A DNA stretch of 64,000 nucleotides from NCBI GenBank assembly GCA_028280565.1, contig JANQLQ010000167.1, positions 1-64,000 of the forward strand, in the 5' to 3' direction. Of the stretch, positions 1-64,000 are shown in pieces; the stretch's first letter is position 1, and each line of letters opens with the position of its first letter. The notes under the pieces were generated by a model, which was not told the DNA's origin, ran no database searches, and saw only the letters and a program-made list of their open reading frames with translations. Source of the stretch: Fulvivirga sp. GTDB taxonomy: Bacteria > Bacteroidota > Bacteroidia > Cytophagales > Cyclobacteriaceae. The translations under genes were made by a program, and so were the position numbers.

Positions 1-95
1 TGGCACAAGTTGAACCGATAGCACTGGCACAGTTTAAACCGATACGGGTGGCACAATTTCACTGATACAACTGGCACAGTTTGGAGTGATATATC
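1..95. repeat. IS21-like terminal repeat cluster
   Basis: Four direct repeats start at 1, 25, 49 and 72. Each begins TGGCACA and most continue with TTnnAnnGATA, with a period of 23-24 bp. Multiple spaced short repeats at an end are typical of IS21-family elements, where they bind the transposase. No istA or istB gene is in the window, so this would be either the inner or outer end of an element lying to the left, or a solo remnant. The family assignment is inference. Confidence 0.45.
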
Positions 96-674
96 CAACC
101 CTATTAATTGCACACATTCCATTACCAAATCCCTCTCTAAGCAGTTGTTGCTCTGTATCTCTTCATCCACTTGTAAAGTTTGTAGGAGAGGTGTTGTTTA
201 GTTACCCTTAAGATGCCTGATTTTACTTATGGAAACCAGCCTCACAGTATGACAGTCAACATCCTCCCCAATCTGCGGGTTAAGCTATCACAAAGCTAAT
301 ACAGGTTCATACTGCTATATTGCGGCTTGACTACTTGAAGCATTAAACTTCAGCAATTAACTCACATTACTAACTGTCCATAAATTCTTCAGGGTAAACG
401 GATAATTGTCCTGATAGGATTTTCACCTACTAGATTCGTACCAACTTCTTGGCACACTAACGGCCAACTGGCATATGTGCTCCCACCAGCCTGTAAAGAA
501 GCACTAATGTAGCGAAACTGCTCAATCACTAAAACGGCAGCCACGAAGAGCTGCATTCAGAAAGTCAAAAACCAGGACCATAGAAGTATCTAGAAGTGGT
601 GAATTTCCAGGACGGTCAGTTTTCGCGAACTAGTCCTGGTGAAGGTGGTGGAAAGCGATTTGCAGCATAACTCG
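96..674. other. Gene-free stretch
   Basis: Apart from the terminal repeat cluster at its left edge, I see no open reading frame, strong hairpin or RNA gene here. It separates the putative IS end from the first gene and may be IS-flanking debris. Confidence 0.5.
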
Positions 675-1148
675 CTAACTCTTGTCAGCCGCAGAATTCT
701 TGTCGGTTCGATGATTTTCAAACATTTCAACCGAAGCTTTTAGAAAACCAAACATTCCCATGCTCAGGATTATCAATCCGACGGACAGGTCCTTGGCCAG
801 TTGTTTTTCTTTATAAAAGTATCCATACAGACCCAAGCCTAGGAAATATAGAATAATTATAATGATCAAGATTATAAAAGCCTTTCCTCTTAATGGATTA
901 CTATATACATATAGATTCAGCTTGTTTTTGCTCTTGGTTGGATCTTGAAGTGAAGAAAAACTAATGCCAAGCCCCAGGAATATTAGCATTAGGTTCAAGT
1001 TTTCATATACCAATCCTGGATTTTGTATAGGATCCAACCCTACTAAGTAAGGTTTAATGGCAAAGAACAGGGAGATCGCCAATAATGGGTATTGCAGATA
1101 GCTTGCGTAATGAAAAAACTTCTTAAATGTCATAGGGGATGATTTCAT
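675..1148 (-). CDS. Hypothetical four-helix membrane protein
   Basis: This 157-residue protein is not a family I recognise. Hydrophobic stretches at about residues 16-36, 50-62, 90-110 and 120-137 suggest four membrane segments. Between helices 2 and 3 there is a polar loop rich in K, S and N, and the C-terminus is hydrophilic. The ATG start at 1148 gives a short basic N-terminus before the first helix. It stands alone in an AT-rich accessory stretch between an IS-like end and toxin-antitoxin genes, which suggests cargo-type DNA. No function is proposed. Confidence 0.55.
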   Translation of the reverse strand: MKSSPMTFKKFFHYASYLQYPLLAISLFFAIKPYLVGLDPIQNPGLVYENLNLMLIFLGLGISFSSLQDPTKSKNKLNLYVYSNPLRGKAFIILIIIIILYFLGLGLYGYFYKEKQLAKDLSVGLIILSMGMFGFLKASVEMFENHRTDKNSAADKS

Positions 1149-1159
1149 TGCTACTTTGG

Positions 1160-1258
1160 TGCTAACGCCCAGGTATGACGTTGTGGTCTCCGAGCTTTTA
1201 ATCCCGATAAAAATAGCTTATCTGGCGGTGCAGTCAAAGTATCAAATGGGCATTACGC
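1160..1258. repeat. Imperfect inverted repeat beside the membrane protein gene
   Basis: The left end (GCTAACGCCCA near 1161) and the reverse complement of the right end (GCGTAATGCCCA, near 1245-1256) are near matches, enclosing about 85 bp. The pattern is reminiscent of integron attC sites but does not fit the RYYYAAC/GTTRRRY core, so it is left as an unclassified fold-back. Confidence 0.3.
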
Positions 1259-1395
1259 TATAAAAATCAAAACCCTAGGCTCCAAAAATAGTAGAAAGCA
1301 CCCCAGTTTTTGGCGACTGGTGAGCAGGATGTTTGGCTGGCTCTAGCAGGTGACTTAGTAAGGCGATGTGCTATATCGTTTTTTGTGATCCGTTT

Positions 1396-1800
1396 TTATT
1401 CGTTCCAATTAGAAGTAGTGAGTTCCGAAATCGGTTGATAATGTTTCTGATTGTTCGTTACAAGTGTTAAGTTATTTGCTATTGCAATTCCAGGAATCAA
1501 TAAGTCGGCAGTTCCAATTGTCATGCCTTTTTCTTTTAGCTCGTCGTAGATGTTTGCCGAAATTCGTAACGATGTATACGACAGCTTTGATATTTCACAA
1601 GTTGAGATGAAGTTCTCAAATTCTTAGATTTGCCTAGTGGCCTTTTTGAAAGTTAGTCCGGCTAAAATCTCAAAATAAGTTATCCCTGGAATTGTGATCT
1701 TAGATTGTTGAGCGAGATAAAGTTCAAAGTTCTTGGTCACTTGTTTGTTACCCTTCAAGAAGTATGAAAGGACGTCTGTGTCAATAAGCGATCGGTTCAA
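1396..1800 (-). pseudogene. VapC-type PIN-domain toxin interrupted by an in-frame TAA
   Basis: Translating the minus strand from the TTG at 1800 gives a 133-residue PIN domain with one internal TAA at codon 59 (1624-1626). The reading frame is otherwise intact on both sides. Visible PIN features are the N-terminal Asp (LIDTDVLSYFLKG), the central Glu (YFEILAGL), and GTADLLIPGIAIANN followed by LVTNNQKH near the C-terminus. PIN toxins are metal-dependent ribonucleases, often cutting tRNA or rRNA. The TTG start overlaps the stop of the upstream antitoxin-like gene, a normal vapBC arrangement. The stop would remove the C-terminal catalytic acids, so the toxin is probably dead unless the codon is read through. 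Confidence 0.75.
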
Positions 1801-2027
1801 AACTGCGGAATTCGGTCGTTGTTATCCTCTCTTGATGTATGGAGTTCAGTAGTTAGTTCGGGCCAGGCCAGTTCAGAAAAAATCCCACTAAATGACAATG
1901 TTGGTTTCCCAGGGGACAAGTGTGATTCTAAATCGGAGATATAGGCATCCAAGTTCGGAAGCTTATCATCCGAAAGTTTCTTGATCTTGTCAAGGATTGA
2001 TTTTCTTAGTTTCTTCTTAGCTGCCAT
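1797..2027 (-). CDS. Putative VapB-like antitoxin
   Basis: A 76-residue protein with a lysine-rich N-terminus (MAAKKKLRKSILDKIKKL) and an acidic, flexible C-terminus. It lies directly upstream of the interrupted PIN-domain toxin and overlaps it by 4 bp. The sequence has no DNA-binding motif I can name, so the antitoxin role rests on size, position and coupling. In Bacteroidota such short helical proteins often precede PIN toxins; the C-terminal half would wrap the toxin. If the toxin is inactive, this gene may be a leftover of a decayed module. Confidence 0.6.
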   Translation of the reverse strand: MAAKKKLRKSILDKIKKLSDDKLPNLDAYISDLESHLSPGKPTLSFSGIFSELAWPELTTELHTSREDNNDRIPQF

Positions 2028-2131
2028 ACAGTTAAGTTAGAGATTTTCATCCTTAGGCTGGGCAATTGTTAATAGCTTAAAAATATTGCATTGCACTACC
2101 CTTTGCAAATAACCGAGTAAACCTATGGATT

Positions 2132-2323
2132 TTAGCGACTATTATCGGCTCTTTCTTCATTCAAGGTGATGGTTAGCTTGTTCAGTCCTACTTCAACCGA
2201 CACATACTTACCTTCTTCAAAGCCTGAGTCTTTCAGCCATTTTCCCTCTATTCTAATTTCAGGAATTATGATTTCATCATAGGTTCTTTTGCGATGTTTG
2301 GGCTGAATCTTAATTTTTTTCAT
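2132..2323 (-). CDS. SymE-like toxin
   Basis: A 63-residue basic protein matching the SymE toxin fold (PF08845). After a basic N-terminus it has IPEIRIEGKWLKDSGFEEG, i.e. the family pattern P-x-I-x-(L/I)-x-G-x-W-L-x-x-x-G-F-x-x-G, then V-x-V and a final beta-strand (LTITL). SymE is an AbrB-superfamily protein reported in E. coli as a toxin that affects RNA and nucleoid structure, repressed by LexA and by the antisense RNA SymR. Here it is divergent from a small HTH regulator. The ATG at 2323 is preceded by AT-rich DNA. Confidence 0.75.
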   Translation of the reverse strand: MKKIKIQPKHRKRTYDEIIIPEIRIEGKWLKDSGFEEGKYVSVEVGLNKLTITLNEERADNSR

Positions 2324-2419
2324 TCATTTATATTTACTCAATTGTTTTCGATTAATCCTAATTAGATTTCGTTTAACGAAAACTTATAAGCGAATATAGA
2401 AAATTTTTCTAAAATATAG

Positions 2420-2443
2420 TTGATCTGAGATCAATTATATTTG
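2420..2443 (+). promoter_or_regulatory. Palindromic operator overlapping a -7 element
   Basis: A perfect 15-bp palindrome, TTGATCTGAGATCAA (2420-2434), is followed two bases on by TATATTTG (2436-2443), which fits the Bacteroidota -7 consensus TAnnTTTG. The ATG of the HTH gene is 25 bp downstream and symE is divergent at 2323. I infer that the HTH protein autoregulates, and perhaps controls symE, from this site. Confidence 0.55.
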
Positions 2444-2468
2444 CACGTAACGAAATTTAGTTGACCCT

Positions 2469-2678
2469 ATGTCAAAACAACGGTACAATAGAATAAAAAT
2501 CGTTCTTGCTGAAAAGGAGAAATCCGCAAAGTGGTTAGCAGAGCAATTGGATAAAGATAAATCCACCGTTTCTCGTTGGTGTACTAATGATATGCAACCA
2601 TCCATTGATACGTTCTATGAAATCGCTAAGGTTTTGGATGTGGAGGTGAGGGAGCTATTTGTTGCTTCTAAGGGATAG
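2469..2678 (+). CDS. XRE-family HTH regulator (Cro/C1 type)
   Basis: A 69-residue protein that is essentially one helix-turn-helix domain. WLAEQLDKDKSTVSRWCTN spans the HTH, followed by PSIDTFYEIAKVLDVEVRELF, the usual dimer-side helices of Cro/C1 proteins. It is divergent from the SymE-like toxin with a 145-bp shared intergenic region containing a palindromic operator. A role as repressor of itself and of symE, or as the DNA-binding half of a toxin-antitoxin-like module, is inferred from this layout. Confidence 0.8.
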   Translation: MSKQRYNRIKIVLAEKEKSAKWLAEQLDKDKSTVSRWCTNDMQPSIDTFYEIAKVLDVEVRELFVASKG

Positions 2679-2681
2679 GAT

Positions 2682-2801
2682 TTATTCAAACTCATACTTT
2701 TCATAAAAGACCAACTCTTTAGCATCGTTATTAACCATTTTTTGAATAGTCGCTAATAAAAGCATTATTCCGAAGCCACTTAAATCATTGACTCTTATCA
2801 T
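2682..2801 (-). CDS. Possible 39-residue ORF convergent with the HTH gene
   Basis: An ATG at 2801 opens a 39-residue frame (starting MIRVNDLSGFG) that ends 3 bp from the HTH gene stop. It has a hydrophobic stretch followed by a charged tail. It could be a small protein or the decayed end of a larger gene; I recognise no family. Confidence 0.2.
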   Translation of the reverse strand: MIRVNDLSGFGIMLLLATIQKMVNNDAKELVFYEKYEFE

Positions 2802-2984
2802 ATAATCTTCTAATTATGTAACACAAATCCATGCCTGCCCCTAATAAATAGTTAGAAAATGAATGCCGCAGCCTATGAGGGTGAAGCATCGATGGATGCC
2901 AAACCCAACAAGCAGCTCGATGCACAATTTTCATCACACTACTACCTAATCAAGGTCCACCTCTTGACCCATCAAATAGGTCTA

Positions 2985-3719
2985 TCAAGCCAGGATCTTC
3001 TTTACGATAAGCCGGTAGCTTTTACCAATAGGGATACTCGCACTCCCAAGCATCAATTGATTATCTTTCATGGATTTGATCTTATCTATATTCACCAGGT
3101 ACGATTTATGAACCCGTATAAAAGTATGGGAAGGTAAGAGCTTTTCCAGGTCCACCATCGTGCCCCGGGATATTTTTACTTCTTGATCCGCCAGGTACAC
3201 TTTTAGATAATTGCCCCAAGATTGGATGTATAAAATGGAACCTAGTTCTACCACAGAGATCGTCCCATTATCCTTCAGGTGGATGGTCTTGGTCGCCTCC
3301 CGTTCTTTGGGTGTATCCTCCGGGGCTCTCCATTCCTGCGAGTTTTCTTCGGCCTGCATTCGATGTTTCAACCTCTCGATGGCCTTTACAAAACGGGTAA
3401 GCCGAATAGGTTTATGGAGGTAGTCGATGACCTGGTCATATTCAAAGCTCTGCAAGGCGTAGTCCGTATGTGCCGTGGTGAGGATCACTTTTGGGCCTTT
3501 TTCCTGCAGGACAGCGACTATCTCCAGCCCGGAAAGGTCGGGCATTTCAATATCGAGCAGGAGGGCATCTACCGGGGACTCATGCAGGAAATTGAGGGTG
3601 GATACTCCATCATAACAATTGCCCACGACTTCCACATAGCTGATACCTGCACAGTAGTCTTCGAGCACTTTGTGCGCCAGGGGTTCGTCATCTACGATCA
3701 ATAATTTAATAGGCTTCAT
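2985..3719 (-). CDS. LytTR-family response regulator
   Basis: A 244-residue response regulator with an N-terminal receiver domain (about residues 4-120; acidic pocket D10/D11, phosphoacceptor D56 in LLLDIEMPDLSG, conserved Lys near 105 in LHKPIR) and a C-terminal LytTR DNA-binding domain (about 145-244, with the typical FIRVHKSYLVN). It overlaps the upstream sensor kinase gene by 4 bp (ATGA), so the two form one operon and are almost certainly cognate. LytTR proteins bind direct repeats as dimers. Targets are not visible here; the divergent gene at 4882 is a candidate. Confidence 0.92.
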   Translation of the reverse strand: MKPIKLLIVDDEPLAHKVLEDYCAGISYVEVVGNCYDGVSTLNFLHESPVDALLLDIEMPDLSGLEIVAVLQEKGPKVILTTAHTDYALQSFEYDQVIDYLHKPIRLTRFVKAIERLKHRMQAEENSQEWRAPEDTPKEREATKTIHLKDNGTISVVELGSILYIQSWGNYLKVYLADQEVKISRGTMVDLEKLLPSHTFIRVHKSYLVNIDKIKSMKDNQLMLGSASIPIGKSYRLIVKKILA

Positions 3720-4723
3720 GCTGATAATCGTATTTTTAAGGACACCTCGTAAATTTGCGTATCATGAATAACGTCCAGCGTATGGGCATTAGGATAGATC
3801 AGTTCCAGGCGTCTTTTCGTATTGCTTAACCCAATACCTGTTTTTATGGTTTTTTTATGGGGCATTACACTATTCCTCACCTGCATTTGCAGCGTTTTTG
3901 CCGTGGTCGTCACAGCTACGTATATCGCACAGGTATGCCGTGTATGCGTACCGTGTTTAAAAGCATTTTCGATAAACGGCAGCAGAATGAGGGGTGCTAT
4001 TTTTAGCTTTTTATCTACGTTTTCATGGTGGATCTCGACGGTACAATTATCCCTCAGCCTGAGTTTTTCCAGTGTGACGTAGGAGTCAATGAGTTGAATT
4101 TCTTCTTCCAAAAACACTTCGCTTAACTTCGATATATGCAGGTGGTACCTCATCACCTCGGAGAGTTCGATGATCATTTCCGACCCTTTCGCGGGATCAA
4201 TTTTGTTGGTAGCGTAAATATTGTTGAGCGTATTGAACAAAAAGTGGGGGTTAACCTGTGTTTTTAGTGCATTGAGCTCCATTTCAGCGGTCCTGGCTTT
4301 CAATTCTTGCAGCTGGTATTGGTTTATGATCCCCCGCTTCAGGTATTGCAGCCCAACGGTAAAAGCACATAAAAGTAAAATGTTGACAAAGTCTTGAAAG
4401 TAACTATTTTTAGAAAGCAAAGGGACCAGCCGATACACTCCTTGGTACAACAAAGCTCCAAGAGCTCCCAACGCTGTAACTGTTACAAAGTACAAGACAT
4501 ACTTCCTTCGGTCGTAAAGTTTGGTTTTCAAATAGAAATTGGTGTAGATCAACGGGACCATTAAAAGTAAAGCCAAAAATATTTCAAACGCTTCGCTAGC
4601 GGGAACAGGTGCAGGGCCGGAAAATAGAACTATGGCATATATCGTAATAAATGCCCCTACCCATATGAAGGTATGGTAAACCCATCGAGTTCTTAAAATG
4701 TAAGACATACTCAAATCTATCAA
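3716..4723 (-). CDS. LytS/YehU-type sensor histidine kinase
   Basis: A 335-residue membrane kinase. Four hydrophobic helices occupy roughly residues 14-140 (no large extracellular sensor), then a short coiled segment leads to the His_kinase domain (PF06580). The phospho-acceptor His is in LKTQVNPHFLFNTLNNIY (about 155-172), and the ATP-binding part has LLPFIENAFKHG and GIGLSNTKRRL. It is translationally coupled to the LytTR regulator. A start at a later Met (MSYILRT, 5 codons downstream) is also possible. Confidence 0.92.
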   Translation of the reverse strand: MIDLSMSYILRTRWVYHTFIWVGAFITIYAIVLFSGPAPVPASEAFEIFLALLLMVPLIYTNFYLKTKLYDRRKYVLYFVTVTALGALGALLYQGVYRLVPLLSKNSYFQDFVNILLLCAFTVGLQYLKRGIINQYQLQELKARTAEMELNALKTQVNPHFLFNTLNNIYATNKIDPAKGSEMIIELSEVMRYHLHISKLSEVFLEEEIQLIDSYVTLEKLRLRDNCTVEIHHENVDKKLKIAPLILLPFIENAFKHGTHTRHTCAIYVAVTTTAKTLQMQVRNSVMPHKKTIKTGIGLSNTKRRLELIYPNAHTLDVIHDTQIYEVSLKIRLSA

Positions 4724-4881
4724 CTCGTCCTGACAGATGCTTGTTTATGTGATGAAGGGCTTTCGTCACTATTGTTGAAGCCTATATCATGGCCTCCCGG
4801 ACCGGTATCACATAAAATATATTTCGAAAAAATGGCCGCCTAGCTTTGCCCACATACCCATTAGGTCAATTTCCATTTGTT

Positions 4882-6183
4882 ATGAGGTTTGCATTATTCG
4901 TTTTTTGGCTTTCATTTTTAGTAAGCCCTTTGTTAGCACAAGATCTTTTAAAGATTGAAGGGACCGTAAGAGACGAAACCACGGGCTCGGGCTTGCCATT
5001 TGCCACGGTGCATGTAGAAGGCACGTCTATCGGGACCTCTACTAACCTACAAGGTGAATTTCAATTTCTCCTCCCTGCCCACTTGGAAAACGATACTTTG
5101 CTCGTATCCTGTATGGGGTTTGAATCCTCAAAACGACCGATCCGTGAAGCGACCAAGCGGCGGGTTGATATCAGACTAACCTCTTCGATCATCGAATTGG
5201 AATCCGTTACTATTAGGCCTGTTTCGGCAAAGGAATACATCAGGAGGGCCATTTCGAAACGCGACGAAAACTATCCCAACGAATTTGGCGCCTTTGCTTA
5301 CTTCAGGCAGCGCGGGTATGACGCCGGGAGATTGCTCCAACTATCCGAAGGTTATATACAAGCCCATGTGAGAAATTTCCTGCATGATACGGCCAAAGTA
5401 CAGCAGAGAATATTGCTCTACGAGAACCAAGACCAACGGGACGACCTCAACTTTCGTAGGAAAAAACGCGAAAAAAAGATAGCCAAAGCCCGGCGAAAGG
5501 CCAGGAAAAGAGGGACTGAATTTAATGAAGATTCTGTACGGAACAAAGCCAGTATGATTGCGATGGAGCTGATCACTGCTGGCATGCTGCTCGATAAAGA
5601 CCCTATCCGTCAACATGAGTCCTTTTTAGACTCTGCACAGTTTAAAGATTTTCATTACCAGTTTGAAAATGACCGTTCTTATCAACGACATAAAGTCAGC
5701 GTCATATCTTTTACTTCCAAGAAAAAAACGGGAGTATCTGTCAGTAATGTAAAAGGAATGCAAGAAGGGGTGATCTACCTGGACAAGGACAATGATGCCA
5801 TAGCCGGGATTGACCAGCGTACCCGGCTCGTTATCCCGGCCTTGGTCAAACCCATTCTCTTTTTAGCAGGGTACAAGGCTTCTGACCCCATCCTAGCTAC
5901 GAAAATACGATACCTCAACCTGCATGATCGATGGTACCCTCAAAGTATCCGGTTCGATTTAACGATGGAGCTGACCAAAAAGTACTGGTTCAAAAAGAAC
6001 GAGACTTCTGACCTGGCCGTGGAAATACTAATGTCCATACGTGATATTAACGGTAAAGAAATAGACCGGATCCCTAAGAAGTTCCTCTTTGATGCCAGCA
6101 AGAAAATCGAAGACCAGGTGTATCCTATGCCGGGTCTAGGGTGGGATACGATCAACAGGATATCTCTTGAAGAAATAAAATAG
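4882..6183 (+). CDS. Carboxypeptidase-regulatory-like domain protein, exported
   Basis: A 433-residue protein with a signal peptide (MRFALFVFWLSFLVSPLLAQ) and a CarboxypepD_reg-like beta-sandwich at about residues 24-100 (GTVRDETTGSGLPFATV...STNLQGEF). After that come a charged region rich in K/R at about 190-220 and a C-terminal beta-rich part. This architecture is common among Bacteroidota envelope proteins that sit near outer-membrane transport, but the substrate is unknown. I chose the ATG at 4882 over an upstream TTG because it begins a clean signal peptide. It is divergent from the LytS/LytTR operon and 4 bp upstream of the CPBP protease gene. Confidence 0.75.
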   Translation: MRFALFVFWLSFLVSPLLAQDLLKIEGTVRDETTGSGLPFATVHVEGTSIGTSTNLQGEFQFLLPAHLENDTLLVSCMGFESSKRPIREATKRRVDIRLTSSIIELESVTIRPVSAKEYIRRAISKRDENYPNEFGAFAYFRQRGYDAGRLLQLSEGYIQAHVRNFLHDTAKVQQRILLYENQDQRDDLNFRRKKREKKIAKARRKARKRGTEFNEDSVRNKASMIAMELITAGMLLDKDPIRQHESFLDSAQFKDFHYQFENDRSYQRHKVSVISFTSKKKTGVSVSNVKGMQEGVIYLDKDNDAIAGIDQRTRLVIPALVKPILFLAGYKASDPILATKIRYLNLHDRWYPQSIRFDLTMELTKKYWFKKNETSDLAVEILMSIRDINGKEIDRIPKKFLFDASKKIEDQVYPMPGLGWDTINRISLEEIK

Positions 6184-6187
6184 CATT

Positions 6188-7033
6188 ATGACCCATCAAC
6201 TATTCCGTTTCATTGCGCTGGCTTACGGCTATTCATGGGCCATTTGGCTGATCCCCATCTCCCTTTACGGTACGGATCAAATCGACGACCGGGTCATGCC
6301 TTACATCCTGGCAGGAAGTTTTGGGCCGGCTTTAAGTGCCCTATTTGTGACCTACAAAAAAGACGGGATCGGGGGCTCAAAGAGGCTTTTGAGCAAGTTT
6401 GTTGTAGCCAGGTTTTCCTGGGTCTATTACCTGGCCTCACTATTTATTTTACCCTTGGTGGCTCTCTTAGTGACCCTACTCTTAAGACTTGATGCGATCA
6501 ACCCGGCAGAACAAGGCCTCGTGTATCTTACCATAGCCATCGGGCCACTCAATGGACTGTTCTCTGTTTTTGGCGGGATCGGTCCCTTAGGAGAGGAACT
6601 GGGCTGGCGTGGATATTTGCAACCCTCGCTTAACAAATGGAACAACGACCTGCTTTCCAGCGTAGTGATCGGACCTATCTGGGCGGCCTGGCACTTCCCG
6701 ATCTTTTTCTTCCCCGAGTTTAGGAACGGGATAGGACTCGTGGAAATGTGTATTTTTTATCCTATGAGCATGATCTTCATTTCCTACAGCATGACCAAAA
6801 TTTGGAGGTGGACCCGTGGATCTGTTTTTATGGCTATGTGGTTTCACGGCATAGTAAATGCATTGGCTCCTTTGATCTTAAAAGCTTTTGATTTTAGCGA
6901 CTGGCCTAATCTTTTAATTTACAATGTGGTCACCGGCATCTTTTTGATCACAGCCTTGGTTTATGGGATATTAGATAGATACATAGGCGCCAATCCGGCC
7001 TTATCGCAACAAAAAACCGGGGTTGAACGCTAA
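6188..7033 (+). CDS. CPBP-family intramembrane glutamic protease
   Basis: A 281-residue protein with about eight membrane helices carrying the CPBP (CAAX protease and bacteriocin-processing) motifs. They are EELGWRGYLQ with the Glu pair at residues 136-137, WAAWHFPIFF supplying the first His, and MWFHGIVNA supplying the second His and Asn. The family includes Rce1-type CAAX proteases and bacteriocin self-immunity proteins; the substrate here is unknown. It begins 4 bp after the upstream gene, so the two are probably co-transcribed. Confidence 0.9.
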   Translation: MTHQLFRFIALAYGYSWAIWLIPISLYGTDQIDDRVMPYILAGSFGPALSALFVTYKKDGIGGSKRLLSKFVVARFSWVYYLASLFILPLVALLVTLLLRLDAINPAEQGLVYLTIAIGPLNGLFSVFGGIGPLGEELGWRGYLQPSLNKWNNDLLSSVVIGPIWAAWHFPIFFFPEFRNGIGLVEMCIFYPMSMIFISYSMTKIWRWTRGSVFMAMWFHGIVNALAPLILKAFDFSDWPNLLIYNVVTGIFLITALVYGILDRYIGANPALSQQKTGVER

Positions 7034-7162
7034 GAAAGTAAACTTACTGCGGATCAAAAGCAGGGGCACCACGCCAGCTTTGATCGATTGAGAGATCACT
7101 ATCTTCTTATCATTGCCCAATAACCAAATTTGCTTGAGCCCGTAGACACTTAGGGTCTCCAT
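7001..7162 (-). CDS. Possible 53-residue ORF antisense to the CPBP gene end
   Basis: From an ATG at 7162 the minus strand reads 53 codons with a regular beta-like hydrophobic pattern (METLSVYGLKQIWLLGNDKK...). It overlaps the last 33 bp of the CPBP gene. It may be a fragment of a lost gene; nothing identifies it. Confidence 0.2.
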   Translation of the reverse strand: METLSVYGLKQIWLLGNDKKIVISQSIKAGVVPLLLIRSKFTFLAFNPGFLLR

Positions 7163-7209
7163 TTTTTAGCATTTGGTTTCAATGGTAATAAGGCTAAACT
7201 TGCCTATAC

Positions 7210-8235
7210 ATGATAAGTTTAGAAAGTGAGTTACTCTTCTTTTTCAGCGCCCTGGGAGTTTTTAATACCGGGGTTTTAGGTGCATACTTGCTATTCGTCA
7301 AGAACACTAAAATTCAAAATGCAAAGGCGTTAGGGGCATTACTTCTTTTGGTCACGGTTCGTGTCGGTGTTTCTTGTTTTTATTTTCATAGTCAATCCTT
7401 TCCGCCGGCCTGGATACAAGTGGGGCTTACTTCGAACGTTATGGCCGGGAGTGTCTTACTGGCTTTGCTGCGGGGTTTTGACCGGGAGGTAAATTTGCTT
7501 AAGGAGAGACAATTTGTATTCCTATCCGGCACATTGCTACTTTTTGGGATTCTGTATCCTTTTGGCGAGCATCGTTATGTTTGGGATTTTAATATACGCT
7601 ATGTCTTTCATGCACTTCTTAGCGGCTACCTGGTCATTGGCTTTTTTATCCTGTTAAAAGCCTACCGGCAATCTTTACAGGCCTTGAACGGACGGTTTGG
7701 CATGCTATCGCTGGTCTACACCACGTTCACTCTTTATTGCCTCGGTTTCGCGATCTCCCTTTGGGTTAAACAATATGTTTTAGGTCCGATCATTTATTCT
7801 TTACTGTTTTATGGGGCATTTTGCTGGTATTTCATCGTCACCAGGAAACGTGGGCAACAGAAATATTCCCAGAAAAGGATCGATCCGGGAAGGGCCAATG
7901 AATTAGTGGCATCATTAAAACAGCACATGGAAGACTCCAAGGATTACAAGAATCCCAATCTCAAAGTGGATGACCTCGCTAAGAATTTAAAGATCCCTGC
8001 TCATCAATTATCCCAGCTTCTCAATGATAACCTGGGTATCGGCTTCTCCAATTTTATTAACGACTACCGCGTAGAAGAGGCTAAACAATTGCTACGCTCC
8101 ATAGACCACCTTACAATAGAAGCGATTGGCTTCGAAGCAGGATTTAACTCCAAATCCTCTTTTTACACCACTTTCAAAGAAAGGACCCAGCTTACCCCGG
8201 CGGCTTACAAAAAGCGGCAAAAAGTGCAGGATTAG
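7210..8235 (+). CDS. AraC-family regulator with membrane N-terminus
   Basis: A 341-residue regulator. The first ~215 residues hold about seven hydrophobic helices, and the C-terminal ~100 residues are an AraC/XylS DNA-binding domain: LKVDDLAKNLKIPAHQLSQLLND for the first HTH, then the linker helix and IEAIGFEAGFNSKSSFYTTFKERTQ for the second, ending TPAAYKKRQ. Membrane-anchored AraC proteins of this layout are common in Bacteroidota and sense an unknown signal. The cupin protein gene lies 70 bp downstream in the same direction and is a plausible target. Confidence 0.9.
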   Translation: MISLESELLFFFSALGVFNTGVLGAYLLFVKNTKIQNAKALGALLLLVTVRVGVSCFYFHSQSFPPAWIQVGLTSNVMAGSVLLALLRGFDREVNLLKERQFVFLSGTLLLFGILYPFGEHRYVWDFNIRYVFHALLSGYLVIGFFILLKAYRQSLQALNGRFGMLSLVYTTFTLYCLGFAISLWVKQYVLGPIIYSLLFYGAFCWYFIVTRKRGQQKYSQKRIDPGRANELVASLKQHMEDSKDYKNPNLKVDDLAKNLKIPAHQLSQLLNDNLGIGFSNFINDYRVEEAKQLLRSIDHLTIEAIGFEAGFNSKSSFYTTFKERTQLTPAAYKKRQKVQD

Positions 8236-8306
8236 AATTTTGAACTCCTCTTTTAAGATCCCGGACGCATCGTAACCGGCCTAAGCCTACTTTGGTGCCA
8301 AAAAAC

Positions 8307-9062
8307 ATGAGACATTTTTTAGTATCCATAGTATGCCTCCTATCCATTTGCGATCTTTTTGCACAAGCGGAGCCACTCCTTTTGAATAAAGAAACCATTG
8401 CAGGCATTGACCTGGAAAGAAGGAAGCCTTCCTGGGCGCCCCCGGACCGGGAACTGTATTCTACCCGGATATTTTCCGGAGAAGATATCGGGGTAAATGT
8501 AACCGCCAGCAGCCCGGGAACACAACCATGGGACGATCTTCCTGTAGATGAATTTGTGATCGTACTGAGCGGGAAGTCCATCCTTACCGAGGCAGGCACA
8601 AGCAAGAAGTTCTTGAAAGGTGATTTTTTTATGGTGCCGAGGGGGTTCACAGGCAGCTGGACCACGGTGGGTGGACCAAATTACTTCCTTGAGATTGCCG
8701 TATTCTCCAAACGAAGAGCGGAAGCTGCCACGAGCCAAACGTCGGTTCATCATATTCCCACTGAAAAACTGTCCGGGATAGGAAGTAGCTTAAATGAAGA
8801 AACGATGATACAAGGAGCAGAATTGACTGCTAACATCAATCGATTCTCCAATCCTACTAAAGTGATCGATGACTTGGTGAAGGACCAATTTGTTTATGTG
8901 CTCAACGGCATGGTCACTATTTCATCTGCTACTGGTAAAGAGACAAAGTTTTATACCCACGATGCTTATGTTTTGCCCAAGGGTTTTAGTGGTACATTGC
9001 AATTTGAAGGGATAGGTTCCTACCAAGAGCTTGTAGTCACCTCCGTTTTAAATGACGATTGA
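8307..9062 (+). CDS. Exported cupin-domain protein (bicupin)
   Basis: A 251-residue protein with a signal peptide (MRHFLVSIVCLLSICDLFAQ) and two cupin-like halves. The first is at about residues 55-125 (DLPVDEFVIVLSGKSILTEAG...GDFFMVPRGFTGSW) and the second at about 180-245 (DQFVYVLNGMVTISSATG...DAYVLPKGFSGTL). The usual HxH metal ligands are not evident, so catalytic activity is doubtful; binding or sensing is possible. It resembles the DUF861-type cupin repeat. The ATG at 8307 was preferred to a TTG at 8292 because it starts the signal peptide. Confidence 0.75.
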   Translation: MRHFLVSIVCLLSICDLFAQAEPLLLNKETIAGIDLERRKPSWAPPDRELYSTRIFSGEDIGVNVTASSPGTQPWDDLPVDEFVIVLSGKSILTEAGTSKKFLKGDFFMVPRGFTGSWTTVGGPNYFLEIAVFSKRRAEAATSQTSVHHIPTEKLSGIGSSLNEETMIQGAELTANINRFSNPTKVIDDLVKDQFVYVLNGMVTISSATGKETKFYTHDAYVLPKGFSGTLQFEGIGSYQELVVTSVLNDD

Positions 9063-9099
9063 TCGCTAACTTGGTAGCTTGACATAAGACACTATCTAG

Positions 9100-9238
9100 C
9101 GCGGGTTTTCCAAACCCGTGCTTAGGTATAGGCAGGTTCTCCGAACCTGCTATTGCCAGCATACTTTCAAAAAGTACTGCATTCTCCGACAGGTTCAGAG
9201 AACCTTTCGATCATGAGGCACAGGTTCGGAGAACCTGC
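9100..9238. repeat. Cluster of four REP-like palindromes
   Basis: Four short palindromes lie at 9102-9118, 9132-9150, 9191-9205 and 9221-9237. The stem is (G)CAGGTTC/GAACCTG(C) or a close variant, and the 3-base loop reads TCC in the first two and AGA or GGA in the last two. The opposite loop orientation gives a BIME/REPIN-like inverted pair. Such repeats are usually spread by RAYT transposases, and a RAYT-like gene end is present at the right edge of this window. The rest of the 454-bp gap around them shows no gene. Confidence 0.65.
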
Positions 9239-9516
9239 GCCAGCGTTGGTGGTGGGGCCAGCGTGCGTGGCGGCGTGGGGTGGCTTACGTTAGGGACCTA
9301 TACCAGCGTGGCCAATAGGGTTAGTTATGGTCAATTTCCGCCTATTAATCCCACTAAGTTCAACTAAGGGCCGGGTTTTCACTTACCATATTGTCTTTTT
9401 GTTTCCTATCAAATAGTTTCTGCGCCTTGGTTTCCTATTGACTCATAAAGGCTCTATCATTGTAACCTCATGGAAGGATCTATCCTTTTTCACTACAACA
9501 CAAGAAGGCGACTACA

Positions 9517-10677
9517 TTGAAGTTAAAAAATCCGAATTGGGTAAAGGTTACTATTCTTCTCACGAGCATGATGACCGTTATGGCCGGGGCCACCATTGCC
9601 CCTGCCCTACCCGAGATGACCCGCGCATTTGCAGATAATCCCAACGCGGAAACCTTAGTCAAACTTGTTCTCACCATTCCCGGGCTTTTTATCGCCATCA
9701 CCGCGCCTTTCTCAGGCTGGATCATCGACCGGTTTGGGAGGATAAAGCTCTTGCTTGTCATGCTTTTTATTTATGCCGTTGCCGGCACCTCGGGTCTGTA
9801 CCTCGATAACCTCATACAAGTTATTATCGGGCGCGCTTTTCTAGGAATAGCGGTAGGAGGCATCATGACCACTGCCATTGCATTGATCGGGGATTATTTT
9901 GAAGGAGAGGAACGGAAAAAGTTTTTAGGCATACAAGCCGGAATAATGGCACTCTCGGGCACAGTATTCATAACATCAGGAGGCCTGCTGGCCGATATTG
10001 GCTGGCGCTACCCTTTCTTGATCTATGGTATGGCCCTGGTGATTATCCCTCTAGTCGTGATTTTCTTACAAGAGCCTAGCAGGCCCGCTAAGAAAAACCT
10101 TCCGCGTGAAGATAAAACCGGCATCCCCCCCGTAGTATGGATCGTTTATGCTCTCTCCTTCCTGGGAATGGCCGTCTTCTATATGATGCCGGTGCAGGTC
10201 CCCTTTTTGATCCAGCAAATATCCGGGGTAGGGAATGCCGCCACAGGGATCGCCTTAGGCACCACGACCTTCATGGGGGGGCTTGCCTCTTTCCGTTACC
10301 CGCGGTTGAAGCGGCAGTTTACACACTACCAGCTCTATGGCATCACATTTTCGATCATTGGTTTGGGCTTTCTTTTTATATCCTTAGCGGAAAGCTATGG
10401 CACATTGTATCCTGGGCTGGTCATTGCGGGTCTAGGAGCAGGTTTGATCATGCCCAACTCTAATCTCTGCTTAGTCACCATTTCATCCCCCTCGACAAGA
10501 GGCCGTATACTCGGTGGGCTTACCACGTTCATATTCCTGGGGCAGTTTGCCTCTCCTCTCATGTTCCAGCCCATAGTTTCCATGACCTCCATCAAAAAAG
10601 GATTTCTTTATTTATCCATTGTATTGATCGTATTCGCAGTCATTTCACTGGTAAGAAACCGCAGGCTGGTCCGGTGA
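9517..10677 (+). CDS. MFS transporter
   Basis: A 386-residue major facilitator with 12 predicted membrane helices. The motif-A-like loop GWIIDRFGRIKLLLV lies between helices 2 and 3, and the central loop (EPSRPAKKNLPRED) separates the halves. It belongs to the drug:H+ antiporter-like branch of MFS by general look, but the substrate cannot be read from the sequence. The frame opens with TTG at 9517; no upstream ATG is available in frame. It stands alone. Confidence 0.82.
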   Translation: MKLKNPNWVKVTILLTSMMTVMAGATIAPALPEMTRAFADNPNAETLVKLVLTIPGLFIAITAPFSGWIIDRFGRIKLLLVMLFIYAVAGTSGLYLDNLIQVIIGRAFLGIAVGGIMTTAIALIGDYFEGEERKKFLGIQAGIMALSGTVFITSGGLLADIGWRYPFLIYGMALVIIPLVVIFLQEPSRPAKKNLPREDKTGIPPVVWIVYALSFLGMAVFYMMPVQVPFLIQQISGVGNAATGIALGTTTFMGGLASFRYPRLKRQFTHYQLYGITFSIIGLGFLFISLAESYGTLYPGLVIAGLGAGLIMPNSNLCLVTISSPSTRGRILGGLTTFIFLGQFASPLMFQPIVSMTSIKKGFLYLSIVLIVFAVISLVRNRRLVR

Positions 10678-10730
10678 CCGGTTGTAGCGGTCCAACTTCG
10701 CCATGGCCGCATCACCATTGGACCCTCAAT

Positions 10731-10832
10731 CTACTCTACTTCCCGGATAAACTCTTTGCCATGAACATTACGGATCTTTACCGAAGAGTCTTGGTCTAAG
10801 TGCTTTGGAAGCTTGGAAATAAACACCTCCAT
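10731..10832 (-). pseudogene. Possible 3'-terminal remnant of a lost gene
   Basis: A 33-residue frame (from MEVFISKLPKHLDQDSSVK) ends at 10731. Just upstream, in another frame, a protein-like stretch (TWQEFEFLDRKTTPREFWGE) would join it after a one-base shift. This looks like the decayed C-terminus of a gene, family unknown. Confidence 0.25.
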
Positions 10833-10943
10833 ACTACGGGGCTAAAGTAATCGTTTTCACCCCAAAACTCCCTCGGTGTAGTTTTCCGGTCAAGGAACTC
10901 AAACTCCTGCCACGTTCCTATTTGAGTAACTGCACAGCAGTGA

Positions 10944-12803
10944 TCAATCCATGAACTTCTGCCTAAAATCTTGCAGGGCTTTTCCCGTACCTATCACCGT
11001 TATCACATCCCCCAGTAAGAGGTGTGTATCACCATGGGGAATAAATATCTCCTTATTCCTCCTGAGTATGATCAACGAGCCCGAGGGGTGAAAGGCAAAA
11101 TCACGCACTCTTTTACGGTCTGATCCCGGGTTGGTCATTTTTATTTCTTCTATGGACAAAGCCCCGAAGTTTTCAGCTAAAGAATGAAAAACATCGGGCC
11201 GGACGATCGCCATTTCCAATTGGTCTACTAGCGACAACTGGCGGTCTACCAGTTTAATCCCGGGGCCATAGGCCTCGGCATGCAGGTTTTTATTGGCTAA
11301 GGTGATAATATTGTCATGTTTTAGATCCTCTTTAAACCGGCGGACCATCTCGGTATTATTACTGTCCAGGTCATTGAGAAGTACTACCGGCTGGTAGGGC
11401 ATGATCCCCAGCTCTTGGTACAGTTGAGAGCCGATAAACTCTGCATGAAGGGTCTCAAGCCCCCTGGATTCGAATAATTTATGGCTTTTAGAATTAGTGG
11501 CAATGATCAGGTAATCCACCTTGTGCATTTTCATACGATCTCCCAACAAGCCTACGATCTTATTTCCCCCGACGATATACAGCCGATACTTACGCTTACC
11601 ATCATGGTGCAGGTATTTGTAAAGCATGGGTGATACCACAGAAGTGATAATGGCAGTGATCACAATTGCGGTATTCGTAGAAGGGCTAATGATGGATAAT
11701 GAAAGCCCGATCTGTGCTGCCGCAATGGTTAGCCCCAGCCGTGAAGTAAGCAAGACGCCAGCAGAAGCCGCCCTTTTTACCCCGAATACTTTAGTCATAA
11801 TAAAAGTAGGTAGCACCTGTGACAGGTAAAAGCCCAACAAAAGTACCAGTACAAAAGACAATGAATTCCCTAGGTCCTTCAATACGGAAAGGTCAAGGTT
11901 CACCCCTACCATAATAAAGAAAATAGGGATGAAAAAGCCATACCCCATGCCGTCCAGCTTAAAGTGCAACGCAGAACGTTCTTTCAGCAAAAAAATAGAA
12001 AGCAAGGCCCCGGCAAAAAATGCCCCGAGTACCAGCTCTGTTTCGATCAAGGCGGCGATTACCACGAAAAAAAGTAAAACGGCAATAGAACCCCTGATCC
12101 TGATCTGCGAGGCCGCATGCTCCAAAGTATATAAGATCTTTTTAAATACACTGATCCGCACCAGGATCTTACCTACTTTGTAAGCAGCAAAAAAGGCAAC
12201 AAAGATCACCAGGAAAAGTAAAAGTTCGAACCGAAAACCGTTTTGTAGTACCCCAGAGTAAATGGAGATCAAAATGATGGTCATAATGGTGGAAATAGCC
12301 CCTTCCATCAAAATGATCTGCCCGAAACGACGCCCGAGCTGGCCATCATTTTTCAAAATAGGCACAACGATGCTCAAGGCCACAGAGGGGAACAAAACGG
12401 TGAAGAAGAAAATATCGACAGGATAAAAAAAAGAGATCGATAAAGCCACGGGAAAAGAAAGCAGCAATGACCCTAAGTAAATGATGACTGCCACCAAGAA
12501 GGAATTGCTAATCAGATCGATCTGCTTTATCCTGCCTTTTGGCAGCGATGCGATGATCTTACGGATGTCTGTCTCCAAGCCACTCAGGAAAATGAGGAAC
12601 AAGAACCCTGTATAGGCCAAAAAATCAAGGTAAGGTTCCTTCCCTACCCAATTCAGCACACTAGGTCCGATTAAGACACCGGCTACAATTTCGACGATCA
12701 CAGATGGCACCTTGGTGACCTCCAACCAAGACAACACCATAGGCACCAGCCAAGCAATTACAAAGACCAAGAATAATGGCCAATAGTTCAGTCCTTCCTC
12801 CAT
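10944..12803 (-). CDS. KefB-like cation:proton antiporter with RCK domains
   Basis: A 619-residue CPA2-family antiporter. About 12-13 membrane helices (residues 5-395) include GFLFLIFLSGLETD and the GAFFAGALLS/FFIPIFFIMVGVNLDL region typical of Na+/H+ exchanger folds. A TrkA-N-like Rossmann domain follows (about 400-520, KYRLYIVGGNKIVGLLGDR), then a TrkA-C domain (about 540-619, ending VITVIGTG). Members exchange K+ or Na+ for protons and are gated by nucleotides or glutathione adducts. No ancillary KefF/KefG gene is nearby. It is downstream of the metH-like gene on the same strand with a 217-bp gap. Confidence 0.9.
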   Translation of the reverse strand: MEEGLNYWPLFLVFVIAWLVPMVLSWLEVTKVPSVIVEIVAGVLIGPSVLNWVGKEPYLDFLAYTGFLFLIFLSGLETDIRKIIASLPKGRIKQIDLISNSFLVAVIIYLGSLLLSFPVALSISFFYPVDIFFFTVLFPSVALSIVVPILKNDGQLGRRFGQIILMEGAISTIMTIILISIYSGVLQNGFRFELLLFLVIFVAFFAAYKVGKILVRISVFKKILYTLEHAASQIRIRGSIAVLLFFVVIAALIETELVLGAFFAGALLSIFLLKERSALHFKLDGMGYGFFIPIFFIMVGVNLDLSVLKDLGNSLSFVLVLLLGFYLSQVLPTFIMTKVFGVKRAASAGVLLTSRLGLTIAAAQIGLSLSIISPSTNTAIVITAIITSVVSPMLYKYLHHDGKRKYRLYIVGGNKIVGLLGDRMKMHKVDYLIIATNSKSHKLFESRGLETLHAEFIGSQLYQELGIMPYQPVVLLNDLDSNNTEMVRRFKEDLKHDNIITLANKNLHAEAYGPGIKLVDRQLSLVDQLEMAIVRPDVFHSLAENFGALSIEEIKMTNPGSDRKRVRDFAFHPSGSLIILRRNKEIFIPHGDTHLLLGDVITVIGTGKALQDFRQKFMD

Positions 12804-13020
12804 TCAATCTTTTTAGGATCGGCATTAAAAATAGCAAAATATTTGACACATGATCCCTAATGGATGGAAGATGATCTACCAAAAACCGGGCACCTCATAA
12901 TTCAATGGAACGCCCTATTTGATGCTTTAAATAGAGAACTCTTAAAACCCCAGGGTATAAGAAATACAAATGTTCTCAAGCTCCTTACTTCGAGATCTTT
13001 AAGGCGCACAAAAGAAGATG

Positions 13021-14025
13021 CTAAACCGTGGTCAATTCCAGCTTTCGCGGCTGATACTGGGCGGCTAGTTCGGCTATGGCGCTGATGTGTTCCGGGGTAG
13101 TTCCGCAGCACCCTCCTACGATATTGATGAGCCCTTCCTTCAAAAACACTTCGATCTGTCCGGCCATATCTTCCGGGGTTTGATCGTATTGCCCAAATTC
13201 ATTGGGAAGGCCCGCATTGGGATGAGCGCTCACAAAGAACGGTGATTCGCGGTCTAACACTTGCAAATAGGGCCTTAACTCTTTCGCGCCTAAGGCACAG
13301 TTAAGACCGATGCTCATGAGCGGAAAATGCTCTAGTGAAATTAAAAAGGCATCCGTAGTTTGCCCGGACAGGGTCCTTCCACTGGCATCAGTGATCGTTC
13401 CGGACACCATGACAGGGAGGCTTTTACCTTCTTCTTCAAATAATACATCAATGGCATAAAGCGCAGCCTTAGCGTTTAGGGTGTCAAATACCGTTTCCAC
13501 GAGCATCAGGTCCACCCCGCCATCCATCAAAGCTTTGGCCTGCTCCTTGTATGCTTCCACCAATTCGTCGAATTCAATAGCGCGGAAACCAGGATTGTTT
13601 ACATCCGGGGAGATAGAAGCGGTACGGTTAGTAGGTCCTAGTGATCCTGCCACGAACCTTGGCTTGTGCGGCTCCTTAGCAGTGTATTCTTCGGCAGCTT
13701 CTTTGGCGATCTTGGCCGAGTAAAAGTTGAGATCATACACAGCCTCCTGCAGGTGGTAATCGGCCTGGGCAATAGAAGTACTACTGAAGGTATTGGTTTC
13801 CGCAATATCGGCACCCGCTTCAAAATACTGGAGGTGTATCTCTTTGATAATATCCGGCCGGGTCAGGGAAAGCAGGTCGTTATTCCCTTTGAGCGGATGG
13901 AGATGATCTTTAAAGCGCTCACCTCTAAAATCTTCCTCTTCCAGTTTGTGTCGCTGGATCATGGTACCCATGGCCCCGTCCAACACTAAAATTCGCTCCT
14001 TCAGTATATCGTCTATCTTATTCAT
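13021..14025 (-). CDS. metH: Homocysteine S-methyltransferase domain of split methionine synthase
   Basis: A 334-residue protein equal to the N-terminal homocysteine-binding module of cobalamin-dependent methionine synthase. It starts [17 protein letters not shown] and has the three zinc-ligand cysteines in IGLNCALG and [12 protein letters not shown]. The folate, B12 and activation modules of full-length MetH (about 1200 residues) are absent; in many Bacteroidota they lie on a separate gene, which would normally be adjacent but is not in this window. I chose the ATG at 14025 instead of an upstream GTG. It is divergent from the ppx/gppA-type gene. Confidence 0.9.
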
Positions 14026-14171
14026 TGATCTCACAGTCTGTTTCCGGGCTCTTAAATACTTCCGAGTTTACACGGAAATGTGTCCTTAATTTTAAACGAA
14101 CATAAATTTGAAAAGAATCGTCTAAAAAGTAGGCAACTATTTCAATTTATTGTTAATTCTGCATCCGAAAA

Positions 14172-15071
14172 TTGAGTCTATTGAAACTAGCTGCCATTGA
14201 CATCGGTTCCAATGCTATCCGCCTGCAGGTCACTAGCACCATTTTCACCAGTAGTAAGCTAAACTTCAAAAAGCTGGAATATGTAAGGTTTCCCTTACGC
14301 CTGGGGCAGGATGTCTTTAACATTGGTATGATCAGCGAAACCAGCGAAACCAAATTCAAGAAACTGATGAAAGCCTTCCGGCTCTTGATCGATCTTTATG
14401 AAGTGGATGACTACCTGGCCTGCGCTACTTCGGCCATGAGGGAGTCGATCAACGGTGCGCGTATCGTACGAGAAGTAAAAGAGGATATCGGGCTGGAAAT
14501 AGAGATCATCGATGGAGAGCAAGAGGCGCGGCTGATCAACAATGCCATACGTTCATACCTCGATCATGATAAAAATTACCTACACATCGATGTAGGTGGA
14601 GGCAGTACTGAGCTCAATATCCTGAAGAACGGTGAGAAAGTGGCGACCCGGTCTTTTAAGATCGGCTCCGTTCGCCGGCTTCAACATCACGATTCGCCCG
14701 AAATCTGGAACCAAATGCAAGATTGGGTGAGGGAAAAAGCCAGTGAGTACGAAGGAAAGATCACGGCTGTAGGCACTGGAGGTAACATCAATAAGCTTTT
14801 TGAATTGGGCCGTAAAGCCCCGGGAGAACTAATGAAGCTCTCGGAAGTAAAACAAGTACAAAGCAGTGTGAGCGCATTGTCCATAGAAGAGCGCATTAAT
14901 GAATTGCAACTTAACCCAGACCGGGCCGATGTCATTATCCCGGCTTCGGAAATATATGTTGCCGCCATGGAATGGGCCAATGCCAATAAGATCGTGGTGC
15001 CGGATGTAGGCCTAAAGGATGGTATGATGCAATTCTTATACGAACGCAATAAAAATAACAAGGACAATTAG
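14172..15071 (+). CDS. Ppx/GppA-family phosphatase
   Basis: A 299-residue protein of the sugar kinase/Hsp70/actin fold. It has the phosphate-1 motif LAAIDIGSNAIRLQV, the DVGGGSTEL phosphate-2 motif near residue 141, and AVGTGGNINKL. It corresponds to the two N-terminal domains only; E. coli Ppx (513) and GppA (494) have an extra HD-like domain. Short forms like this hydrolyse polyphosphate or pppGpp terminal phosphates. The start is a TTG at 14172. The stop codon abuts a MITE-like element. Confidence 0.88.
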   Translation: MSLLKLAAIDIGSNAIRLQVTSTIFTSSKLNFKKLEYVRFPLRLGQDVFNIGMISETSETKFKKLMKAFRLLIDLYEVDDYLACATSAMRESINGARIVREVKEDIGLEIEIIDGEQEARLINNAIRSYLDHDKNYLHIDVGGGSTELNILKNGEKVATRSFKIGSVRRLQHHDSPEIWNQMQDWVREKASEYEGKITAVGTGGNINKLFELGRKAPGELMKLSEVKQVQSSVSALSIEERINELQLNPDRADVIIPASEIYVAAMEWANANKIVVPDVGLKDGMMQFLYERNKNNKDN

Positions 15072-15205
15072 TGTTAAGTTAAGCCTTAAATGACGTACCA
15101 GGTACAGGATGAGCTATGTTACAGGTATTGATCAGTAGGCAAAAAAAGGGTTGCCGATTGTTTATTGCCAACTGTAAAGTCAAACTAACCTGGCGTCCCA
15201 ATTCT
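15072..15205 (+). mobile_element. MITE-like element, copy 1 (right end degraded)
   Basis: The terminal repeat TGTTAAGTTAAG (15072-15083) starts 1 bp after the ppx/gppA stop codon. The body matches the copy at 50159-50347: AAATGACGTACC follows the end, then CAGTAGGCAAAAAA and a GCCGATTG...TTGCCAACT hairpin relic. The right terminal repeat is no longer recognisable. Confidence 0.7.
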
Positions 15206-15224
15206 TGTTCTTTTTTCCTCGTAT

Positions 15225-16511
15225 TTATAACGTCGTGATCCTACGATACAAAACGTGATCGCCGGTTTCTAACCTCAGCAATAATACCCCTTTGTCCCCG
15301 TAGGGTAATTCTATTGACCATTCCATAGCTGCTCCGACAATATGCTGTTGGGACATTTTCACCCTTCCTAAGCCGTCATAGAGGGTCAGCCGTATTTCCG
15401 GGTACGATGGTGCGGTTTCAAAGCGTATAAACAACCTGCCGGACGCAGGATTTGGATAAATTTTGATAAATGTCCCCATGTCTCCCGGGGTCCCGGTTAT
15501 GGGCAGGTTCAACCCGGGAGAGGTAAGTAGCGATTTTCTCCTGGGACTATTTTCCAACACTGCATGCATCCGGGCCACTTGGTCTTTAGTAAATATGTGC
15601 ATGCAGGCATCGTCGGCGTAATCCATGTAATTCTCTACCATAGCACGGCTGCCGTCGCAAGCCTTAAGGTCCTGCGGGCAGTGGCTCACGCGAAACCCGG
15701 TGGGAGGAGTATCCTGGCAAAAATCATCTTGATCACAACTGGGCCCACCGTTCACGTTTTTACCCCATACGTGGAAAAGTCCAAGGAAATGCCCCACTTC
15801 ATGGGTGCCGGTCCTGCCCAGGTTGTACTTTGAATCTATATTGCTGGTACCGAAATGCAGGCTGTTGATCACCAAACCGTCTACCTCGCCGATACCGGGC
15901 AGCTTCCAGTCCTGGTCTTGCTGGTCCTCCAGCCCGGGTAAAGTGCTTACCGGGAAACGGGCTTCTCCCAATGCGGTATCTTTGAAGCCCGGGAATGCCC
16001 AAATATTCAGGTAACGATTAGGGTCCCAAAAGCTGTGATACGCACCCGCCATGATAGGATTCCCTTGGAAAGGAGGCGGCTCTTTTGCCGTCATATCTAC
16101 CCGTACAATCCCATCTGTGGCCTCGCCAGTGGGAGATGACCGGGCCAGGACAAATTCTACCCGGGCATCTTCCCCGTCAGGATGTTCGTTGTAGCCACGG
16201 GTCCCTTCCTTTCTTCTAAAATCTTCATTTAATACACGTACCTGCGACTCGATCCGTTCCGTGGAAAGGTTAAGTCCCTCGCCGATGGGTTCACCATTGT
16301 GCAAAACATGTACTACCACCGGGATGCGATACACTTGGTCTGCTTTGCTGGTCTTAACTTCCGAACGTCCATTCAGCCATTTTTCAAACCCAAGAGCGTT
16401 TTCCGTGTAATATACACGGCACCTAGCGTCGCCTATAGTTTCTTGTGCGTTCAGTGTTTCACAGGAACAAATTATTATGATTAGGATCAAAAATATTAAG
16501 TAAGCTTTCAT
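15225..16511 (-). CDS. Secreted M43-type metalloprotease with T9SS sorting domain
   Basis: A 428-residue zinc protease. It has a signal peptide (MKAYLIFLILIIIICSC, ending before QETIGD) and a pappalysin-like M43 catalytic domain with HEVGHFLGLFH at residues 237-247 (HExxHxxGxxH). The Met-turn region is NYMDYADDACMHIFT. From about residue 345 a C-terminal type A sorting domain (IKIYPNPASGRLFIRF...) ends in RRITTL. The sorting domain directs export through the type IX secretion system, with removal and anchoring at the cell surface. It is monocistronic, convergent with the ppx/gppA gene, and probably acts in extracellular protein degradation. Confidence 0.93.
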   Translation of the reverse strand: MKAYLIFLILIIIICSCETLNAQETIGDARCRVYYTENALGFEKWLNGRSEVKTSKADQVYRIPVVVHVLHNGEPIGEGLNLSTERIESQVRVLNEDFRRKEGTRGYNEHPDGEDARVEFVLARSSPTGEATDGIVRVDMTAKEPPPFQGNPIMAGAYHSFWDPNRYLNIWAFPGFKDTALGEARFPVSTLPGLEDQQDQDWKLPGIGEVDGLVINSLHFGTSNIDSKYNLGRTGTHEVGHFLGLFHVWGKNVNGGPSCDQDDFCQDTPPTGFRVSHCPQDLKACDGSRAMVENYMDYADDACMHIFTKDQVARMHAVLENSPRRKSLLTSPGLNLPITGTPGDMGTFIKIYPNPASGRLFIRFETAPSYPEIRLTLYDGLGRVKMSQQHIVGAAMEWSIELPYGDKGVLLLRLETGDHVLYRRITTL

Positions 16512-16805
16512 ACACGAATAGGGTAATGGTGGTTGGTCGAAAAGAAATAGTTTTGGCTTGTATTAGAGGTTAAAATCTGCACGGATCGAACAGTGAAGAA
16601 TATCTTTTGCGAAGCATTGAACCTGCACAATCCGGTGACTGTAAAGGCTAGTGACCAAGGTATAACTTCAATGAAGTTCACTAAGCCTAGGACAATGACA
16701 GCATGATCCGGGTTTTACGTAATAAAGGATTGTCAATTCCGGGTATAAAACTTATCCAAATACCATGATCTCCTTTTCTTGAGCCCTTTCCCGGGCCTCG
16801 ATGGT

Positions 16806-17397
16806 TCATGGCTTTCCTTCCTTATGGATGCTACTGGGTCCGCGATATCTGCCTTTCACGTTTTGGTTTGCCAGCTCCTCTAAGTCGAATTCAAAAACGT
16901 ACCTGTTTTCCTTGGTCTACAATGTCATTGCCCTTCTGAGATCAAATGGAAAACCGCGTCTTCTCCCGGCAGGCCAGTTACGGTATCCACGTCAATGCCA
17001 ACCATGGCCAGGTACAGGGTTCCGGCTTTAATGCCGTTTAGATAAGGCCATCGCTCACTCCTAAACTCCTAAAGAGGAACCAATCGCGCAATGGAGTGCC
17101 CCTTTCAGGGGTGAGGGGTGCGATGGATATGCCAAACTTAACAGCATTAGTTCCGGCTTCTCGATTAAATATGTCAATTTCATACTCTCCGTCAGCAGGA
17201 AATGGCGTAGACAGCGTAAAGTCAAAACGAAGTATGTTACTTGCCCCTGGAAACGTCATGGTTTCTTCGTCATAGGTGACTCCTTCGCTGATGAGCATAA
17301 GGTCAACATCGTTATTTTCTGCTTCTTTTACTACACGTTGTGCCAGCTGTGTCAAGGGAGGGTATGACTTACCCCCGTATTCATAGAAAACAGGTCA
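16806..17397 (-). pseudogene. Decayed tandem paralogue of the adjacent lipoprotein
   Basis: Directly after the TGA of the lipoprotein gene the same frame continues (PVFYEYGGKSYPPLTQLAQR), and YDEETMTFPGASNILRFDF aligns with YDEEMDQFSGIGDMIRLDF of the intact gene. The frame ends at 17038. The C-terminal part continues in other frames: AGTLYLAMVGIDVDTVTG, then ENRYVFEFDLEELANQNVKG, which matches ENEEYILGFDLVDDAGRSF of the intact copy. At least two frameshifts and the loss of a signal peptide make this a pseudogene. It marks a tandem duplication. Confidence 0.7.
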
Positions 17398-17913
17398 GGA
17401 TTTTTCAAAACTCTTGATCACCCCGGTATACTTTCCACGAAAGGACCGACCGGCATCATCTACGAGGTCAAACCCTAGGATATACTCCTCATTCTCATCG
17501 AGTTCTAGTGTAACGCTTCCTTCATTAAGGAAATCAAAAAAACCGTCATCCACAGGTTCGGCTAATACCAGGTTATAGTTAATGACTACGATACCCGTGG
17601 TAAAATTCCCTGGAAAAGCGAGGGTATAGCTTCCGGGCGCAGGTTGAGGTTCATCCAATAGAAAATCTAAGCGGATCATGTCACCAATTCCCGAGAACTG
17701 ATCCATCTCCTCATCGTAACTGACCCCTGGTCCTGCCAGCATCACGTCTACACGATATTGCCCGTTTTCTTGCCGGTATCGCGAGATCACCTGTGAAAAT
17801 ACGGGACGCGGGGTATCATTATAAAGAAAAAAATCGGCATCAACATTACTATCGTCATCTGAACTACAAGCTACTAGCCCCGATAGGACTACTAATATCC
17901 AATATCTCTTCAT
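17395..17913 (-). CDS. Hypothetical lipoprotein
   Basis: A 172-residue exported lipoprotein with signal MKRYWILVVLSGLVAC (lipobox GLVAC, Cys at 16) followed by the acidic SSDDDSNVD linker typical of Bacteroidota surface lipoproteins. The mature part is beta-rich with no family I can name. The gene ends in TGA, and in the same frame the next codons encode a decayed copy of the same domain. Either this was once a two-domain protein or the second copy was a separate gene fused by deletion. Function unknown. Confidence 0.7.
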   Translation of the reverse strand: MKRYWILVVLSGLVACSSDDDSNVDADFFLYNDTPRPVFSQVISRYRQENGQYRVDVMLAGPGVSYDEEMDQFSGIGDMIRLDFLLDEPQPAPGSYTLAFPGNFTTGIVVINYNLVLAEPVDDGFFDFLNEGSVTLELDENEEYILGFDLVDDAGRSFRGKYTGVIKSFEKS

Positions 17914-18175
17914 TTTAGAACATTTTTAAAATTATGAAATGGAATAATCTATTTACTGTCCTTGTTTTGCCTTAGTAAGATCCCACCTTGAACGTTGAAT
18001 GCCCAAAGTAAAGGATGTTTACTCCTTTCGACTTGTAAGAATGACCCAATTCCTAGTAATTTTGAACCTGTCATCTCTTAACCTGGGAACTCGATTTTAG
18101 AAAGTGGCTAATTGTTCAAAATTAAACGTTTTACTCTCAAAGCTAATTTAAGAGGACTCCCTAGATATATTCCAT

Positions 18176-18206
18176 AAAAAAAGCCATCCTCCCAGGTGGC
18201 CTTTTT
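18176..18206 (-). terminator. Intrinsic terminator downstream of gyrB
   Basis: On the minus strand a GCCACCT/AGGATGGC hairpin with a GGG loop (18183-18200) is followed by seven T. It sits about 80 bp after the gyrB stop. The plus strand also has a T-run after the hairpin, so it may work in both directions. The remainder of the 17914-18281 gap shows nothing else. Confidence 0.75.
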
Positions 18207-18281
18207 ATGAAATATGGAGCGAGTGAGTGTCATTCTAAAACTGGGCACCAAAACACCGTTTTTTGATCTTAAATGAAGATG

Positions 18282-20252
<1,971 letters not shown>

Positions 20253-20263
20253 TCAAATAGCTG

Positions 20264-20271
20264 CAAATTTA
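20264..20271 (-). promoter_or_regulatory. Candidate -7 element of the gyrB promoter
   Basis: On the minus strand TAAATTTG, a full match to TAnnTTTG, lies 20 bp upstream of the gyrB ATG. No convincing -33 TTG at the usual spacing was found, so the support is partial. Confidence 0.45.
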
Positions 20272-20633
20272 CGTTTTTTCTACGAGTTTTCATGACCTTA
20301 CGCAATCATAATTAACGCCCATATCGCCGGTAAAGCAAGGATAAGCCGGCGGCCTTTACAGGACTCATAACCAGGGGGTTTTCATAAGGATTTTCAACAC
20401 CTCTATCTCGATCGGCAGCATAGAACAGACCAGGGGAAACTGATTTCCCCACAGGCTGGGTCTAGCGTGGACAAAGCCGGTGAATGACGTCTCTCGAAAA
20501 ACGTACGAAGCGCAGGAGAATACGCTACACTTACTCTCGTCGCACCAATGGATATATTATTACCTCGTTATTAATAGACGCCGCCTTGAGCAAAGTAAGA
20601 AACTGGGTTTGGAATAAAACATGTATTATTTAC

Positions 20634-21104
20634 CGTCATCGCGAACCCAGCGGGTAAGCCTTAGCGATGCGTGAAGCGATCTCCCACTCGTGGAACGAGA
20701 ACAAGGTCCATTCGATCACACACAAGAAGGGGGCAGCTTCGTAACGCGCCCACCGGCTATGCCGGCCTCTATGACAACCCTGTTCTTATCGTCATTGCGA
20801 GCCCAGGGCTGGTTTGTAGGGCTAGCGGTGAAGCCATCCCCTACTCGAATAGAGGTAGCAAAGTCCATGTAGTATATCTCGTGGAGGGGATGGCTTCGTA
20901 GCCCCTGCATGGGCATCGCCAGCTTACCTATGACATACCTTGTTCCTATCGTCATCGCGAACCCAGCGTGTTGGCTTCGGCAAGGCGTGAAGCGATCCCC
21001 CACTCGCGGAACGAGAACAGGGTCTATTTGATCACACACGAGAAGGGGGCAGCTTCGTAATCCGCCCATCGGCCACGCCAGCCTCGCTGGGACGACAGCA
21101 TGTC
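20634..21104. repeat. Three tandem ~156-bp fold-back repeat units
   Basis: Units begin at 20634, 20790 and 20951, each with CGTCATYGCGARCCCAG. Units one and three are close copies; unit two is more diverged. Each can fold on itself: in unit two GAAGCCATCCCCT (20830-20842) is perfectly complementary to 20885-20897, and in units one and three GAAGCGATC near the start pairs imperfectly with GGGGGCAGCTTC. The opening resembles the CGTCATTGCGAG-type repeats dispersed in many bacterial genomes. The array fills the gap between gyrB and the TonB receptor gene. The preceding 20272-20633 stretch shows no gene. Confidence 0.75.
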
Positions 21105-21202
21105 CTTGATCGTACCTACCATGTTCAAAGAATTGCCATGAGATCTTCATTAATGTTTAATCCTGCCTATTTTTACACCGAATCCACATCGATAAAATAA
21201 CA

Positions 21203-23458
21203 TTGGCATTGATTAAACCATATTTTTTTTTCACTGTTTTATTTTCCTCGTTAGGTTATGTGTCTTATGCTCAAGACGTACTGACTGGCCGGGTCAGTGA
21301 TTCGGACACAGGCGAGCCCCTTCCGGATGTATTCGTTCAACTCGGTAATAAACAAGCTGTAACTGATCTTTCAGGTCGGTTTACGGTTACGCTAACCCCT
21401 AAAGACACCTTATTACACCTTGGCAGGCTTGGTTATAAACCGATACAAGTCGTTATCGGCCTGGACAGTGAAGAGCTTATGCTTTTCCTAGAGCCGGAAC
21501 CTACCCAGTTGAACCAAGTGGTAGTAACTTCCGATCATGTACTCCGCAATTACCAGGAATACCCTGCAAACCTCGGCCTCATTTTAAAGAAGGACCTACA
21601 GCGGGACCAAGACCTTTCCATCGTAAATGCCCTTAATCGTATTCCTGGCATCCACATGCAATCCGGGGCACTAAATACCAATCGTATTACCATTCGGGGG
21701 CTTGGTGCACGTACGCCTTTTTCAACCAACCGGGTCAAAGCATATTTCGGCGAGATCCCATTAACGACCGGTGATGGAGAAACGGCGATAGAAGATATTG
21801 ATATGACTTTCCTAGAACGGGCAGAAGTCATCAAAGGACCGAATGCTTCGTTATATGGGGCCGGGCTGGGAGGAACGATACGACTAATCCCTAGCCGTGC
21901 ATTCACTGGCACTTCCTACCAAGTTTCGCAATCATTTGGCAGCTATGGGCTTAATAGACAACTTGTAAATGTTAAAAATGGAAACCAAAAAAGAGACTTG
22001 ATAGCCGGTATAACTCATACAAAATCCGATGGATACCGGCAAAACAACGAATACCAGAGAATTAACGGGTTAGCTACAGGTAATATACGATTTGGACGCA
22101 ATAGTCTCAGCTTTTTGGGACAATTCATTCATTTAGACGCCCAAATCCCAAGCTCGATCAACGATTCGACGTTTCGAGCAGACCCACGTGCGGCAGCTCC
22201 AAATTGGTCTTCTGTTGAAGGATTTGAAAACTATCAAAAATACCTCCTAGGCCTATCTTACCAGTGGAATACACGAAACTTCACAAGCAATACTTCAGTA
22301 TTTGCCAACTTGCAGCGACAAGAAGAACGACGGCCTTTTAATACCTTAGAAGACTCACGAAATGCCATTGGTTTGCGTTCTACCTGGAAAGGTAAAATAG
22401 GGAAAAATAGCCTTTGGGCTGCTGGAACCGAGTTATTTTTCGAACAATACGATTGGCAAACCTTTGAAACACTCAACGAAGGCAGTGGGGAATTATTAAG
22501 TGACAACACCGAGGACAGGTGGTATCAAAACGTATTTGCACAGTGGGAAAGAGCATTTGGAGAAAAATGGTACACGATCATCGGGATGAACCTTAACCTG
22601 ACTAGGTTCGAATTAGAGGACCAGTTCCTAGCAAATGGCGACCTCAGTGGTGACCGATCGTTTGATCCTGTACTTTCACCACGCCTTACTGTAAGTTATG
22701 CCCCTCAACCTGGCATTACGATCTATAGCTCAGCTAATCATGGTTTTTCCACACCGTCGCTGGAAGAAACGCTGGCTCCAGACGGTGAGATCAATCCCGG
22801 GATAAAACCAGAGACCGGGTGGAGTTTTGAAATTGGCAGTAAGGGGTCTTTTGCTGGAAAATTCAACTATCAAATCGCCTTTTACCACATGCCCATTCGT
22901 GATCTTCTCGTCCCTAGGCGAACTGCTGAAGATGCCTTTATCGGCATTAACGCCGGCAGAACGGTACATAACGGGATGGAAATCGATCTCAACAAGAGCT
23001 GGGTATCCTCTTCCGGAAATACCTATTCCCTATTCCTGAATTATTTGGAATCATGGTATTTCTTTGATGAATTTGAAGAGGAAGACCAGGACTTTAGTGG
23101 CAATGAATTGACCGGCACCCCGGACCGCACCCTATCAGTAGGTTCAGACTTTTATTTTTCATTTGGTTTAACAGCCCATATTAATTCACAATATATCGGG
23201 CAAATGCCTATCAATGATGCCAACACGTTGTATAATGATGATTACGTTGTTTCTAATATAAAACTGGACCAGGAAATCTCTTTCGGAGATTGGACCTTGA
23301 TGGCCTTCATCGGCGTGAATAATATTTTTGATGAAAAATATGCCGCTATGGTCCAGGTGAATGCACAGGGATTTGGGGGGCGAGCTCCTCGTTATTTCTA
23401 TCCCGGCTTGCCTAGAAATTATTTTGGAGGGATGTCCGTATCTTTTGACCTCCCATGA
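21203..23458 (+). CDS. TonB-dependent outer-membrane receptor
   Basis: A 751-residue receptor. A signal peptide (ending SYAQ) is followed by a CarboxypepD_reg-like domain (about residues 27-105, GRVSDSDTGEPLPDVFVQLG), a plug domain (about 120-230, with LNRIPGIHMQSG, RGLGAR and EVIKGPNASLYGAGLGG) and a 22-strand barrel ending near F-D-L-P. There is no SusD partner, and the sequence resembles siderophore/metal-type receptors more than SusC (about 1000 residues). The ligand is unknown. The start is a TTG at 21203, with another TTG two codons later. It is followed by a MITE relic. Confidence 0.9.
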   Translation: MALIKPYFFFTVLFSSLGYVSYAQDVLTGRVSDSDTGEPLPDVFVQLGNKQAVTDLSGRFTVTLTPKDTLLHLGRLGYKPIQVVIGLDSEELMLFLEPEPTQLNQVVVTSDHVLRNYQEYPANLGLILKKDLQRDQDLSIVNALNRIPGIHMQSGALNTNRITIRGLGARTPFSTNRVKAYFGEIPLTTGDGETAIEDIDMTFLERAEVIKGPNASLYGAGLGGTIRLIPSRAFTGTSYQVSQSFGSYGLNRQLVNVKNGNQKRDLIAGITHTKSDGYRQNNEYQRINGLATGNIRFGRNSLSFLGQFIHLDAQIPSSINDSTFRADPRAAAPNWSSVEGFENYQKYLLGLSYQWNTRNFTSNTSVFANLQRQEERRPFNTLEDSRNAIGLRSTWKGKIGKNSLWAAGTELFFEQYDWQTFETLNEGSGELLSDNTEDRWYQNVFAQWERAFGEKWYTIIGMNLNLTRFELEDQFLANGDLSGDRSFDPVLSPRLTVSYAPQPGITIYSSANHGFSTPSLEETLAPDGEINPGIKPETGWSFEIGSKGSFAGKFNYQIAFYHMPIRDLLVPRRTAEDAFIGINAGRTVHNGMEIDLNKSWVSSSGNTYSLFLNYLESWYFFDEFEEEDQDFSGNELTGTPDRTLSVGSDFYFSFGLTAHINSQYIGQMPINDANTLYNDDYVVSNIKLDQEISFGDWTLMAFIGVNNIFDEKYAAMVQVNAQGFGGRAPRYFYPGLPRNYFGGMSVSFDLP

Positions 23459-23502
23459 CCTTAGTATCCAGCCACGCGTTAATTGACAGGTAACGAGGAA
23501 GC

Positions 23503-23628
23503 GATCGATCAGTCGGCAATCGGCGAAAGGCAGTAGGCAAAAAATTGAGGGGTGCCGATTGCTCTTTGCCAACTTTAAGAACGGGATTGGAAAAAACAGC
23601 TGACCCTCCAATTACGCTTAACTTAACA
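23503..23628 (+). mobile_element. MITE-like element, copy 2 (left end missing)
   Basis: The right terminal repeat CTTAACTTAACA (23617-23628) and the internal core match the copy at 50159-50347 in order: GATCGATCAGT, a GGCAATCGGC arm, CAGTAGGCAAAAAA, GCCGATTG, TTGCCAACTTTAAGAA and a GGAAAAAACAGC spacer. The left end is absent. The element lies between the TonB receptor stop and the promoter of the GH42 cluster. Confidence 0.7.
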
Positions 23629-23668
23629 CTAATGGTCTTATGAAAGCAGACCAGTGTTAATCCCTTCA

Positions 23669-23700
23669 TTGAATTAACAAGATTTTCTAAAATAGTTTTG
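23669..23700 (+). promoter_or_regulatory. Candidate promoter of the GH42 cluster
   Basis: TTG (23669-23671) and TAGTTTTG (23693-23700) are separated by 21 bp, matching the Bacteroidota -33/-7 arrangement (TTTG...TAnnTTTG). The GH42 lipoprotein ATG is 121 bp downstream, leaving a fairly long leader. Confidence 0.5.
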
Positions 23701-23821
23701 TCAAATAAACCGATCTATGAATAATAGTGGTACGCCCCGGTTAAAACGTATTACAAATACGAAATCATAGTTTTACCAAGGCCCAGGACTCGTGTCGCCG
23801 GGGCTTAAAACCGGGTCGTGT

Positions 23822-26077
23822 ATGTTAAAAATACAGTTTACAAAAGGGATCGTATGTATAACCTTTCTAATTTCAGCATGCCAGCCTCCTAACACCGAAA
23901 CGGTTAGCAATGTAAGTGCTTTCACGGCACCTATACCTGTAGTCAAAAGTGATTCGTACGATCCGAATAACATTATCAGTGACTTTGTCTATGGTGCCGT
24001 ATATTTTCGTCGTACCAATCCACCTCCCGAAGATTGGTCTCGTGACTACCAAACGGCCCAGGAAGACGGTCATAATATTTTCAGGCATTGGTTTCTTTGG
24101 GGAGCTATTGAAAAGTCTCCCGGCGTATATGATTGGTCGGAATATGACCCTCATATGGACCTAGCCGCCAAACATGGCATAAAAGTGATCATTGCAGAAA
24201 TGCTCACCTCTGCCCCGGAGTGGGCTTTTGAAAAGTTTAACCACGCACGGCTTGAGCATCGTGACGGCACAAAAGATGTTAGTGTTATGAATGGCGCTTG
24301 TGTATCGGGAGGATTCCCGGGACTGAGCTTAAATGACCCCCAGGTGAGAGAAGCTGCCGGCAATTTTCTCACGGCCATGGCGAAGCGCTATAAAGATCAC
24401 CCCGCGCTGGGAGGCTACGATTTGGCCAACGAGATGAAATTTCCCCAAACTCCCAATGATGAACAAAAAGACTATGATTTCAGTCCCTCTACACAGGCCA
24501 AATTCAGGGATTGGTTAAAAGCGAAATACGGGGATCTCGAAAGCTTGGGCCGGGCTTGGAATCGTTTAAGTTACACCGATTGGCGGCAGATAGCTGCGCC
24601 AAGACATATGGGTCCGTACCCTGATGTATTGGATTGGCTCGAATTCAGGGTAGATGATTTTCATGAACAGGTCCAATGGCGTGCGAACGTGATCCGAAAG
24701 ATGGATCCCGATCATCCCATCACCACCCATGGGAAGATGCATTCTTTTACCCACATGCCCACCTCGGCCAATAATGCTTGGAAGGCTGCCAACATTGGCG
24801 AAGGTTTTGGTTTCACCTGGGGTGCTCATAAAAAAGGCAAAGCCCCTTGGCAGCAATTCCATGCGGTGGACTTGGCACGCTCCGCCTCGAAAGGTAAACC
24901 TTTTTGGCATGCCGAGGCCATAGGGGGCCCAACGTGGACCTCCAAAAGGGGACGTGAAGATGGGAAGGTGGTGACCCCAGCAGATATCAGGCTATGGAAT
25001 ATGGTTTCCTTTGCAGGTGGAGCCCAAGGGATCTTAAACCCCAGGTGGAGGCCCCTGCTCAACGGGGTTTTGTGGGGCGCATACGGTTTTTATGATATGG
25101 ACGGGTCTAGAACCGGCCGCTCCGATATGGCTTCAAAAATTGCCAAATGGGGCGCTGCCGAAGCACAAAAAGAACTTTGGGCGGCGAACCCGGTAAAAGG
25201 CGAAATCGGCATTATCGTAGTGCCGGAAACACAGTTTTATGCGTACGCTTACAGTCAAAAAGGGGGAGATAAAAATGCCTACAGGGATAATGTGTTAGGA
25301 GCATACCAAGGCTTCTTTGACAATAATATACAAGCGGATTGGGTGTACATTGAGGACATAGACGAGTATGATCTCCTTTATTTACCTTTTCCAATGATGC
25401 TCAAAAAGGAAACTGCCACTCAACTAAAACAATGGGTAATGAATGGAGGGAAGCTGGTGTCTGAGGGAGTCCCGGGATATCTAAGCGATGGTGGCTGGGT
25501 CGGTGAAACGCAGCCCAATCTTGGTTTAGACGAGCTTTTTGGGGTGAAACAGGCGTATGTGGAGTTTGGAGCAAATCTCCATGATGATTTTACCTTTACG
25601 CTGGACGGTCGAAAGATCCCAGCAGGTCTCCACCACCAAGAATATCAAATAACCACGGCCGAACCTAGGGGCACTTATGATAACGGGAGTATCGCCGTTG
25701 CGGACCATCGCTTTGGCAAAGGAAAGACCAGGTTGATCGGAACATTCCCCAGTTATGGTCATTATCATACCCCGGGCCCTAACTCTAAACGGTTCTTTGC
25801 GGATGTACTGGCATGGGGCGGGGTCGACCAGCTGGCCAAAGTAGATAAAGAGCATGTGATAGCGCGTATCCATAAAAACGAGGACGATCACTACCTCTGG
25901 ATCATCAATCATACCCAGGATGCTTTGGAAGTTTCGCTGGAATTATCACCGGGGTTAGGTCCATTTACGGGTGGCCAACTGTCCTGGGGAGGAGATGAGA
26001 GCACGCTACAGGTAAATGGCAATCGTATCAAGACAAAAGTAGACGGACATGATGCCACGGTTTTAAAACTTTTGTAG
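23822..26077 (+). CDS. GH42-type beta-galactosidase, lipoprotein
   Basis: A 751-residue lipoprotein (signal MLKIQFTKGIVCITFLISAC, Cys at 20) with a GH42 fold. The TIM barrel occupies about residues 45-440, with acid/base Glu204 in GGYDLANEM and nucleophile Glu365 in PFWHAEAIGG. It is followed by the trimerisation (glutamine-amidotransferase-like) domain (about 460-690) and a small beta domain. The family hydrolyses terminal beta-D-galactosides, with some members acting on other substrates. Anchoring puts it in the periplasm or on the surface. It is first in a co-directional cluster with oxidoreductases and a sulfatase. The ATG at 23822 was chosen because it begins the lipoprotein signal. Confidence 0.85.
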   Translation: MLKIQFTKGIVCITFLISACQPPNTETVSNVSAFTAPIPVVKSDSYDPNNIISDFVYGAVYFRRTNPPPEDWSRDYQTAQEDGHNIFRHWFLWGAIEKSPGVYDWSEYDPHMDLAAKHGIKVIIAEMLTSAPEWAFEKFNHARLEHRDGTKDVSVMNGACVSGGFPGLSLNDPQVREAAGNFLTAMAKRYKDHPALGGYDLANEMKFPQTPNDEQKDYDFSPSTQAKFRDWLKAKYGDLESLGRAWNRLSYTDWRQIAAPRHMGPYPDVLDWLEFRVDDFHEQVQWRANVIRKMDPDHPITTHGKMHSFTHMPTSANNAWKAANIGEGFGFTWGAHKKGKAPWQQFHAVDLARSASKGKPFWHAEAIGGPTWTSKRGREDGKVVTPADIRLWNMVSFAGGAQGILNPRWRPLLNGVLWGAYGFYDMDGSRTGRSDMASKIAKWGAAEAQKELWAANPVKGEIGIIVVPETQFYAYAYSQKGGDKNAYRDNVLGAYQGFFDNNIQADWVYIEDIDEYDLLYLPFPMMLKKETATQLKQWVMNGGKLVSEGVPGYLSDGGWVGETQPNLGLDELFGVKQAYVEFGANLHDDFTFTLDGRKIPAGLHHQEYQITTAEPRGTYDNGSIAVADHRFGKGKTRLIGTFPSYGHYHTPGPNSKRFFADVLAWGGVDQLAKVDKEHVIARIHKNEDDHYLWIINHTQDALEVSLELSPGLGPFTGGQLSWGGDESTLQVNGNRIKTKVDGHDATVLKLL

Positions 26078-26645
26078 AATAAGGGTATAGTGGAACAGGA
26101 GATCTTGCAAAACACACCAGCGGAGAAAATCAAGATCCAACCCATTTAATCCTTACCCTTCTGTAGAAAATCATTGAGCGTTATCAACAGGGAACTCTTA
26201 ACCCTACCTTGTCAAGTTCCTGCCTGTAGATAACATTTGTCTATCCTTACAGGAAAATAGGAAACCAGGAATAGGAAAGATGAAAATGAGTAAGGGTTTT
26301 GATTTGCAGCTCATCACTCTTCGCCTGGAAAACTGTCACCCTCAAAGGATACAAGCTGTCAAGTTTAACCCTTTTCTAATTTTTTTAGCAGCTCACGATT
26401 TTTCATCTTTCCGATTTCCTATTCCTGATTTCATACACTTGACCCTGGTTCTTAAGTCGACAAAGTAGGATTAATAATCACAGTTTGGACAGGATTGATA
26501 ACCACGAGCTTATCCCCTCATCAGCAGCCTTTTAAGGTCAGAAGGGCGCTTTTTCAAACAATTACATTTTAAAAGAGCCTTTTGTAATGGTGAATTACAG
26601 TTAACACGTCTCTCTTTAGATAGGCTTGGTCGTGTTTTACGTATT
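26078..26645. other. 568-bp gap with a long inverted repeat
   Basis: An imperfect inverted repeat has arms at 26261-26286 and about 26400-26432 (GAAACCAGGAATAGGAAAG versus GAAATCAGGAATAGGAAAT), about 115 bp apart. A 62-codon frame between them (26280-26468) looks like chance. No other gene or RNA was recognised. The gap may hold the promoter of the downstream cluster and could be a fold-back insertion. Confidence 0.5.
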
Positions 26646-27926
26646 ATGAAAAATAGGAGATCTTTTCTTAAACATGCTGCGGGTACAGCAGTTGCGGCTT
26701 CATTATTCTCTTGCCAATCGCAAGAAGCACCTGCACTTGACGCCCCCCGTGCCTACGAACCATCAGACCGTTTACAAGGCTTTAAGAAGATCGTGCAAGA
26801 GCCGGTTTTGGATGCTTCCCTGCTGGCTCACCCGGTTAAGATAGCGTCAATAGAGATTTTCCAAAGTGGAAAACATTACTTTATTAAAGCCACTTCCGAT
26901 GACGGTGCCACCGGAATTTCTGTTACCAATAAAAAATACATTCGCAACATCTACCCGATCATTCTCAACCGTGTGATCCCTCATTTTCTTCAAAAGGATG
27001 CAAGAGAGCTAGAAAAGCTCATTGAAAATACATACATGGGGATGCTAAACTACAAATGGCAAGGATTAGCTTTTTGGGTTGGGGTAGCCTATGTAGAATT
27101 AGCCATTTTAGATCTCTTGGGCCAGGTCTCGGGTAAACCCATTGGCGACCTTCTCGGTGGAAGGGTGCGAGACGAGGTGGCGATCTACTATGCCAGCGGC
27201 AACCGCGGTAACACTCCCGAAGAGGAGATGGACCACCTGCTGAGATTAGTCGAGGAGTCCGGGGCTAAAGCTGTTAAGTATCGTTTAGGCGCCCGTATGA
27301 CCTATAATACCGCTTCGACAAAACGTGATAAAGCACTCATCCCATTGGTACGAAAAACATTGGGAGATGACGCTACGATCTACACAGACGCTAACGGCTC
27401 TTACGACGTAAAAATGGCGATTGAGATCGGTAAAATACTAGAAGATTACAATACTGCCTTTTATGAAGAGCCTTGCAGGTTTGACCATTATGAAGAAACC
27501 AAAGCGGTGGCTGATGCGCTGGAGATACCTATTGCTGGCGGTGAAGAAGAAGTAAGCACCCGGCAATTCATGTGGCTCATGGATCATAGCATTTTATCCG
27601 TGGTACAGCCCGACCTGCTCTTTTACGGAGGACTTACCCGGTCGATCAAAATTGCCCGGATGGCCAAGTCTTTGGGTATTGATTGCACTCCTCATATTTC
27701 AGGCTCTGCCTTGGGGTTTCTCTATATGATGCACTTTGCCTCTTGTGTGCCCAATATCGGCCCTTATCAAGAGTTCAAAGGCAATAAAGACAATGTGCCG
27801 GTAAGCGCTGATGACTCGGATCTTCAACCCACCCAGGGGGTTATAACTGTACCGAAAGGACCGGGGCTGGGGGTAACTTTTGATCCCAGTTTCCTTACAA
27901 AAGCAACTAAAATCACTAGCATCTAA
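26646..27926 (+). CDS. Exported enolase-superfamily (MR/MLE) enzyme
   Basis: A 426-residue mandelate racemase/muconate lactonising enzyme homologue with a Tat-like lipoprotein signal (KNRRSFLKHAAG...LFSC, Cys at 23). The capping domain is at about residues 62-165 and the barrel at about 175-400. Metal ligands fit D248 (YTDANGSY), E274 (FYEEP) and E300 (GGEEE); K211-Y-R213 sits at the second barrel strand and His350 (TPHISG) at the seventh. Family members dehydrate or racemise acid sugars. An exported member is unusual, since most act on cytosolic sugar acids. The WD40 gene starts immediately after its stop. Confidence 0.82.
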   Translation: MKNRRSFLKHAAGTAVAASLFSCQSQEAPALDAPRAYEPSDRLQGFKKIVQEPVLDASLLAHPVKIASIEIFQSGKHYFIKATSDDGATGISVTNKKYIRNIYPIILNRVIPHFLQKDARELEKLIENTYMGMLNYKWQGLAFWVGVAYVELAILDLLGQVSGKPIGDLLGGRVRDEVAIYYASGNRGNTPEEEMDHLLRLVEESGAKAVKYRLGARMTYNTASTKRDKALIPLVRKTLGDDATIYTDANGSYDVKMAIEIGKILEDYNTAFYEEPCRFDHYEETKAVADALEIPIAGGEEEVSTRQFMWLMDHSILSVVQPDLLFYGGLTRSIKIARMAKSLGIDCTPHISGSALGFLYMMHFASCVPNIGPYQEFKGNKDNVPVSADDSDLQPTQGVITVPKGPGLGVTFDPSFLTKATKITSI

Positions 27927-29015
27927 ATGACAAAATCGTCATACATATCGGCATTATTGTTAGTACTTTTCACTTGCCCGTTGGGAGCCCAATCCTATGA
28001 TCACTCTCCTACCCTCACACCTATTTGGGCTCGCTTAGGTGATGTTTATGGTGAAAACGGCGATGTAGAGTCTGTGGAGTTTTCACCCGACGCGCGTTAC
28101 ATCGTGAGTGGCACCAAGTATGACAACCAAGTTGTGCTTTGGCGCACTTCTGATGGTGTGGAAATGTGGCGTTACGATACCGGCCATGAAATAGAAAGAG
28201 CAGGCTTTTCACCTAACGGTGAGTTGATTGCCGTGGCCAGTGAAGATTTTAAAGTACGCCTGCTGGATTCAAAAACAGGGGAAATGCAAAAGGAGATCAA
28301 GCTTACCCAAGGGATCGATGGATTGGTATTTTCCCATAACGGCAAGTGGCTCGCGGCCGGTGAAGAGCAGCCCGGTAAAGGCAAAGAAGGCTTGGTCCAT
28401 ATTTTCGAAATGCCCGGTGCCAAATTAAAACATACCAAAAAGCACAAGGGGACGGTAAACAGCCTAGATTTCACAAAGGACGACCGCTATTTACTGTCAC
28501 TTGGCGGTAACACTGTAGTAGTATGGGACACCCAAACTTTTGAAGCCATACATACGCTTAAGAGTGAAATGCCAGCTCTTTTGATCACTGCGCGCTTTAG
28601 TCCCGACGGCAATTTGGTAGCAGCCGGGGATAATGACGGCAACGTACTGGTGTGGGATTGGAAAGAAGAAAAGTTGGTAAGACGTTTCAATAGCTCTGGT
28701 ATGAAAATCGAGATTGTGGACTGGGCGCCTACAGGGAAATACTTGGTCACGGGTGGGTTTGATAACTATCTCCGTATCTATCGTACGGATCATATCTTAT
28801 CAAAAAACAAATACCTTCCCCCGGTAGGTATGTACGATATGGGCTCTTTCATTGAATACCTAGACTTTAGTCCAAACGGTGAATTGATCTGTACCGCGAA
28901 CCAAGACGGATCTCTGCGCTTATGGGTATTTATGAAAAACGATGCCAACGAGGCCGACCGGAGGCACCGGCAACTGAAAAAGAAACAAAAAGCTGCAGTA
29001 GGCTCAAAACAATAA
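27927..29015 (+). CDS. Exported WD40-repeat beta-propeller protein
   Basis: A 362-residue protein with a signal peptide (MTKSSYISALLLVLFTCPLGAQ) and about seven WD40-like blades. The repeats show the recurring VESVEFSPDARYIVSG...VVLWRTSDG pattern, for example FSPNGELIAVASEDFKVRLLDSKTGE and FSPDGNLVAAGDNDGNVLVWDWKEE. The C-terminal tail is lysine-rich. WD40 proteins are scaffolds, so it may hold the exported enzymes of this cluster together; that is inference. Its ATG directly follows the stop of the MR/MLE gene with no gap. Confidence 0.85.
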   Translation: MTKSSYISALLLVLFTCPLGAQSYDHSPTLTPIWARLGDVYGENGDVESVEFSPDARYIVSGTKYDNQVVLWRTSDGVEMWRYDTGHEIERAGFSPNGELIAVASEDFKVRLLDSKTGEMQKEIKLTQGIDGLVFSHNGKWLAAGEEQPGKGKEGLVHIFEMPGAKLKHTKKHKGTVNSLDFTKDDRYLLSLGGNTVVVWDTQTFEAIHTLKSEMPALLITARFSPDGNLVAAGDNDGNVLVWDWKEEKLVRRFNSSGMKIEIVDWAPTGKYLVTGGFDNYLRIYRTDHILSKNKYLPPVGMYDMGSFIEYLDFSPNGELICTANQDGSLRLWVFMKNDANEADRRHRQLKKKQKAAVGSKQ

Positions 29016-29118
29016 ATAGACAATATAAAGCGAAACAAAATTAACCTAAGAGCAAAAACGATCAAAAAACGCTAATTTTCACTTCTCAATAAAGTTATTT
29101 TAGGTTAGCGCTTTAGAT

Positions 29119-30312
29119 ATGAGTATTACGAGAAGAAAATTTCTATCAAAAGGAGTATTGGCGGCCAGTAGCATGGCCCTGCCAGCACCTTTCGTGTGGA
29201 GCCGCTGTACGGCAAGCACCTCTCCGCTGGGTGTTGGGATCATAGGTATGGGTGATCGAGGTACGGGACTGGCCTCTTTGATCCAAAATATTCCGAGTAT
29301 CAAGCTTGTAGCTTATTGTGATGTATTGCCTTTCCGACTGACCAGCGCAAAACAGCAAGTAGGAGAAGAAGCCAAAGCGTATGCAGGTCATGAAGCTTTA
29401 CTTGAAGATAAAAATGTCCAGGCGGTTATCATTGCTACTCCGTTCAACTCTCATGCAGATATTGCGATAGATGCGCTCAATAGCGGCAAGCATGTGTATT
29501 GTGAAAAAACACTTGCCTATGGAATTGAAGAAAACAAAAAACTGGTATCCGCTGCTGAAGCTTCAAAAAAAATATTTCAAACAGGTCACCAGTACCACAG
29601 TTCCAGGCTATACCATCATATCGTGGATATCATCAAGAAGGGTTACATAGGTGAGCTATCCATGATAGAAAGCCAATGGAACAGGAATGGCGACTGGAGA
29701 CGCCCTGTACCTGACCCCAAGTGGGAAAGAATGGTCAACTGGCGCATGTACCGGGAATATTCCGGCGGGCTGGTGGCTGAATTATGCTCCCATCAAATTG
29801 ATTTCTCTAACTGGCTAACCGGCCAAGTGCCCCATAAGGTAACCGGTTTTGGCGGTGTTGATTATTGGAAAGATGGGCGGGAAACTTATGATAACGTCCA
29901 TATCATCACAGAATATCCCAGCGGCCTAAAAGCCACTTATACCTGCCTGACTACCAACGCAAAGGATGACTACCAAATTAAAATTTTAGGAAAAGAGGGA
30001 ACGATCATCGTGAACTACGAAAAAGCCTGGGTGTACCTTGAGCGCAGTAAGATCGCCGAACTCGGCACGGTGGATGGCGTCAGCAGCGCCACGGTAAAAT
30101 CGTGGGAGAACGGGGAAGGAACACCCATTGACGTGGAACACAAAAACCCCACACTACAAGCCCTGCTGGACTTCCAAGAAGCAGTTCGTACAGGGCAACA
30201 GCCGCTTTCAAATGTAGTAAGCGGCGCCAATGCGGCCATTGTAGTACAAATGGCACTAGATGCGATGGACCATGACCAGGTCCAATACTGGAAAGAAGAA
30301 TACAATTTTTAA
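29119..30312 (+). CDS. Tat-exported Gfo/Idh/MocA oxidoreductase 1
   Basis: A 397-residue NAD(P)-dependent oxidoreductase with a twin-arginine signal (SITRRKFLSKGVLAASS). The Rossmann domain has VGIIGMGDRGTG, then the family EKxxxY-like motif as CEKTLAYGIEE, and a C-terminal alpha/beta domain with the GGLVAELCSHQIDFSNWL histidine region. Tat export fits enzymes that fold with bound cofactor, as in glucose-fructose oxidoreductase. Such exported forms can oxidise the C3 hydroxyl of glycosides. It lies 23 bp before the DUF1080 gene. Confidence 0.88.
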   Translation: MSITRRKFLSKGVLAASSMALPAPFVWSRCTASTSPLGVGIIGMGDRGTGLASLIQNIPSIKLVAYCDVLPFRLTSAKQQVGEEAKAYAGHEALLEDKNVQAVIIATPFNSHADIAIDALNSGKHVYCEKTLAYGIEENKKLVSAAEASKKIFQTGHQYHSSRLYHHIVDIIKKGYIGELSMIESQWNRNGDWRRPVPDPKWERMVNWRMYREYSGGLVAELCSHQIDFSNWLTGQVPHKVTGFGGVDYWKDGRETYDNVHIITEYPSGLKATYTCLTTNAKDDYQIKILGKEGTIIVNYEKAWVYLERSKIAELGTVDGVSSATVKSWENGEGTPIDVEHKNPTLQALLDFQEAVRTGQQPLSNVVSGANAAIVVQMALDAMDHDQVQYWKEEYNF

Positions 30313-30335
30313 ACCCATAATTCAATGATACTGAT

Positions 30336-31715
30336 ATGAAAATATGTTTTGTTTTTGCCGCCCTACTTTCCCTGGCACTACCCGCTAAAGCACAAGATGA
30401 TGGGTGGACCGACCTGTTTAACGGGAAAAACTTCAAAAACTGGGAAAAGCTTAACGGCACAGCCACCTATACCATCGAAGAGGGCACCATCGTGGGCACC
30501 TCTAAACTAGGGACTCCCAATACTTTTTTAGCCACAAAGAAAAAATACACAGATTTTATCCTCCAGTTCGAGGTTTGGGTCGATAACCAGCTGAACTCCG
30601 GGGTACAAATAAGGAGTAATAGTCTTAAGGAGTACAAAGATGGACGCGTTCATGGCTACCAGGTGGAAATAGACCCCAGTAGGAGGGCCTACAGCGGTGG
30701 TATTTACGATGAGGCTCGACGTGGATGGCTCTATCCCCTGGCGAGAAACCCAAAAGGACGGGAGGCCTTCCGGACTGGCGAATGGAACGCCTATCGTATA
30801 GAATGTATTGGTAATACCATACGGACTTGGATCAATGGGGTAATGTGCAGCCATCTTGTAGATGATTTGACAGCGGAAGGTTTTATAGCCCTCCAAGTAC
30901 ATAGCATTGGACGAGAAGAACAAGCCGGCACGCAGGTGAAGTGGAGAAACCTGCAGATCAAAACGGACAAATTGGAAGAAGCTCGCTGGCCGGTGGCGCC
31001 TGGCATTCCAGAGGTAAGTTACTTGATCAATGAGCTCACTACCATGGAAAAACGCCAGGGCTTTAGGCTCCTCTGGGATGGAAAAACCTCCAACGGCTGG
31101 CGCGGCGCTAAGCTGGACCAGTTCCCAACGTCAGGTTGGACCATAAAAGACGGCATACTTACTGTACTGGCTACCGACGGGGGCGAATCTACCGGACCTG
31201 GCGACATCATCACCGAAGATCTTTTCAGCAATTTCGAACTGGAGTTAGAATTTATGATCACTGAAGGAGCCAACAGTGGCATAAAATATTTCGTGGATGC
31301 CGAGCTTAACAAAGGCCCGGGATCAGCCATTGGTTGTGAATTCCAGATCTTGGATGACAAAAAACATCCAGATGCCAAAATGGGTGTTGAAGGAAACCGG
31401 ACGCTAGCCTCGTTGTACGACCTAATCACGGCAGAAAACCTTTCTAACCCAGCGGGTACCAAAGCGAGGATGTTTAAAGGAGTAGGGAATTGGAATAAGG
31501 CCCGGGTCGTATCCAAAGACGGAAAAGTGGAGCACTGGCTCAATAACGAGAAGGCCGTAGAATACGACCGTTACTCGCAGGTATTCAAAGCACTGGTCCA
31601 CTACAGCAAGTACAAAGACTGGAAGGAATTTGGGCGATGGCCACAAGGGCATATCCTCTTACAGGACCATGGGGACACCGTGCATTTTAGAAGTATCAAA
31701 ATTAAAGAACTTTAA
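30336..31715 (+). CDS. Double DUF1080 (3-keto-glycoside hydrolase-type) protein
   Basis: A 459-residue protein with a signal peptide (MKICFVFAALLSLALPAKAQ) and two DUF1080/PF06439 concanavalin-like domains. The first is at about residues 22-210 (WTDLFNGKNFKNWEKLNG...GVQIRSNS) and the second at about 230-455 (FRLLWDGKTSNGWRGAKL...NSGIKYFVD). The Pfam family is named for 3-keto-disaccharide hydrolase activity. Most members have one domain, so this is a tandem fusion. Its position between two exported Gfo/Idh/MocA oxidoreductases supports a shared 3-keto sugar pathway. Confidence 0.88.
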   Translation: MKICFVFAALLSLALPAKAQDDGWTDLFNGKNFKNWEKLNGTATYTIEEGTIVGTSKLGTPNTFLATKKKYTDFILQFEVWVDNQLNSGVQIRSNSLKEYKDGRVHGYQVEIDPSRRAYSGGIYDEARRGWLYPLARNPKGREAFRTGEWNAYRIECIGNTIRTWINGVMCSHLVDDLTAEGFIALQVHSIGREEQAGTQVKWRNLQIKTDKLEEARWPVAPGIPEVSYLINELTTMEKRQGFRLLWDGKTSNGWRGAKLDQFPTSGWTIKDGILTVLATDGGESTGPGDIITEDLFSNFELELEFMITEGANSGIKYFVDAELNKGPGSAIGCEFQILDDKKHPDAKMGVEGNRTLASLYDLITAENLSNPAGTKARMFKGVGNWNKARVVSKDGKVEHWLNNEKAVEYDRYSQVFKALVHYSKYKDWKEFGRWPQGHILLQDHGDTVHFRSIKIKEL

Positions 31716-31731
31716 AACCCATCATTTCGCT

Positions 31732-33063
31732 ATGATCGACAATAAGCATTCCAGGAGAGAATTCGTGAAAAAGTCCACTGCCGGCGCAGTAGGTTTATCT
31801 TTTGCACTATCCGCGAAAAGCTACTCCAATATTATTGGTGCCAACGACCGCATGAACTTCGCCGCCGTAGGTGTCCAAGGACGTGGTAAAGCCTTGATCC
31901 AAGCCGTGGCTGCATTGGAAAACACCTCGCTACGCGCTATTTGCGACGTAGATTCCAGGGAGTTTGATATCACCGGCAAGCTAGTTAAAGACCTCTTCGG
32001 TAAAAAAGCCAAGAACCATACTGATATCCGGAAGATGCTCGAGTCAAAAGATGTGGATGCCATCCTCATCGCTACGCCGGAGCACTGGCATGCTCCTATG
32101 GCACTGATGGGAGCACAGGCCGGCAAGCACGTTTATGTAGAAAAACCTTGCAGCCACAACCCAAAAGAAGGGGAAATACTTGTAGAAGCACAAAAGAAAT
32201 ACGGTAAGGTGATCCAAATGGGGAACCAGCAGCGATCATCACCTATTTCAATACAAGCGATACAGGACGTTCGCAATGGACTCATTGGCGAAGCTTATTA
32301 TGGCAAGGCATGGTACTCCAATGGCAGGGGCACCATCGGCCGCGGTAAAGAAGCACCTGTCCCGGAATGGCTGGATTGGGAGCTATGGCAAGGACCTGCG
32401 CCACGCCGGTCTTACAAGGATAATTATGTGCACTACAATTGGCACTGGTTCTGGCATTGGGGCACGGGAGAAATCAACAATAACGGCACCCATGAAATCG
32501 ACATCTGCCGCTGGGCATTGAATGTAGATTATCCTAAGACCGTAGTTTCTTCCGGGGGCCGCTACCACTTTGATGACGACTGGCAATTTTATGATACACA
32601 GGTGGTCAATTACGAATTCGAAGAAGGTAAAATGATCTCATGGGAAGGCCGGAGTTGTAATAACCTAAATCAATATGACCGGGGCCGGGGGGCCACCATT
32701 CATGGTACTAAGGGGTCGATACTGCTAGACCGTAATAAATACATCGTCTATGACAGCCAACGAAACATCGTAAAAGAAATGGATGAAGCAGGGGAAAGTG
32801 CCACTACGGACACGGTAGGTGCTGGCTATTTAGACATGTTGCACATGAAAAACTTTGTGAGTGCCATCAAATCCGGTGAGAAACAAAACTCTCCTATCCA
32901 TGAGGGGCATATCACTAATTTACTGTGCCACTTGGGTAATTACTCTCAAAAGCTGGGTAGAAAACTCACCCTAGACACTTCCAATGGACACATCTTGGAT
33001 GATAAGGAAGCTATGAGCTACTGGGGCCGTGAGTATGAGCCCGGCTGGGAGATGAAACTCTGA
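31732..33063 (+). CDS. Tat-exported Gfo/Idh/MocA oxidoreductase 2
   Basis: A 443-residue oxidoreductase with a Tat signal (HSRREFVKKSTAGAVGLSF) and a Rossmann fold (NFAAVGVQGRGKA). The EKP motif is in VYVEKPCSHNPKEG, and a histidine-rich C-terminal domain includes WHWFWHWGTGEINNNGTHEID. It is closer to the GH109-like/DUF1080-associated exported branch than to the first copy, from which it differs in the insertions around the active site. The ATG at 31732 starts the Tat signal; an upstream in-frame start would overlap the previous gene. It is 16 bp after the DUF1080 gene. Confidence 0.88.
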   Translation: MIDNKHSRREFVKKSTAGAVGLSFALSAKSYSNIIGANDRMNFAAVGVQGRGKALIQAVAALENTSLRAICDVDSREFDITGKLVKDLFGKKAKNHTDIRKMLESKDVDAILIATPEHWHAPMALMGAQAGKHVYVEKPCSHNPKEGEILVEAQKKYGKVIQMGNQQRSSPISIQAIQDVRNGLIGEAYYGKAWYSNGRGTIGRGKEAPVPEWLDWELWQGPAPRRSYKDNYVHYNWHWFWHWGTGEINNNGTHEIDICRWALNVDYPKTVVSSGGRYHFDDDWQFYDTQVVNYEFEEGKMISWEGRSCNNLNQYDRGRGATIHGTKGSILLDRNKYIVYDSQRNIVKEMDEAGESATTDTVGAGYLDMLHMKNFVSAIKSGEKQNSPIHEGHITNLLCHLGNYSQKLGRKLTLDTSNGHILDDKEAMSYWGREYEPGWEMKL

Positions 33064-33073
33064 TGTAACATTT

Positions 33074-33107
33074 ACCGGCGATTCTCTCTTGTAGGTGTTT
33101 CGCCGGT
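33074..33107 (+). promoter_or_regulatory. Intercistronic hairpin
   Basis: ACCGGCGA (33074-33081) pairs perfectly with TCGCCGGT (33100-33107) across an 18-base loop, 10 bp after the oxidoreductase stop. There is no following T-run, so this looks more like an mRNA processing or stability element than a terminator. Confidence 0.4.
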
Positions 33108-33133
33108 TATAAATTAAGGTGGGGAGCTTTGCG

Positions 33134-34768
33134 ATGTTTACATTGAATAACTTGGATATTTCGAGCGTTTTAAAGGTATTGACTTGGGCCGGTTCACTAC
33201 TGGTGCTGGTACTCGCGTGTAACCCCAAAAAAGGGGATACAAGGGCAGATCAACCTATGGGCCAAGAGGCCCTACTGGAAAAAGGCGCCAAGGTGTACCG
33301 GGCGGCCTGTATGACCTGTCATCAAGCAGAAGGACAGGGGATCCCGGGTGTCCACCCTCCCCTGGTCCAAACAGGATGGGTAACGGGCAGTAAAGAACGG
33401 CTGATCAAGATAGTTATCCATGGTCTGCAAGAAAAGATCAGGGTTCATGGCGAGATCTATGACGCAGTAATGCCCCCCATGGGTCATCTTAGCGATGAGG
33501 AGATCGCTACCGTACTTTCTTATGTAAGGAACAGTTTTGGCAACCAAGCTTCCAACATCACGGTGGACGAAGTATCAAAAGTACGAGCGGGAGAAAGTCT
33601 TGAAGAAAAAGAGGAAGATTTTGCCAGTACAAATCCCGTCAACGACTACTCAAAAAGAAAGATCAGGGACGGTATTGTAAGCCGGGTGGGTTCGCATTTC
33701 AAAAAAGGGGAGATCCTGCTGGACCAGGTATACCTGCCGAAAGGATTCGAGATCAATGTATTCGCCGCCAACTTGCAGAATCCCCGTTCGTTGGCCTTAG
33801 GTCCAAAAGGTACCGTTTTCGTAGGTACCCGGAGAAATGAAGGGGATTTTATCTATGCTATCTTGGATAAGGATAAAGATTGGAAGCCTGACACCGTCTT
33901 GCAAATATCAAAAGGATTAAAATGGAATCCCATGGGTGTAGCCATGAGGGGAAATGACCTCTATATCGGCGAGATCGATCGAATCCTTAAGTTTGAAAAT
34001 ATAGAGGATCACCTTTTTGATCCGCCGGAACCCGCATTGATCTTTAATTATCCTCCTGAGAAAAAGCATGGGGATAAATACATTCGTTTTGGCCCGGATG
34101 ACAAGTTATATGTTCCCGTAGGGGCTCCATGTAATAGCTGTCTTGAAGACAACCCCATTTTTGCGTCCATTACCCGTATTAACCCTGATGGGAGCGGCTT
34201 CGAGATCTTTGCCCATGGCGTACGGAATTCCAGGGGATATGATTGGCATCCCACTACAAAGGAGCTATGGTTCAGTGATCATGGCCGTGACCACCTGGGG
34301 GATGACTCTCCTCCTTGCGAAGTCAATATTGCCCCTAAATCCGGGATGCACTTTGGTTTCCCGTTCTGCCATGGAGCGGATATCAGCGACCCTGAATTTG
34401 GCACACAACGACCGTGCCCCGATTTTGAACCAACAGTACATGACTTAGCGGCCCATGCTGCGCCGGTAAGTTTGAAATTTTACACCGGGCAGATGTTCCC
34501 GGAAGAATATCGCGACCAAATTTTAGTGGCCGAACATGGCTCCTGGAACCGGCAAGAAAAACAAGGGTATCGAATTATGCTGTTGAGATTAAAAGGCAAT
34601 GAAGTTATCGCTTACGAGCCTTTCGCATACGGATGGCTGGACCACGAGAAAAATGACGCCTGGGGCAGACCTGTAGATATTCTTCAAATGCCGGACGGAT
34701 CATTACTGATCTCGGACGACTACGCGGGCGTCATCTACCGGATCTCATACAGTACCCCTCCTTCATAA
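33134..34768 (+). CDS. Cytochrome c-PQQ-type sugar dehydrogenase fusion lipoprotein
   Basis: A 544-residue lipoprotein (lipobox LVLAC, Cys near 29). A monohaem cytochrome c domain (C59-x-x-C62-H63 in AACMTCHQ, axial Met in MPPMGHLS) occupies residues 45-135. It is followed by a six-bladed propeller of the soluble glucose/sorbosone dehydrogenase class (about 190-540, with NPRSLALGPKGTVFVGTR, GVRNSRGYDWHP and VAEHGSWNR). The dehydrogenase would pass electrons straight to its own haem and on to the respiratory chain. It probably oxidises a sugar or aldose released by the neighbouring enzymes. Confidence 0.88.
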   Translation: MFTLNNLDISSVLKVLTWAGSLLVLVLACNPKKGDTRADQPMGQEALLEKGAKVYRAACMTCHQAEGQGIPGVHPPLVQTGWVTGSKERLIKIVIHGLQEKIRVHGEIYDAVMPPMGHLSDEEIATVLSYVRNSFGNQASNITVDEVSKVRAGESLEEKEEDFASTNPVNDYSKRKIRDGIVSRVGSHFKKGEILLDQVYLPKGFEINVFAANLQNPRSLALGPKGTVFVGTRRNEGDFIYAILDKDKDWKPDTVLQISKGLKWNPMGVAMRGNDLYIGEIDRILKFENIEDHLFDPPEPALIFNYPPEKKHGDKYIRFGPDDKLYVPVGAPCNSCLEDNPIFASITRINPDGSGFEIFAHGVRNSRGYDWHPTTKELWFSDHGRDHLGDDSPPCEVNIAPKSGMHFGFPFCHGADISDPEFGTQRPCPDFEPTVHDLAAHAAPVSLKFYTGQMFPEEYRDQILVAEHGSWNRQEKQGYRIMLLRLKGNEVIAYEPFAYGWLDHEKNDAWGRPVDILQMPDGSLLISDDYAGVIYRISYSTPPS

Positions 34769-34816
34769 TTCAAACCAAATGGTCACCTGGATATGCTTTT
34801 TGAAAAAAACTTCAAC

Positions 34817-36679
34817 ATGAACCAAAGAAACTACCTACGGACCAATTCCCTTCTCTTTGCCCTGGCCATTGCCGTCCTTTTTAGCCACTGTACTTCTAAA
34901 GAAGCACTACCCCCACCCAACATTCTCTGGATTGTGAGCGAGGACAACGGCCCCTACCTGGGATGTTATGGGGATAACGTGGCTACCACTCCTCACCTGG
35001 ATGCATTCGCCTCAGAAGGTGTATTATTTACTCGTGCTTATTCTAGCGCCCCGGTATGTGCGCCATCTCGCGCTACGCTCATCACAGGCATGTATCCGCC
35101 CGCACTGGGTGTGGAAAACATGCGTTCCACCTACCCCGTACCTAGCTTCATCCGCTTTTATCCTCATTATTTGAAAGAAGCAGGGTACTATACTTCCAAC
35201 AATCATAAAAAAGACTATAACACCACGGATCAGCCCAGCGCCTGGCACGAAAGCAGCAAGGAGGCCACCTATGAAAAGCGAGCGCCGGGGCAACCCTTTT
35301 TCCATGTGAGCAACTTGTATACCACCCATGAAAGCCGGCTCCACTTGGATTCTATTGCCAGGCAACATACTCCTGGTACAGTAAAGCTTCCGGCCTACCA
35401 CCCCGATACAAAAGAAGTGCGTAACGACTGGGGCGTATATTACGATCGTATCCAGGACATGGACCAACAGGTAGGTGAAATCTTACAAAAATTAGAACGT
35501 GAAGGCCTGGCGGAAAATACGATCATCTTTTATTTCAGCGACCATGGCGGGGCCGTGGCAGGTAGTAAGAGGTTTTTATTTGAAAGCGGGCTACGCGTAC
35601 CCCTAATTGTTCGTATCCCCGAAAAATATAAACACCTTTCCCCCCATGAAATGGGCACACGCACTGACCAGGTAGTGTCTTTCATTGATTTCAAACCTAC
35701 CCTATTGAATTTAGCCGGGCTGGAAATCCCAGGCTACACGCAAGGGCAAGCTTTTTTAGGTGAGAACATACCTAGCGCCCAACCTTACGCTTATGCCTTC
35801 CGCGGCAGGATGGACGAACGCATCGACCTGTCACGAAGTGTATCCGACGGGAGATTCCGCTACACCAGGAATTTCATGCCACATAGGCCATATTCTCAAT
35901 ATGTGGGCACATTATGGAAAGCCCCGGGCATGCGCGCGTGGGAGGCTTCTTACCAAGCAGGAGAGCTGAACCCGGCGCAGGAAAGGTTTTTCCTGCCAAA
36001 GCCCTTCGAAGAATTATATGATCTCACCGATGACCCCGATAATATCAAAAACCTGGCCGGCCAACCGGCGTACCAAAAAGAATTAGAACGATTACGATCC
36101 GCCCTGGACCAATGGCAGTTAGAAAATAAAGATGCCGGGTTCATACCCGAATCATTTTTAGACAGCCTTTCTTCGGACGGAACGGTCTACGAATATATAC
36201 ATAGCACTGCCTACCCGGTAGATCATATCTTAGACGTAGCCAAAATGGGAGCCTCCGGGAAGGCAGATCATGTAGACACGCTGACCCAATTGCTCCAGCA
36301 TGAAAATGCCATTATCCGTTATTGGGCGGCCACCGGTTTGATCCATACAGGCCCGGAAGCTGGGGCCGCAAGTGAACTACTCCTGGAAAGGCTTAAAGAC
36401 CCTTCCCCTGCCGTGAGTATTGCTGCTGCGGAAGCCCTGTTCCACTTAGGCCAAAAAAAGATAGCAATTGAGCACCTCACAGGAGTGCTCTCCCATGAAA
36501 ATATGCACACCCGGTTGCTGGCTCTCAACACGCTGGAATACACGGGTAATGACGCCAAAGCGGCCCTGCCTATCATCCAACAATTGATCCGCCCCAAAGA
36601 AGACCGGGAGTACGATAACCGGGCGATGTGGCGGCTTGTTGAAAAATTGAGCCCCCCAGGCACAAACGATGCCATGTAA
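34817..36679 (+). CDS. Sulfatase with C-terminal HEAT repeats, lipoprotein
   Basis: A 620-residue lipoprotein (lipobox VLFSHC, Cys at 25). The sulfatase domain starts NILWIVSEDNGPYLGCYGD and contains Cys81 in CAPSRATLITG, the C-x-P-S-R site that is converted to formylglycine. A second metal-site region is FYFSDHGGAVAGSKRF. From about residue 480 onwards, HEAT-like helical repeats (VDTLTQLLQHENAIIRYWAATGL...) form a C-terminal solenoid. By overall look it belongs to the SGSH-like S1 group, but the substrate is not readable. An in-frame ATG at 34793 is an alternative start. It closes the exported cluster. Confidence 0.88.
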   Translation: MNQRNYLRTNSLLFALAIAVLFSHCTSKEALPPPNILWIVSEDNGPYLGCYGDNVATTPHLDAFASEGVLFTRAYSSAPVCAPSRATLITGMYPPALGVENMRSTYPVPSFIRFYPHYLKEAGYYTSNNHKKDYNTTDQPSAWHESSKEATYEKRAPGQPFFHVSNLYTTHESRLHLDSIARQHTPGTVKLPAYHPDTKEVRNDWGVYYDRIQDMDQQVGEILQKLEREGLAENTIIFYFSDHGGAVAGSKRFLFESGLRVPLIVRIPEKYKHLSPHEMGTRTDQVVSFIDFKPTLLNLAGLEIPGYTQGQAFLGENIPSAQPYAYAFRGRMDERIDLSRSVSDGRFRYTRNFMPHRPYSQYVGTLWKAPGMRAWEASYQAGELNPAQERFFLPKPFEELYDLTDDPDNIKNLAGQPAYQKELERLRSALDQWQLENKDAGFIPESFLDSLSSDGTVYEYIHSTAYPVDHILDVAKMGASGKADHVDTLTQLLQHENAIIRYWAATGLIHTGPEAGAASELLLERLKDPSPAVSIAAAEALFHLGQKKIAIEHLTGVLSHENMHTRLLALNTLEYTGNDAKAALPIIQQLIRPKEDREYDNRAMWRLVEKLSPPGTNDAM

Positions 36680-36688
36680 ACGTGGGGT

Positions 36689-37399
36689 TTATATCCTGCC
36701 TTTTAACACAACCTCTGTAAAAACTCCCTTGTAACTTTCACCAATGGGCAAGTATTTGTCTTTCACTTTTACCTTATTATTCCTGATGTCAAGGATCTTA
36801 TCAATAGAAATAATGTAAGATTTATGGATACGGATAAACTGTTCCGGGTCAAATTGCTCTTCAAATGATTTGAGACTACGAAGTGTAAGCACAGGGTGCT
36901 CCTGCAGCGTGTGGATCTTCACATACTCCTTATAACCTTCGATATAATGGATCTCTGCCAGCGAGATCTTGATCATATGGTGTTCGGAATTGACAAAAAT
37001 AAAATCCGGTGTTTTCTCTTTGGCTAGTGATGCCGCACCACCCGCAGGAGTGTGGGTTTTTGTAGCCTTATTGATGGCTTTCAGAAAGCGTTCAAATCCA
37101 AACGGTTTTAGCAAATAATCGGTAGCGTCCAGCTCAAAGCCATCGACAGCATATTCTGAATATGCCGTGGTAAAAATCACCTTAGGTACGCTGCCCAAAG
37201 ACCGTATAAGTTCAAGGCCATTGAGGCCTGGCATATTAATATCCACAAAGACGATGTCCACCTCCTGGGAATTGATCTGCTGAAGAGCTTCAAACGGGTT
37301 TTCATATACCCCAACTAATTCCAGGAAAGGAACTTTCTGGATGTAATCCTGTAATACCTTTAGCGCTAAGGGTTCGTCATCTATGGCAATACACTTCAT
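36689..37399 (-). CDS. LytTR-family response regulator 2
   Basis: A 236-residue response regulator with a receiver domain (acidic pocket D7/D8, phospho-acceptor D53 in VDIVFVDINMPGLNG, TTAYSEYAVDGF, Lys in YLLKPFGF) and a LytTR DNA-binding domain (about residues 135-230, FIRIHKSYIISIDKI). It overlaps the sensor kinase gene by 4 bp. It is convergent with the exported sulfatase cluster, 9 bp away, so it may regulate that cluster, though such pairs are often unlinked to their targets. Confidence 0.92.
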   Translation of the reverse strand: MKCIAIDDEPLALKVLQDYIQKVPFLELVGVYENPFEALQQINSQEVDIVFVDINMPGLNGLELIRSLGSVPKVIFTTAYSEYAVDGFELDATDYLLKPFGFERFLKAINKATKTHTPAGGAASLAKEKTPDFIFVNSEHHMIKISLAEIHYIEGYKEYVKIHTLQEHPVLTLRSLKSFEEQFDPEQFIRIHKSYIISIDKILDIRNNKVKVKDKYLPIGESYKGVFTEVVLKGRI

Positions 37400-38436
37400 T
37401 TTGTGAGCGTCAGGGTTACATTAAAAGTGCCGTTGCATCTTTCTAAGAGCAACTCGTGCTGATCAGGGTATAAAAGATCCAGGCGTCGTTTTACATTCTC
37501 TAGCCCAATGCCTGAATCATGCTCCATTTTCTCCTGGAACTCGCCTATCGAATTAGAAACTTTAAACACCAGGTCTTTATTTCCCTCCGCCGCCACGAGA
37601 ACCTTTATTTCGCTTTTCTTGGAGTAACTATGGCTATGCTTAAATGCATTTTCTACAAAGGGCACTAAAAGCAAAGGTTCAATGTCAAACTCGGTGATGC
37701 TCCCTTGGTAATCAAATTCGATTTTCTTACCATTTATTTCCGAGTACCTCAACTTCTGTAAATCAATGAAATCGTGGATAAATTGTACCTCTTTGGACAG
37801 CCCGACTCGTTCTACATTACTTTCGTACAAGACATAACGCATCATATTGGACAAAAGTAAAATAGCCCGTTGCGTATTGTAGGAATCTGTAGCCGCCAGC
37901 GCGTAAATACTATTCAACGTATTAAAAAAGAAATGGGGATTGATCTGGGATTTCAAAAACGATAGTTCGGCCGAAAGCTTTTCTTTTTCTGCCTTCTCGA
38001 TCACTTTTCCACGTTGCTCCCAGTCCAATAGCATTTCGAAAGTAGTGCCCATGGTCAAAATCAGTATGAAAAAAGGGGCGAAAGGAGGTAGCCGGGCAAT
38101 CGGCATCTCCATGACGTACTCATCTGAACCTGATATTGCTAAAATCACCTGCCGCTCGAAAGGATTGGTGAACACAAAAACAAATGAAAAAAGAGCCAGT
38201 AAGAAAATCATGCTTACGATATATTGCCAATATTTCCTTCGTTTTAGGAACCTCGGCACCAAGAAGACCACGTTTAGAATATAACTGGGTATGATCGAAA
38301 ACGTAGTAAAAAAGATCCTAATGGTATAATCGAAGCCTACATTGATGTTATGCGCAAAACTGAAGGGAGGAACTAAGATCAGCACCAACACGAGGCAATG
38401 GAATAGTATGCGGTATTTAGCTCTTTTTTTCAACAA
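37396..38436 (-). CDS. LytS/YehU-type sensor histidine kinase 2
   Basis: A 346-residue membrane kinase with four N-terminal helices (about residues 10-135). The His_kinase box is SFLKSQINPHFFFNTLNSIYAL (phospho-His in NPHFFFN), and the ATPase domain has LLVPFVENAFKHS and GIGLENVKRRLDLLYP. Its extracytoplasmic loops are short, so sensing is likely within the membrane. Translationally coupled to the LytTR regulator through an ATGA overlap. Confidence 0.92.
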   Translation of the reverse strand: MLKKRAKYRILFHCLVLVLILVPPFSFAHNINVGFDYTIRIFFTTFSIIPSYILNVVFLVPRFLKRRKYWQYIVSMIFLLALFSFVFVFTNPFERQVILAISGSDEYVMEMPIARLPPFAPFFILILTMGTTFEMLLDWEQRGKVIEKAEKEKLSAELSFLKSQINPHFFFNTLNSIYALAATDSYNTQRAILLLSNMMRYVLYESNVERVGLSKEVQFIHDFIDLQKLRYSEINGKKIEFDYQGSITEFDIEPLLLVPFVENAFKHSHSYSKKSEIKVLVAAEGNKDLVFKVSNSIGEFQEKMEHDSGIGLENVKRRLDLLYPDQHELLLERCNGTFNVTLTLTK

Positions 38437-38503
38437 AATTTTATCAGATCCTGTGCTCGTTCCTGTGACATTAGATCGTTTTTAGCTTGTTTTATGATAT
38501 CCA

Positions 38504-38614
38504 AGTTATTGAGAGATTGGGCTGTTTTGTTTCTTCCCTGCTTTAAACAACTTGGGAAGCCCAGGATAATGCTCATCTAATCCTGTTCTAAAACAACTTA
38601 ATCTCTCAATAACT
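38504..38614. repeat. Perfect 15-bp inverted repeat around a nested hairpin
   Basis: The arms at 38504-38518 (AGTTATTGAGAGATT) and 38600-38614 are perfect reverse complements. A second nested pair (CTTCCC near 38533 with GGGAAG near 38552) can form inside. The structure lies between the Kelch gene stop and the kinase gene start, both on the minus strand. It may be a solo insertion element or an RNA structure separating the two units. Confidence 0.5.
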
Positions 38615-38678
38615 CCATGCTTAATCTCCTGGTCCTCTTATTTCAAAACAAGACATGACAAATTACGACTTTTTTAGA

Positions 38679-39689
38679 TCAATCATCTTCATCTTCCTCC
38701 TCGAAGGGCTCAAATTCCCAAATGTCGTCAAAGTAAGAACTACCCGTACGGCCTGTCGTCACAAAGCCCCGGTTACCCACTGAAAAAGAGACGGCATCCC
38801 TGCGCGCAGCTCCTTCCAGGGGTGTTTTCTCTATCCATAGGTCTGTAACCGGGTCATACTCCCATACTGAACTGGTGACAGAGCCTCTCACACCGGCTAC
38901 GATATACCCCAGGCCACCCATGGTGAAAGCAGTGGCATTCTCACGGATGATCTCGTAGTCATCTTCCTCGTCAAGGTCCATCATCCTTACCCAGGGAAAG
39001 CCGTCGGAGTCTGCCAGGATGGTGGGATCAAAACGCCAAAAGTCTAGCTCCAGCGCGCCATTATCCGACCCGGTACCTACATAAGCAAAATCACCAATAA
39101 CAAAAGCAATTGAATTTTCACGCTTGCTGCCTCCCAAGCTTGGGATCTGCCTCCATGAATCTGTGGCAGGGTCATACTCCCAAAAATCTTTTAGCGTATT
39201 CCCATCATCTCCTGTGCCCACATACCCTCTTCCGCCGAGCGCAAAGGCCGTGGCATTTCTGCGGGCTGAACCCCCGAAATCCGCAATTTGGGTCCACTCG
39301 TCGGTCGCGGAATTGTACCGGTAGAAATCCCCCAGTTCATCGTCGCCATCAAACCCGAGCCCTACATAACCAAACTCGCCAATGGAAAACGCAACGGCTG
39401 CGCTCCTTCCTACGCCCGGCAGGCTGTCCACACGCTGCCAGAAATTCTGGTTTACATTGTACCTCCAAAAATCTTGATAGTACTCGTCCTCGTCACCGTT
39501 GAACCCTGTACCCACATAAGCCACATCATTAATAACAAATGATACCGCGCTAGATCTTCTAAATCCCTCAAAATCAGACATTTCTACCCAATTCCCTAAG
39601 AAGTCATCATCATCCTCGCCTGAATCACAAGAGATAAGTCCTGCCATAAAGAGCAGTGTAGTGAAAGAAAAAAATTTTGCGTATCTCAT
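38679..39689 (-). CDS. Kelch-repeat lipoprotein
   Basis: A 336-residue lipoprotein (signal MRYAKFFSFTTLLFMAGLISC) with an acidic linker SGEDDDD and about six Kelch-type blades. Each blade follows the pattern RRxxAVAFSIGEFGYVGLGFDGD...DFYRYNSATDEWTQIADF. Kelch propellers mediate binding, and exported ones in Bacteroidota often accompany DUF4270 proteins, as here. Start: the ATG at 39689 begins the lipoprotein signal; an upstream Met would overlap the DUF4270 gene. A gap of only 13 bp separates it from the DUF4270 gene, consistent with one operon. Confidence 0.88.
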   Translation of the reverse strand: MRYAKFFSFTTLLFMAGLISCDSGEDDDDFLGNWVEMSDFEGFRRSSAVSFVINDVAYVGTGFNGDEDEYYQDFWRYNVNQNFWQRVDSLPGVGRSAAVAFSIGEFGYVGLGFDGDDELGDFYRYNSATDEWTQIADFGGSARRNATAFALGGRGYVGTGDDGNTLKDFWEYDPATDSWRQIPSLGGSKRENSIAFVIGDFAYVGTGSDNGALELDFWRFDPTILADSDGFPWVRMMDLDEEDDYEIIRENATAFTMGGLGYIVAGVRGSVTSSVWEYDPVTDLWIEKTPLEGAARRDAVSFSVGNRGFVTTGRTGSSYFDDIWEFEPFEEEDEDD

Positions 39690-39702
39690 ATTTTTGTTCG
39701 TT

Positions 39703-40989
39703 TTATTCGGTTTCAATAATGTAATCGAGGATAAACAACTCCAAGGAAGCCTCAAACGGGCTGAAGCTATCCCCTACGACCAGCTGGTCTGCATTCATCC
39801 CCAAATCATTGCTCGCTCCTCGCACCAGGATAGCATCTTCTACCAGCTCTACTTCATTGATCTTGTCCTGGATAAAATCAGTGATCTCAATTCTATACTG
39901 GGTATCCTCGCCAAATTCATCGTCAAGGGTCAAAAAACCCGGGGCGTTCAGTTGCCGCTCTATTCGATTGAAGCGATCTACTTCATAGAAGGTAAGTCCA
40001 GCGGGAAACGGACGAAGATCGCCATAGGTATCTCGTACCGGCCTGAGTACCAGCGTAGCCTCGGTGATAAAATTTTCGTTCAGGGTTTCACCGATATCCC
40101 TGAGAAATGGGATCTCCACCTTAATGGACAACCCAAAGGCGTTGTTCAAATAAGCCTTATTCCCGGTTTGACGAGAGGAGATATCTTCTTGAGAAGTGAC
40201 CAGATCCGCTAGCTCCGTCCCGGAACGATCGCTCAGCACCTGGTTAAACCTATTCCCACTAGCGGGAAATATCATTTCGTAGTCTTCCCCCGATAATCGA
40301 TAGTGAACGATCAGCCTGCTGGTATTTGAAAAACCAAGGAAGCACTGGCTGACCAGGGTATCCGGCGCTAGTACAAAACCCGGGTAGAAATCATAAAAAT
40401 CATCAAAGAATACATCCTGGTCTTCAATCATAGAAAAGTCAAATATCCCCCGTCCATAGGCATCATCTACAGGGATAGAAATGGACTGGGTCCGGTTAGG
40501 CCGGGGCCCGAAGGTAAGCTCCCCGAGAACCTGCTCCTCCACGAAATCAACCTCACTAATGTTGTGTAAGAACCCATCGTCATCGTATTCCAGCTCCTCC
40601 ACTAAGGGGTAAAGCTTCAGTGTGAAATCATGGGCTGTATCATAATAAAAATAGCGGTCATAAAACAGCTCAAACTCCGTGTAGAGATACTCCGCATCCT
40701 CAGCCGGGAGCTCCACAGAATCCAACCTAACGGCAAATAAAGATTTTGAATGGACTGTACCTATATCCGCATCTTCATGAAAACCGACGAGATGCCGTTC
40801 AGCATTTGAAGTGATAATGGAGTCATCAATGACCGTTGATAACCTTAAATTGATCGTATCAATAAAAACAACATCCAAAACTTCATTTTGGACAATATCT
40901 TCACCCAATGGAGTGGGGAAATTACACCTGCATATCCAAAAAGGCAGGGAAACAAGCATGAAGTAAAGCAGTGCTTTTTGCATAGTCAT
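39703..40989 (-). CDS. DUF4270-family lipoprotein
   Basis: A 428-residue outer-envelope lipoprotein with signal MTMQKALLYFMLVSLPFWICRC and the DUF4270 pattern: PLGEDIV near the N-terminus, EVDFVEEQVLGEL, then repeated beta-strand segments such as FITEATLVLRP and FLTLDDEFGEDTQYRIEITDFIQD. The family is restricted to Bacteroidota, and its function is not established. It is upstream of the Kelch lipoprotein gene and directly downstream of a small broken gene. Confidence 0.85.
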   Translation of the reverse strand: MTMQKALLYFMLVSLPFWICRCNFPTPLGEDIVQNEVLDVVFIDTINLRLSTVIDDSIITSNAERHLVGFHEDADIGTVHSKSLFAVRLDSVELPAEDAEYLYTEFELFYDRYFYYDTAHDFTLKLYPLVEELEYDDDGFLHNISEVDFVEEQVLGELTFGPRPNRTQSISIPVDDAYGRGIFDFSMIEDQDVFFDDFYDFYPGFVLAPDTLVSQCFLGFSNTSRLIVHYRLSGEDYEMIFPASGNRFNQVLSDRSGTELADLVTSQEDISSRQTGNKAYLNNAFGLSIKVEIPFLRDIGETLNENFITEATLVLRPVRDTYGDLRPFPAGLTFYEVDRFNRIERQLNAPGFLTLDDEFGEDTQYRIEITDFIQDKINEVELVEDAILVRGASNDLGMNADQLVVGDSFSPFEASLELFILDYIIETE

Positions 40990-40993
40990 TTAA

Positions 40994-41359
40994 TTATGAT
41001 GGTAAATTCCATGACATAATGGGAATAAGTGACTTAAAGGCAGCCTCCAGCGTCTCCGACGAAACGATAACCTCAAAAAGATGTCTTGCAAAACCGTGTC
41101 CCAGGTATTGATCTTACCCTGCACGAGCCGCTGCAATAAAACACCGCAGATCAAGAAAGGAAAAAGGGTTATTTTCATTGGATTGCTGGAAAAGTAAATT
41201 CAAAAATTCCCTGTAGGCCTCACTGAAAAAAATAATCTCAACGAATACATGTTTTTCACCCACAAAGAGCCCGGTTTTCATCACGTAACCTCTTTTGAAA
41301 AAAATTGCCAGCTGGTGGGGATTCACGTAAGGTTTCATTGATAAAAACTCCATATTCAT
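40994..41359 (-). pseudogene. Small gene with an in-frame TAA, family unknown
   Basis: From the ATG at 41359 the frame reads 81 codons (MEFLSMKPYVNPHQLAIFFK...) to a TAA at 41114-41116. It then continues open in the same frame with protein-like sequence (DQYLGHGFARHLFEVIVSSE, then TLEAAFKSLIPIMSWNLPS) to a stop at 40994, 4 bp before the DUF4270 start. A single stop interrupting an otherwise intact 121-residue gene suggests a recent pseudogene or a read-through codon. I recognise no family. Confidence 0.45.
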
Positions 41360-41417
41360 AGATTTTAATTCTCAATCCATGTGCAAGAAGGTAGCTTAGG
41401 TACTTTAAAAGCCATTT

Positions 41418-42740
41418 ATGGAGTGCATTTTCTCTTGTTTTGCCCTGTCTTGCCGCCGTTTAAAGGCCTATTCCCAGCGACCTAAAAGCGCCTTCACACT
41501 TGTTGTGTTGTCTATAACACTGGTGTCTCCTTTGGCTAGGGCACAAAATTCACCGGGCTCACCCTACACGTACTTCGGCATTGGCGATATATACAACAAA
41601 GGCCTGGGGCATCAGCTTATCTCCGGGGGGACGGGTATAGCGGATAGGAATGGGACAGCGATCAATAATTTAAACCCGGCTTCCTACAGCAGCATAGGCT
41701 ATCCTTACACATTTCTCAACGAGTTTGGCCTGAGTATCTCCACGGCCACACGCGAAGATGGCTCCAATACTGGCCGCCAATTTGAGCTGGATTTTCCCTA
41801 CCTGGCCATGGCCTTCAAAACCGGTGAACGGTCCGGTGCATCTTTCGGCCTTCGGAGGTTCAGCAATGTCAATTATGATATTTTCGGATCCGATGAATTC
41901 AATGGTATCCCGGGAAGCTACCAGGTAAGATACGAAGGTTCAGGGGGGCTTAGCGAATTTTATTTTGGGTATGGGAGAAAATTAAGCGAACGGCTCTCTG
42001 TCGGGGCCCATTTTTCATATGTGTTTGGCTCTCTTCAAAACGACCAGTTTGTCCGGAGCGCAGATATCAATTATAATGTAAGCATAGAAGATACTAATTT
42101 CTTAAGCTCATTGAGTGTAGACTTAGGGCTGCAGTACACGGTGCCGATCGGGAAATCAGCGTTGACACTTGGGGCCACGTATGACTCTAGGGATAATTTA
42201 GGTAGTTCACGAGACCTAAGGATAGCAGAGACCCAGCCCGGCACCACTGTACCCATTGATGAGATCACAACGATCGATATCGAGGAAGAGGATGACTACA
42301 TTTTACCCCATAGTTTCGGGTTCGGCCTATCTTGGAACAAGAACAATAAATTCAAACTAAGCCTCGACCTCCAGACCCAGCTATGGTCTGAATCCAGCCT
42401 GTCCGGCGATGATTTTAGCTTACGCGATAGCCGCAGAGGTGCCTTGGGCTTTGAAAAGCTGCCCAACTACAAGTCGGAAAGCTATTGGGGTTTCGTGAGT
42501 TATGGTTTTGGGTTTTATACCGAGCAGTCTTACTTAGTCTTAGACGAAGAGGGTTTGAACAGCGCTGGCGCCACGTTCGGGGTCGGCCTTCCCATCGGGA
42601 ACAAAGGCATGCTGCGGATCATAGGAGAAAGAGCTTTCCGGGGCCAGCAGCTATCGGACTTTTTCAGCGAAAATTACACACAGCTGACGTTTAGCATCAC
42701 TTTTATGGACCTTTGGTTCTCACAGCGGAAATTTTATTGA
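41418..42740 (+). CDS. Predicted outer-membrane beta-barrel protein
   Basis: A 440-residue protein with a long signal region (signal cleavage after PLARAQ, about residue 43) and a mature part built of alternating beta-strands. It opens with SPYTYFGIGDIYNKG, a start pattern widely seen in Bacteroidota barrel proteins related to the OmpP1/FadL superfamily, and ends in an aromatic-rich strand (LWFSQRKFY). The ligand and role are unknown. It is divergent from the DUF4270 operon. Confidence 0.75.
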   Translation: MECIFSCFALSCRRLKAYSQRPKSAFTLVVLSITLVSPLARAQNSPGSPYTYFGIGDIYNKGLGHQLISGGTGIADRNGTAINNLNPASYSSIGYPYTFLNEFGLSISTATREDGSNTGRQFELDFPYLAMAFKTGERSGASFGLRRFSNVNYDIFGSDEFNGIPGSYQVRYEGSGGLSEFYFGYGRKLSERLSVGAHFSYVFGSLQNDQFVRSADINYNVSIEDTNFLSSLSVDLGLQYTVPIGKSALTLGATYDSRDNLGSSRDLRIAETQPGTTVPIDEITTIDIEEEDDYILPHSFGFGLSWNKNNKFKLSLDLQTQLWSESSLSGDDFSLRDSRRGALGFEKLPNYKSESYWGFVSYGFGFYTEQSYLVLDEEGLNSAGATFGVGLPIGNKGMLRIIGERAFRGQQLSDFFSENYTQLTFSITFMDLWFSQRKFY

Positions 42741-42897
42741 TCTCCAAAGGTTTCTTTTCCTGGTAGTTAATCCTACACCGGGAAGCCGGCACAAAAATAT
42801 TATCAAGATGTAATGGATTCCTGCCAATTTAAGAGTCATCTTTATAAACAAGGGCGCCTCCTAATTTAAAGATGATGTATTTTAAAAACCACGATCA

Positions 42898-44493
42898 ATG
42901 AGCACGGCAGGAATAGAAATAAAGGGTGAAATGAAACCCGGTTATGACGAAGTACTTAGTGATGAAGCTTTGGCCTTTGTTGCCAAGCTCCACAGGAAAT
43001 TCAATCCCACACGGATACAGCTATTGGCAGACCGGGACCTGCGACAACAAAAAATAGACCAGGGTGAGCTTCCCGGGTTTTTACCCGGAACGGACACTGT
43101 TCGAAAAGGAGACTGGCAAGTGAACCCCATTCCCGATGACCTTCAAGACAGGCGAACCGAGATCACTGGCCCTGTAGACCGGAAAATGGTGATCAACGCA
43201 CTGAACTCCGGCGCAAAAGTATTCATGGCTGACTTTGAAGACGCCAACTCACCTACTTGGGAGAACACAATAGAAGGCCAGCAAAATTTATACGATGCCA
43301 TCCGTAGGCAAATCGATTTCACCGCCCCTAACGGGAAGGAATACAAACTCAAGGATGATCCGGCGGTGCTCAAGGTACGGGCTAGGGGCTGGCATTTGGA
43401 AGAAAAGCATGTTTTAGTGGATGGGGAGCCCTTTTCCGCCTCCATCTTCGACTTCGGGCTCTTTTTCTTTAGAAACGCCAAACAACTTTTGGAAAATGGG
43501 TCCGGTCCGTACTTTTATTTGCCTAAGCTGGAAAGTCATTTAGAGGCCCGGCTGTGGAACGATGTATTTAAAGAAGCCCAATCCGAGTTGGGTATCCCAC
43601 AAGGGACCATAAAAGTAACCGTACTGATAGAAACCATTTTGGCCGCCTTCGAGATGGAGGAGATCCTCTACGAGTTAAAGGAGCACATGGCAGGGCTAAA
43701 TGCCGGCCGGTGGGATTACATTTTTAGTATTGTTAAAAAATTCCGTAACCACCCCGAATACGTATTGCCGGACCGGGTACAGGTAACCATGACGGTCCCA
43801 TTCATGCAGGCCTACGCACAACTATTAGTTCGAACCTGTCATAAAAGAGGGGCCCACGCCATCGGCGGTATGTCTGCCTTTATCCCTAGCCGAAAAGACG
43901 AGGAGATCAATAAGAACGCTTTTGAAAAGGTGCGATCAGACAAAAAATTAGAAGCCAGCCACGGCTATGATGGCACTTGGGTAGCGCATCCTGACCTTGT
44001 GCCCGTAGCTATGGAACAGTTTGATCCTTTCATCAAAGAGGGCCAACACCAAAAACACAATATGCGAGAAGATGTAAATGTCTCGGCAGCAGACCTGTTG
44101 AATTTCAAGGTGGAGAATGGGAAGATCACCGAAGAAGGGTTGAGGCTCAATATTAACGTAGGTATCCTTTACATCGAGTCCTGGCTAATGGGAGTAGGAG
44201 CCGCCGCACTTTACAACTTAATGGAAGATGCCGCCACCGCCGAAATATCACGTGCCCAAGTGTGGCAATGGACACATAACGCCGGGGTGAAACTGAACGA
44301 CGGCCGGGAAGCTGATTTAAAGCTCTATGAACAACTGAAAGAAGAAGAACTCGAAAAAATAAAGGGCCTGCTAGGAGAAGAAAGATACAACCTCGGAAGG
44401 TTTACAGAAGCTGCTGAAATATTTGATCACCTGGTAAAAACCGAAGATTTCATAGACTTTCTCACGCTTAAAGCTTACGACTCCCTGGCTTAA
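42898..44493 (+). CDS. aceB: Malate synthase A
   Basis: A 531-residue malate synthase, the second glyoxylate-shunt enzyme (glyoxylate + acetyl-CoA to malate). It has the family signature [18 protein letters not shown], the [15 protein letters not shown]-type segment with the catalytic Arg, [14 protein letters not shown] and the WTHNAGVKL segment with the Lys/His region near the catalytic Asp. Length matches the short (A) isoform. Isocitrate lyase, often adjacent, is not found in this window, and the gene appears monocistronic. Confidence 0.93.
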
Positions 44494-44594
44494 AGCCATT
44501 TCGTTTTTGAGAGTATCCAATTACAAAAAAGAATTGGCAAACTGTGTGATACCCCCAACATCCCCTCACCGGGTGACTCGAAGTAACTTACACT

Positions 44595-44658
44595 GGTCCG
44601 CGTTTGCAACGCGGACCTCTCGAGTACTACAGGGCACTCACGCCAGCATTTGTAATGC
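44595..44658. repeat. Two REP-like palindromes after aceB
   Basis: GGTCCGCGTT/AACGCGGACC around a TGC loop (44595-44617) and GCATT/AATGC around TGT (44646-44658). Their shape, a GC-rich stem with a tri-nucleotide loop, resembles the REP cluster at 9.1 kb and the palindrome at the right edge. The 461-bp gap holds no convincing gene; a 95-codon frame across it is probably chance. Confidence 0.55.
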
Positions 44659-44972
44659 GGGTATCCAAAGAACATTTTGTCAAGACAGAAAACTCCCTCT
44701 ACAAAACTGGCACACAAGCATTACTTATCGAACATATAGCACCAAGCATAATCCCCTGATGGATGTTTTCAGTGAAGGAAAAGAAAGATTTTAGCTCCCG
44801 CCCGGATAATAGTTCTAAAACTCGAACTCGCCTCACTTACCGAATCCAATCTAAAAAGTACATCCCCATCGAAAACTGGGAACAATAACCATTGCCATAA
44901 CAGGAACATTTGATACTAAGCTTTGTTTTTTAATAGTAACACTATCAAAAACAAATGCAAAACTATCTGTTA

Positions 44973-45437
44973 ATGAATGTCTTAAAAAACCTCTTTGTTC
45001 TTAACCTGTTGGCTTTACTAGTTTTTGTTTCCTGCGATGATGATGACGATGGAGACTCAAACCCCGCTCCCGGCGGTATCTCCTTGCAAACTGACGACCT
45101 TCTTGGGGAATGGCGGATCACTCGATTCATAGAAGATAATGAAGACGAGACAGACGATCTTGATGACTTTACCTTGGAGTTTATGGACAACGGTGTACTG
45201 GAAATTACCCGCATCTCTGATTCGGAAAGCATAGAAGCGAGTTGGCTCCTAAGCTCCAATGGAGAAAGACTAACCATCAATATCGACGATGATGATGCCC
45301 GGCGGCTCGACCCGGACGAAGAACTTGAAGAGTTAGACGATGAATGGATCTTTGTAGAACTATCCGGTAATACGCTCGAACTCTTGGAGGAAGACGACGA
45401 TAATGATCGAGATGAATTAACCCTTCAAAGAAATTGA
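44973..45437 (+). CDS. Lipocalin-like acidic lipoprotein
   Basis: A 154-residue lipoprotein (signal MNVLKNLFVLNLLALLVFVSC, Cys at 21) with a strongly acidic linker (DDDDDGDSNP). It continues into a lipocalin-like barrel: LLGEWRITRFIEDNE at the first strand, FTLEFMDNGVLEI, ASWLLSSNGERLTI, then LSGNTLELLEE. This is the pattern of Bacteroidota small lipocalin-like lipoproteins. The predicted pI is very low. The ligand is unknown. An ATG six codons earlier (44955) is an alternative start. A strong terminator follows. Confidence 0.78.
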   Translation: MNVLKNLFVLNLLALLVFVSCDDDDDGDSNPAPGGISLQTDDLLGEWRITRFIEDNEDETDDLDDFTLEFMDNGVLEITRISDSESIEASWLLSSNGERLTINIDDDDARRLDPDEELEELDDEWIFVELSGNTLELLEEDDDNDRDELTLQRN

Positions 45438-45458
45438 TCTCACCAATAGAGATCACAT

Positions 45459-45495
45459 GCAAAAAGGTTGTCCTTAGCAGGAACAACCTTTTTGC
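45459..45495 (+). terminator. Strong intrinsic terminator after the lipocalin-like gene
   Basis: GCAAAAAGGTTGT and ACAACCTTTTTGC are perfect complements around a short loop, ending in five T. It lies 22 bp after the stop codon. Confidence 0.85.
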
Positions 45496-45786
45496 TTGAT
45501 AGACATACCTTTAACACAATCTTAACCTATTACAACTGCCTCATAAACTTACTGTCACACCCCGGATCCGCAAGAAACTCTTGAAGCCTGCGATACTATA
45601 AATTAAACTGATATTACCATGAGTTTGCCCCCGGTTTAAATGTCCTTACTCGATTTCAACATTCCTTAATCTCGTTTGGATACTGTACAAAAAAGAAAAT
45701 TAGGAAATTCACCCTCGTGGTGAGGAGATCATGTCTTAGACATGGTTAGTATTTAAAGCCATAAATCTGCCTTCTTTCTATTCCTT

Positions 45787-45822
45787 GAGGTTGTTCCCGG
45801 TAGGAGCAACCTCTTGTTTTTT
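45787..45822 (+). terminator. Orphan intrinsic terminator
   Basis: GAGGTTG...CAACCTC hairpin (45787-45813) followed by TTGTTTTTT. The lipocalin-like gene already has its own terminator 290 bp upstream and no ORF lies between, so this may end an unrecognised small RNA transcribed from within 45500-45780. Confidence 0.6.
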
Positions 45823-45888
45823 GTGCTAAGGCAATTTACGAACAGCATACTGCCACGAAGTTTACCAAGTTTTGATTATTTTTATGTT

Positions 45889-46479
45889 GTGATCAACACA
45901 AGTACACATACAATAACATTTCCCAAACACTTGGCAATGAGTGATAATGAGTTTTTTGAGTTTTGCCAAGCGAATAAGGAATTAGACTTCGAACGCGATC
46001 AATATGGTAATATCATAATCATGTCTCCAAGTGGAAGCTTATCTGATCACCTAGCGATACAAATAGCAGGTGAACTTATCGCCTGGAACAAGGAAAATAA
46101 TGAAGGAGTAGTTTTCGGATCTTCGGCAGGTTTCACATTACCAGATAGTTCTATCAGATCCCCGGACGTAGCGTACGTCTCCAAAAAAAATTGGAATGCC
46201 TTAACAAGCGAAGAAAAATCAAAATTCGCTCCCGTGGTTCCTGTATTTTTGGTGGAGGTAATGTCCCCTTCGGATGTCCTTAAAAACCTGCAAACAAAAA
46301 TGACCCATTGGATGGATAATGGGGTCCAATTGGGGTGGTTGATCGATCCAACGAATGAAAAAGCATATATCTATACCCCTGCTGGCATCACCAAAATAGT
46401 TGAAGATTTCGATACCATACTGCATGGGTCCCCTATCCTGTCTGGCTTTACTTTCCCTCTTTCTTTGCTTCGGGATTAA
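45889..46479 (+). CDS. Uma2-family (DUF820) putative restriction-endonuclease-fold protein
   Basis: A 196-residue Uma2 protein with the PD-(D/E)xK-like core: RDQYGNIIIMSPSG, then SSAGFTLPDSSIRSPDVAYVSKK carrying the conserved PD, VPVFLVEVMSPSD supplying the Glu, and KMTHWMDNGVQLGWLIDP. Function is not established; many copies occur in cyanobacteria and Bacteroidota, often near mobile elements. I start it at the GTG at 45889, since the upstream TTG falls in a terminator. An ATG at 45937 is the main alternative. Confidence 0.8.
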   Translation: MINTSTHTITFPKHLAMSDNEFFEFCQANKELDFERDQYGNIIIMSPSGSLSDHLAIQIAGELIAWNKENNEGVVFGSSAGFTLPDSSIRSPDVAYVSKKNWNALTSEEKSKFAPVVPVFLVEVMSPSDVLKNLQTKMTHWMDNGVQLGWLIDPTNEKAYIYTPAGITKIVEDFDTILHGSPILSGFTFPLSLLRD

Positions 46480-46621
46480 ATTACTTAAGTCAATTATTGG
46501 GGCTTCTCTACTTAAAACCGGGTAATTTAATAACCAAAGCCCGTGTAGTGGAAATCTCCTTCTTTTCCGTCCCAAGCATAAGCAGATCTATTTTAATTTC
46601 TAACCCAACTAAGGCAAATCC

Positions 46622-48070
46622 ATGCTTAAATATAGTTTCACGGCCGTATGCATAACGATTTTACTTTCATGCAGCACCACTTCCGAACCTCAAAGAGGAT
46701 TCACTACCGAAACGGCAAAGCAGTTGGAAGCAGAGGGATGGCAACAGGTGCCTGGCATCTTGAGCCGGATCAAACCCCCGCAATTTCCTGCCAGCACATT
46801 CAATATCAAAGATTTCGGCGCTGAAGGTGACTCCATCACCAATGATCTTCCAGCGATTATGAAAGCCATTGACGCCTGCTCTAAGGCGGGTGGTGGTAAG
46901 GTGCTGATCCCGGCTGGCCAATACTTCATTAAGGGTCCTATCCACCTAGAAAGTAATATTAACCTCCACATTCAAGAAGGAGCACGGATCTTTTTTAGTC
47001 AACAGCCTAAAGACTACTTGCCCGCCGTAAAAGTGCGCTGGGAGGGAACCGTATGTTACAACTATTCCCCGCTTATTTATGGTTACCAATTAAAAAATAT
47101 TGCCATCACGGGGAAAGGCATGATTGATGGCGCCGCTCGCGAATGGTCCATGGAATGGCGCAAGGTCCAAAAACCGGATAAAGACCGGCTTCGGCAAATG
47201 GGCAATGATACTATCCCCGAAGTCCAAAGAGTATTTGCAGAAGGTTTCCTAGACCTGGACGGTGATGGTCAAGATGATGGATATGGCGACGGACAGCAGC
47301 ATTATTTGAGGCCTACACTTATTGAATTATACGAGTGCGAAAATATACTACTTGAGGATTTCAGTATTAAAGAAAGTCCCTTCTGGACCGTTCACCCCGT
47401 TTTTAGCAAGAACATAACCGTACGTAATTTGACCATCTATGGCGCTGTTTTGAATGACGACGGGGTGGACCCGGACAGCTGTGAAGATGTATTGATAGAA
47501 GGCTGCGAGATACAGACCCGGGATGATGCGATTTCTATTAAGGCCGGGAGAGATCAAGACGCTTGGAACAGGCCGGGAAGCAAAAACATTGTGGTTAGGA
47601 ACAACCGCTTGTTAAGCGGGGCAAATGCCCTGTGCATAGGCTCGGAAATGTCCGGTGGGGTAAGCCATGTTTTTGCAGAAAACAACTACATCGCAAACGG
47701 CCAGCACGCCCTTAATTTCAAATGCAACTTGGACAGGGGCGGCCAGGTGGAAAAAGTCTATTTACGAAATACCGAAATTGAATCGTGTGGTAAGGCCATG
47801 TTCATTTTCAGGATGGATTACCATGGATACCGTGGAAACCACTTCCCTACTAAGTTCAATGACTTTTATGTATCCGGTATCCGTTGCAAAAATGTTGAGC
47901 AAAAACCTTTTAAAATCGTCGGTGTGCAGGATCAGTTCATCACACGTGTGTATCTTAATGACATTACCATAGATAAGGCCGGGGAAGAAAGCCAGTTTGA
48001 ATACGCTGACGATCTCGTCTTTTCCAGTGTAACTATCAATGGTAAACCTATACAGTATGAGCCGAATTAA
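46622..48070 (+). CDS. GH28 polygalacturonase-like lipoprotein 1
   Basis: A 482-residue lipoprotein (MLKYSFTAVCITILLSC, Cys at 17) with the parallel beta-helix of GH28. The usual NTD motif reads N278-D-D280, followed by D301-D302 in TRDDAISIKAG; these fit the three catalytic Asp. The later GHG motif reads IGSEMSGG, as in many Bacteroidota exo-type or rhamnogalacturonan-active members. It removes galacturonate residues from pectin-like chains. It overlaps the sulfatase gene by 14 bp, so the two act on the same, perhaps sulfated, polymer. Confidence 0.88.
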   Translation: MLKYSFTAVCITILLSCSTTSEPQRGFTTETAKQLEAEGWQQVPGILSRIKPPQFPASTFNIKDFGAEGDSITNDLPAIMKAIDACSKAGGGKVLIPAGQYFIKGPIHLESNINLHIQEGARIFFSQQPKDYLPAVKVRWEGTVCYNYSPLIYGYQLKNIAITGKGMIDGAAREWSMEWRKVQKPDKDRLRQMGNDTIPEVQRVFAEGFLDLDGDGQDDGYGDGQQHYLRPTLIELYECENILLEDFSIKESPFWTVHPVFSKNITVRNLTIYGAVLNDDGVDPDSCEDVLIEGCEIQTRDDAISIKAGRDQDAWNRPGSKNIVVRNNRLLSGANALCIGSEMSGGVSHVFAENNYIANGQHALNFKCNLDRGGQVEKVYLRNTEIESCGKAMFIFRMDYHGYRGNHFPTKFNDFYVSGIRCKNVEQKPFKIVGVQDQFITRVYLNDITIDKAGEESQFEYADDLVFSSVTINGKPIQYEPN

Positions 48071-49628
48071 TTTCCTCGGCGTCTTCGCATGCCTGCTGGT
48101 TCTGGCCGGCGGCTGTGATCCGTCATCACACGAAGAAGCAACACAAAAGAGTAAAACTGATATTGTCGTTATTTTAGCGGACGACCTGGGTTTTTCTGAT
48201 CTCGGTTGCTACGGAAGTGAGATCCGCACCCCGAACCTGGACAGCTTAGCCTATGGAGGGGTACGCTTTTCAAATTTTTATAACAATGCCAAGTGCAGTC
48301 CCAGCCGGGCCGCATTACTTACCGGGATGTACCCTCATAAAGCAGGGATAGGCCGGGTGGTATCACTTTTAGGAAAACCTCTAAAAAATGGTCCTTACCA
48401 AGGATACTTGTCGGACAGCACCAAAACCATTGCAGAATGGCTCAAAACTGCGGGGTATACAACCGCTATGTCGGGCAAATGGCATATAGGGGAACGCAGG
48501 CAACATTGGCCTAAAAAGCGTGGGTTTGATCGCTATTTCGGGCTTATCAGCGGTGCAAGCAGCTATTACGAGGTGATCAAGGACCAGCCCAGGACCCGGC
48601 AAATGGTGCTGGAAGACAGCCTGTGGAGCCCTCCCAGTGACTTTTATATGACTGACGCTATCACCGACTATGCCGTCGATTTTATTAAAGACCAAGACCA
48701 AGCGGACCCTTACTTCATTTACGTGGCCTACACTGCGCCGCATTGGCCCTTACATGCCCCCCGTGAAGACATCGAAAAATACAAAGGAATGTACCGAGGA
48801 GGCTGGGACAGTTTACGAACCTCAAGGCTTCAAGGGCTTATCCATGAAAAAATATTGACTGGCGATCAGCAGCTATCTCCTCGATTATCTTCTATTCCTC
48901 CTTGGGATTCAGTAGAAGATAAAACCTTTTGGACAGACCGTATGGAAGTGCATGCCGCTATGATCGACCGCATGGACCAGGGCATAGGGAAGATCATACA
49001 GGCCATCAAAGCCAGGGGCAACTTCGAAAATACCCTCGTAGTATTTTTATCTGATAATGGCGGCAGCGCCGAAAATATTACCGGGAGAGGATTGAATGAT
49101 CCTACTGTGCCGGTCGGAGACAAGGGTTCTTATGTAGCCTACCGTGAGCCTTGGGCACTAGCATCCAGCACGCCATGGCAACGTTATAAACTGTGGTTGA
49201 ACGAGGGAGGTATTTCCACGCCCATGGTCGCTCATTGGCCGTCTTACATAAAAAATAAAGGGGATGTATTGCACTACCCTGCCCAGCTTATGGACATTTT
49301 GCCCACCCTCTTGGATATCGAGGGGATCACCCCAACAGGTACACCAGGACGCTGGAAAAGCCCAGACGGTGTTTCCCTGCTTCCTGTCTTCACCGGTGAG
49401 ATGAAGGAAAGAGACTCACCCATATTCTGGGAATACAATCACCAAAAGGTGGTTCGCGCAAATAACTGGAAGATCTTAGCCTATAAAGATCAGCCTTGGA
49501 GGCTTTTCGACCTGGCCCGGGACAGGATAGAATCACGTGACCTATCGGGAAGCCACCCGGAATTAGTCGACAGCCTGGCCTCAATTTATACCCAGTGGGC
49601 ACGAAGTATGAACATCCCAGGACAATAA
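48057..49628 (+). CDS. Sulfatase (arylsulfatase-type), lipoprotein
   Basis: A 523-residue S1-family sulfatase lipoprotein (lipobox LAGGC, Cys at 17). The formylglycine site is Cys80 in CSPSRAALLTGMYP. Metal ligands are visible in DIVVILADDLGFSDLG and VVFLSDNGGSAEN, with the SGKWHIGERRQHWPKKRGF region conserved. It removes sulfate esters from carbohydrates, needing a maturation enzyme (anSME or FGE) encoded elsewhere. Coupled to GH28 by a 14-bp overlap. The ATG at 48057 starts the signal. Confidence 0.9.
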   Translation: MSRINFLGVFACLLVLAGGCDPSSHEEATQKSKTDIVVILADDLGFSDLGCYGSEIRTPNLDSLAYGGVRFSNFYNNAKCSPSRAALLTGMYPHKAGIGRVVSLLGKPLKNGPYQGYLSDSTKTIAEWLKTAGYTTAMSGKWHIGERRQHWPKKRGFDRYFGLISGASSYYEVIKDQPRTRQMVLEDSLWSPPSDFYMTDAITDYAVDFIKDQDQADPYFIYVAYTAPHWPLHAPREDIEKYKGMYRGGWDSLRTSRLQGLIHEKILTGDQQLSPRLSSIPPWDSVEDKTFWTDRMEVHAAMIDRMDQGIGKIIQAIKARGNFENTLVVFLSDNGGSAENITGRGLNDPTVPVGDKGSYVAYREPWALASSTPWQRYKLWLNEGGISTPMVAHWPSYIKNKGDVLHYPAQLMDILPTLLDIEGITPTGTPGRWKSPDGVSLLPVFTGEMKERDSPIFWEYNHQKVVRANNWKILAYKDQPWRLFDLARDRIESRDLSGSHPELVDSLASIYTQWARSMNIPGQ

Positions 49629-49901
49629 CACCGTTCAAAAACAGGCTCGTAATCACGGTCAAGCTTAGCATAACCTAACGGCCCAAATGTTGTATATTTT
49701 TGGTTTTTATTGCCCTGTCAAAAACAAAAATTCTAGCAACTTAACCCTCCTCTTATATTTAACTTAAACCTAGGACTACTATGGCTGATTTAAGTAATTG
49801 ATAATGAGGTTTGTAGTTTCATACCTAGTGCCAGCGAGTTGTAAAGGATGGGTGATCCACATCCTGTTCTAAATCCATCCAAAACCTATACCTAAGAACG
49901 T

Positions 49902-50060
49902 TATTCCTTGCCGCCTGTGCGTTGGGCTAGGCGTGACAAGGAATCTGTGAAATCGTGAAACGAAAACCCAGTACACTCAAAAAAAGGTTCACGTTCAACG
50001 ACACAGCAGATTCCTGCTCTCGCGCATCGCTCACCCTGCAAAGCCGGCAGGAATGACGAT
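49902..50060. repeat. Fold-back dispersed-repeat relic
   Basis: AGGAATCTG (near 49938) pairs with CAGATTCCT (near 50010), and the flank ends GCAGGAATGACGAT, whose reverse complement opens like many dispersed CGTCATTCCTGC repeats. It lies between the GH28-sulfatase operon and a MITE-like element. The 49629-49901 stretch shows nothing else. Confidence 0.45.
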
Positions 50061-50158
50061 AAAGAAGTTTTTTTCGTTTTTGATGAGGATATCCAACGGG
50101 CTCCCTTATCGTTAAATCCCTGTCTATCAAATAATTGAATGCAAAAAAGTAGAACTAT

Positions 50159-50347
50159 TGTTAAGTTAAGTGTAGTTGGACGGCTGGCTATTTTTCCTAG
50201 CACCTTCTTAAAGTCGGCAGTTGGCCATCGGCTACCCCCTATTTTTTTGCCTACTGCCCTTTGCCGATGGCCAACTGATCGAGAGCCCCCAATACCTCAA
50301 GCATAATCATCTTATACCCGGTACGTCATTTGAGGCTTGACTTAACA
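50159..50347 (-). mobile_element. MITE-like element, copy 3 (full length)
   Basis: A 189-bp element with 12-bp terminal inverted repeats TGTTAAGTYAAG at 50159-50170 and 50336-50347, and an internal perfect 15-bp inverted repeat (CAGTTGGCCATCGGC, 50218-50232 with 50263-50277). No coding capacity. Partial copies occur near 15.1 and 23.5 kb. No target-site duplication is obvious. Confidence 0.8.
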
Positions 50348-50480
50348 CCATTGAGATATAGGTCCTTGCTCTCTCTTTAACCTGTGCCCGGTAAAAAAGG
50401 CCTGGTAAAATTCGTGGCGGTTATGAATATGTAAGGGTACCGTAAAAAGTGGCCGTCATCAATACAGGAATTGAAAATAT

Positions 50481-51299
50481 ATGGAGTCTTCTCTTTTTAA
50501 CGTCGAGGACAAGGTAATTGCCATTACAGGTGGTGGCGGCATTTTAGGCAATGCTATGGCAGAGGCCCTTGCAGGGGCTGGGGCTAAGATAGCCTTACTG
50601 GATAGGGATCCCAATGGCGCCGATACACTTTTAAGCAAGGCGCAACAAAACGGCTGGACAGTCAAAGCCTACAAAACCGATGTTCTTGATGAGCAAATCA
50701 TAAAAAAAACCTTCGACGAGGTCATTACCGACTTTCAAAAGGTAGACGTACTGATCAACGCCGCCGGTGGGAACATGCCCGGGGCCACGGTAGGGCCTGA
50801 TCAGAGCGTATTGGACCTTTCCATTAGTGAGATTCGCAAAGTACTGGAACTTAACTATTTAGGTACGGTTATTCCTACACAGGCTCTATTGACCCATATG
50901 ATAGAAAATAAGGCTGGCAATATCATTAATATTTCTTCGATGTCTGCCCAGACCCCATTGACCCGGGTTATGGGATATTCTTCGTCCAAAGCGGCTATAG
51001 ACAATTACACGAAGTGGATGGCTGTAGAGCTAGCAGGTAAGTTTGGTGAAGGGTTCCGTGTAAACGCCCTGGCCCCAGGTTTTTTCTTAACAAAACAGAA
51101 TGAAGCCCTTCTCACCCAAGCAGACGGGTCATTGACAGATCGAGGAAGGACGATCATTGAACACACCCCTTTTAAACGTTTTGGTACGCCTGGTGAATTG
51201 GCAGGCACCTTGATCTGGCTGATCTCGGACGCTTCCAAGTTCGTAACAGGAGCTATCGTGCCTATAGATGGTGGTTTTAATGCATTTAGTGGTGTATAA
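50481..51299 (+). CDS. SDR-family D-mannonate/fructuronate oxidoreductase
   Basis: A 272-residue short-chain dehydrogenase. NAD(P)-binding glycines are in IAITGGGGILGNAMAEAL, NAAGG near residue 94, the catalytic Ser in NIISSMSA-like INISSMSA, and Tyr-x-x-x-Lys in GYSSSKAA. It fits the YjmF-type family that replaces UxuB in Firmicutes and Bacteroidota and reduces fructuronate to mannonate. No UxaB is present, so it might also serve tagaturonate. It opens the uronate operon, 3 bp before uxuA. Confidence 0.88.
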   Translation: MESSLFNVEDKVIAITGGGGILGNAMAEALAGAGAKIALLDRDPNGADTLLSKAQQNGWTVKAYKTDVLDEQIIKKTFDEVITDFQKVDVLINAAGGNMPGATVGPDQSVLDLSISEIRKVLELNYLGTVIPTQALLTHMIENKAGNIINISSMSAQTPLTRVMGYSSSKAAIDNYTKWMAVELAGKFGEGFRVNALAPGFFLTKQNEALLTQADGSLTDRGRTIIEHTPFKRFGTPGELAGTLIWLISDASKFVTGAIVPIDGGFNAFSGV

Positions 51300-51302
51300 T
51301 TT

Positions 51303-52490
51303 ATGAGTTTTATTCAAACCATGCGGTGGTACGGTCCGAAAGACCCGGTGAAGCTAAGCCATATACGACAGGCAGGAGCTACGGGTGTGGTTACCGCCCT
51401 GCATCATATCCCTAACGGTGAGCCTTGGGAACTACAAGAGATCCAAAAACGGAATCAAGAAATACAGGCCGCCGGTCTTAGCTGGGAGGTGGTAGAAAGT
51501 GTGCCTGTGCATGAGGATATCAAAACACGACAAGGTGATTTCCGAAAGTATATCCAAAGCTACCAGCAGTCCTTACGCAACTTAGGAAAAGAAGGGATCA
51601 AAACCGTGTGTTACAATTTCATGCCCGTGCTGGACTGGACACGGACTGACCTGGACTACGGTTTACCCAACGGTGCCAAAGCTCTGCGCTACGACAAATT
51701 GGCGATGATGGCCTTTGATTTCTTCATCCTAAAGCGGGAAAGCGACGGCTACCCCGCCGAGGAAATTGAAAAGGCTAAGAATTACATCGAAAGCATCGAT
51801 GATGCTGTGAAAGAACGCCTTGTAAAAAATATCATTGCAGGTCTGCCCGGGTCGGAAGAGTCATACACGGTTGCGGATTTCAAGAACAAACTGGCGGCTT
51901 ACCAAGATGTCGACGCCACCGCGCTGAGAGCTAATATTGTCGAGTTTCTCAAAGAAGTGGTCCCTGTGGCGGAAGAATCGGGGGTAAACCTGGCCATCCA
52001 TCCTGATGATCCTCCCTTTTCTTTGTTTGGGTTACCAAGGGTAGTAAGTACCGCTGGTGATGCCAGGCACCTTTTTGACCAAGTAACCTCGCCGGCTAAT
52101 GGCCTCACTTTCTGCACCGGCTCTTTTGGTGTAAGAGCAGACAACGATCTTCCCACTATGGTAAAAGAATTTGGCAGCAGGATACACTTTGTTCACCTTA
52201 GGAGTACAACCCGGGACACACAAGGCAATTTTTTTGAAGCGGATCATCTCGCAGGCGATGTAGATATGTACGAGGTAGTAAAAGCGCTGCTGGAGGAGAT
52301 GAGCGCCAGGAAAAGCCATGGAAAGGCGGGTCAGCACATCCCGATGAGACCTGATCACGGTCACCAAATGATGGATGACCTGGAAAAAATCACTAACCCC
52401 GGGTATTCGGGGATCGGCCGGCTGAAAGGGCTCGCAGAAATACGAGGCCTGGAAATGGGAATAAAAAGAGCATTACAATTAGACGCATAG
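51303..52490 (+). CDS. uxuA: Mannonate dehydratase
   Basis: A 395-residue UxuA: D-mannonate to 2-keto-3-deoxygluconate (KDG). It starts [24 protein letters not shown] as in E. coli UxuA, and has [17 protein letters not shown] and [10 protein letters not shown] with metal-binding His and Asp residues, and [12 protein letters not shown] near the end. It has the normal length for the family (about 394). Cytosolic, with iron or manganese as cofactor. The gene starts 3 bp after the SDR gene and 10 bp before uxaC. Confidence 0.95.
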
Positions 52491-52500
52491 AAATAATCAC

Positions 52501-53919
52501 ATGGAAGTTAAAAATATACCCATCAAAAAATTCCTAGGCCCCAACTTCTTACTAGAAAATGAGGTGGCTGAAGAGCTATACCATGAGTTCGCTAAGGATA
52601 TGCCTATCATTGATTACCACTGCCACCTTCCACCGGCAGACTTGGCCAATGACCGGCAGTTCAACAATCTTACAGAAATTTGGCTGGAAGGTGATCATTA
52701 TAAGTGGAGAGCGATGCGCGCCAACGGTGTCGACGAGAAATACATCACGGGCGACGGCTCTGCGGAAGAAAAGTTCTACAAATGGGCTGAAACTGTTCCC
52801 CATACCCTGCTGAATCCATTATATCACTGGACCCACCTGGAATTAAGAAGGTATTTTGATATTAACGAGCTATTGAATCCTAGCACGGCGGTGGAGATAT
52901 ACAACGAAGCCAATACCCAGCTCATGGAGCCTGGCTTCAGTTGCAGGAATATCCTCAGGAAGATGAATGTGAAGGTGGTTTGTACTACGGATGATCCCGT
53001 AGACACATTGGAACATCACTTACTGCTTAGCCAGCAGTACGAAATCAAAGTATTACCTACTTTCAGGCCTGATAAAGCTTATGCCGTTGAAAACGAGGAG
53101 GTTTATGTTAAATACATCGAGCAGCTTTCTGATGCCTCTGGCATCACCATCAACTCTTATGATACCCTTCTCAATGCACTGGAAAACCGCATAGCCCATT
53201 TTAATGACGCTGGTTGCCGTTTATCGGATCATGGACTTGAGCAATTGTATTTTGAAAACGTGACTGCTGCCGAGGTTCAAAAAATATTTCTGAAAGTACT
53301 CGGAGGCCAAGCCCTGGCGCAACCTGAAGTACACAAATTTAAATGCGCTGTGCTGCTGGAACTATGTAAGCTATACCATAAGTACGGGTGGACCCAGCAA
53401 TTCCACCTGGGAGCACTAAGAAATAACAATGACAGGATGATGCGACAATTGGGGCCTGACACAGGTTTTGATTCCATCGGAGATTTTAGCCAGGCCTCGT
53501 CGCTTTCCTCTTTCCTGGACCAGCTAGATACTACGGACCAGCTATCACAAACCATTCTTTATAACCTTAACCCCGGCGATAACGAAGTGATTGCCACTAT
53601 GATCGGAAATTTCAACGACGGTTCCGTGGCGGGTAAAGTCCAGTTTGGGTCAGGGTGGTGGTTCTTAGACCAAAAAGATGGAATGACAAGACAAATGATT
53701 GCCTTGTCGAATATGGGATTGCTTAGTAGATTTGTTGGGATGCTCACGGACTCTCGTAGCTTTATGTCCTACCCAAGACATGAATATTTTCGAAGGATAC
53801 TTTGCAACCTATTAGGCAAAGATGTGGTAAATGGTGAGGTCCCATATGACATCGACCTCTTGGGCGATATGGTGAAAAACATATGCTACAACAATGCTAA
53901 AGACTATTTCAAATTTTAA
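52501..53919 (+). CDS. uxaC: Uronate isomerase
   Basis: A 472-residue UxaC, an amidohydrolase-superfamily isomerase that converts galacturonate to tagaturonate and glucuronate to fructuronate. The metal/active-site motif is PIIDYHCHLPPADLANDRQF, and it has the expected VKVVCTTDDPVDTLEHH, QFHLGALRNNNDRMM and GSGWWFLDQKDGMTRQ. Length matches E. coli UxaC (470). It is the first enzyme for both uronates entering this locus. Confidence 0.96.
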   Translation: MEVKNIPIKKFLGPNFLLENEVAEELYHEFAKDMPIIDYHCHLPPADLANDRQFNNLTEIWLEGDHYKWRAMRANGVDEKYITGDGSAEEKFYKWAETVPHTLLNPLYHWTHLELRRYFDINELLNPSTAVEIYNEANTQLMEPGFSCRNILRKMNVKVVCTTDDPVDTLEHHLLLSQQYEIKVLPTFRPDKAYAVENEEVYVKYIEQLSDASGITINSYDTLLNALENRIAHFNDAGCRLSDHGLEQLYFENVTAAEVQKIFLKVLGGQALAQPEVHKFKCAVLLELCKLYHKYGWTQQFHLGALRNNNDRMMRQLGPDTGFDSIGDFSQASSLSSFLDQLDTTDQLSQTILYNLNPGDNEVIATMIGNFNDGSVAGKVQFGSGWWFLDQKDGMTRQMIALSNMGLLSRFVGMLTDSRSFMSYPRHEYFRRILCNLLGKDVVNGEVPYDIDLLGDMVKNICYNNAKDYFKF

Positions 53920-53934
53920 CCACAGATCAAATAA

Positions 53935-54972
53935 ATGAAAAAAGTAGTTACTTTCGGTGAGATCATGCTACGGCTAGCACCCCCGGGATTCCTAAGATTC
54001 TCTCAAACGAACTCTTTTGATGCTATCTACGGTGGCGGAGAATCGAATGTGGCCGTTTCCCTGGCCAATTACGGTCTGCCCGTTGACTTCGTGACACGAC
54101 TCCCGGATAACGATATAGGCCGCTGTGCCCTGATGGAGATGAGAAAACGAGGAGTAAATACCGATCATATCCTGTTTGGAGGTGAGCGGTTGGGCATATA
54201 TTTCCTTGAAACAGGAGCAGTGAGCCGCGGAAGCAAAGTGGTGTATGACCGGGCGCATTCTGCCATTTCTACCATAGAAAAAGGCATGATAGACTGGGAG
54301 GAAGTGTTTAAAGACGCCCAGTGGTTCCACTGGACAGGCATCACTCCTGCCATCTCGCAGGGTGCCGCTGATGTCTGCCTGGAAGCAGTACAAGCTGCCA
54401 GCCAGTTGGGTATCACCATTTCTACCGATTTAAATTATCGAAAGAAACTCTGGAAATATGGCAAACAACCGGGAGATATTATGCCGGCATTAGTAGAGCA
54501 CTGTGATATTATCTTGGGTAACGAGGAAGATGCTGAAAAGCACTTTGGCATCCACCCGGAAACCGTAGATGTGACACAAGGCGATTCTATGGATGCCCAA
54601 GCATACCGATCCGTTTGTGTGAAGCTTACGGAAATGTTTCCCAAGGCCAAAAAAGTGATCACCACCCTTCGTGGGTCCATCAGTGCCTCGCATAACACCT
54701 GGTCCGGTGTGCTTTACAATGGCACAGAATTCTTAGAAGCTCCTACCTACCAGATCACACATATCGTGGACCGCGTAGGAGGTGGAGATTCTTTTATGGG
54801 GGGACTCATCTACGGATTGATCCATTACCCTAGTGACGATCAAAAAGCGCTGAACTACGCCGTAGCAGCATCATGCCTGAAACACACCATTTATGGCGAT
54901 GCTAACCAGGTCACCATAGATGAGGTAGAGAAGTTGATGAGCGGAGATGCCTCGGGCCGTGTAGCTCGTTGA
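53935..54972 (+). CDS. kdgK: 2-keto-3-deoxygluconate kinase
   Basis: A 345-residue PfkB-family sugar kinase: KDG + ATP to KDPG. N-terminal signature GGGESNVAVSLANYGL, the LNYRKKLWKYG-type substrate loop, VITTLRGS and the C-terminal catalytic motif DRVGGGDSFMGGL with the base Asp. It follows uxaC by 15 bp. A second, more divergent copy is encoded at 58686, downstream of the transporter. Both proteins share the WFHWTGITPA segment, so they stem from a duplication; this one keeps the NEEDAE phosphosugar-kinase motif. Confidence 0.9.
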   Translation: MKKVVTFGEIMLRLAPPGFLRFSQTNSFDAIYGGGESNVAVSLANYGLPVDFVTRLPDNDIGRCALMEMRKRGVNTDHILFGGERLGIYFLETGAVSRGSKVVYDRAHSAISTIEKGMIDWEEVFKDAQWFHWTGITPAISQGAADVCLEAVQAASQLGITISTDLNYRKKLWKYGKQPGDIMPALVEHCDIILGNEEDAEKHFGIHPETVDVTQGDSMDAQAYRSVCVKLTEMFPKAKKVITTLRGSISASHNTWSGVLYNGTEFLEAPTYQITHIVDRVGGGDSFMGGLIYGLIHYPSDDQKALNYAVAASCLKHTIYGDANQVTIDEVEKLMSGDASGRVAR

Positions 54973-55222
54973 TCGTAAACGACTGTTAATGGAGATAATG
55001 ATTGACGATTTAGCCAGTGATTTAATAAGATGTGGTAGTTTTAAAAAAACTACCTGGTCCATTGGCCTTGCAGACTCCGTAAGAAAAGCTTAAAGGTAAA
55101 TTTAGCCGGGGATGCAGGTTACCCTTGCATATAGATTTACTACATTAACAAGTAAAAGATAGTAGCAATATTAAAGAGCCTGTTAAATTTTATAACGACC
55201 CAATTTCTAAAATGCCATAAGG
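54973..55222. other. Gap within the uronate locus with a hairpin
   Basis: GGTAGTTTT and AAAACTACC (55032-55052) form a perfect 9-bp stem around AAA, with no T-run after. The 250-bp gap splits the locus into two possible transcription units; no gene is seen, so a second promoter is likely somewhere here. Confidence 0.4.
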
Positions 55223-55891
55223 ATGTCAAAATTCACGAGGATACAAGTAGCCTTAGCCATGCAAAATACGGGGTTGGTCCCTGTATTTTATCATGCTGAT
55301 GTAGAAGTGAGTAAAAAAGTAGTAAAAGCGTGTTACGATGGAGGTGTTCGGGTATTTGAATTCACTAACCGTGGAGACTTTGCCCACGAAGTTTTTAATG
55401 AGTTAAATAAATACTGCAGGGAAGAACTACCGGAAATGATCATGGGAGTAGGCTCTGTGATCGATGCCGCCACTACCAGTCTATATCTACAGCTAGGCGC
55501 TAATTTTATTGTTTCCCCTATCATGAAAGAGGAGATGGCCTTGGTATGTAACCGGAGGAAAGTACTTTGGTCACCGGGTTGCGGCTCACTTACGGAGATC
55601 TCGCGTGCTGAAGAGTTGGGTGCCGAGATCGTTAAGATCTTCCCGGGATCACAAGTCGGCGGACCGGGGTTTGTAAAAGCTATCAAAGGACCTTTTCCTT
55701 GGACCAGTATTATGCCTACGGGTGGCGTAGAACCCACGGAAGAAAACCTCACAAAATGGTTTGAGGCAGGAGTTACCTGTGTGGGCATGGGCTCCAAGTT
55801 AATCACAAAAGACATTCTCCAGGAAGATAAGTACGATCAACTGACGGAAACGGTAAAAAATGCCCTCGCGATCATTCAAAAAGTAAAATGA
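55223..55891 (+). CDS. eda: KDPG aldolase
   Basis: A 222-residue class I aldolase: 2-keto-3-deoxy-6-phosphogluconate to pyruvate and glyceraldehyde-3-phosphate, the last step of the pathway. The Schiff-base lysine is K138 in EIVKIFPGSQVG; substrate-binding parts are FEFTNRGD and SIMPTGGVEPTEEN. Length is normal for the family (about 213 in E. coli). It overlaps the dctP gene by 4 bp (ATGA), tying the transporter to the catabolic operon. Confidence 0.93.
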   Translation: MSKFTRIQVALAMQNTGLVPVFYHADVEVSKKVVKACYDGGVRVFEFTNRGDFAHEVFNELNKYCREELPEMIMGVGSVIDAATTSLYLQLGANFIVSPIMKEEMALVCNRRKVLWSPGCGSLTEISRAEELGAEIVKIFPGSQVGGPGFVKAIKGPFPWTSIMPTGGVEPTEENLTKWFEAGVTCVGMGSKLITKDILQEDKYDQLTETVKNALAIIQKVK

Positions 55892-56898
55892 GCCGGGCCT
55901 TTCTACCATATCTATGTCTTTTCGTACTGTTGATATTCTCACAATGTGCTGAAAAAGACAATGTTCGAATGCTCAGGCTGGCCCATGGGCTGGATGTGAC
56001 CCACCCGGTACACAAAGGCATGGAATTTATGGCGCAAGAGCTTGAAAAGAGGTCCGGAGGGAAGCTTAAAATGACCATTTACCCCAGCGGGCAGCTTGGC
56101 GCCGAGCGAGAGTGTTTAGAGTTGCTGCAGATCGGCAGCTTGGACATGACCAAAGTTTCGGCGTCCGTCATGGAAAACTTTGCGCCGGACTACCAGGTAC
56201 TCAGCTTACCCTATATTTTCAAAGACAGGGAGCATAGCTATGCAGTTTTGGATGGAGAAGTAGGCAACCAGCTCTTAAATGACGGCGAAAAGTATCGTTT
56301 AAAAGGCCTGTGTTTTTATGATGCAGGGAGTCGCAGTTTTTACACAAAAGACCGGCCCATTCTTTCACCGGACGACCTTCGGGGCTTAAAGATCCGGGTA
56401 CAAAAAAGTAAGACTGCCGTGGATATGATAGAACAAATGGGTGGATCGCCTACGCCTATTCCATGGGGAGAGTTGTATACCGCTCTTCAACAAGGGGTGG
56501 TAGACGGCGCCGAAAACAATCCTCCGAGCTTCTTTTTTTCCAGGCACTACGAAGTATGCAAGTATTACACGATCAACGAGCACTCTTCCGTACCTGATGT
56601 GCTTATTGTAGGTACAAGTACGTGGGAAAAGCTTACCGATCAAGAAAGGGAGTGGCTCAAGACATCTGCCATAGAATCGGCAACTTACCAGCGTGTACTC
56701 TGGCAAAAGTCCGAGCAAGAATGCCTTGAAGCCGTAAAAGAAGAAGGAGTAGAGGTGATCTATCCTCCTAAAGAGCCTTTTGCAGAAATGGTAAAAAGTA
56801 TGTACAACGAATACGCGGACCAGCCAAGTGTGACCCGGATCATCGAAAAGATCAGGAACATGCCGGGAGTTTCAAACACAGGGGAGGAGACATTATGA
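55888..56898 (+). CDS. TRAP transporter substrate-binding protein (DctP), lipoprotein
   Basis: A 336-residue DctP-type solute receptor with a lipoprotein signal (MSRAFLPYLCLFVLLIFSQC, Cys at 20). DctP-family features are LKMTIYPSGQLGAERECLELL, the carboxylate-clamp Arg in LKIRVQKSK and VVDGAENNPPSFF. The clamp Arg indicates an acid ligand, and the neighbours point to galacturonate, glucuronate or oligo-uronides. It is translationally coupled to eda before it and to dctQ after it. Confidence 0.92.
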   Translation: MSRAFLPYLCLFVLLIFSQCAEKDNVRMLRLAHGLDVTHPVHKGMEFMAQELEKRSGGKLKMTIYPSGQLGAERECLELLQIGSLDMTKVSASVMENFAPDYQVLSLPYIFKDREHSYAVLDGEVGNQLLNDGEKYRLKGLCFYDAGSRSFYTKDRPILSPDDLRGLKIRVQKSKTAVDMIEQMGGSPTPIPWGELYTALQQGVVDGAENNPPSFFFSRHYEVCKYYTINEHSSVPDVLIVGTSTWEKLTDQEREWLKTSAIESATYQRVLWQKSEQECLEAVKEEGVEVIYPPKEPFAEMVKSMYNEYADQPSVTRIIEKIRNMPGVSNTGEETL

Positions 56899-57383
56899 GA
56901 AAGAAGCTCGATGCGCTCCTAGAGAAAATACTGATCGTACTCATGGTCCTAATGGTGGTAGACGTGGTATGGCAGGTAGCCTCTCGATTGCTATCTAAGT
57001 ACCTGGCAGGTATTATTAGCTTGGCGCCTAGCACATTTACCGATGAGATTGCAGGTTTCCTGCTGATCTGGTTAGGATTACTTGGCGCAGCTTATGCCGC
57101 GGGTAAAGGGCAACACCTGGCCATAGAGTTACTTCCCAACAAGCTAAGCCCACCGAAAAAAAAGAAGCTGGACATTTTCATTAATGTATTGATCGTACTT
57201 TTTGCGGCCTCGGTGATGGTGATAGGCGGGTCTCACCTAGTATACCTGACCTTTTTGTTGGAGCAGCGGTCTGCCAGCCTGGGTATACCTTTAGGCTATA
57301 TCTACACTTGTGTGCCCTTAAGCGGGCTGTTCATCACGGTGTATTCACTTTCCAATATCCGACAACTTACCTTGACAGAATAA
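56895..57383 (+). CDS. TRAP transporter small permease (DctQ)
   Basis: A 162-residue inner-membrane subunit with four helices (about residues 10-35, 50-70, 85-110 and 130-150), including the DctQ-typical DEIAGFLLIWLGLLGAAYAA motif. It pairs with the large subunit to form the sodium-driven channel. The start overlaps dctP by 4 bp, and it lies 1 bp from dctM. Confidence 0.92.
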   Translation: MRKKLDALLEKILIVLMVLMVVDVVWQVASRLLSKYLAGIISLAPSTFTDEIAGFLLIWLGLLGAAYAAGKGQHLAIELLPNKLSPPKKKKLDIFINVLIVLFAASVMVIGGSHLVYLTFLLEQRSASLGIPLGYIYTCVPLSGLFITVYSLSNIRQLTLTE

Positions 57384-57384
57384 A

Positions 57385-58683
57385 ATGGACTTTATTGAAA
57401 TAGGTATACTCGTTTTTTCATTTCTATTTCTACTCTCTATTGGTGTACCCATTGCCTTTAGTATAGGCATTTCATCTTTGTTCACCATGATGGTGAGTAT
57501 TTCTACCTTACCGTCCGTCACTACGCTAGCACAACGTATGGCTACGGCGCTGGATAGTTTTGCACTATTGGCGATTCCCTTTTTCATCTTAGCCGGTCAG
57601 CTTATGAATAGAGGCGGCATTGCCGAGCGGCTTATCGATTTCGCCAAAGTATTGGTAGGAAGGTTGCCCGGTGGATTAGCTTTTGTAAATATATTAGCAT
57701 GCATGCTGTTCGGGGCCATATCCGGTTCAGCGGTGGCCGCAGCTTCAGCCATCGGGGGTTTTATGGTGAACCGTATGGAAAAAGAAGGATACTCTCGCCC
57801 GTTTAGCGCCGCTGTTAACATCACCAGCAGCACTACGGGGTTGATCATCCCTCCTAGTAATATCCTGATCATTTATTCTTTAGCTAGTGGGGGAGCCAGT
57901 ATCGCCGCTTTGTTTGTAGCAGGTTACCTGCCTGGCCTATTAGTAGGATTATTGTTAATGCTAGTCGCAGGGATTTGGGCATATATCAGGAAGTATCCCG
58001 TAGGAGAGGCCATAGGATTAAAGAAGGCGTTGTTCAAGTTTTTAGATGCCTTGCCAAGCCTCCTATTGCTGTTCATTGTTATAGGAGGTATAATCGCCGG
58101 AATTTTTACCGCTACCGAAGCATCAGCTATCGCGGTGGTATACACCCTAGTCCTTTCTATGGTGATCTACAAGCAGGTCACGTTCAAAAACTTACCCAGC
58201 ATCATACTGGAAACGGTCAAGACCACTGCCATTGTAATGCTGCTTATCGGCACCTCTATGGGGATGTCATGGGTCATGTCGTTTGAAAATATCCCACAAG
58301 ATGTCAGCGCCACGCTTCTCAGCATCAGCGACAACGAGATCGTTATTTTGCTGATCATCAACCTGATCCTACTCTTTGTGGGCGTGTTTATGGATATGAC
58401 ACCGGCAGTTTTGATCTTTACCCCTATTTTTCTGCCTATCGTCACTAAAATGGGAATGGACCCCGTACACTTCGGGATCATCATGGTATTGAATTTATGC
58501 ATCGGGTTATGTACTCCCCCTGTAGGCTCAGTCCTTTTCGTGGGGTGCGGCATCGCGGGTACCACTATTGAAAAGGTCATAAAGCCGCTGATCCCACTGT
58601 TCTTAACCATGATCGCTGCGTTATTATTAGTTACCTATTTTCCCGAGATCAGCCTATGGCTACCCGGGGTATTCGGATTGTAG
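57385..58683 (+). CDS. TRAP transporter large permease (DctM)
   Basis: A 432-residue permease with about 12 helices. Conserved DctM segments include IPFFILAGQLMNRGGIAERL, GAISGSAVAAASAIGGFM, PPSNILIIYS and VFMDMTPAVLIFTPIFLPIV. It uses the sodium gradient to move the acid delivered by DctP. It ends 2 bp before the ATG of the second sugar kinase. Confidence 0.94.
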   Translation: MDFIEIGILVFSFLFLLSIGVPIAFSIGISSLFTMMVSISTLPSVTTLAQRMATALDSFALLAIPFFILAGQLMNRGGIAERLIDFAKVLVGRLPGGLAFVNILACMLFGAISGSAVAAASAIGGFMVNRMEKEGYSRPFSAAVNITSSTTGLIIPPSNILIIYSLASGGASIAALFVAGYLPGLLVGLLLMLVAGIWAYIRKYPVGEAIGLKKALFKFLDALPSLLLLFIVIGGIIAGIFTATEASAIAVVYTLVLSMVIYKQVTFKNLPSIILETVKTTAIVMLLIGTSMGMSWVMSFENIPQDVSATLLSISDNEIVILLIINLILLFVGVFMDMTPAVLIFTPIFLPIVTKMGMDPVHFGIIMVLNLCIGLCTPPVGSVLFVGCGIAGTTIEKVIKPLIPLFLTMIAALLLVTYFPEISLWLPGVFGL

Positions 58684-58685
58684 AT

Positions 58686-59705
58686 ATGAAGATCATCACA
58701 TTTGGCGAACTCCTGCTTCGGTTTTCTCCATCACATTACGCCAAGATCAGGGAGCAAGAGCACATGATCATGAACGTAGGCGGGGCGGAAGCTAACGTTG
58801 CCGTCAGCCTGTCTAACATGGGGTTGGATGTCCATTACATCAGTCGTGTCCCGTCCAACGAACTCACCCAGTTTTGCATCCGCGACCTAGCCAAGAACTT
58901 GGTGAAGATCGATCACATGCAATACGGTGGGAAAAGGCTAGGGCTGTATTTCGTCGAGAGTGGCAACTCGGTGCGGTCAGGTAAAGTCATTTACGACCGT
59001 GAGGATTCATCCTTTGCCGAAATAACCCCTGGCATGATCGACTGGGAAGAAGTCATGAAAGGCGCCGATTGGTTCCATTGGACGGGAATAACACCCGCAC
59101 TTTCTCTCGGGGCCGCCTATGCCTGCCAAGAGGCCATACAAAAAGCCAAGGAATTGGGCCTCACCGTTTCCGGTGACCTCAACTATCGGAAAAAACTCTG
59201 GAACTACGAAAAAAAACCGAACCAGATCATTCCCGGTTTTATTGACAAAACAGATGTCTTGGTATGCGACGTCAATAGTTGTGAGATCATGGCCGATGTA
59301 AAGATCAGCAGGAAGGAAGCTCCATATGCTGAACAGCTAGAGGAATGTTTCCAGGCACTGCACAAAAAATACCCGAACCTATCCTTGAGCAGCAGCCTCA
59401 TGCGTGATATCTTGAACCATTCTCACCACTGTATCAAAGGTGCTTTGTACCCTGGCGGGAAGATAACCTATGCCGAGCCACAGGATATCTACCCTGTTAT
59501 CGATCGTATCGGGGGTGGCGATGCTTACATGTCGGGGTTGATCTATGGGCTGATCCATTACAAAGAAGACCTGGAAAAGGTTATCAATTTTGCCACGGCA
59601 ACTTCAGCCCTGAAACATACTATCCAGGGCGATTTTAACTCTTTTTCAGCAGATGAGATCAAAGCCTTGATGGAAGGTGGGAAAAATAAGAACGTAGAAA
59701 GGTGA
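58686..59705 (+). CDS. Second KdgK-like sugar kinase
   Basis: A 339-residue PfkB-family kinase similar to the KdgK at 53935 (shared GGAEANVAVSLSNMGL, MIDWEEV, WFHWTGITPALS, LNYRKKLWNY, and C-terminal DRIGGGDAYMSGLIYGLIHY with the catalytic Asp). It differs where the first copy has NEEDAE and VITTLRGS; here they read VNSCEIM and SSLMRDIL. It may phosphorylate a different 2-keto-3-deoxy sugar acid or be regulatory. The ATG at 58686 was chosen because an upstream start would overlap dctM. Confidence 0.85.
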   Translation: MKIITFGELLLRFSPSHYAKIREQEHMIMNVGGAEANVAVSLSNMGLDVHYISRVPSNELTQFCIRDLAKNLVKIDHMQYGGKRLGLYFVESGNSVRSGKVIYDREDSSFAEITPGMIDWEEVMKGADWFHWTGITPALSLGAAYACQEAIQKAKELGLTVSGDLNYRKKLWNYEKKPNQIIPGFIDKTDVLVCDVNSCEIMADVKISRKEAPYAEQLEECFQALHKKYPNLSLSSSLMRDILNHSHHCIKGALYPGGKITYAEPQDIYPVIDRIGGGDAYMSGLIYGLIHYKEDLEKVINFATATSALKHTIQGDFNSFSADEIKALMEGGKNKNVER

Positions 59706-59806
59706 GTATGGCTCAAAGCTTCACTGATACTTTGACACTTAGTAAGGTGAGGCTATAAGGCGTAGTCAGGGTCAGCCCCTTCCCTGTCCGTCCTCCAAGA
59801 AAAAGT

Positions 59807-61120
59807 ATGAAGCTTATACCAGTAACCATAACGATGGTAGTGAGTGCGCTCCTTTTAGTCCACTGTACTACCAAAGAAGATACGCGCCACACCAGTATTA
59901 AAGACTTCGGGGCTAAGGGAGATAGTCTTACCCTAGATACCAAAGCCATCCAAGACGCACTGGACCATGCCTCGGCGATAGGGGGCACCGTCTATATCCC
60001 TACCGGGACCTACCGGGTAGGTACCTTGCTATGGAAAGAAAATGTTTCTATTCATTTTGAAACGGGCGCTATGCTCGTCGGTAGTACGTCTTTAGAAGAT
60101 TACACAACCGAAAAGAAACCCCTCATCATCGCAGAACGGCTGGATAATGTGAGTATGACCGGGAAGGGCATAATTGATGGAAATGGAGGAGTATTCTGGG
60201 ATGAGAATTTCAAGGCCTTAGAGCGACCGGAGCCGTGGATCATATTAAAAAAATGTCGCAATGTAACCCTTAGGGATGTGAAGTTTCAAAACTCACCCAG
60301 CCACACCATACGTCTTGAGAATAGTGAGGATGTAAAGTTTGACGGGATTTCCATTATCAACCCTTTCAAAGGACCTAACACTGATGGTATTGATATTGTA
60401 GACAGCAAGAATGTACTTATTGCTAACAGCCTGATCAGCACAGGTGACGACGCGATCTGCCTGAAATCACAACGTGATACCGTGGAAAATGTAGTGGTGA
60501 CCAACTGTATCTTAGAAAGTGATGATGCTGCCATTAAATTCGGGACCGGTTCAAAAATAGCCACACGGTTTTGCTCCTTTACCAATACCGTAATAAGAAG
60601 GACACGGTATGGCATCTCGCTTTTTATGCTGGATGGAGGAGTGTTTGAACATAACAATTTCTCTGACCTGGTGATAGAAAATGCTTCACGGCATGAGTAT
60701 CAATACCCCATATTCATTGATATTGATAAGCGCGTACCGGACAGGGAGTATGGCATAGTTAGGGATAACTCTTTCTCCAACCTGAAAATAGTAACTGACG
60801 GTAAAATATTGATATCAGGACACCCAGAAAGTCATATCCGCGACCTGTCTTTCAATAATATTACGATGCACGTTAAAAATGAAGCGGATTTTACCAACGC
60901 CAATAAGCCAAGGGGAAACAAAAACTATCCAAAATTGGAAACAAGTGTTGACCTTTCTTCTCAGCCCGCTCATTTCGTATTAGGATATGCCAAGGGAGTA
61001 CTGCTGGAAGACATCCGGGTGTTCAGTGACGTGAGCAGCGAAAGAAGGGATCTTTTCACACAAGAGGTGGACCAGTTGGACAAGAACAACTTTAAACACA
61101 CAAGTCAATCATGGAAATAA
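59807..61120 (+). CDS. GH28 polygalacturonase-like lipoprotein 2
   Basis: A 437-residue lipoprotein (signal ending LLLVHC, Cys at 20) with GH28 beta-helix repeats. Catalytic Asp candidates are N191-T-D193 (the canonical NTDG motif) and D214-D215 in STGDDAICLK. The GHG motif reads GTGSK and the later R-x-K reads TRYG. Unlike the first GH28 in this locus it keeps the classical NTD. It overlaps the following TIM-barrel gene by 10 bp. Confidence 0.88.
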   Translation: MKLIPVTITMVVSALLLVHCTTKEDTRHTSIKDFGAKGDSLTLDTKAIQDALDHASAIGGTVYIPTGTYRVGTLLWKENVSIHFETGAMLVGSTSLEDYTTEKKPLIIAERLDNVSMTGKGIIDGNGGVFWDENFKALERPEPWIILKKCRNVTLRDVKFQNSPSHTIRLENSEDVKFDGISIINPFKGPNTDGIDIVDSKNVLIANSLISTGDDAICLKSQRDTVENVVVTNCILESDDAAIKFGTGSKIATRFCSFTNTVIRRTRYGISLFMLDGGVFEHNNFSDLVIENASRHEYQYPIFIDIDKRVPDREYGIVRDNSFSNLKIVTDGKILISGHPESHIRDLSFNNITMHVKNEADFTNANKPRGNKNYPKLETSVDLSSQPAHFVLGYAKGVLLEDIRVFSDVSSERRDLFTQEVDQLDKNNFKHTSQSWK

Positions 61121-62178
61121 CAAGAAGGGGCTTTGTACAAAAGGCAGTGCTGGGATCGGCCGCAGTAGGCTTATCTCCCCACCTGGCTTCCTGCGCCGAA
61201 CCGACAGAACGGGATACCGGGAAGATGCTGAATGCCTACTACTTCAGGGCACATATGTATACGATGGTGCCCCGCCAGGTAAAAGAAGATCTTAAATGGA
61301 TGGCGGATATTGGCACTAACGTAGTGTCTGTGGCCATACTGGAGCAAGACCTAAGAGCGGCAGTTGAAAACGTTGAGATCATAGTCCGTGAAGCGAATAA
61401 ACTCGGGATGGAAGTCTTCGCCGTACCTTCACGCTGGGGTGGATTGCTGGCCGGGGCGCCAAAGGTGCCCAGCGTATTCACCATTCAAAATCCACAGACG
61501 TGGCTGGTAAAAGAAAACGGGGACTTTTACAAAGACAAAAATGTAGGGGTACACAGCAGCATCCATTACAACGAGACCCTGGATTTCTTTAAAGAAGCCG
61601 TAGACAAGATCTTTGAGCTATGGAATATAAAAGGCATCGTATGGGACGAGCCGAAGATCTACGATAAAAAGGACTTCTCGGCAGAGGCTAGGAAGAACAT
61701 CAGCAATCTTGATGACATGGAAGAACATAACATGGCCTTCTCTGGCTTTTTTGGTAAGATCAACGAACATATCCGGGAAAAACACCCCGGCAAGATCACG
61801 AACTTGTTTGCTTACGCTAACTGGCGGCAAGAGGTGATCGATGCTATGGCAAAGATCGATCACCTGGATTATTTAGGCTGCGACGGGCGGCCGTGGCCGG
61901 TAGATGCCGGCGGGCAAGTAGAGCAGAGTGGTAAAAACCTGCTAGGCGGGCCGGGCAAGACTTTTATTGAAGCAGCCAAGGCCCATCAAAAGAAAAGCCT
62001 GTTACTTATCGAAAACCATAATATGCCTGCGGAGAACAACGCGCTTATGGATGAATATCTACCGGGGGTGATGGCACTGGCACCGGACCAACTGATCTAC
62101 TATTATTACCCAAGAAACGTGGATAAACCGGCAGAAAATATGGCTATCATTGCTAAACATTTAAAAAACTTCCGATAA
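61111..62178 (+). CDS. Tat-exported putative TIM-barrel lipoprotein, possible new glycosidase
   Basis: A 355-residue protein with a Tat signal (MEITRRGFVQKAVLGSAAVG) and a lipobox-like LASC (Cys at 28). I do not recognise a named family. The order of strands and helices (DLKWMADIGTNVVSVAIL, KLGMEVFAVPSRWGG, IKGIVWDEPKIYD, IDHLDYLGCDGRPW, KSLLLIENHNM, DQLIYYYYPRN) fits a TIM barrel. Glu180 in VWDEP and Glu301 in LIENHN lie 121 residues apart near the ends of what would be strands 4 and 7, where retaining clan GH-A enzymes place acid/base and nucleophile. It sits between GH28 and UxaA. Confidence 0.6.
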   Translation: MEITRRGFVQKAVLGSAAVGLSPHLASCAEPTERDTGKMLNAYYFRAHMYTMVPRQVKEDLKWMADIGTNVVSVAILEQDLRAAVENVEIIVREANKLGMEVFAVPSRWGGLLAGAPKVPSVFTIQNPQTWLVKENGDFYKDKNVGVHSSIHYNETLDFFKEAVDKIFELWNIKGIVWDEPKIYDKKDFSAEARKNISNLDDMEEHNMAFSGFFGKINEHIREKHPGKITNLFAYANWRQEVIDAMAKIDHLDYLGCDGRPWPVDAGGQVEQSGKNLLGGPGKTFIEAAKAHQKKSLLLIENHNMPAENNALMDEYLPGVMALAPDQLIYYYYPRNVDKPAENMAIIAKHLKNFR

Positions 62179-62181
62179 CAA

Positions 62182-63834
62182 ATGGCGCGCAATATCTTAA
62201 AAGTCCATCCCGATGATAACCTGTTGGTCGCGCTACATGACCTGCAAGCCGGGCAAAAAGTAGAGTGGGAAGGCGAGGTTTTGGAAATGACGTCAGACAC
62301 CCCGGCCAAGCATAAATTCTTGACGCATGACGTGAAAACCGGGGACCCCCTGGTCATGTATGGAGTTTTAGTGGGCAAGGCAAAAACGAGTATCCAGCAA
62401 GGTGAGGTAGCTACTATTCAAAATGTAGAGCACGCCACCCAGCAATATACCGTTGAAGAAAAAAAAGTGTCGTGGACCGCACCAGGCGTGTCAAAATTTA
62501 CCGGCAAAACATTTGAAGGTTATCACCGCCCGGACGGGAAAGTGGGCACGGCTAACTACTGGTTGGTCATCCCCTTGGTCTTTTGCGAGAATCGCAACAT
62601 AGAAATGATCCGAAAAGCCATGGTGGAAGAGCTTGGGTATACCTCCGGGCAAGATTACCGGCTGAACGTGCGCCAGTTGGTCAACGAATATCAAAGCGGC
62701 TCAGATGTGGGATCGCTGGTAGCAGGAGATATATTAGTGCCTGCCGAAGAACAAGTACATCACAGGGTATTCCCAAATGTAGACGGGATTAAATTTTTGA
62801 CCCACGATGGAGGCTGCGGGGGTACCCGGCAAGACAGCAACACGTTGTGCGCCTTGCTGGCCGGCTACCTAGACAACCCAAATGTAGCGGGCGCTACCGT
62901 CTTGAGCTTAGGGTGCCAAAATGCACAAGTGCATATCTTGGAAGAAGCCATCAAAAAAATAAATCCGTACTTTGAAAAGCCTTTATTCGTCCTGGGGCAG
63001 CAAGAGAGCAATTCCGAACCGGAATTTATCGCAGAGGCCGTCAAAAAAACTTTCCTAGGACTAGTGGAAGCAAACAAGATCCAACGAAAACCCGCTCCAT
63101 TGAGTAAATTGGTCGTTGGGCTTGAGTGTGGTGGTTCCGACGGTTTTTCGGGTATATCCGCGAACCCCGCCGTGGGTCATTTTTCAGACCTGCTCGTTGC
63201 CCTGGGCGGGTCTGTCATCCTTTCGGAGTTTCCCGAACTGAATGGCGTAGAACAGGAGCTGACGGATCGTTGTGTGGACAAAACGATTGCCGAAAAATTT
63301 GCCACCTTGATGCGTACTTATCATGATAGGGCGATAGAATCGGGCTCCGGGTTTGATGCCAACCCATCGCCGGGCAATATCAAAGATGGCCTCATCACGG
63401 ACGCAATGAAATCTGCTGGCGCAGCTAAAAAAGGAGGTACTTCCCCTATCGTAGATGTATTGGATTACACCGAACAAATAAAGAAACCCGGGTTAAACTT
63501 GCTTTGTACCCCGGGTAATGATGTGGAATCCACAACAGGCCTTGCCGGGTCCGGGGCTTTGTTAACGTTGTTTACCACCGGTTTGGGCACCCCGACGGGT
63601 AACCCGATCAGCCCGGTGATCAAGGTCTCGAGCAATAATAAGCTGGCAGAAAGAATGAACGATATCATTGACATTAACGCCGGTACTATCATCACGGGAG
63701 AAGATACCATTCCTACGAAGGGCGAAGAGATATTGGATTATGTTATAGAGGTGGCCAGCGGCAGGGTAGCGCCTCATTCAGTGCGACTGGCACAAGACGA
63801 CTTCATTCCCTGGAAAAGAGGCATCTCCCTGTAG
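62182..63834 (+). CDS. uxaA: Altronate dehydratase
   Basis: A 550-residue UxaA: D-altronate to KDG. An N-terminal SAF domain (about residues 1-100, ILKVHPDDNLLVALHDL) precedes the large catalytic domain (about 110-550), which shows GYHRPDGKVGTANYWLVIP, FLTHDGGCGGTRQDS, LECGGSDGFSGISANPAVG and CTPGNDVESTTGLAGSGA. Iron-dependent. It is 55 residues longer than E. coli UxaA (495). The stop codon lies inside a 36-bp palindrome. No altronate oxidoreductase (UxaB) is in the window. Confidence 0.94.
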   Translation: MARNILKVHPDDNLLVALHDLQAGQKVEWEGEVLEMTSDTPAKHKFLTHDVKTGDPLVMYGVLVGKAKTSIQQGEVATIQNVEHATQQYTVEEKKVSWTAPGVSKFTGKTFEGYHRPDGKVGTANYWLVIPLVFCENRNIEMIRKAMVEELGYTSGQDYRLNVRQLVNEYQSGSDVGSLVAGDILVPAEEQVHHRVFPNVDGIKFLTHDGGCGGTRQDSNTLCALLAGYLDNPNVAGATVLSLGCQNAQVHILEEAIKKINPYFEKPLFVLGQQESNSEPEFIAEAVKKTFLGLVEANKIQRKPAPLSKLVVGLECGGSDGFSGISANPAVGHFSDLLVALGGSVILSEFPELNGVEQELTDRCVDKTIAEKFATLMRTYHDRAIESGSGFDANPSPGNIKDGLITDAMKSAGAAKKGGTSPIVDVLDYTEQIKKPGLNLLCTPGNDVESTTGLAGSGALLTLFTTGLGTPTGNPISPVIKVSSNNKLAERMNDIIDINAGTIITGEDTIPTKGEEILDYVIEVASGRVAPHSVRLAQDDFIPWKRGISL

Positions 63835-63862
63835 TGGCGATTCATGAATCGCCACTACAGGG
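63827..63862. repeat. Perfect 36-bp palindrome, REP-like
   Basis: Positions 63827-63844 are exactly complementary to 63845-63862, with centre TTCA/TGAA and core GTAGTGGCGATTCATGAATC continuing symmetrically. It contains the uxaA stop codon and ends 1 bp before the stop of a convergent RAYT-like gene. It probably is the REP recognised by that transposase, and it may also act as a transcription terminator for both genes. Confidence 0.85.
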
Positions 63863-63863
63863 G

Positions 63864-64000
63864 TCAGCTAAAAGATCCTAAAAACTTCTTTACCTTTTTC
63901 GGATCATACTGTTGATCGTTTAATACATCTTCTTCCCAGTTGTAGGGATTTTGCTCAATGTATTCATAAATGTTCTCTAACTCATGCTCATTTCGGACCA
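63864..64000 (-). CDS. C-terminus of a REP-associated (Y1-type) transposase, partial
   Basis: The minus strand has an open frame across the window edge ending in TGA at 63864, encoding 44 visible residues starting VRNEHELENIYEYIEQNPYN and ending KKFLGSFS. R-N-E-x-E-L-x-x-I-x-x-Y-I-x-x-N-P-x-x-W-x-x-D is the C-terminal pattern of RAYT/IS200-like tyrosine transposases. The catalytic HUH and Tyr residues lie off the window. Its stop abuts a perfect palindrome that is likely its REP substrate. Confidence 0.75.
   Translation of the reverse strand, partial: VRNEHELENIYEYIEQNPYNWEEDVLNDQQYDPKKVKKFLGSFS

Follow-up and report, generated by a model that had tools for sequence, protein, structure and literature searches.

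A gene in a uronate operon of Fulvivirga sp. encodes an exported barrel protein that likely cuts a glycosidic bond. The analysis covers 64,000 nucleotides of contig JANQLQ010000167.1 (hereafter the window). Our preferred reading, which we hold as moderately probable, is that the protein is a secreted and, in the window clade, lipid-anchored glycoside-cleaving enzyme. It would form a divergent branch near the GHL10 family that keeps clan GH-A-like positions, and would supply uronates to the TRAP importer of its operon. That its substrate contains galacturonate is close to an even call and is proposed tentatively. The preferred reading draws on a predicted barrel whose three best structural matches are Cwp19, on one relative above the GHL10 cut-off of Pfam, on profile comparison, on a DEP motif that falls on the NEP motif of GH42, on the invariant glutamate E180, on conserved gene order and on the glycoside hydrolase (GH) or SusD-type genes found around most family members.

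The target is a real gene under purifying selection and part of the uronate operon. The open reading frame of the original prediction holds as proposed, including its strand, start codon and length (Table 1). Its pN/pS is 0.11 relative to the L002 orthologue (85% identity) and 0.15 relative to the L003 orthologue (79% identity), with synonymous sites saturated. No terminator-like site was found in 59500-62400, against a mean of 3.2 in shuffles, and a search at E up to 0.001 recovers one copy in the window's own genome. The operon reads UxuB-type reductase, UxuA, UxaC, kinase-like gene, KDPG aldolase, TRAP genes, second kinase-like gene, GH28, target and dehydratase. The exact names of the two kinases, the dehydratase and the small TRAP permease rest on context, because the first three score below equivalog cut-offs and the small permease has no match. 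The target had been described as locked between the GH28 gene and uxaA; this link is conserved, the order GH28-target-uxaA being kept in all three close genomes (those of the window, L002 and L003). Of the spacings given earlier, the 10-bp overlap with the GH28 gene stands, and the gap to uxaA is corrected from 4 bases to 3, the figure of 4 being the mere difference between coordinates.

Two diverged KDG-kinase-like PfkB genes (53935-54972 and 58656-59705) flank the aldolase and TRAP genes within this one operon. Just upstream of the operon, at 46622-49628, a sulfatase gene (2.8e-60) overlaps another GH28 gene (Pfam 1.8e-23), a pair that hints at a different possible substrate, a sulfated polymer containing uronate. 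Further away in the window, a cluster at 26646-36679 comprises an enolase-superfamily gene, a WD40 gene, a MocA oxidoreductase, a 3-keto-disaccharide hydrolase and a cytochrome c/GSDH gene. Three of these genes resemble neighbours of the paralogue in L036, and no paralogue of the target was found within the cluster. A GH42-like gene at 23792-26077 carries a trimerisation domain.

Table 1. Positions of the operon genes and of the target's sequence features in the window
Feature	Position	Strand	Basis
D-mannonate oxidoreductase (UxuB-type SDR)	50481..51299	+	NF006132 358.4 bits, cut-off 281
UxuA mannonate dehydratase	51303..52490	+	TIGR00695 above cut-off
UxaC uronate isomerase	52501..53919	+	NF002794 above cut-off
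PfkB sugar kinase, KDG-kinase-like	53935..54972	+	Below equivalog cut-offs
KDPG aldolase	55223..55891	+	NF005499 above cut-off
TRAP transporter: DctP-type binding protein, small and large permease	55888..58683	+	TRAP_S1 and dctM above cut-off; small permease by position only
Second PfkB gene, KDG-kinase-like	58656..59705	+	Below equivalog cut-offs
GH28 polygalacturonase-type protein; 10-bp overlap with target	59807..61120	+	Pfam PF00295 1.1e-28
Target gene, exported barrel protein, divergent GHL10/GH-A-like	61111..62178	+	355 aa, ATG start; sequence, AlphaFold model, Foldseek
Signal peptide region, residues 1-27, Arg5-Arg6 (Tat-like)	61111..61191	+	Sequence; NCBIfam TAT below cut-off; low pLDDT 1-31
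Cys28, lipobox LAS-C, putative lipid anchor	61192..61194	+	Sequence
Glu78, after strand 2	61342..61344	+	Invariant in 14/14 rows
Arg108, after strand 3	61432..61434	+	Arg in 12/14 rows; Gly in L016, L022
W178-D179-E180-P181, at/after end of strand 4; E180 proposed acid/base	61642..61653	+	E180 invariant in 14/14 rows
Glu301, after strand 7; proposed nucleophile in window clade	62011..62013	+	Glu in 10/14 rows
Altronate/galactarate dehydratase family (UxaA-type)	62182..63834	+	Pfam GD_AH_C 4.1e-96; NCBIfam galactarate dehydratase 271.6 bits, below 730.85 cut-off

The original prediction also gave the protein a Tat lipoprotein signal. For the window protein the twin arginine and the lipobox cysteine are indeed present, within a start (TRRGFVQ) that scores 12.3 bits on NCBIfam TIGR01409, under the 16.7 cut-off. 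Arg5-Arg6 is invariant across a six-row alignment (A1), and TatC is encoded in the window's genome. The leader Cys recurs in L002 and L003, and also in L020 and L025, whose leader has no RR. In the 14-row alignment it is absent from L004, L005, L027, L019, G133, L015 and L017, and the SIS-type relatives L016 and L022 have no comparable leader. Judging from these alignments, export is common in the family core, and neither Tat export nor lipid anchoring is family-wide.

Relatives of the target are rare and patchy. In 395 genomes of the phylum, a single-protein search (E up to 0.001) matched four, two with family members (the window's own and G133) and two without, and a 14-row profile (E up to 1e-8) recovered three (G000, G133 and G385). 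Seven of 291 genomes of the order were matched, five by family members (G000, G457, G539, G564 and G632); three genomes in this sample that belong to the genus of the window gave no family match. Nine of 300 genomes of G397's order (two with family members, G397 and G951) and two of 98 genomes of G133's class (one with a family member) were matched as well. These counts are not summed because the genome samples overlap. A contig scan gave four loci, whose genomes then yielded three further copies, L015, L016 and L017; no relative was found in plasmids and viral contigs.

Eleven weak matches were set aside as GHL10-type (L007, L023, L024, L028-L034 and L071; by Pfam GHL10 for L023 and L028, by eye for the other nine), as were L008, a xylose-isomerase-like Tat protein, and L010, a glycogen synthase, both by eye. 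L018 corresponds to the second half of L017. L021 and L026 denote one 225-aa copy of G457 (L044:8177-8854) in which the central part of the barrel is missing, likely a decayed gene or an assembly fault; it was kept out of the 14-row alignment and the locus counts. L016:1441-2484, L022:1474-2520 and a third SIS-type relative, L070, which was entered in the tree only, form a sister group that has the WDEP motif and no strand-7 Glu. L016 and L022 have no signal leader and lie next to a SIS-domain gene, and this group is possibly a cytoplasmic enzyme.

The protein had been called unassigned, and so it proved in the databases searched. Pfam gave the window protein no family at E up to 5, the gathering score of GHL10 (PF02638) not being reached, and sequence-only searches returned nothing in Pfam, PADLOC or PDB and the sub-threshold Tat signal alone in NCBIfam. 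A six-row profile found no match among PDB sequences, nor did L016 and L017 as queries. Among the 14 aligned family members, only L020 exceeds the gathering score of GHL10 (30.7 vs 27.9 bits); L015 (24.7 bits) and L025 (20.9 bits) fall below it, and 11 have no GHL10 match in Pfam. Further sub-cut-off matches link L027 to Melibiase and, weakly, L017 to GH31.

Profile comparison with hhalign gave the family 97.9% to GHL10 (over about strands 2-5), 97.1% to GH42 and 15.1% to a GH31 control, and 97.9, 96.3 and 8.4, respectively, with the two SIS-type rows left out. The GHL10 value is biased because the GHL10 alignment (A4) was assembled from matches of the family's own searches, and one of the seven rows of the GH42 control (L063) is a wrong 64-aa frame. 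Since GH42 scores nearly as high, this comparison cannot choose between GHL10 and clan GH-A. The independent evidence for GHL10 consists of the Pfam score of L020 and the match of the structural model to Cwp19.

Two AlphaFold models were built, from 6 sequences (pLDDT 73) and from 14 sequences (pLDDT 84.9, pTM 0.84). The second predicts, with good confidence, an eight-stranded alpha/beta barrel, with strands at 39-44, 71-77, 101-107, 175-179, 229-235, 254-260, 295-300 and 327-331 and low pLDDT over residues 1-31. Foldseek places Cwp19 chains at ranks 1-3 in the PDB for this model (3.8e-13, 5.4e-13 and 4.2e-12, with modest TM-scores of 0.61-0.63) and the best other match at 1.7e-9; almost all of its best 50 matches are glycoside hydrolases. 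The first model matched assorted glycoside hydrolases, and Cwp19 was not among its best 50. Cwp19 (PDB 5oq2, 5oq3) is the solved representative of GHL10 (DUF187, PF02638). The barrel claimed originally therefore stands, given eight strands and Cwp19 as the three best PDB matches. The family sits near both GHL10 and clan GH-A, with GHL10 nearer by structure, and the target would represent a divergent branch near GHL10, to which L020 and the Cwp19 match both point. We do not file the target as a GHL10 member because the Pfam test failed and its strand-7 residue is unlike that of Cwp19; a GHL10/GH-A-like mode of action is better supported than membership.

Invariant across the 14 rows are Y44, D60, M64, E78, A95, G115, G175, W178, E180, P181 and D253. 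The translation confirms the two glutamates named at the outset, E180 within VWDEP and E301 within LIENHN, and in the second model they directly follow the strands 175-179 and 295-300. In clan GH-A, an Asn precedes the acid/base Glu. The window protein has the strand-4 and strand-7 Glu of this clan, with D179 at the place of that Asn; residue 179 is His in G133. In the profile alignment GH42 NEP is aligned to DEP, with a three-residue gap just ahead. GHL10 has a conserved Arg after strand 3 (Arg132 in Cwp19); R108 lies opposite the Arg within NPYRA of the GHL10 sequences in one alignment and one place off in another. Residue 301 is Gln in G133, Lys in L015, Gln in L016 and Met in L022. Since these are two core and two SIS-linked relatives, the family as a whole does not share a two-Glu retaining mechanism, and we rejected E180 and E301 as a family-wide catalytic pair. 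The two-Glu clan GH-A mechanism originally proposed is thus narrowed to the window clade, where the modelled positions make it plausible. There, E301 takes the site that is Gly328 in Cwp19 (structure paper PMC5765458), and the clade looks more clan GH-A-like at this position than Cwp19. Because 6 of 12 inner branches of the tree are open, the loss of E301 cannot be placed on it.

We covered 14 loci, some of them shortened by contig ends. GH28-like genes occur at five: next door to the target in the window, L002 and L003, in G951 (one by Pfam, 1.2e-10, and one by BLAST, with an esterase-like gene adjoining the relative) and at the second G539 copy (where BLAST finds a fragment that has no Pfam match, together with GH95 and, by BLAST, a sulfatase). 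The other nine have none within the stretch covered. L004 and L005 lie near SusD, GH2-like, FGE-sulfatase-domain and GH42 or GH31 genes. The G564 locus has a GH67-like gene (Pfam 1.4e-7) and, by BLAST, sulfatase-like and GH42-like genes. An enolase-superfamily gene adjoins the G133 and L015 relatives, with a GH2 gene further away; a SIS-domain gene adjoins L016 (Pfam) and L022 (by eye), with SusD further away. L019 adjoins a MocA-type gene and L017 lies near an AP_endonuc_2 gene and, by eye, small-molecule catabolic genes, with no GH seen at either locus. Of the 14 family members, 12 have a GH, GH-like or SusD-type gene in the vicinity and only five a GH28-like gene, so a polysaccharide role is well supported by gene context, while galacturonan is a tentative substrate. 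We rejected the idea that E301 tracks glycan clusters: relatives without it also lie in such clusters (GH2 at G133 and L015, SusD at L016 and L022), so its loss is unexplained by context.

More speculatively, and with some doubt, the relatives could constitute a hitherto undescribed family of glycoside hydrolases that forms a bridge between GHL10 and clan GH-A, with a GHL10-like fold and sequence and, in most members, the classical Glu pair that is absent from GHL10. Some would have given up the strand-7 Glu, two of them beside enolase-type dehydratases, and the Fulvivirga protein would free uronic acids from a pectin-like chain whose breakdown GH28 cannot complete by itself. No paper on the family was found, by title or abstract start, among the matches listed from the open-licence PMC literature; one listed paper (PMC10113389) deals with carbohydrate enzymes of Fulvivirga.

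In the mechanism that we favour, the protein would be exported by Tat and lipid-anchored through Cys28, and a uronic-acid-containing oligosaccharide, a product or leftover of GH28, would bind at the C-terminal mouth of the barrel. E180 would protonate the leaving group and, in the window clade, E301 would serve as nucleophile for a retaining cut. The freed uronate may then be imported by the TRAP transporter and degraded by UxaC, UxuA/UxuB/UxaA, kinase and aldolase, all encoded in the operon. Weighing against this explanation are the missing Pfam match of the window protein and of GHL10 in most relatives, the four non-Glu residues at position 301 despite nearby GH2 or SusD genes, Asp for the clan GH-A Asn, the modest TM-scores, the absence of Cwp19 from the best 50 matches of the first model, the minority of loci with GH28-like genes and the sub-cut-off Melibiase and GH31 matches.

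An alternative is a GHL10-type enzyme with E180 as single catalytic acid and no strand-7 nucleophile, lytic-transglycosylase-like or substrate-assisted, in which E301 would only bind substrate. Cwp19 is the best structural match and has reported lytic transglycosylase activity (PMC6016235) and a Gly for the strand-7 Glu (PMC5765458); E180 alone of the two glutamates never varies, and GH2 or SusD genes are also found near the relatives that lack E301. However, position 301 is Glu in each of the five members that have a GH28-like gene in the vicinity, which hints at selection there, and no operon gene points to peptidoglycan; we regard this alternative as unlikely. An accessory, non-catalytic barrel that binds sugar and passes it to GH28 or the TRAP binding protein would fit the tight coupling of the target to GH28 and the change of E301 to Gln or Lys in two core relatives, but the invariance of E180, E78 and D253 and the strong purifying selection argue for a retained active site and make this quite improbable. 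Least probable is a non-hydrolase barrel, for example a lyase or epimerase with oxidised sugars or sugar acids as substrates. Several relatives lie beside MocA oxidoreductases (as in L039), enolase-superfamily dehydratases (the MR_MLE neighbours of G133 and L015) or xylose-isomerase-like genes (AP_endonuc_2 at the L017 locus), and the weak match L008, xylose-isomerase-like by eye, covers residues 4-102 at E 9.6e-4, but no member scanned matches AP_endonuc_2 (xylose-isomerase-like) in Pfam and the best 50 Foldseek matches of each model are almost all glycoside hydrolases.

The glycoside-cleaving enzyme that we prefer makes the target a specific, testable candidate for the step between extracellular polygalacturonase and TRAP uronate import in Bacteroidota. 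It shares with its GH28 neighbour an operon and presumably a substrate pool. The GH28 fold is a beta helix, and the neighbour has a Pfam Beta_helix match, a fold unrelated to the target barrel. GH42 beta-galactosidase (PF02449, clan GH-A) resembles the target in the profile match and in the alignment of DEP on NEP; the GH42 structure 1kwg is among the best 50 Foldseek matches of both models, and GH42-type genes lie near L004 and in L040, the latter recognised by a BLAST comparison with the GH42 gene of the window. Unlike GH42, the target has 355 aa without a trimerisation domain and Asp for Asn before the acid/base, and its strand-7 half aligns poorly.

DigH is another GHL10-type glycosyl hydrolase. 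A passage of PMC12288456 gave no catalytic-residue information. DogH, a GHL10 protein, is described in PMC9967864 as hydrolysing starch, cellobiose and melibiose with two Glu and a retaining mechanism. PMC5765458 gives Asp196 after strand 4 of Cwp19 as the likely key residue, Asn160 as the GH42 Asn before the acid/base and Gly328 at the strand-7 Glu site of GH42, GH5 and PgaB, and leaves the GHL10 catalytic residues open. The two-Glu claim for DogH sits badly with the Cwp19 Gly, so the GHL10 mechanism is unsettled. Since relatives of the target either have or lack the strand-7 Glu, they allow the residues that GHL10-like enzymes require to be tested directly. Cwp19 and the target share a barrel with an acidic residue after strand 4; they differ in motif (FDDY-type in GHL10, WDEP in the target), in the strand-7 residue (Gly328 vs Glu) and in setting, a cell wall for GHL10/Cwp19 as opposed to a uronate operon for a protein that the Pfam GHL10 model misses. 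The target thereby ties GHL10 to the well-understood families of clan GH-A.
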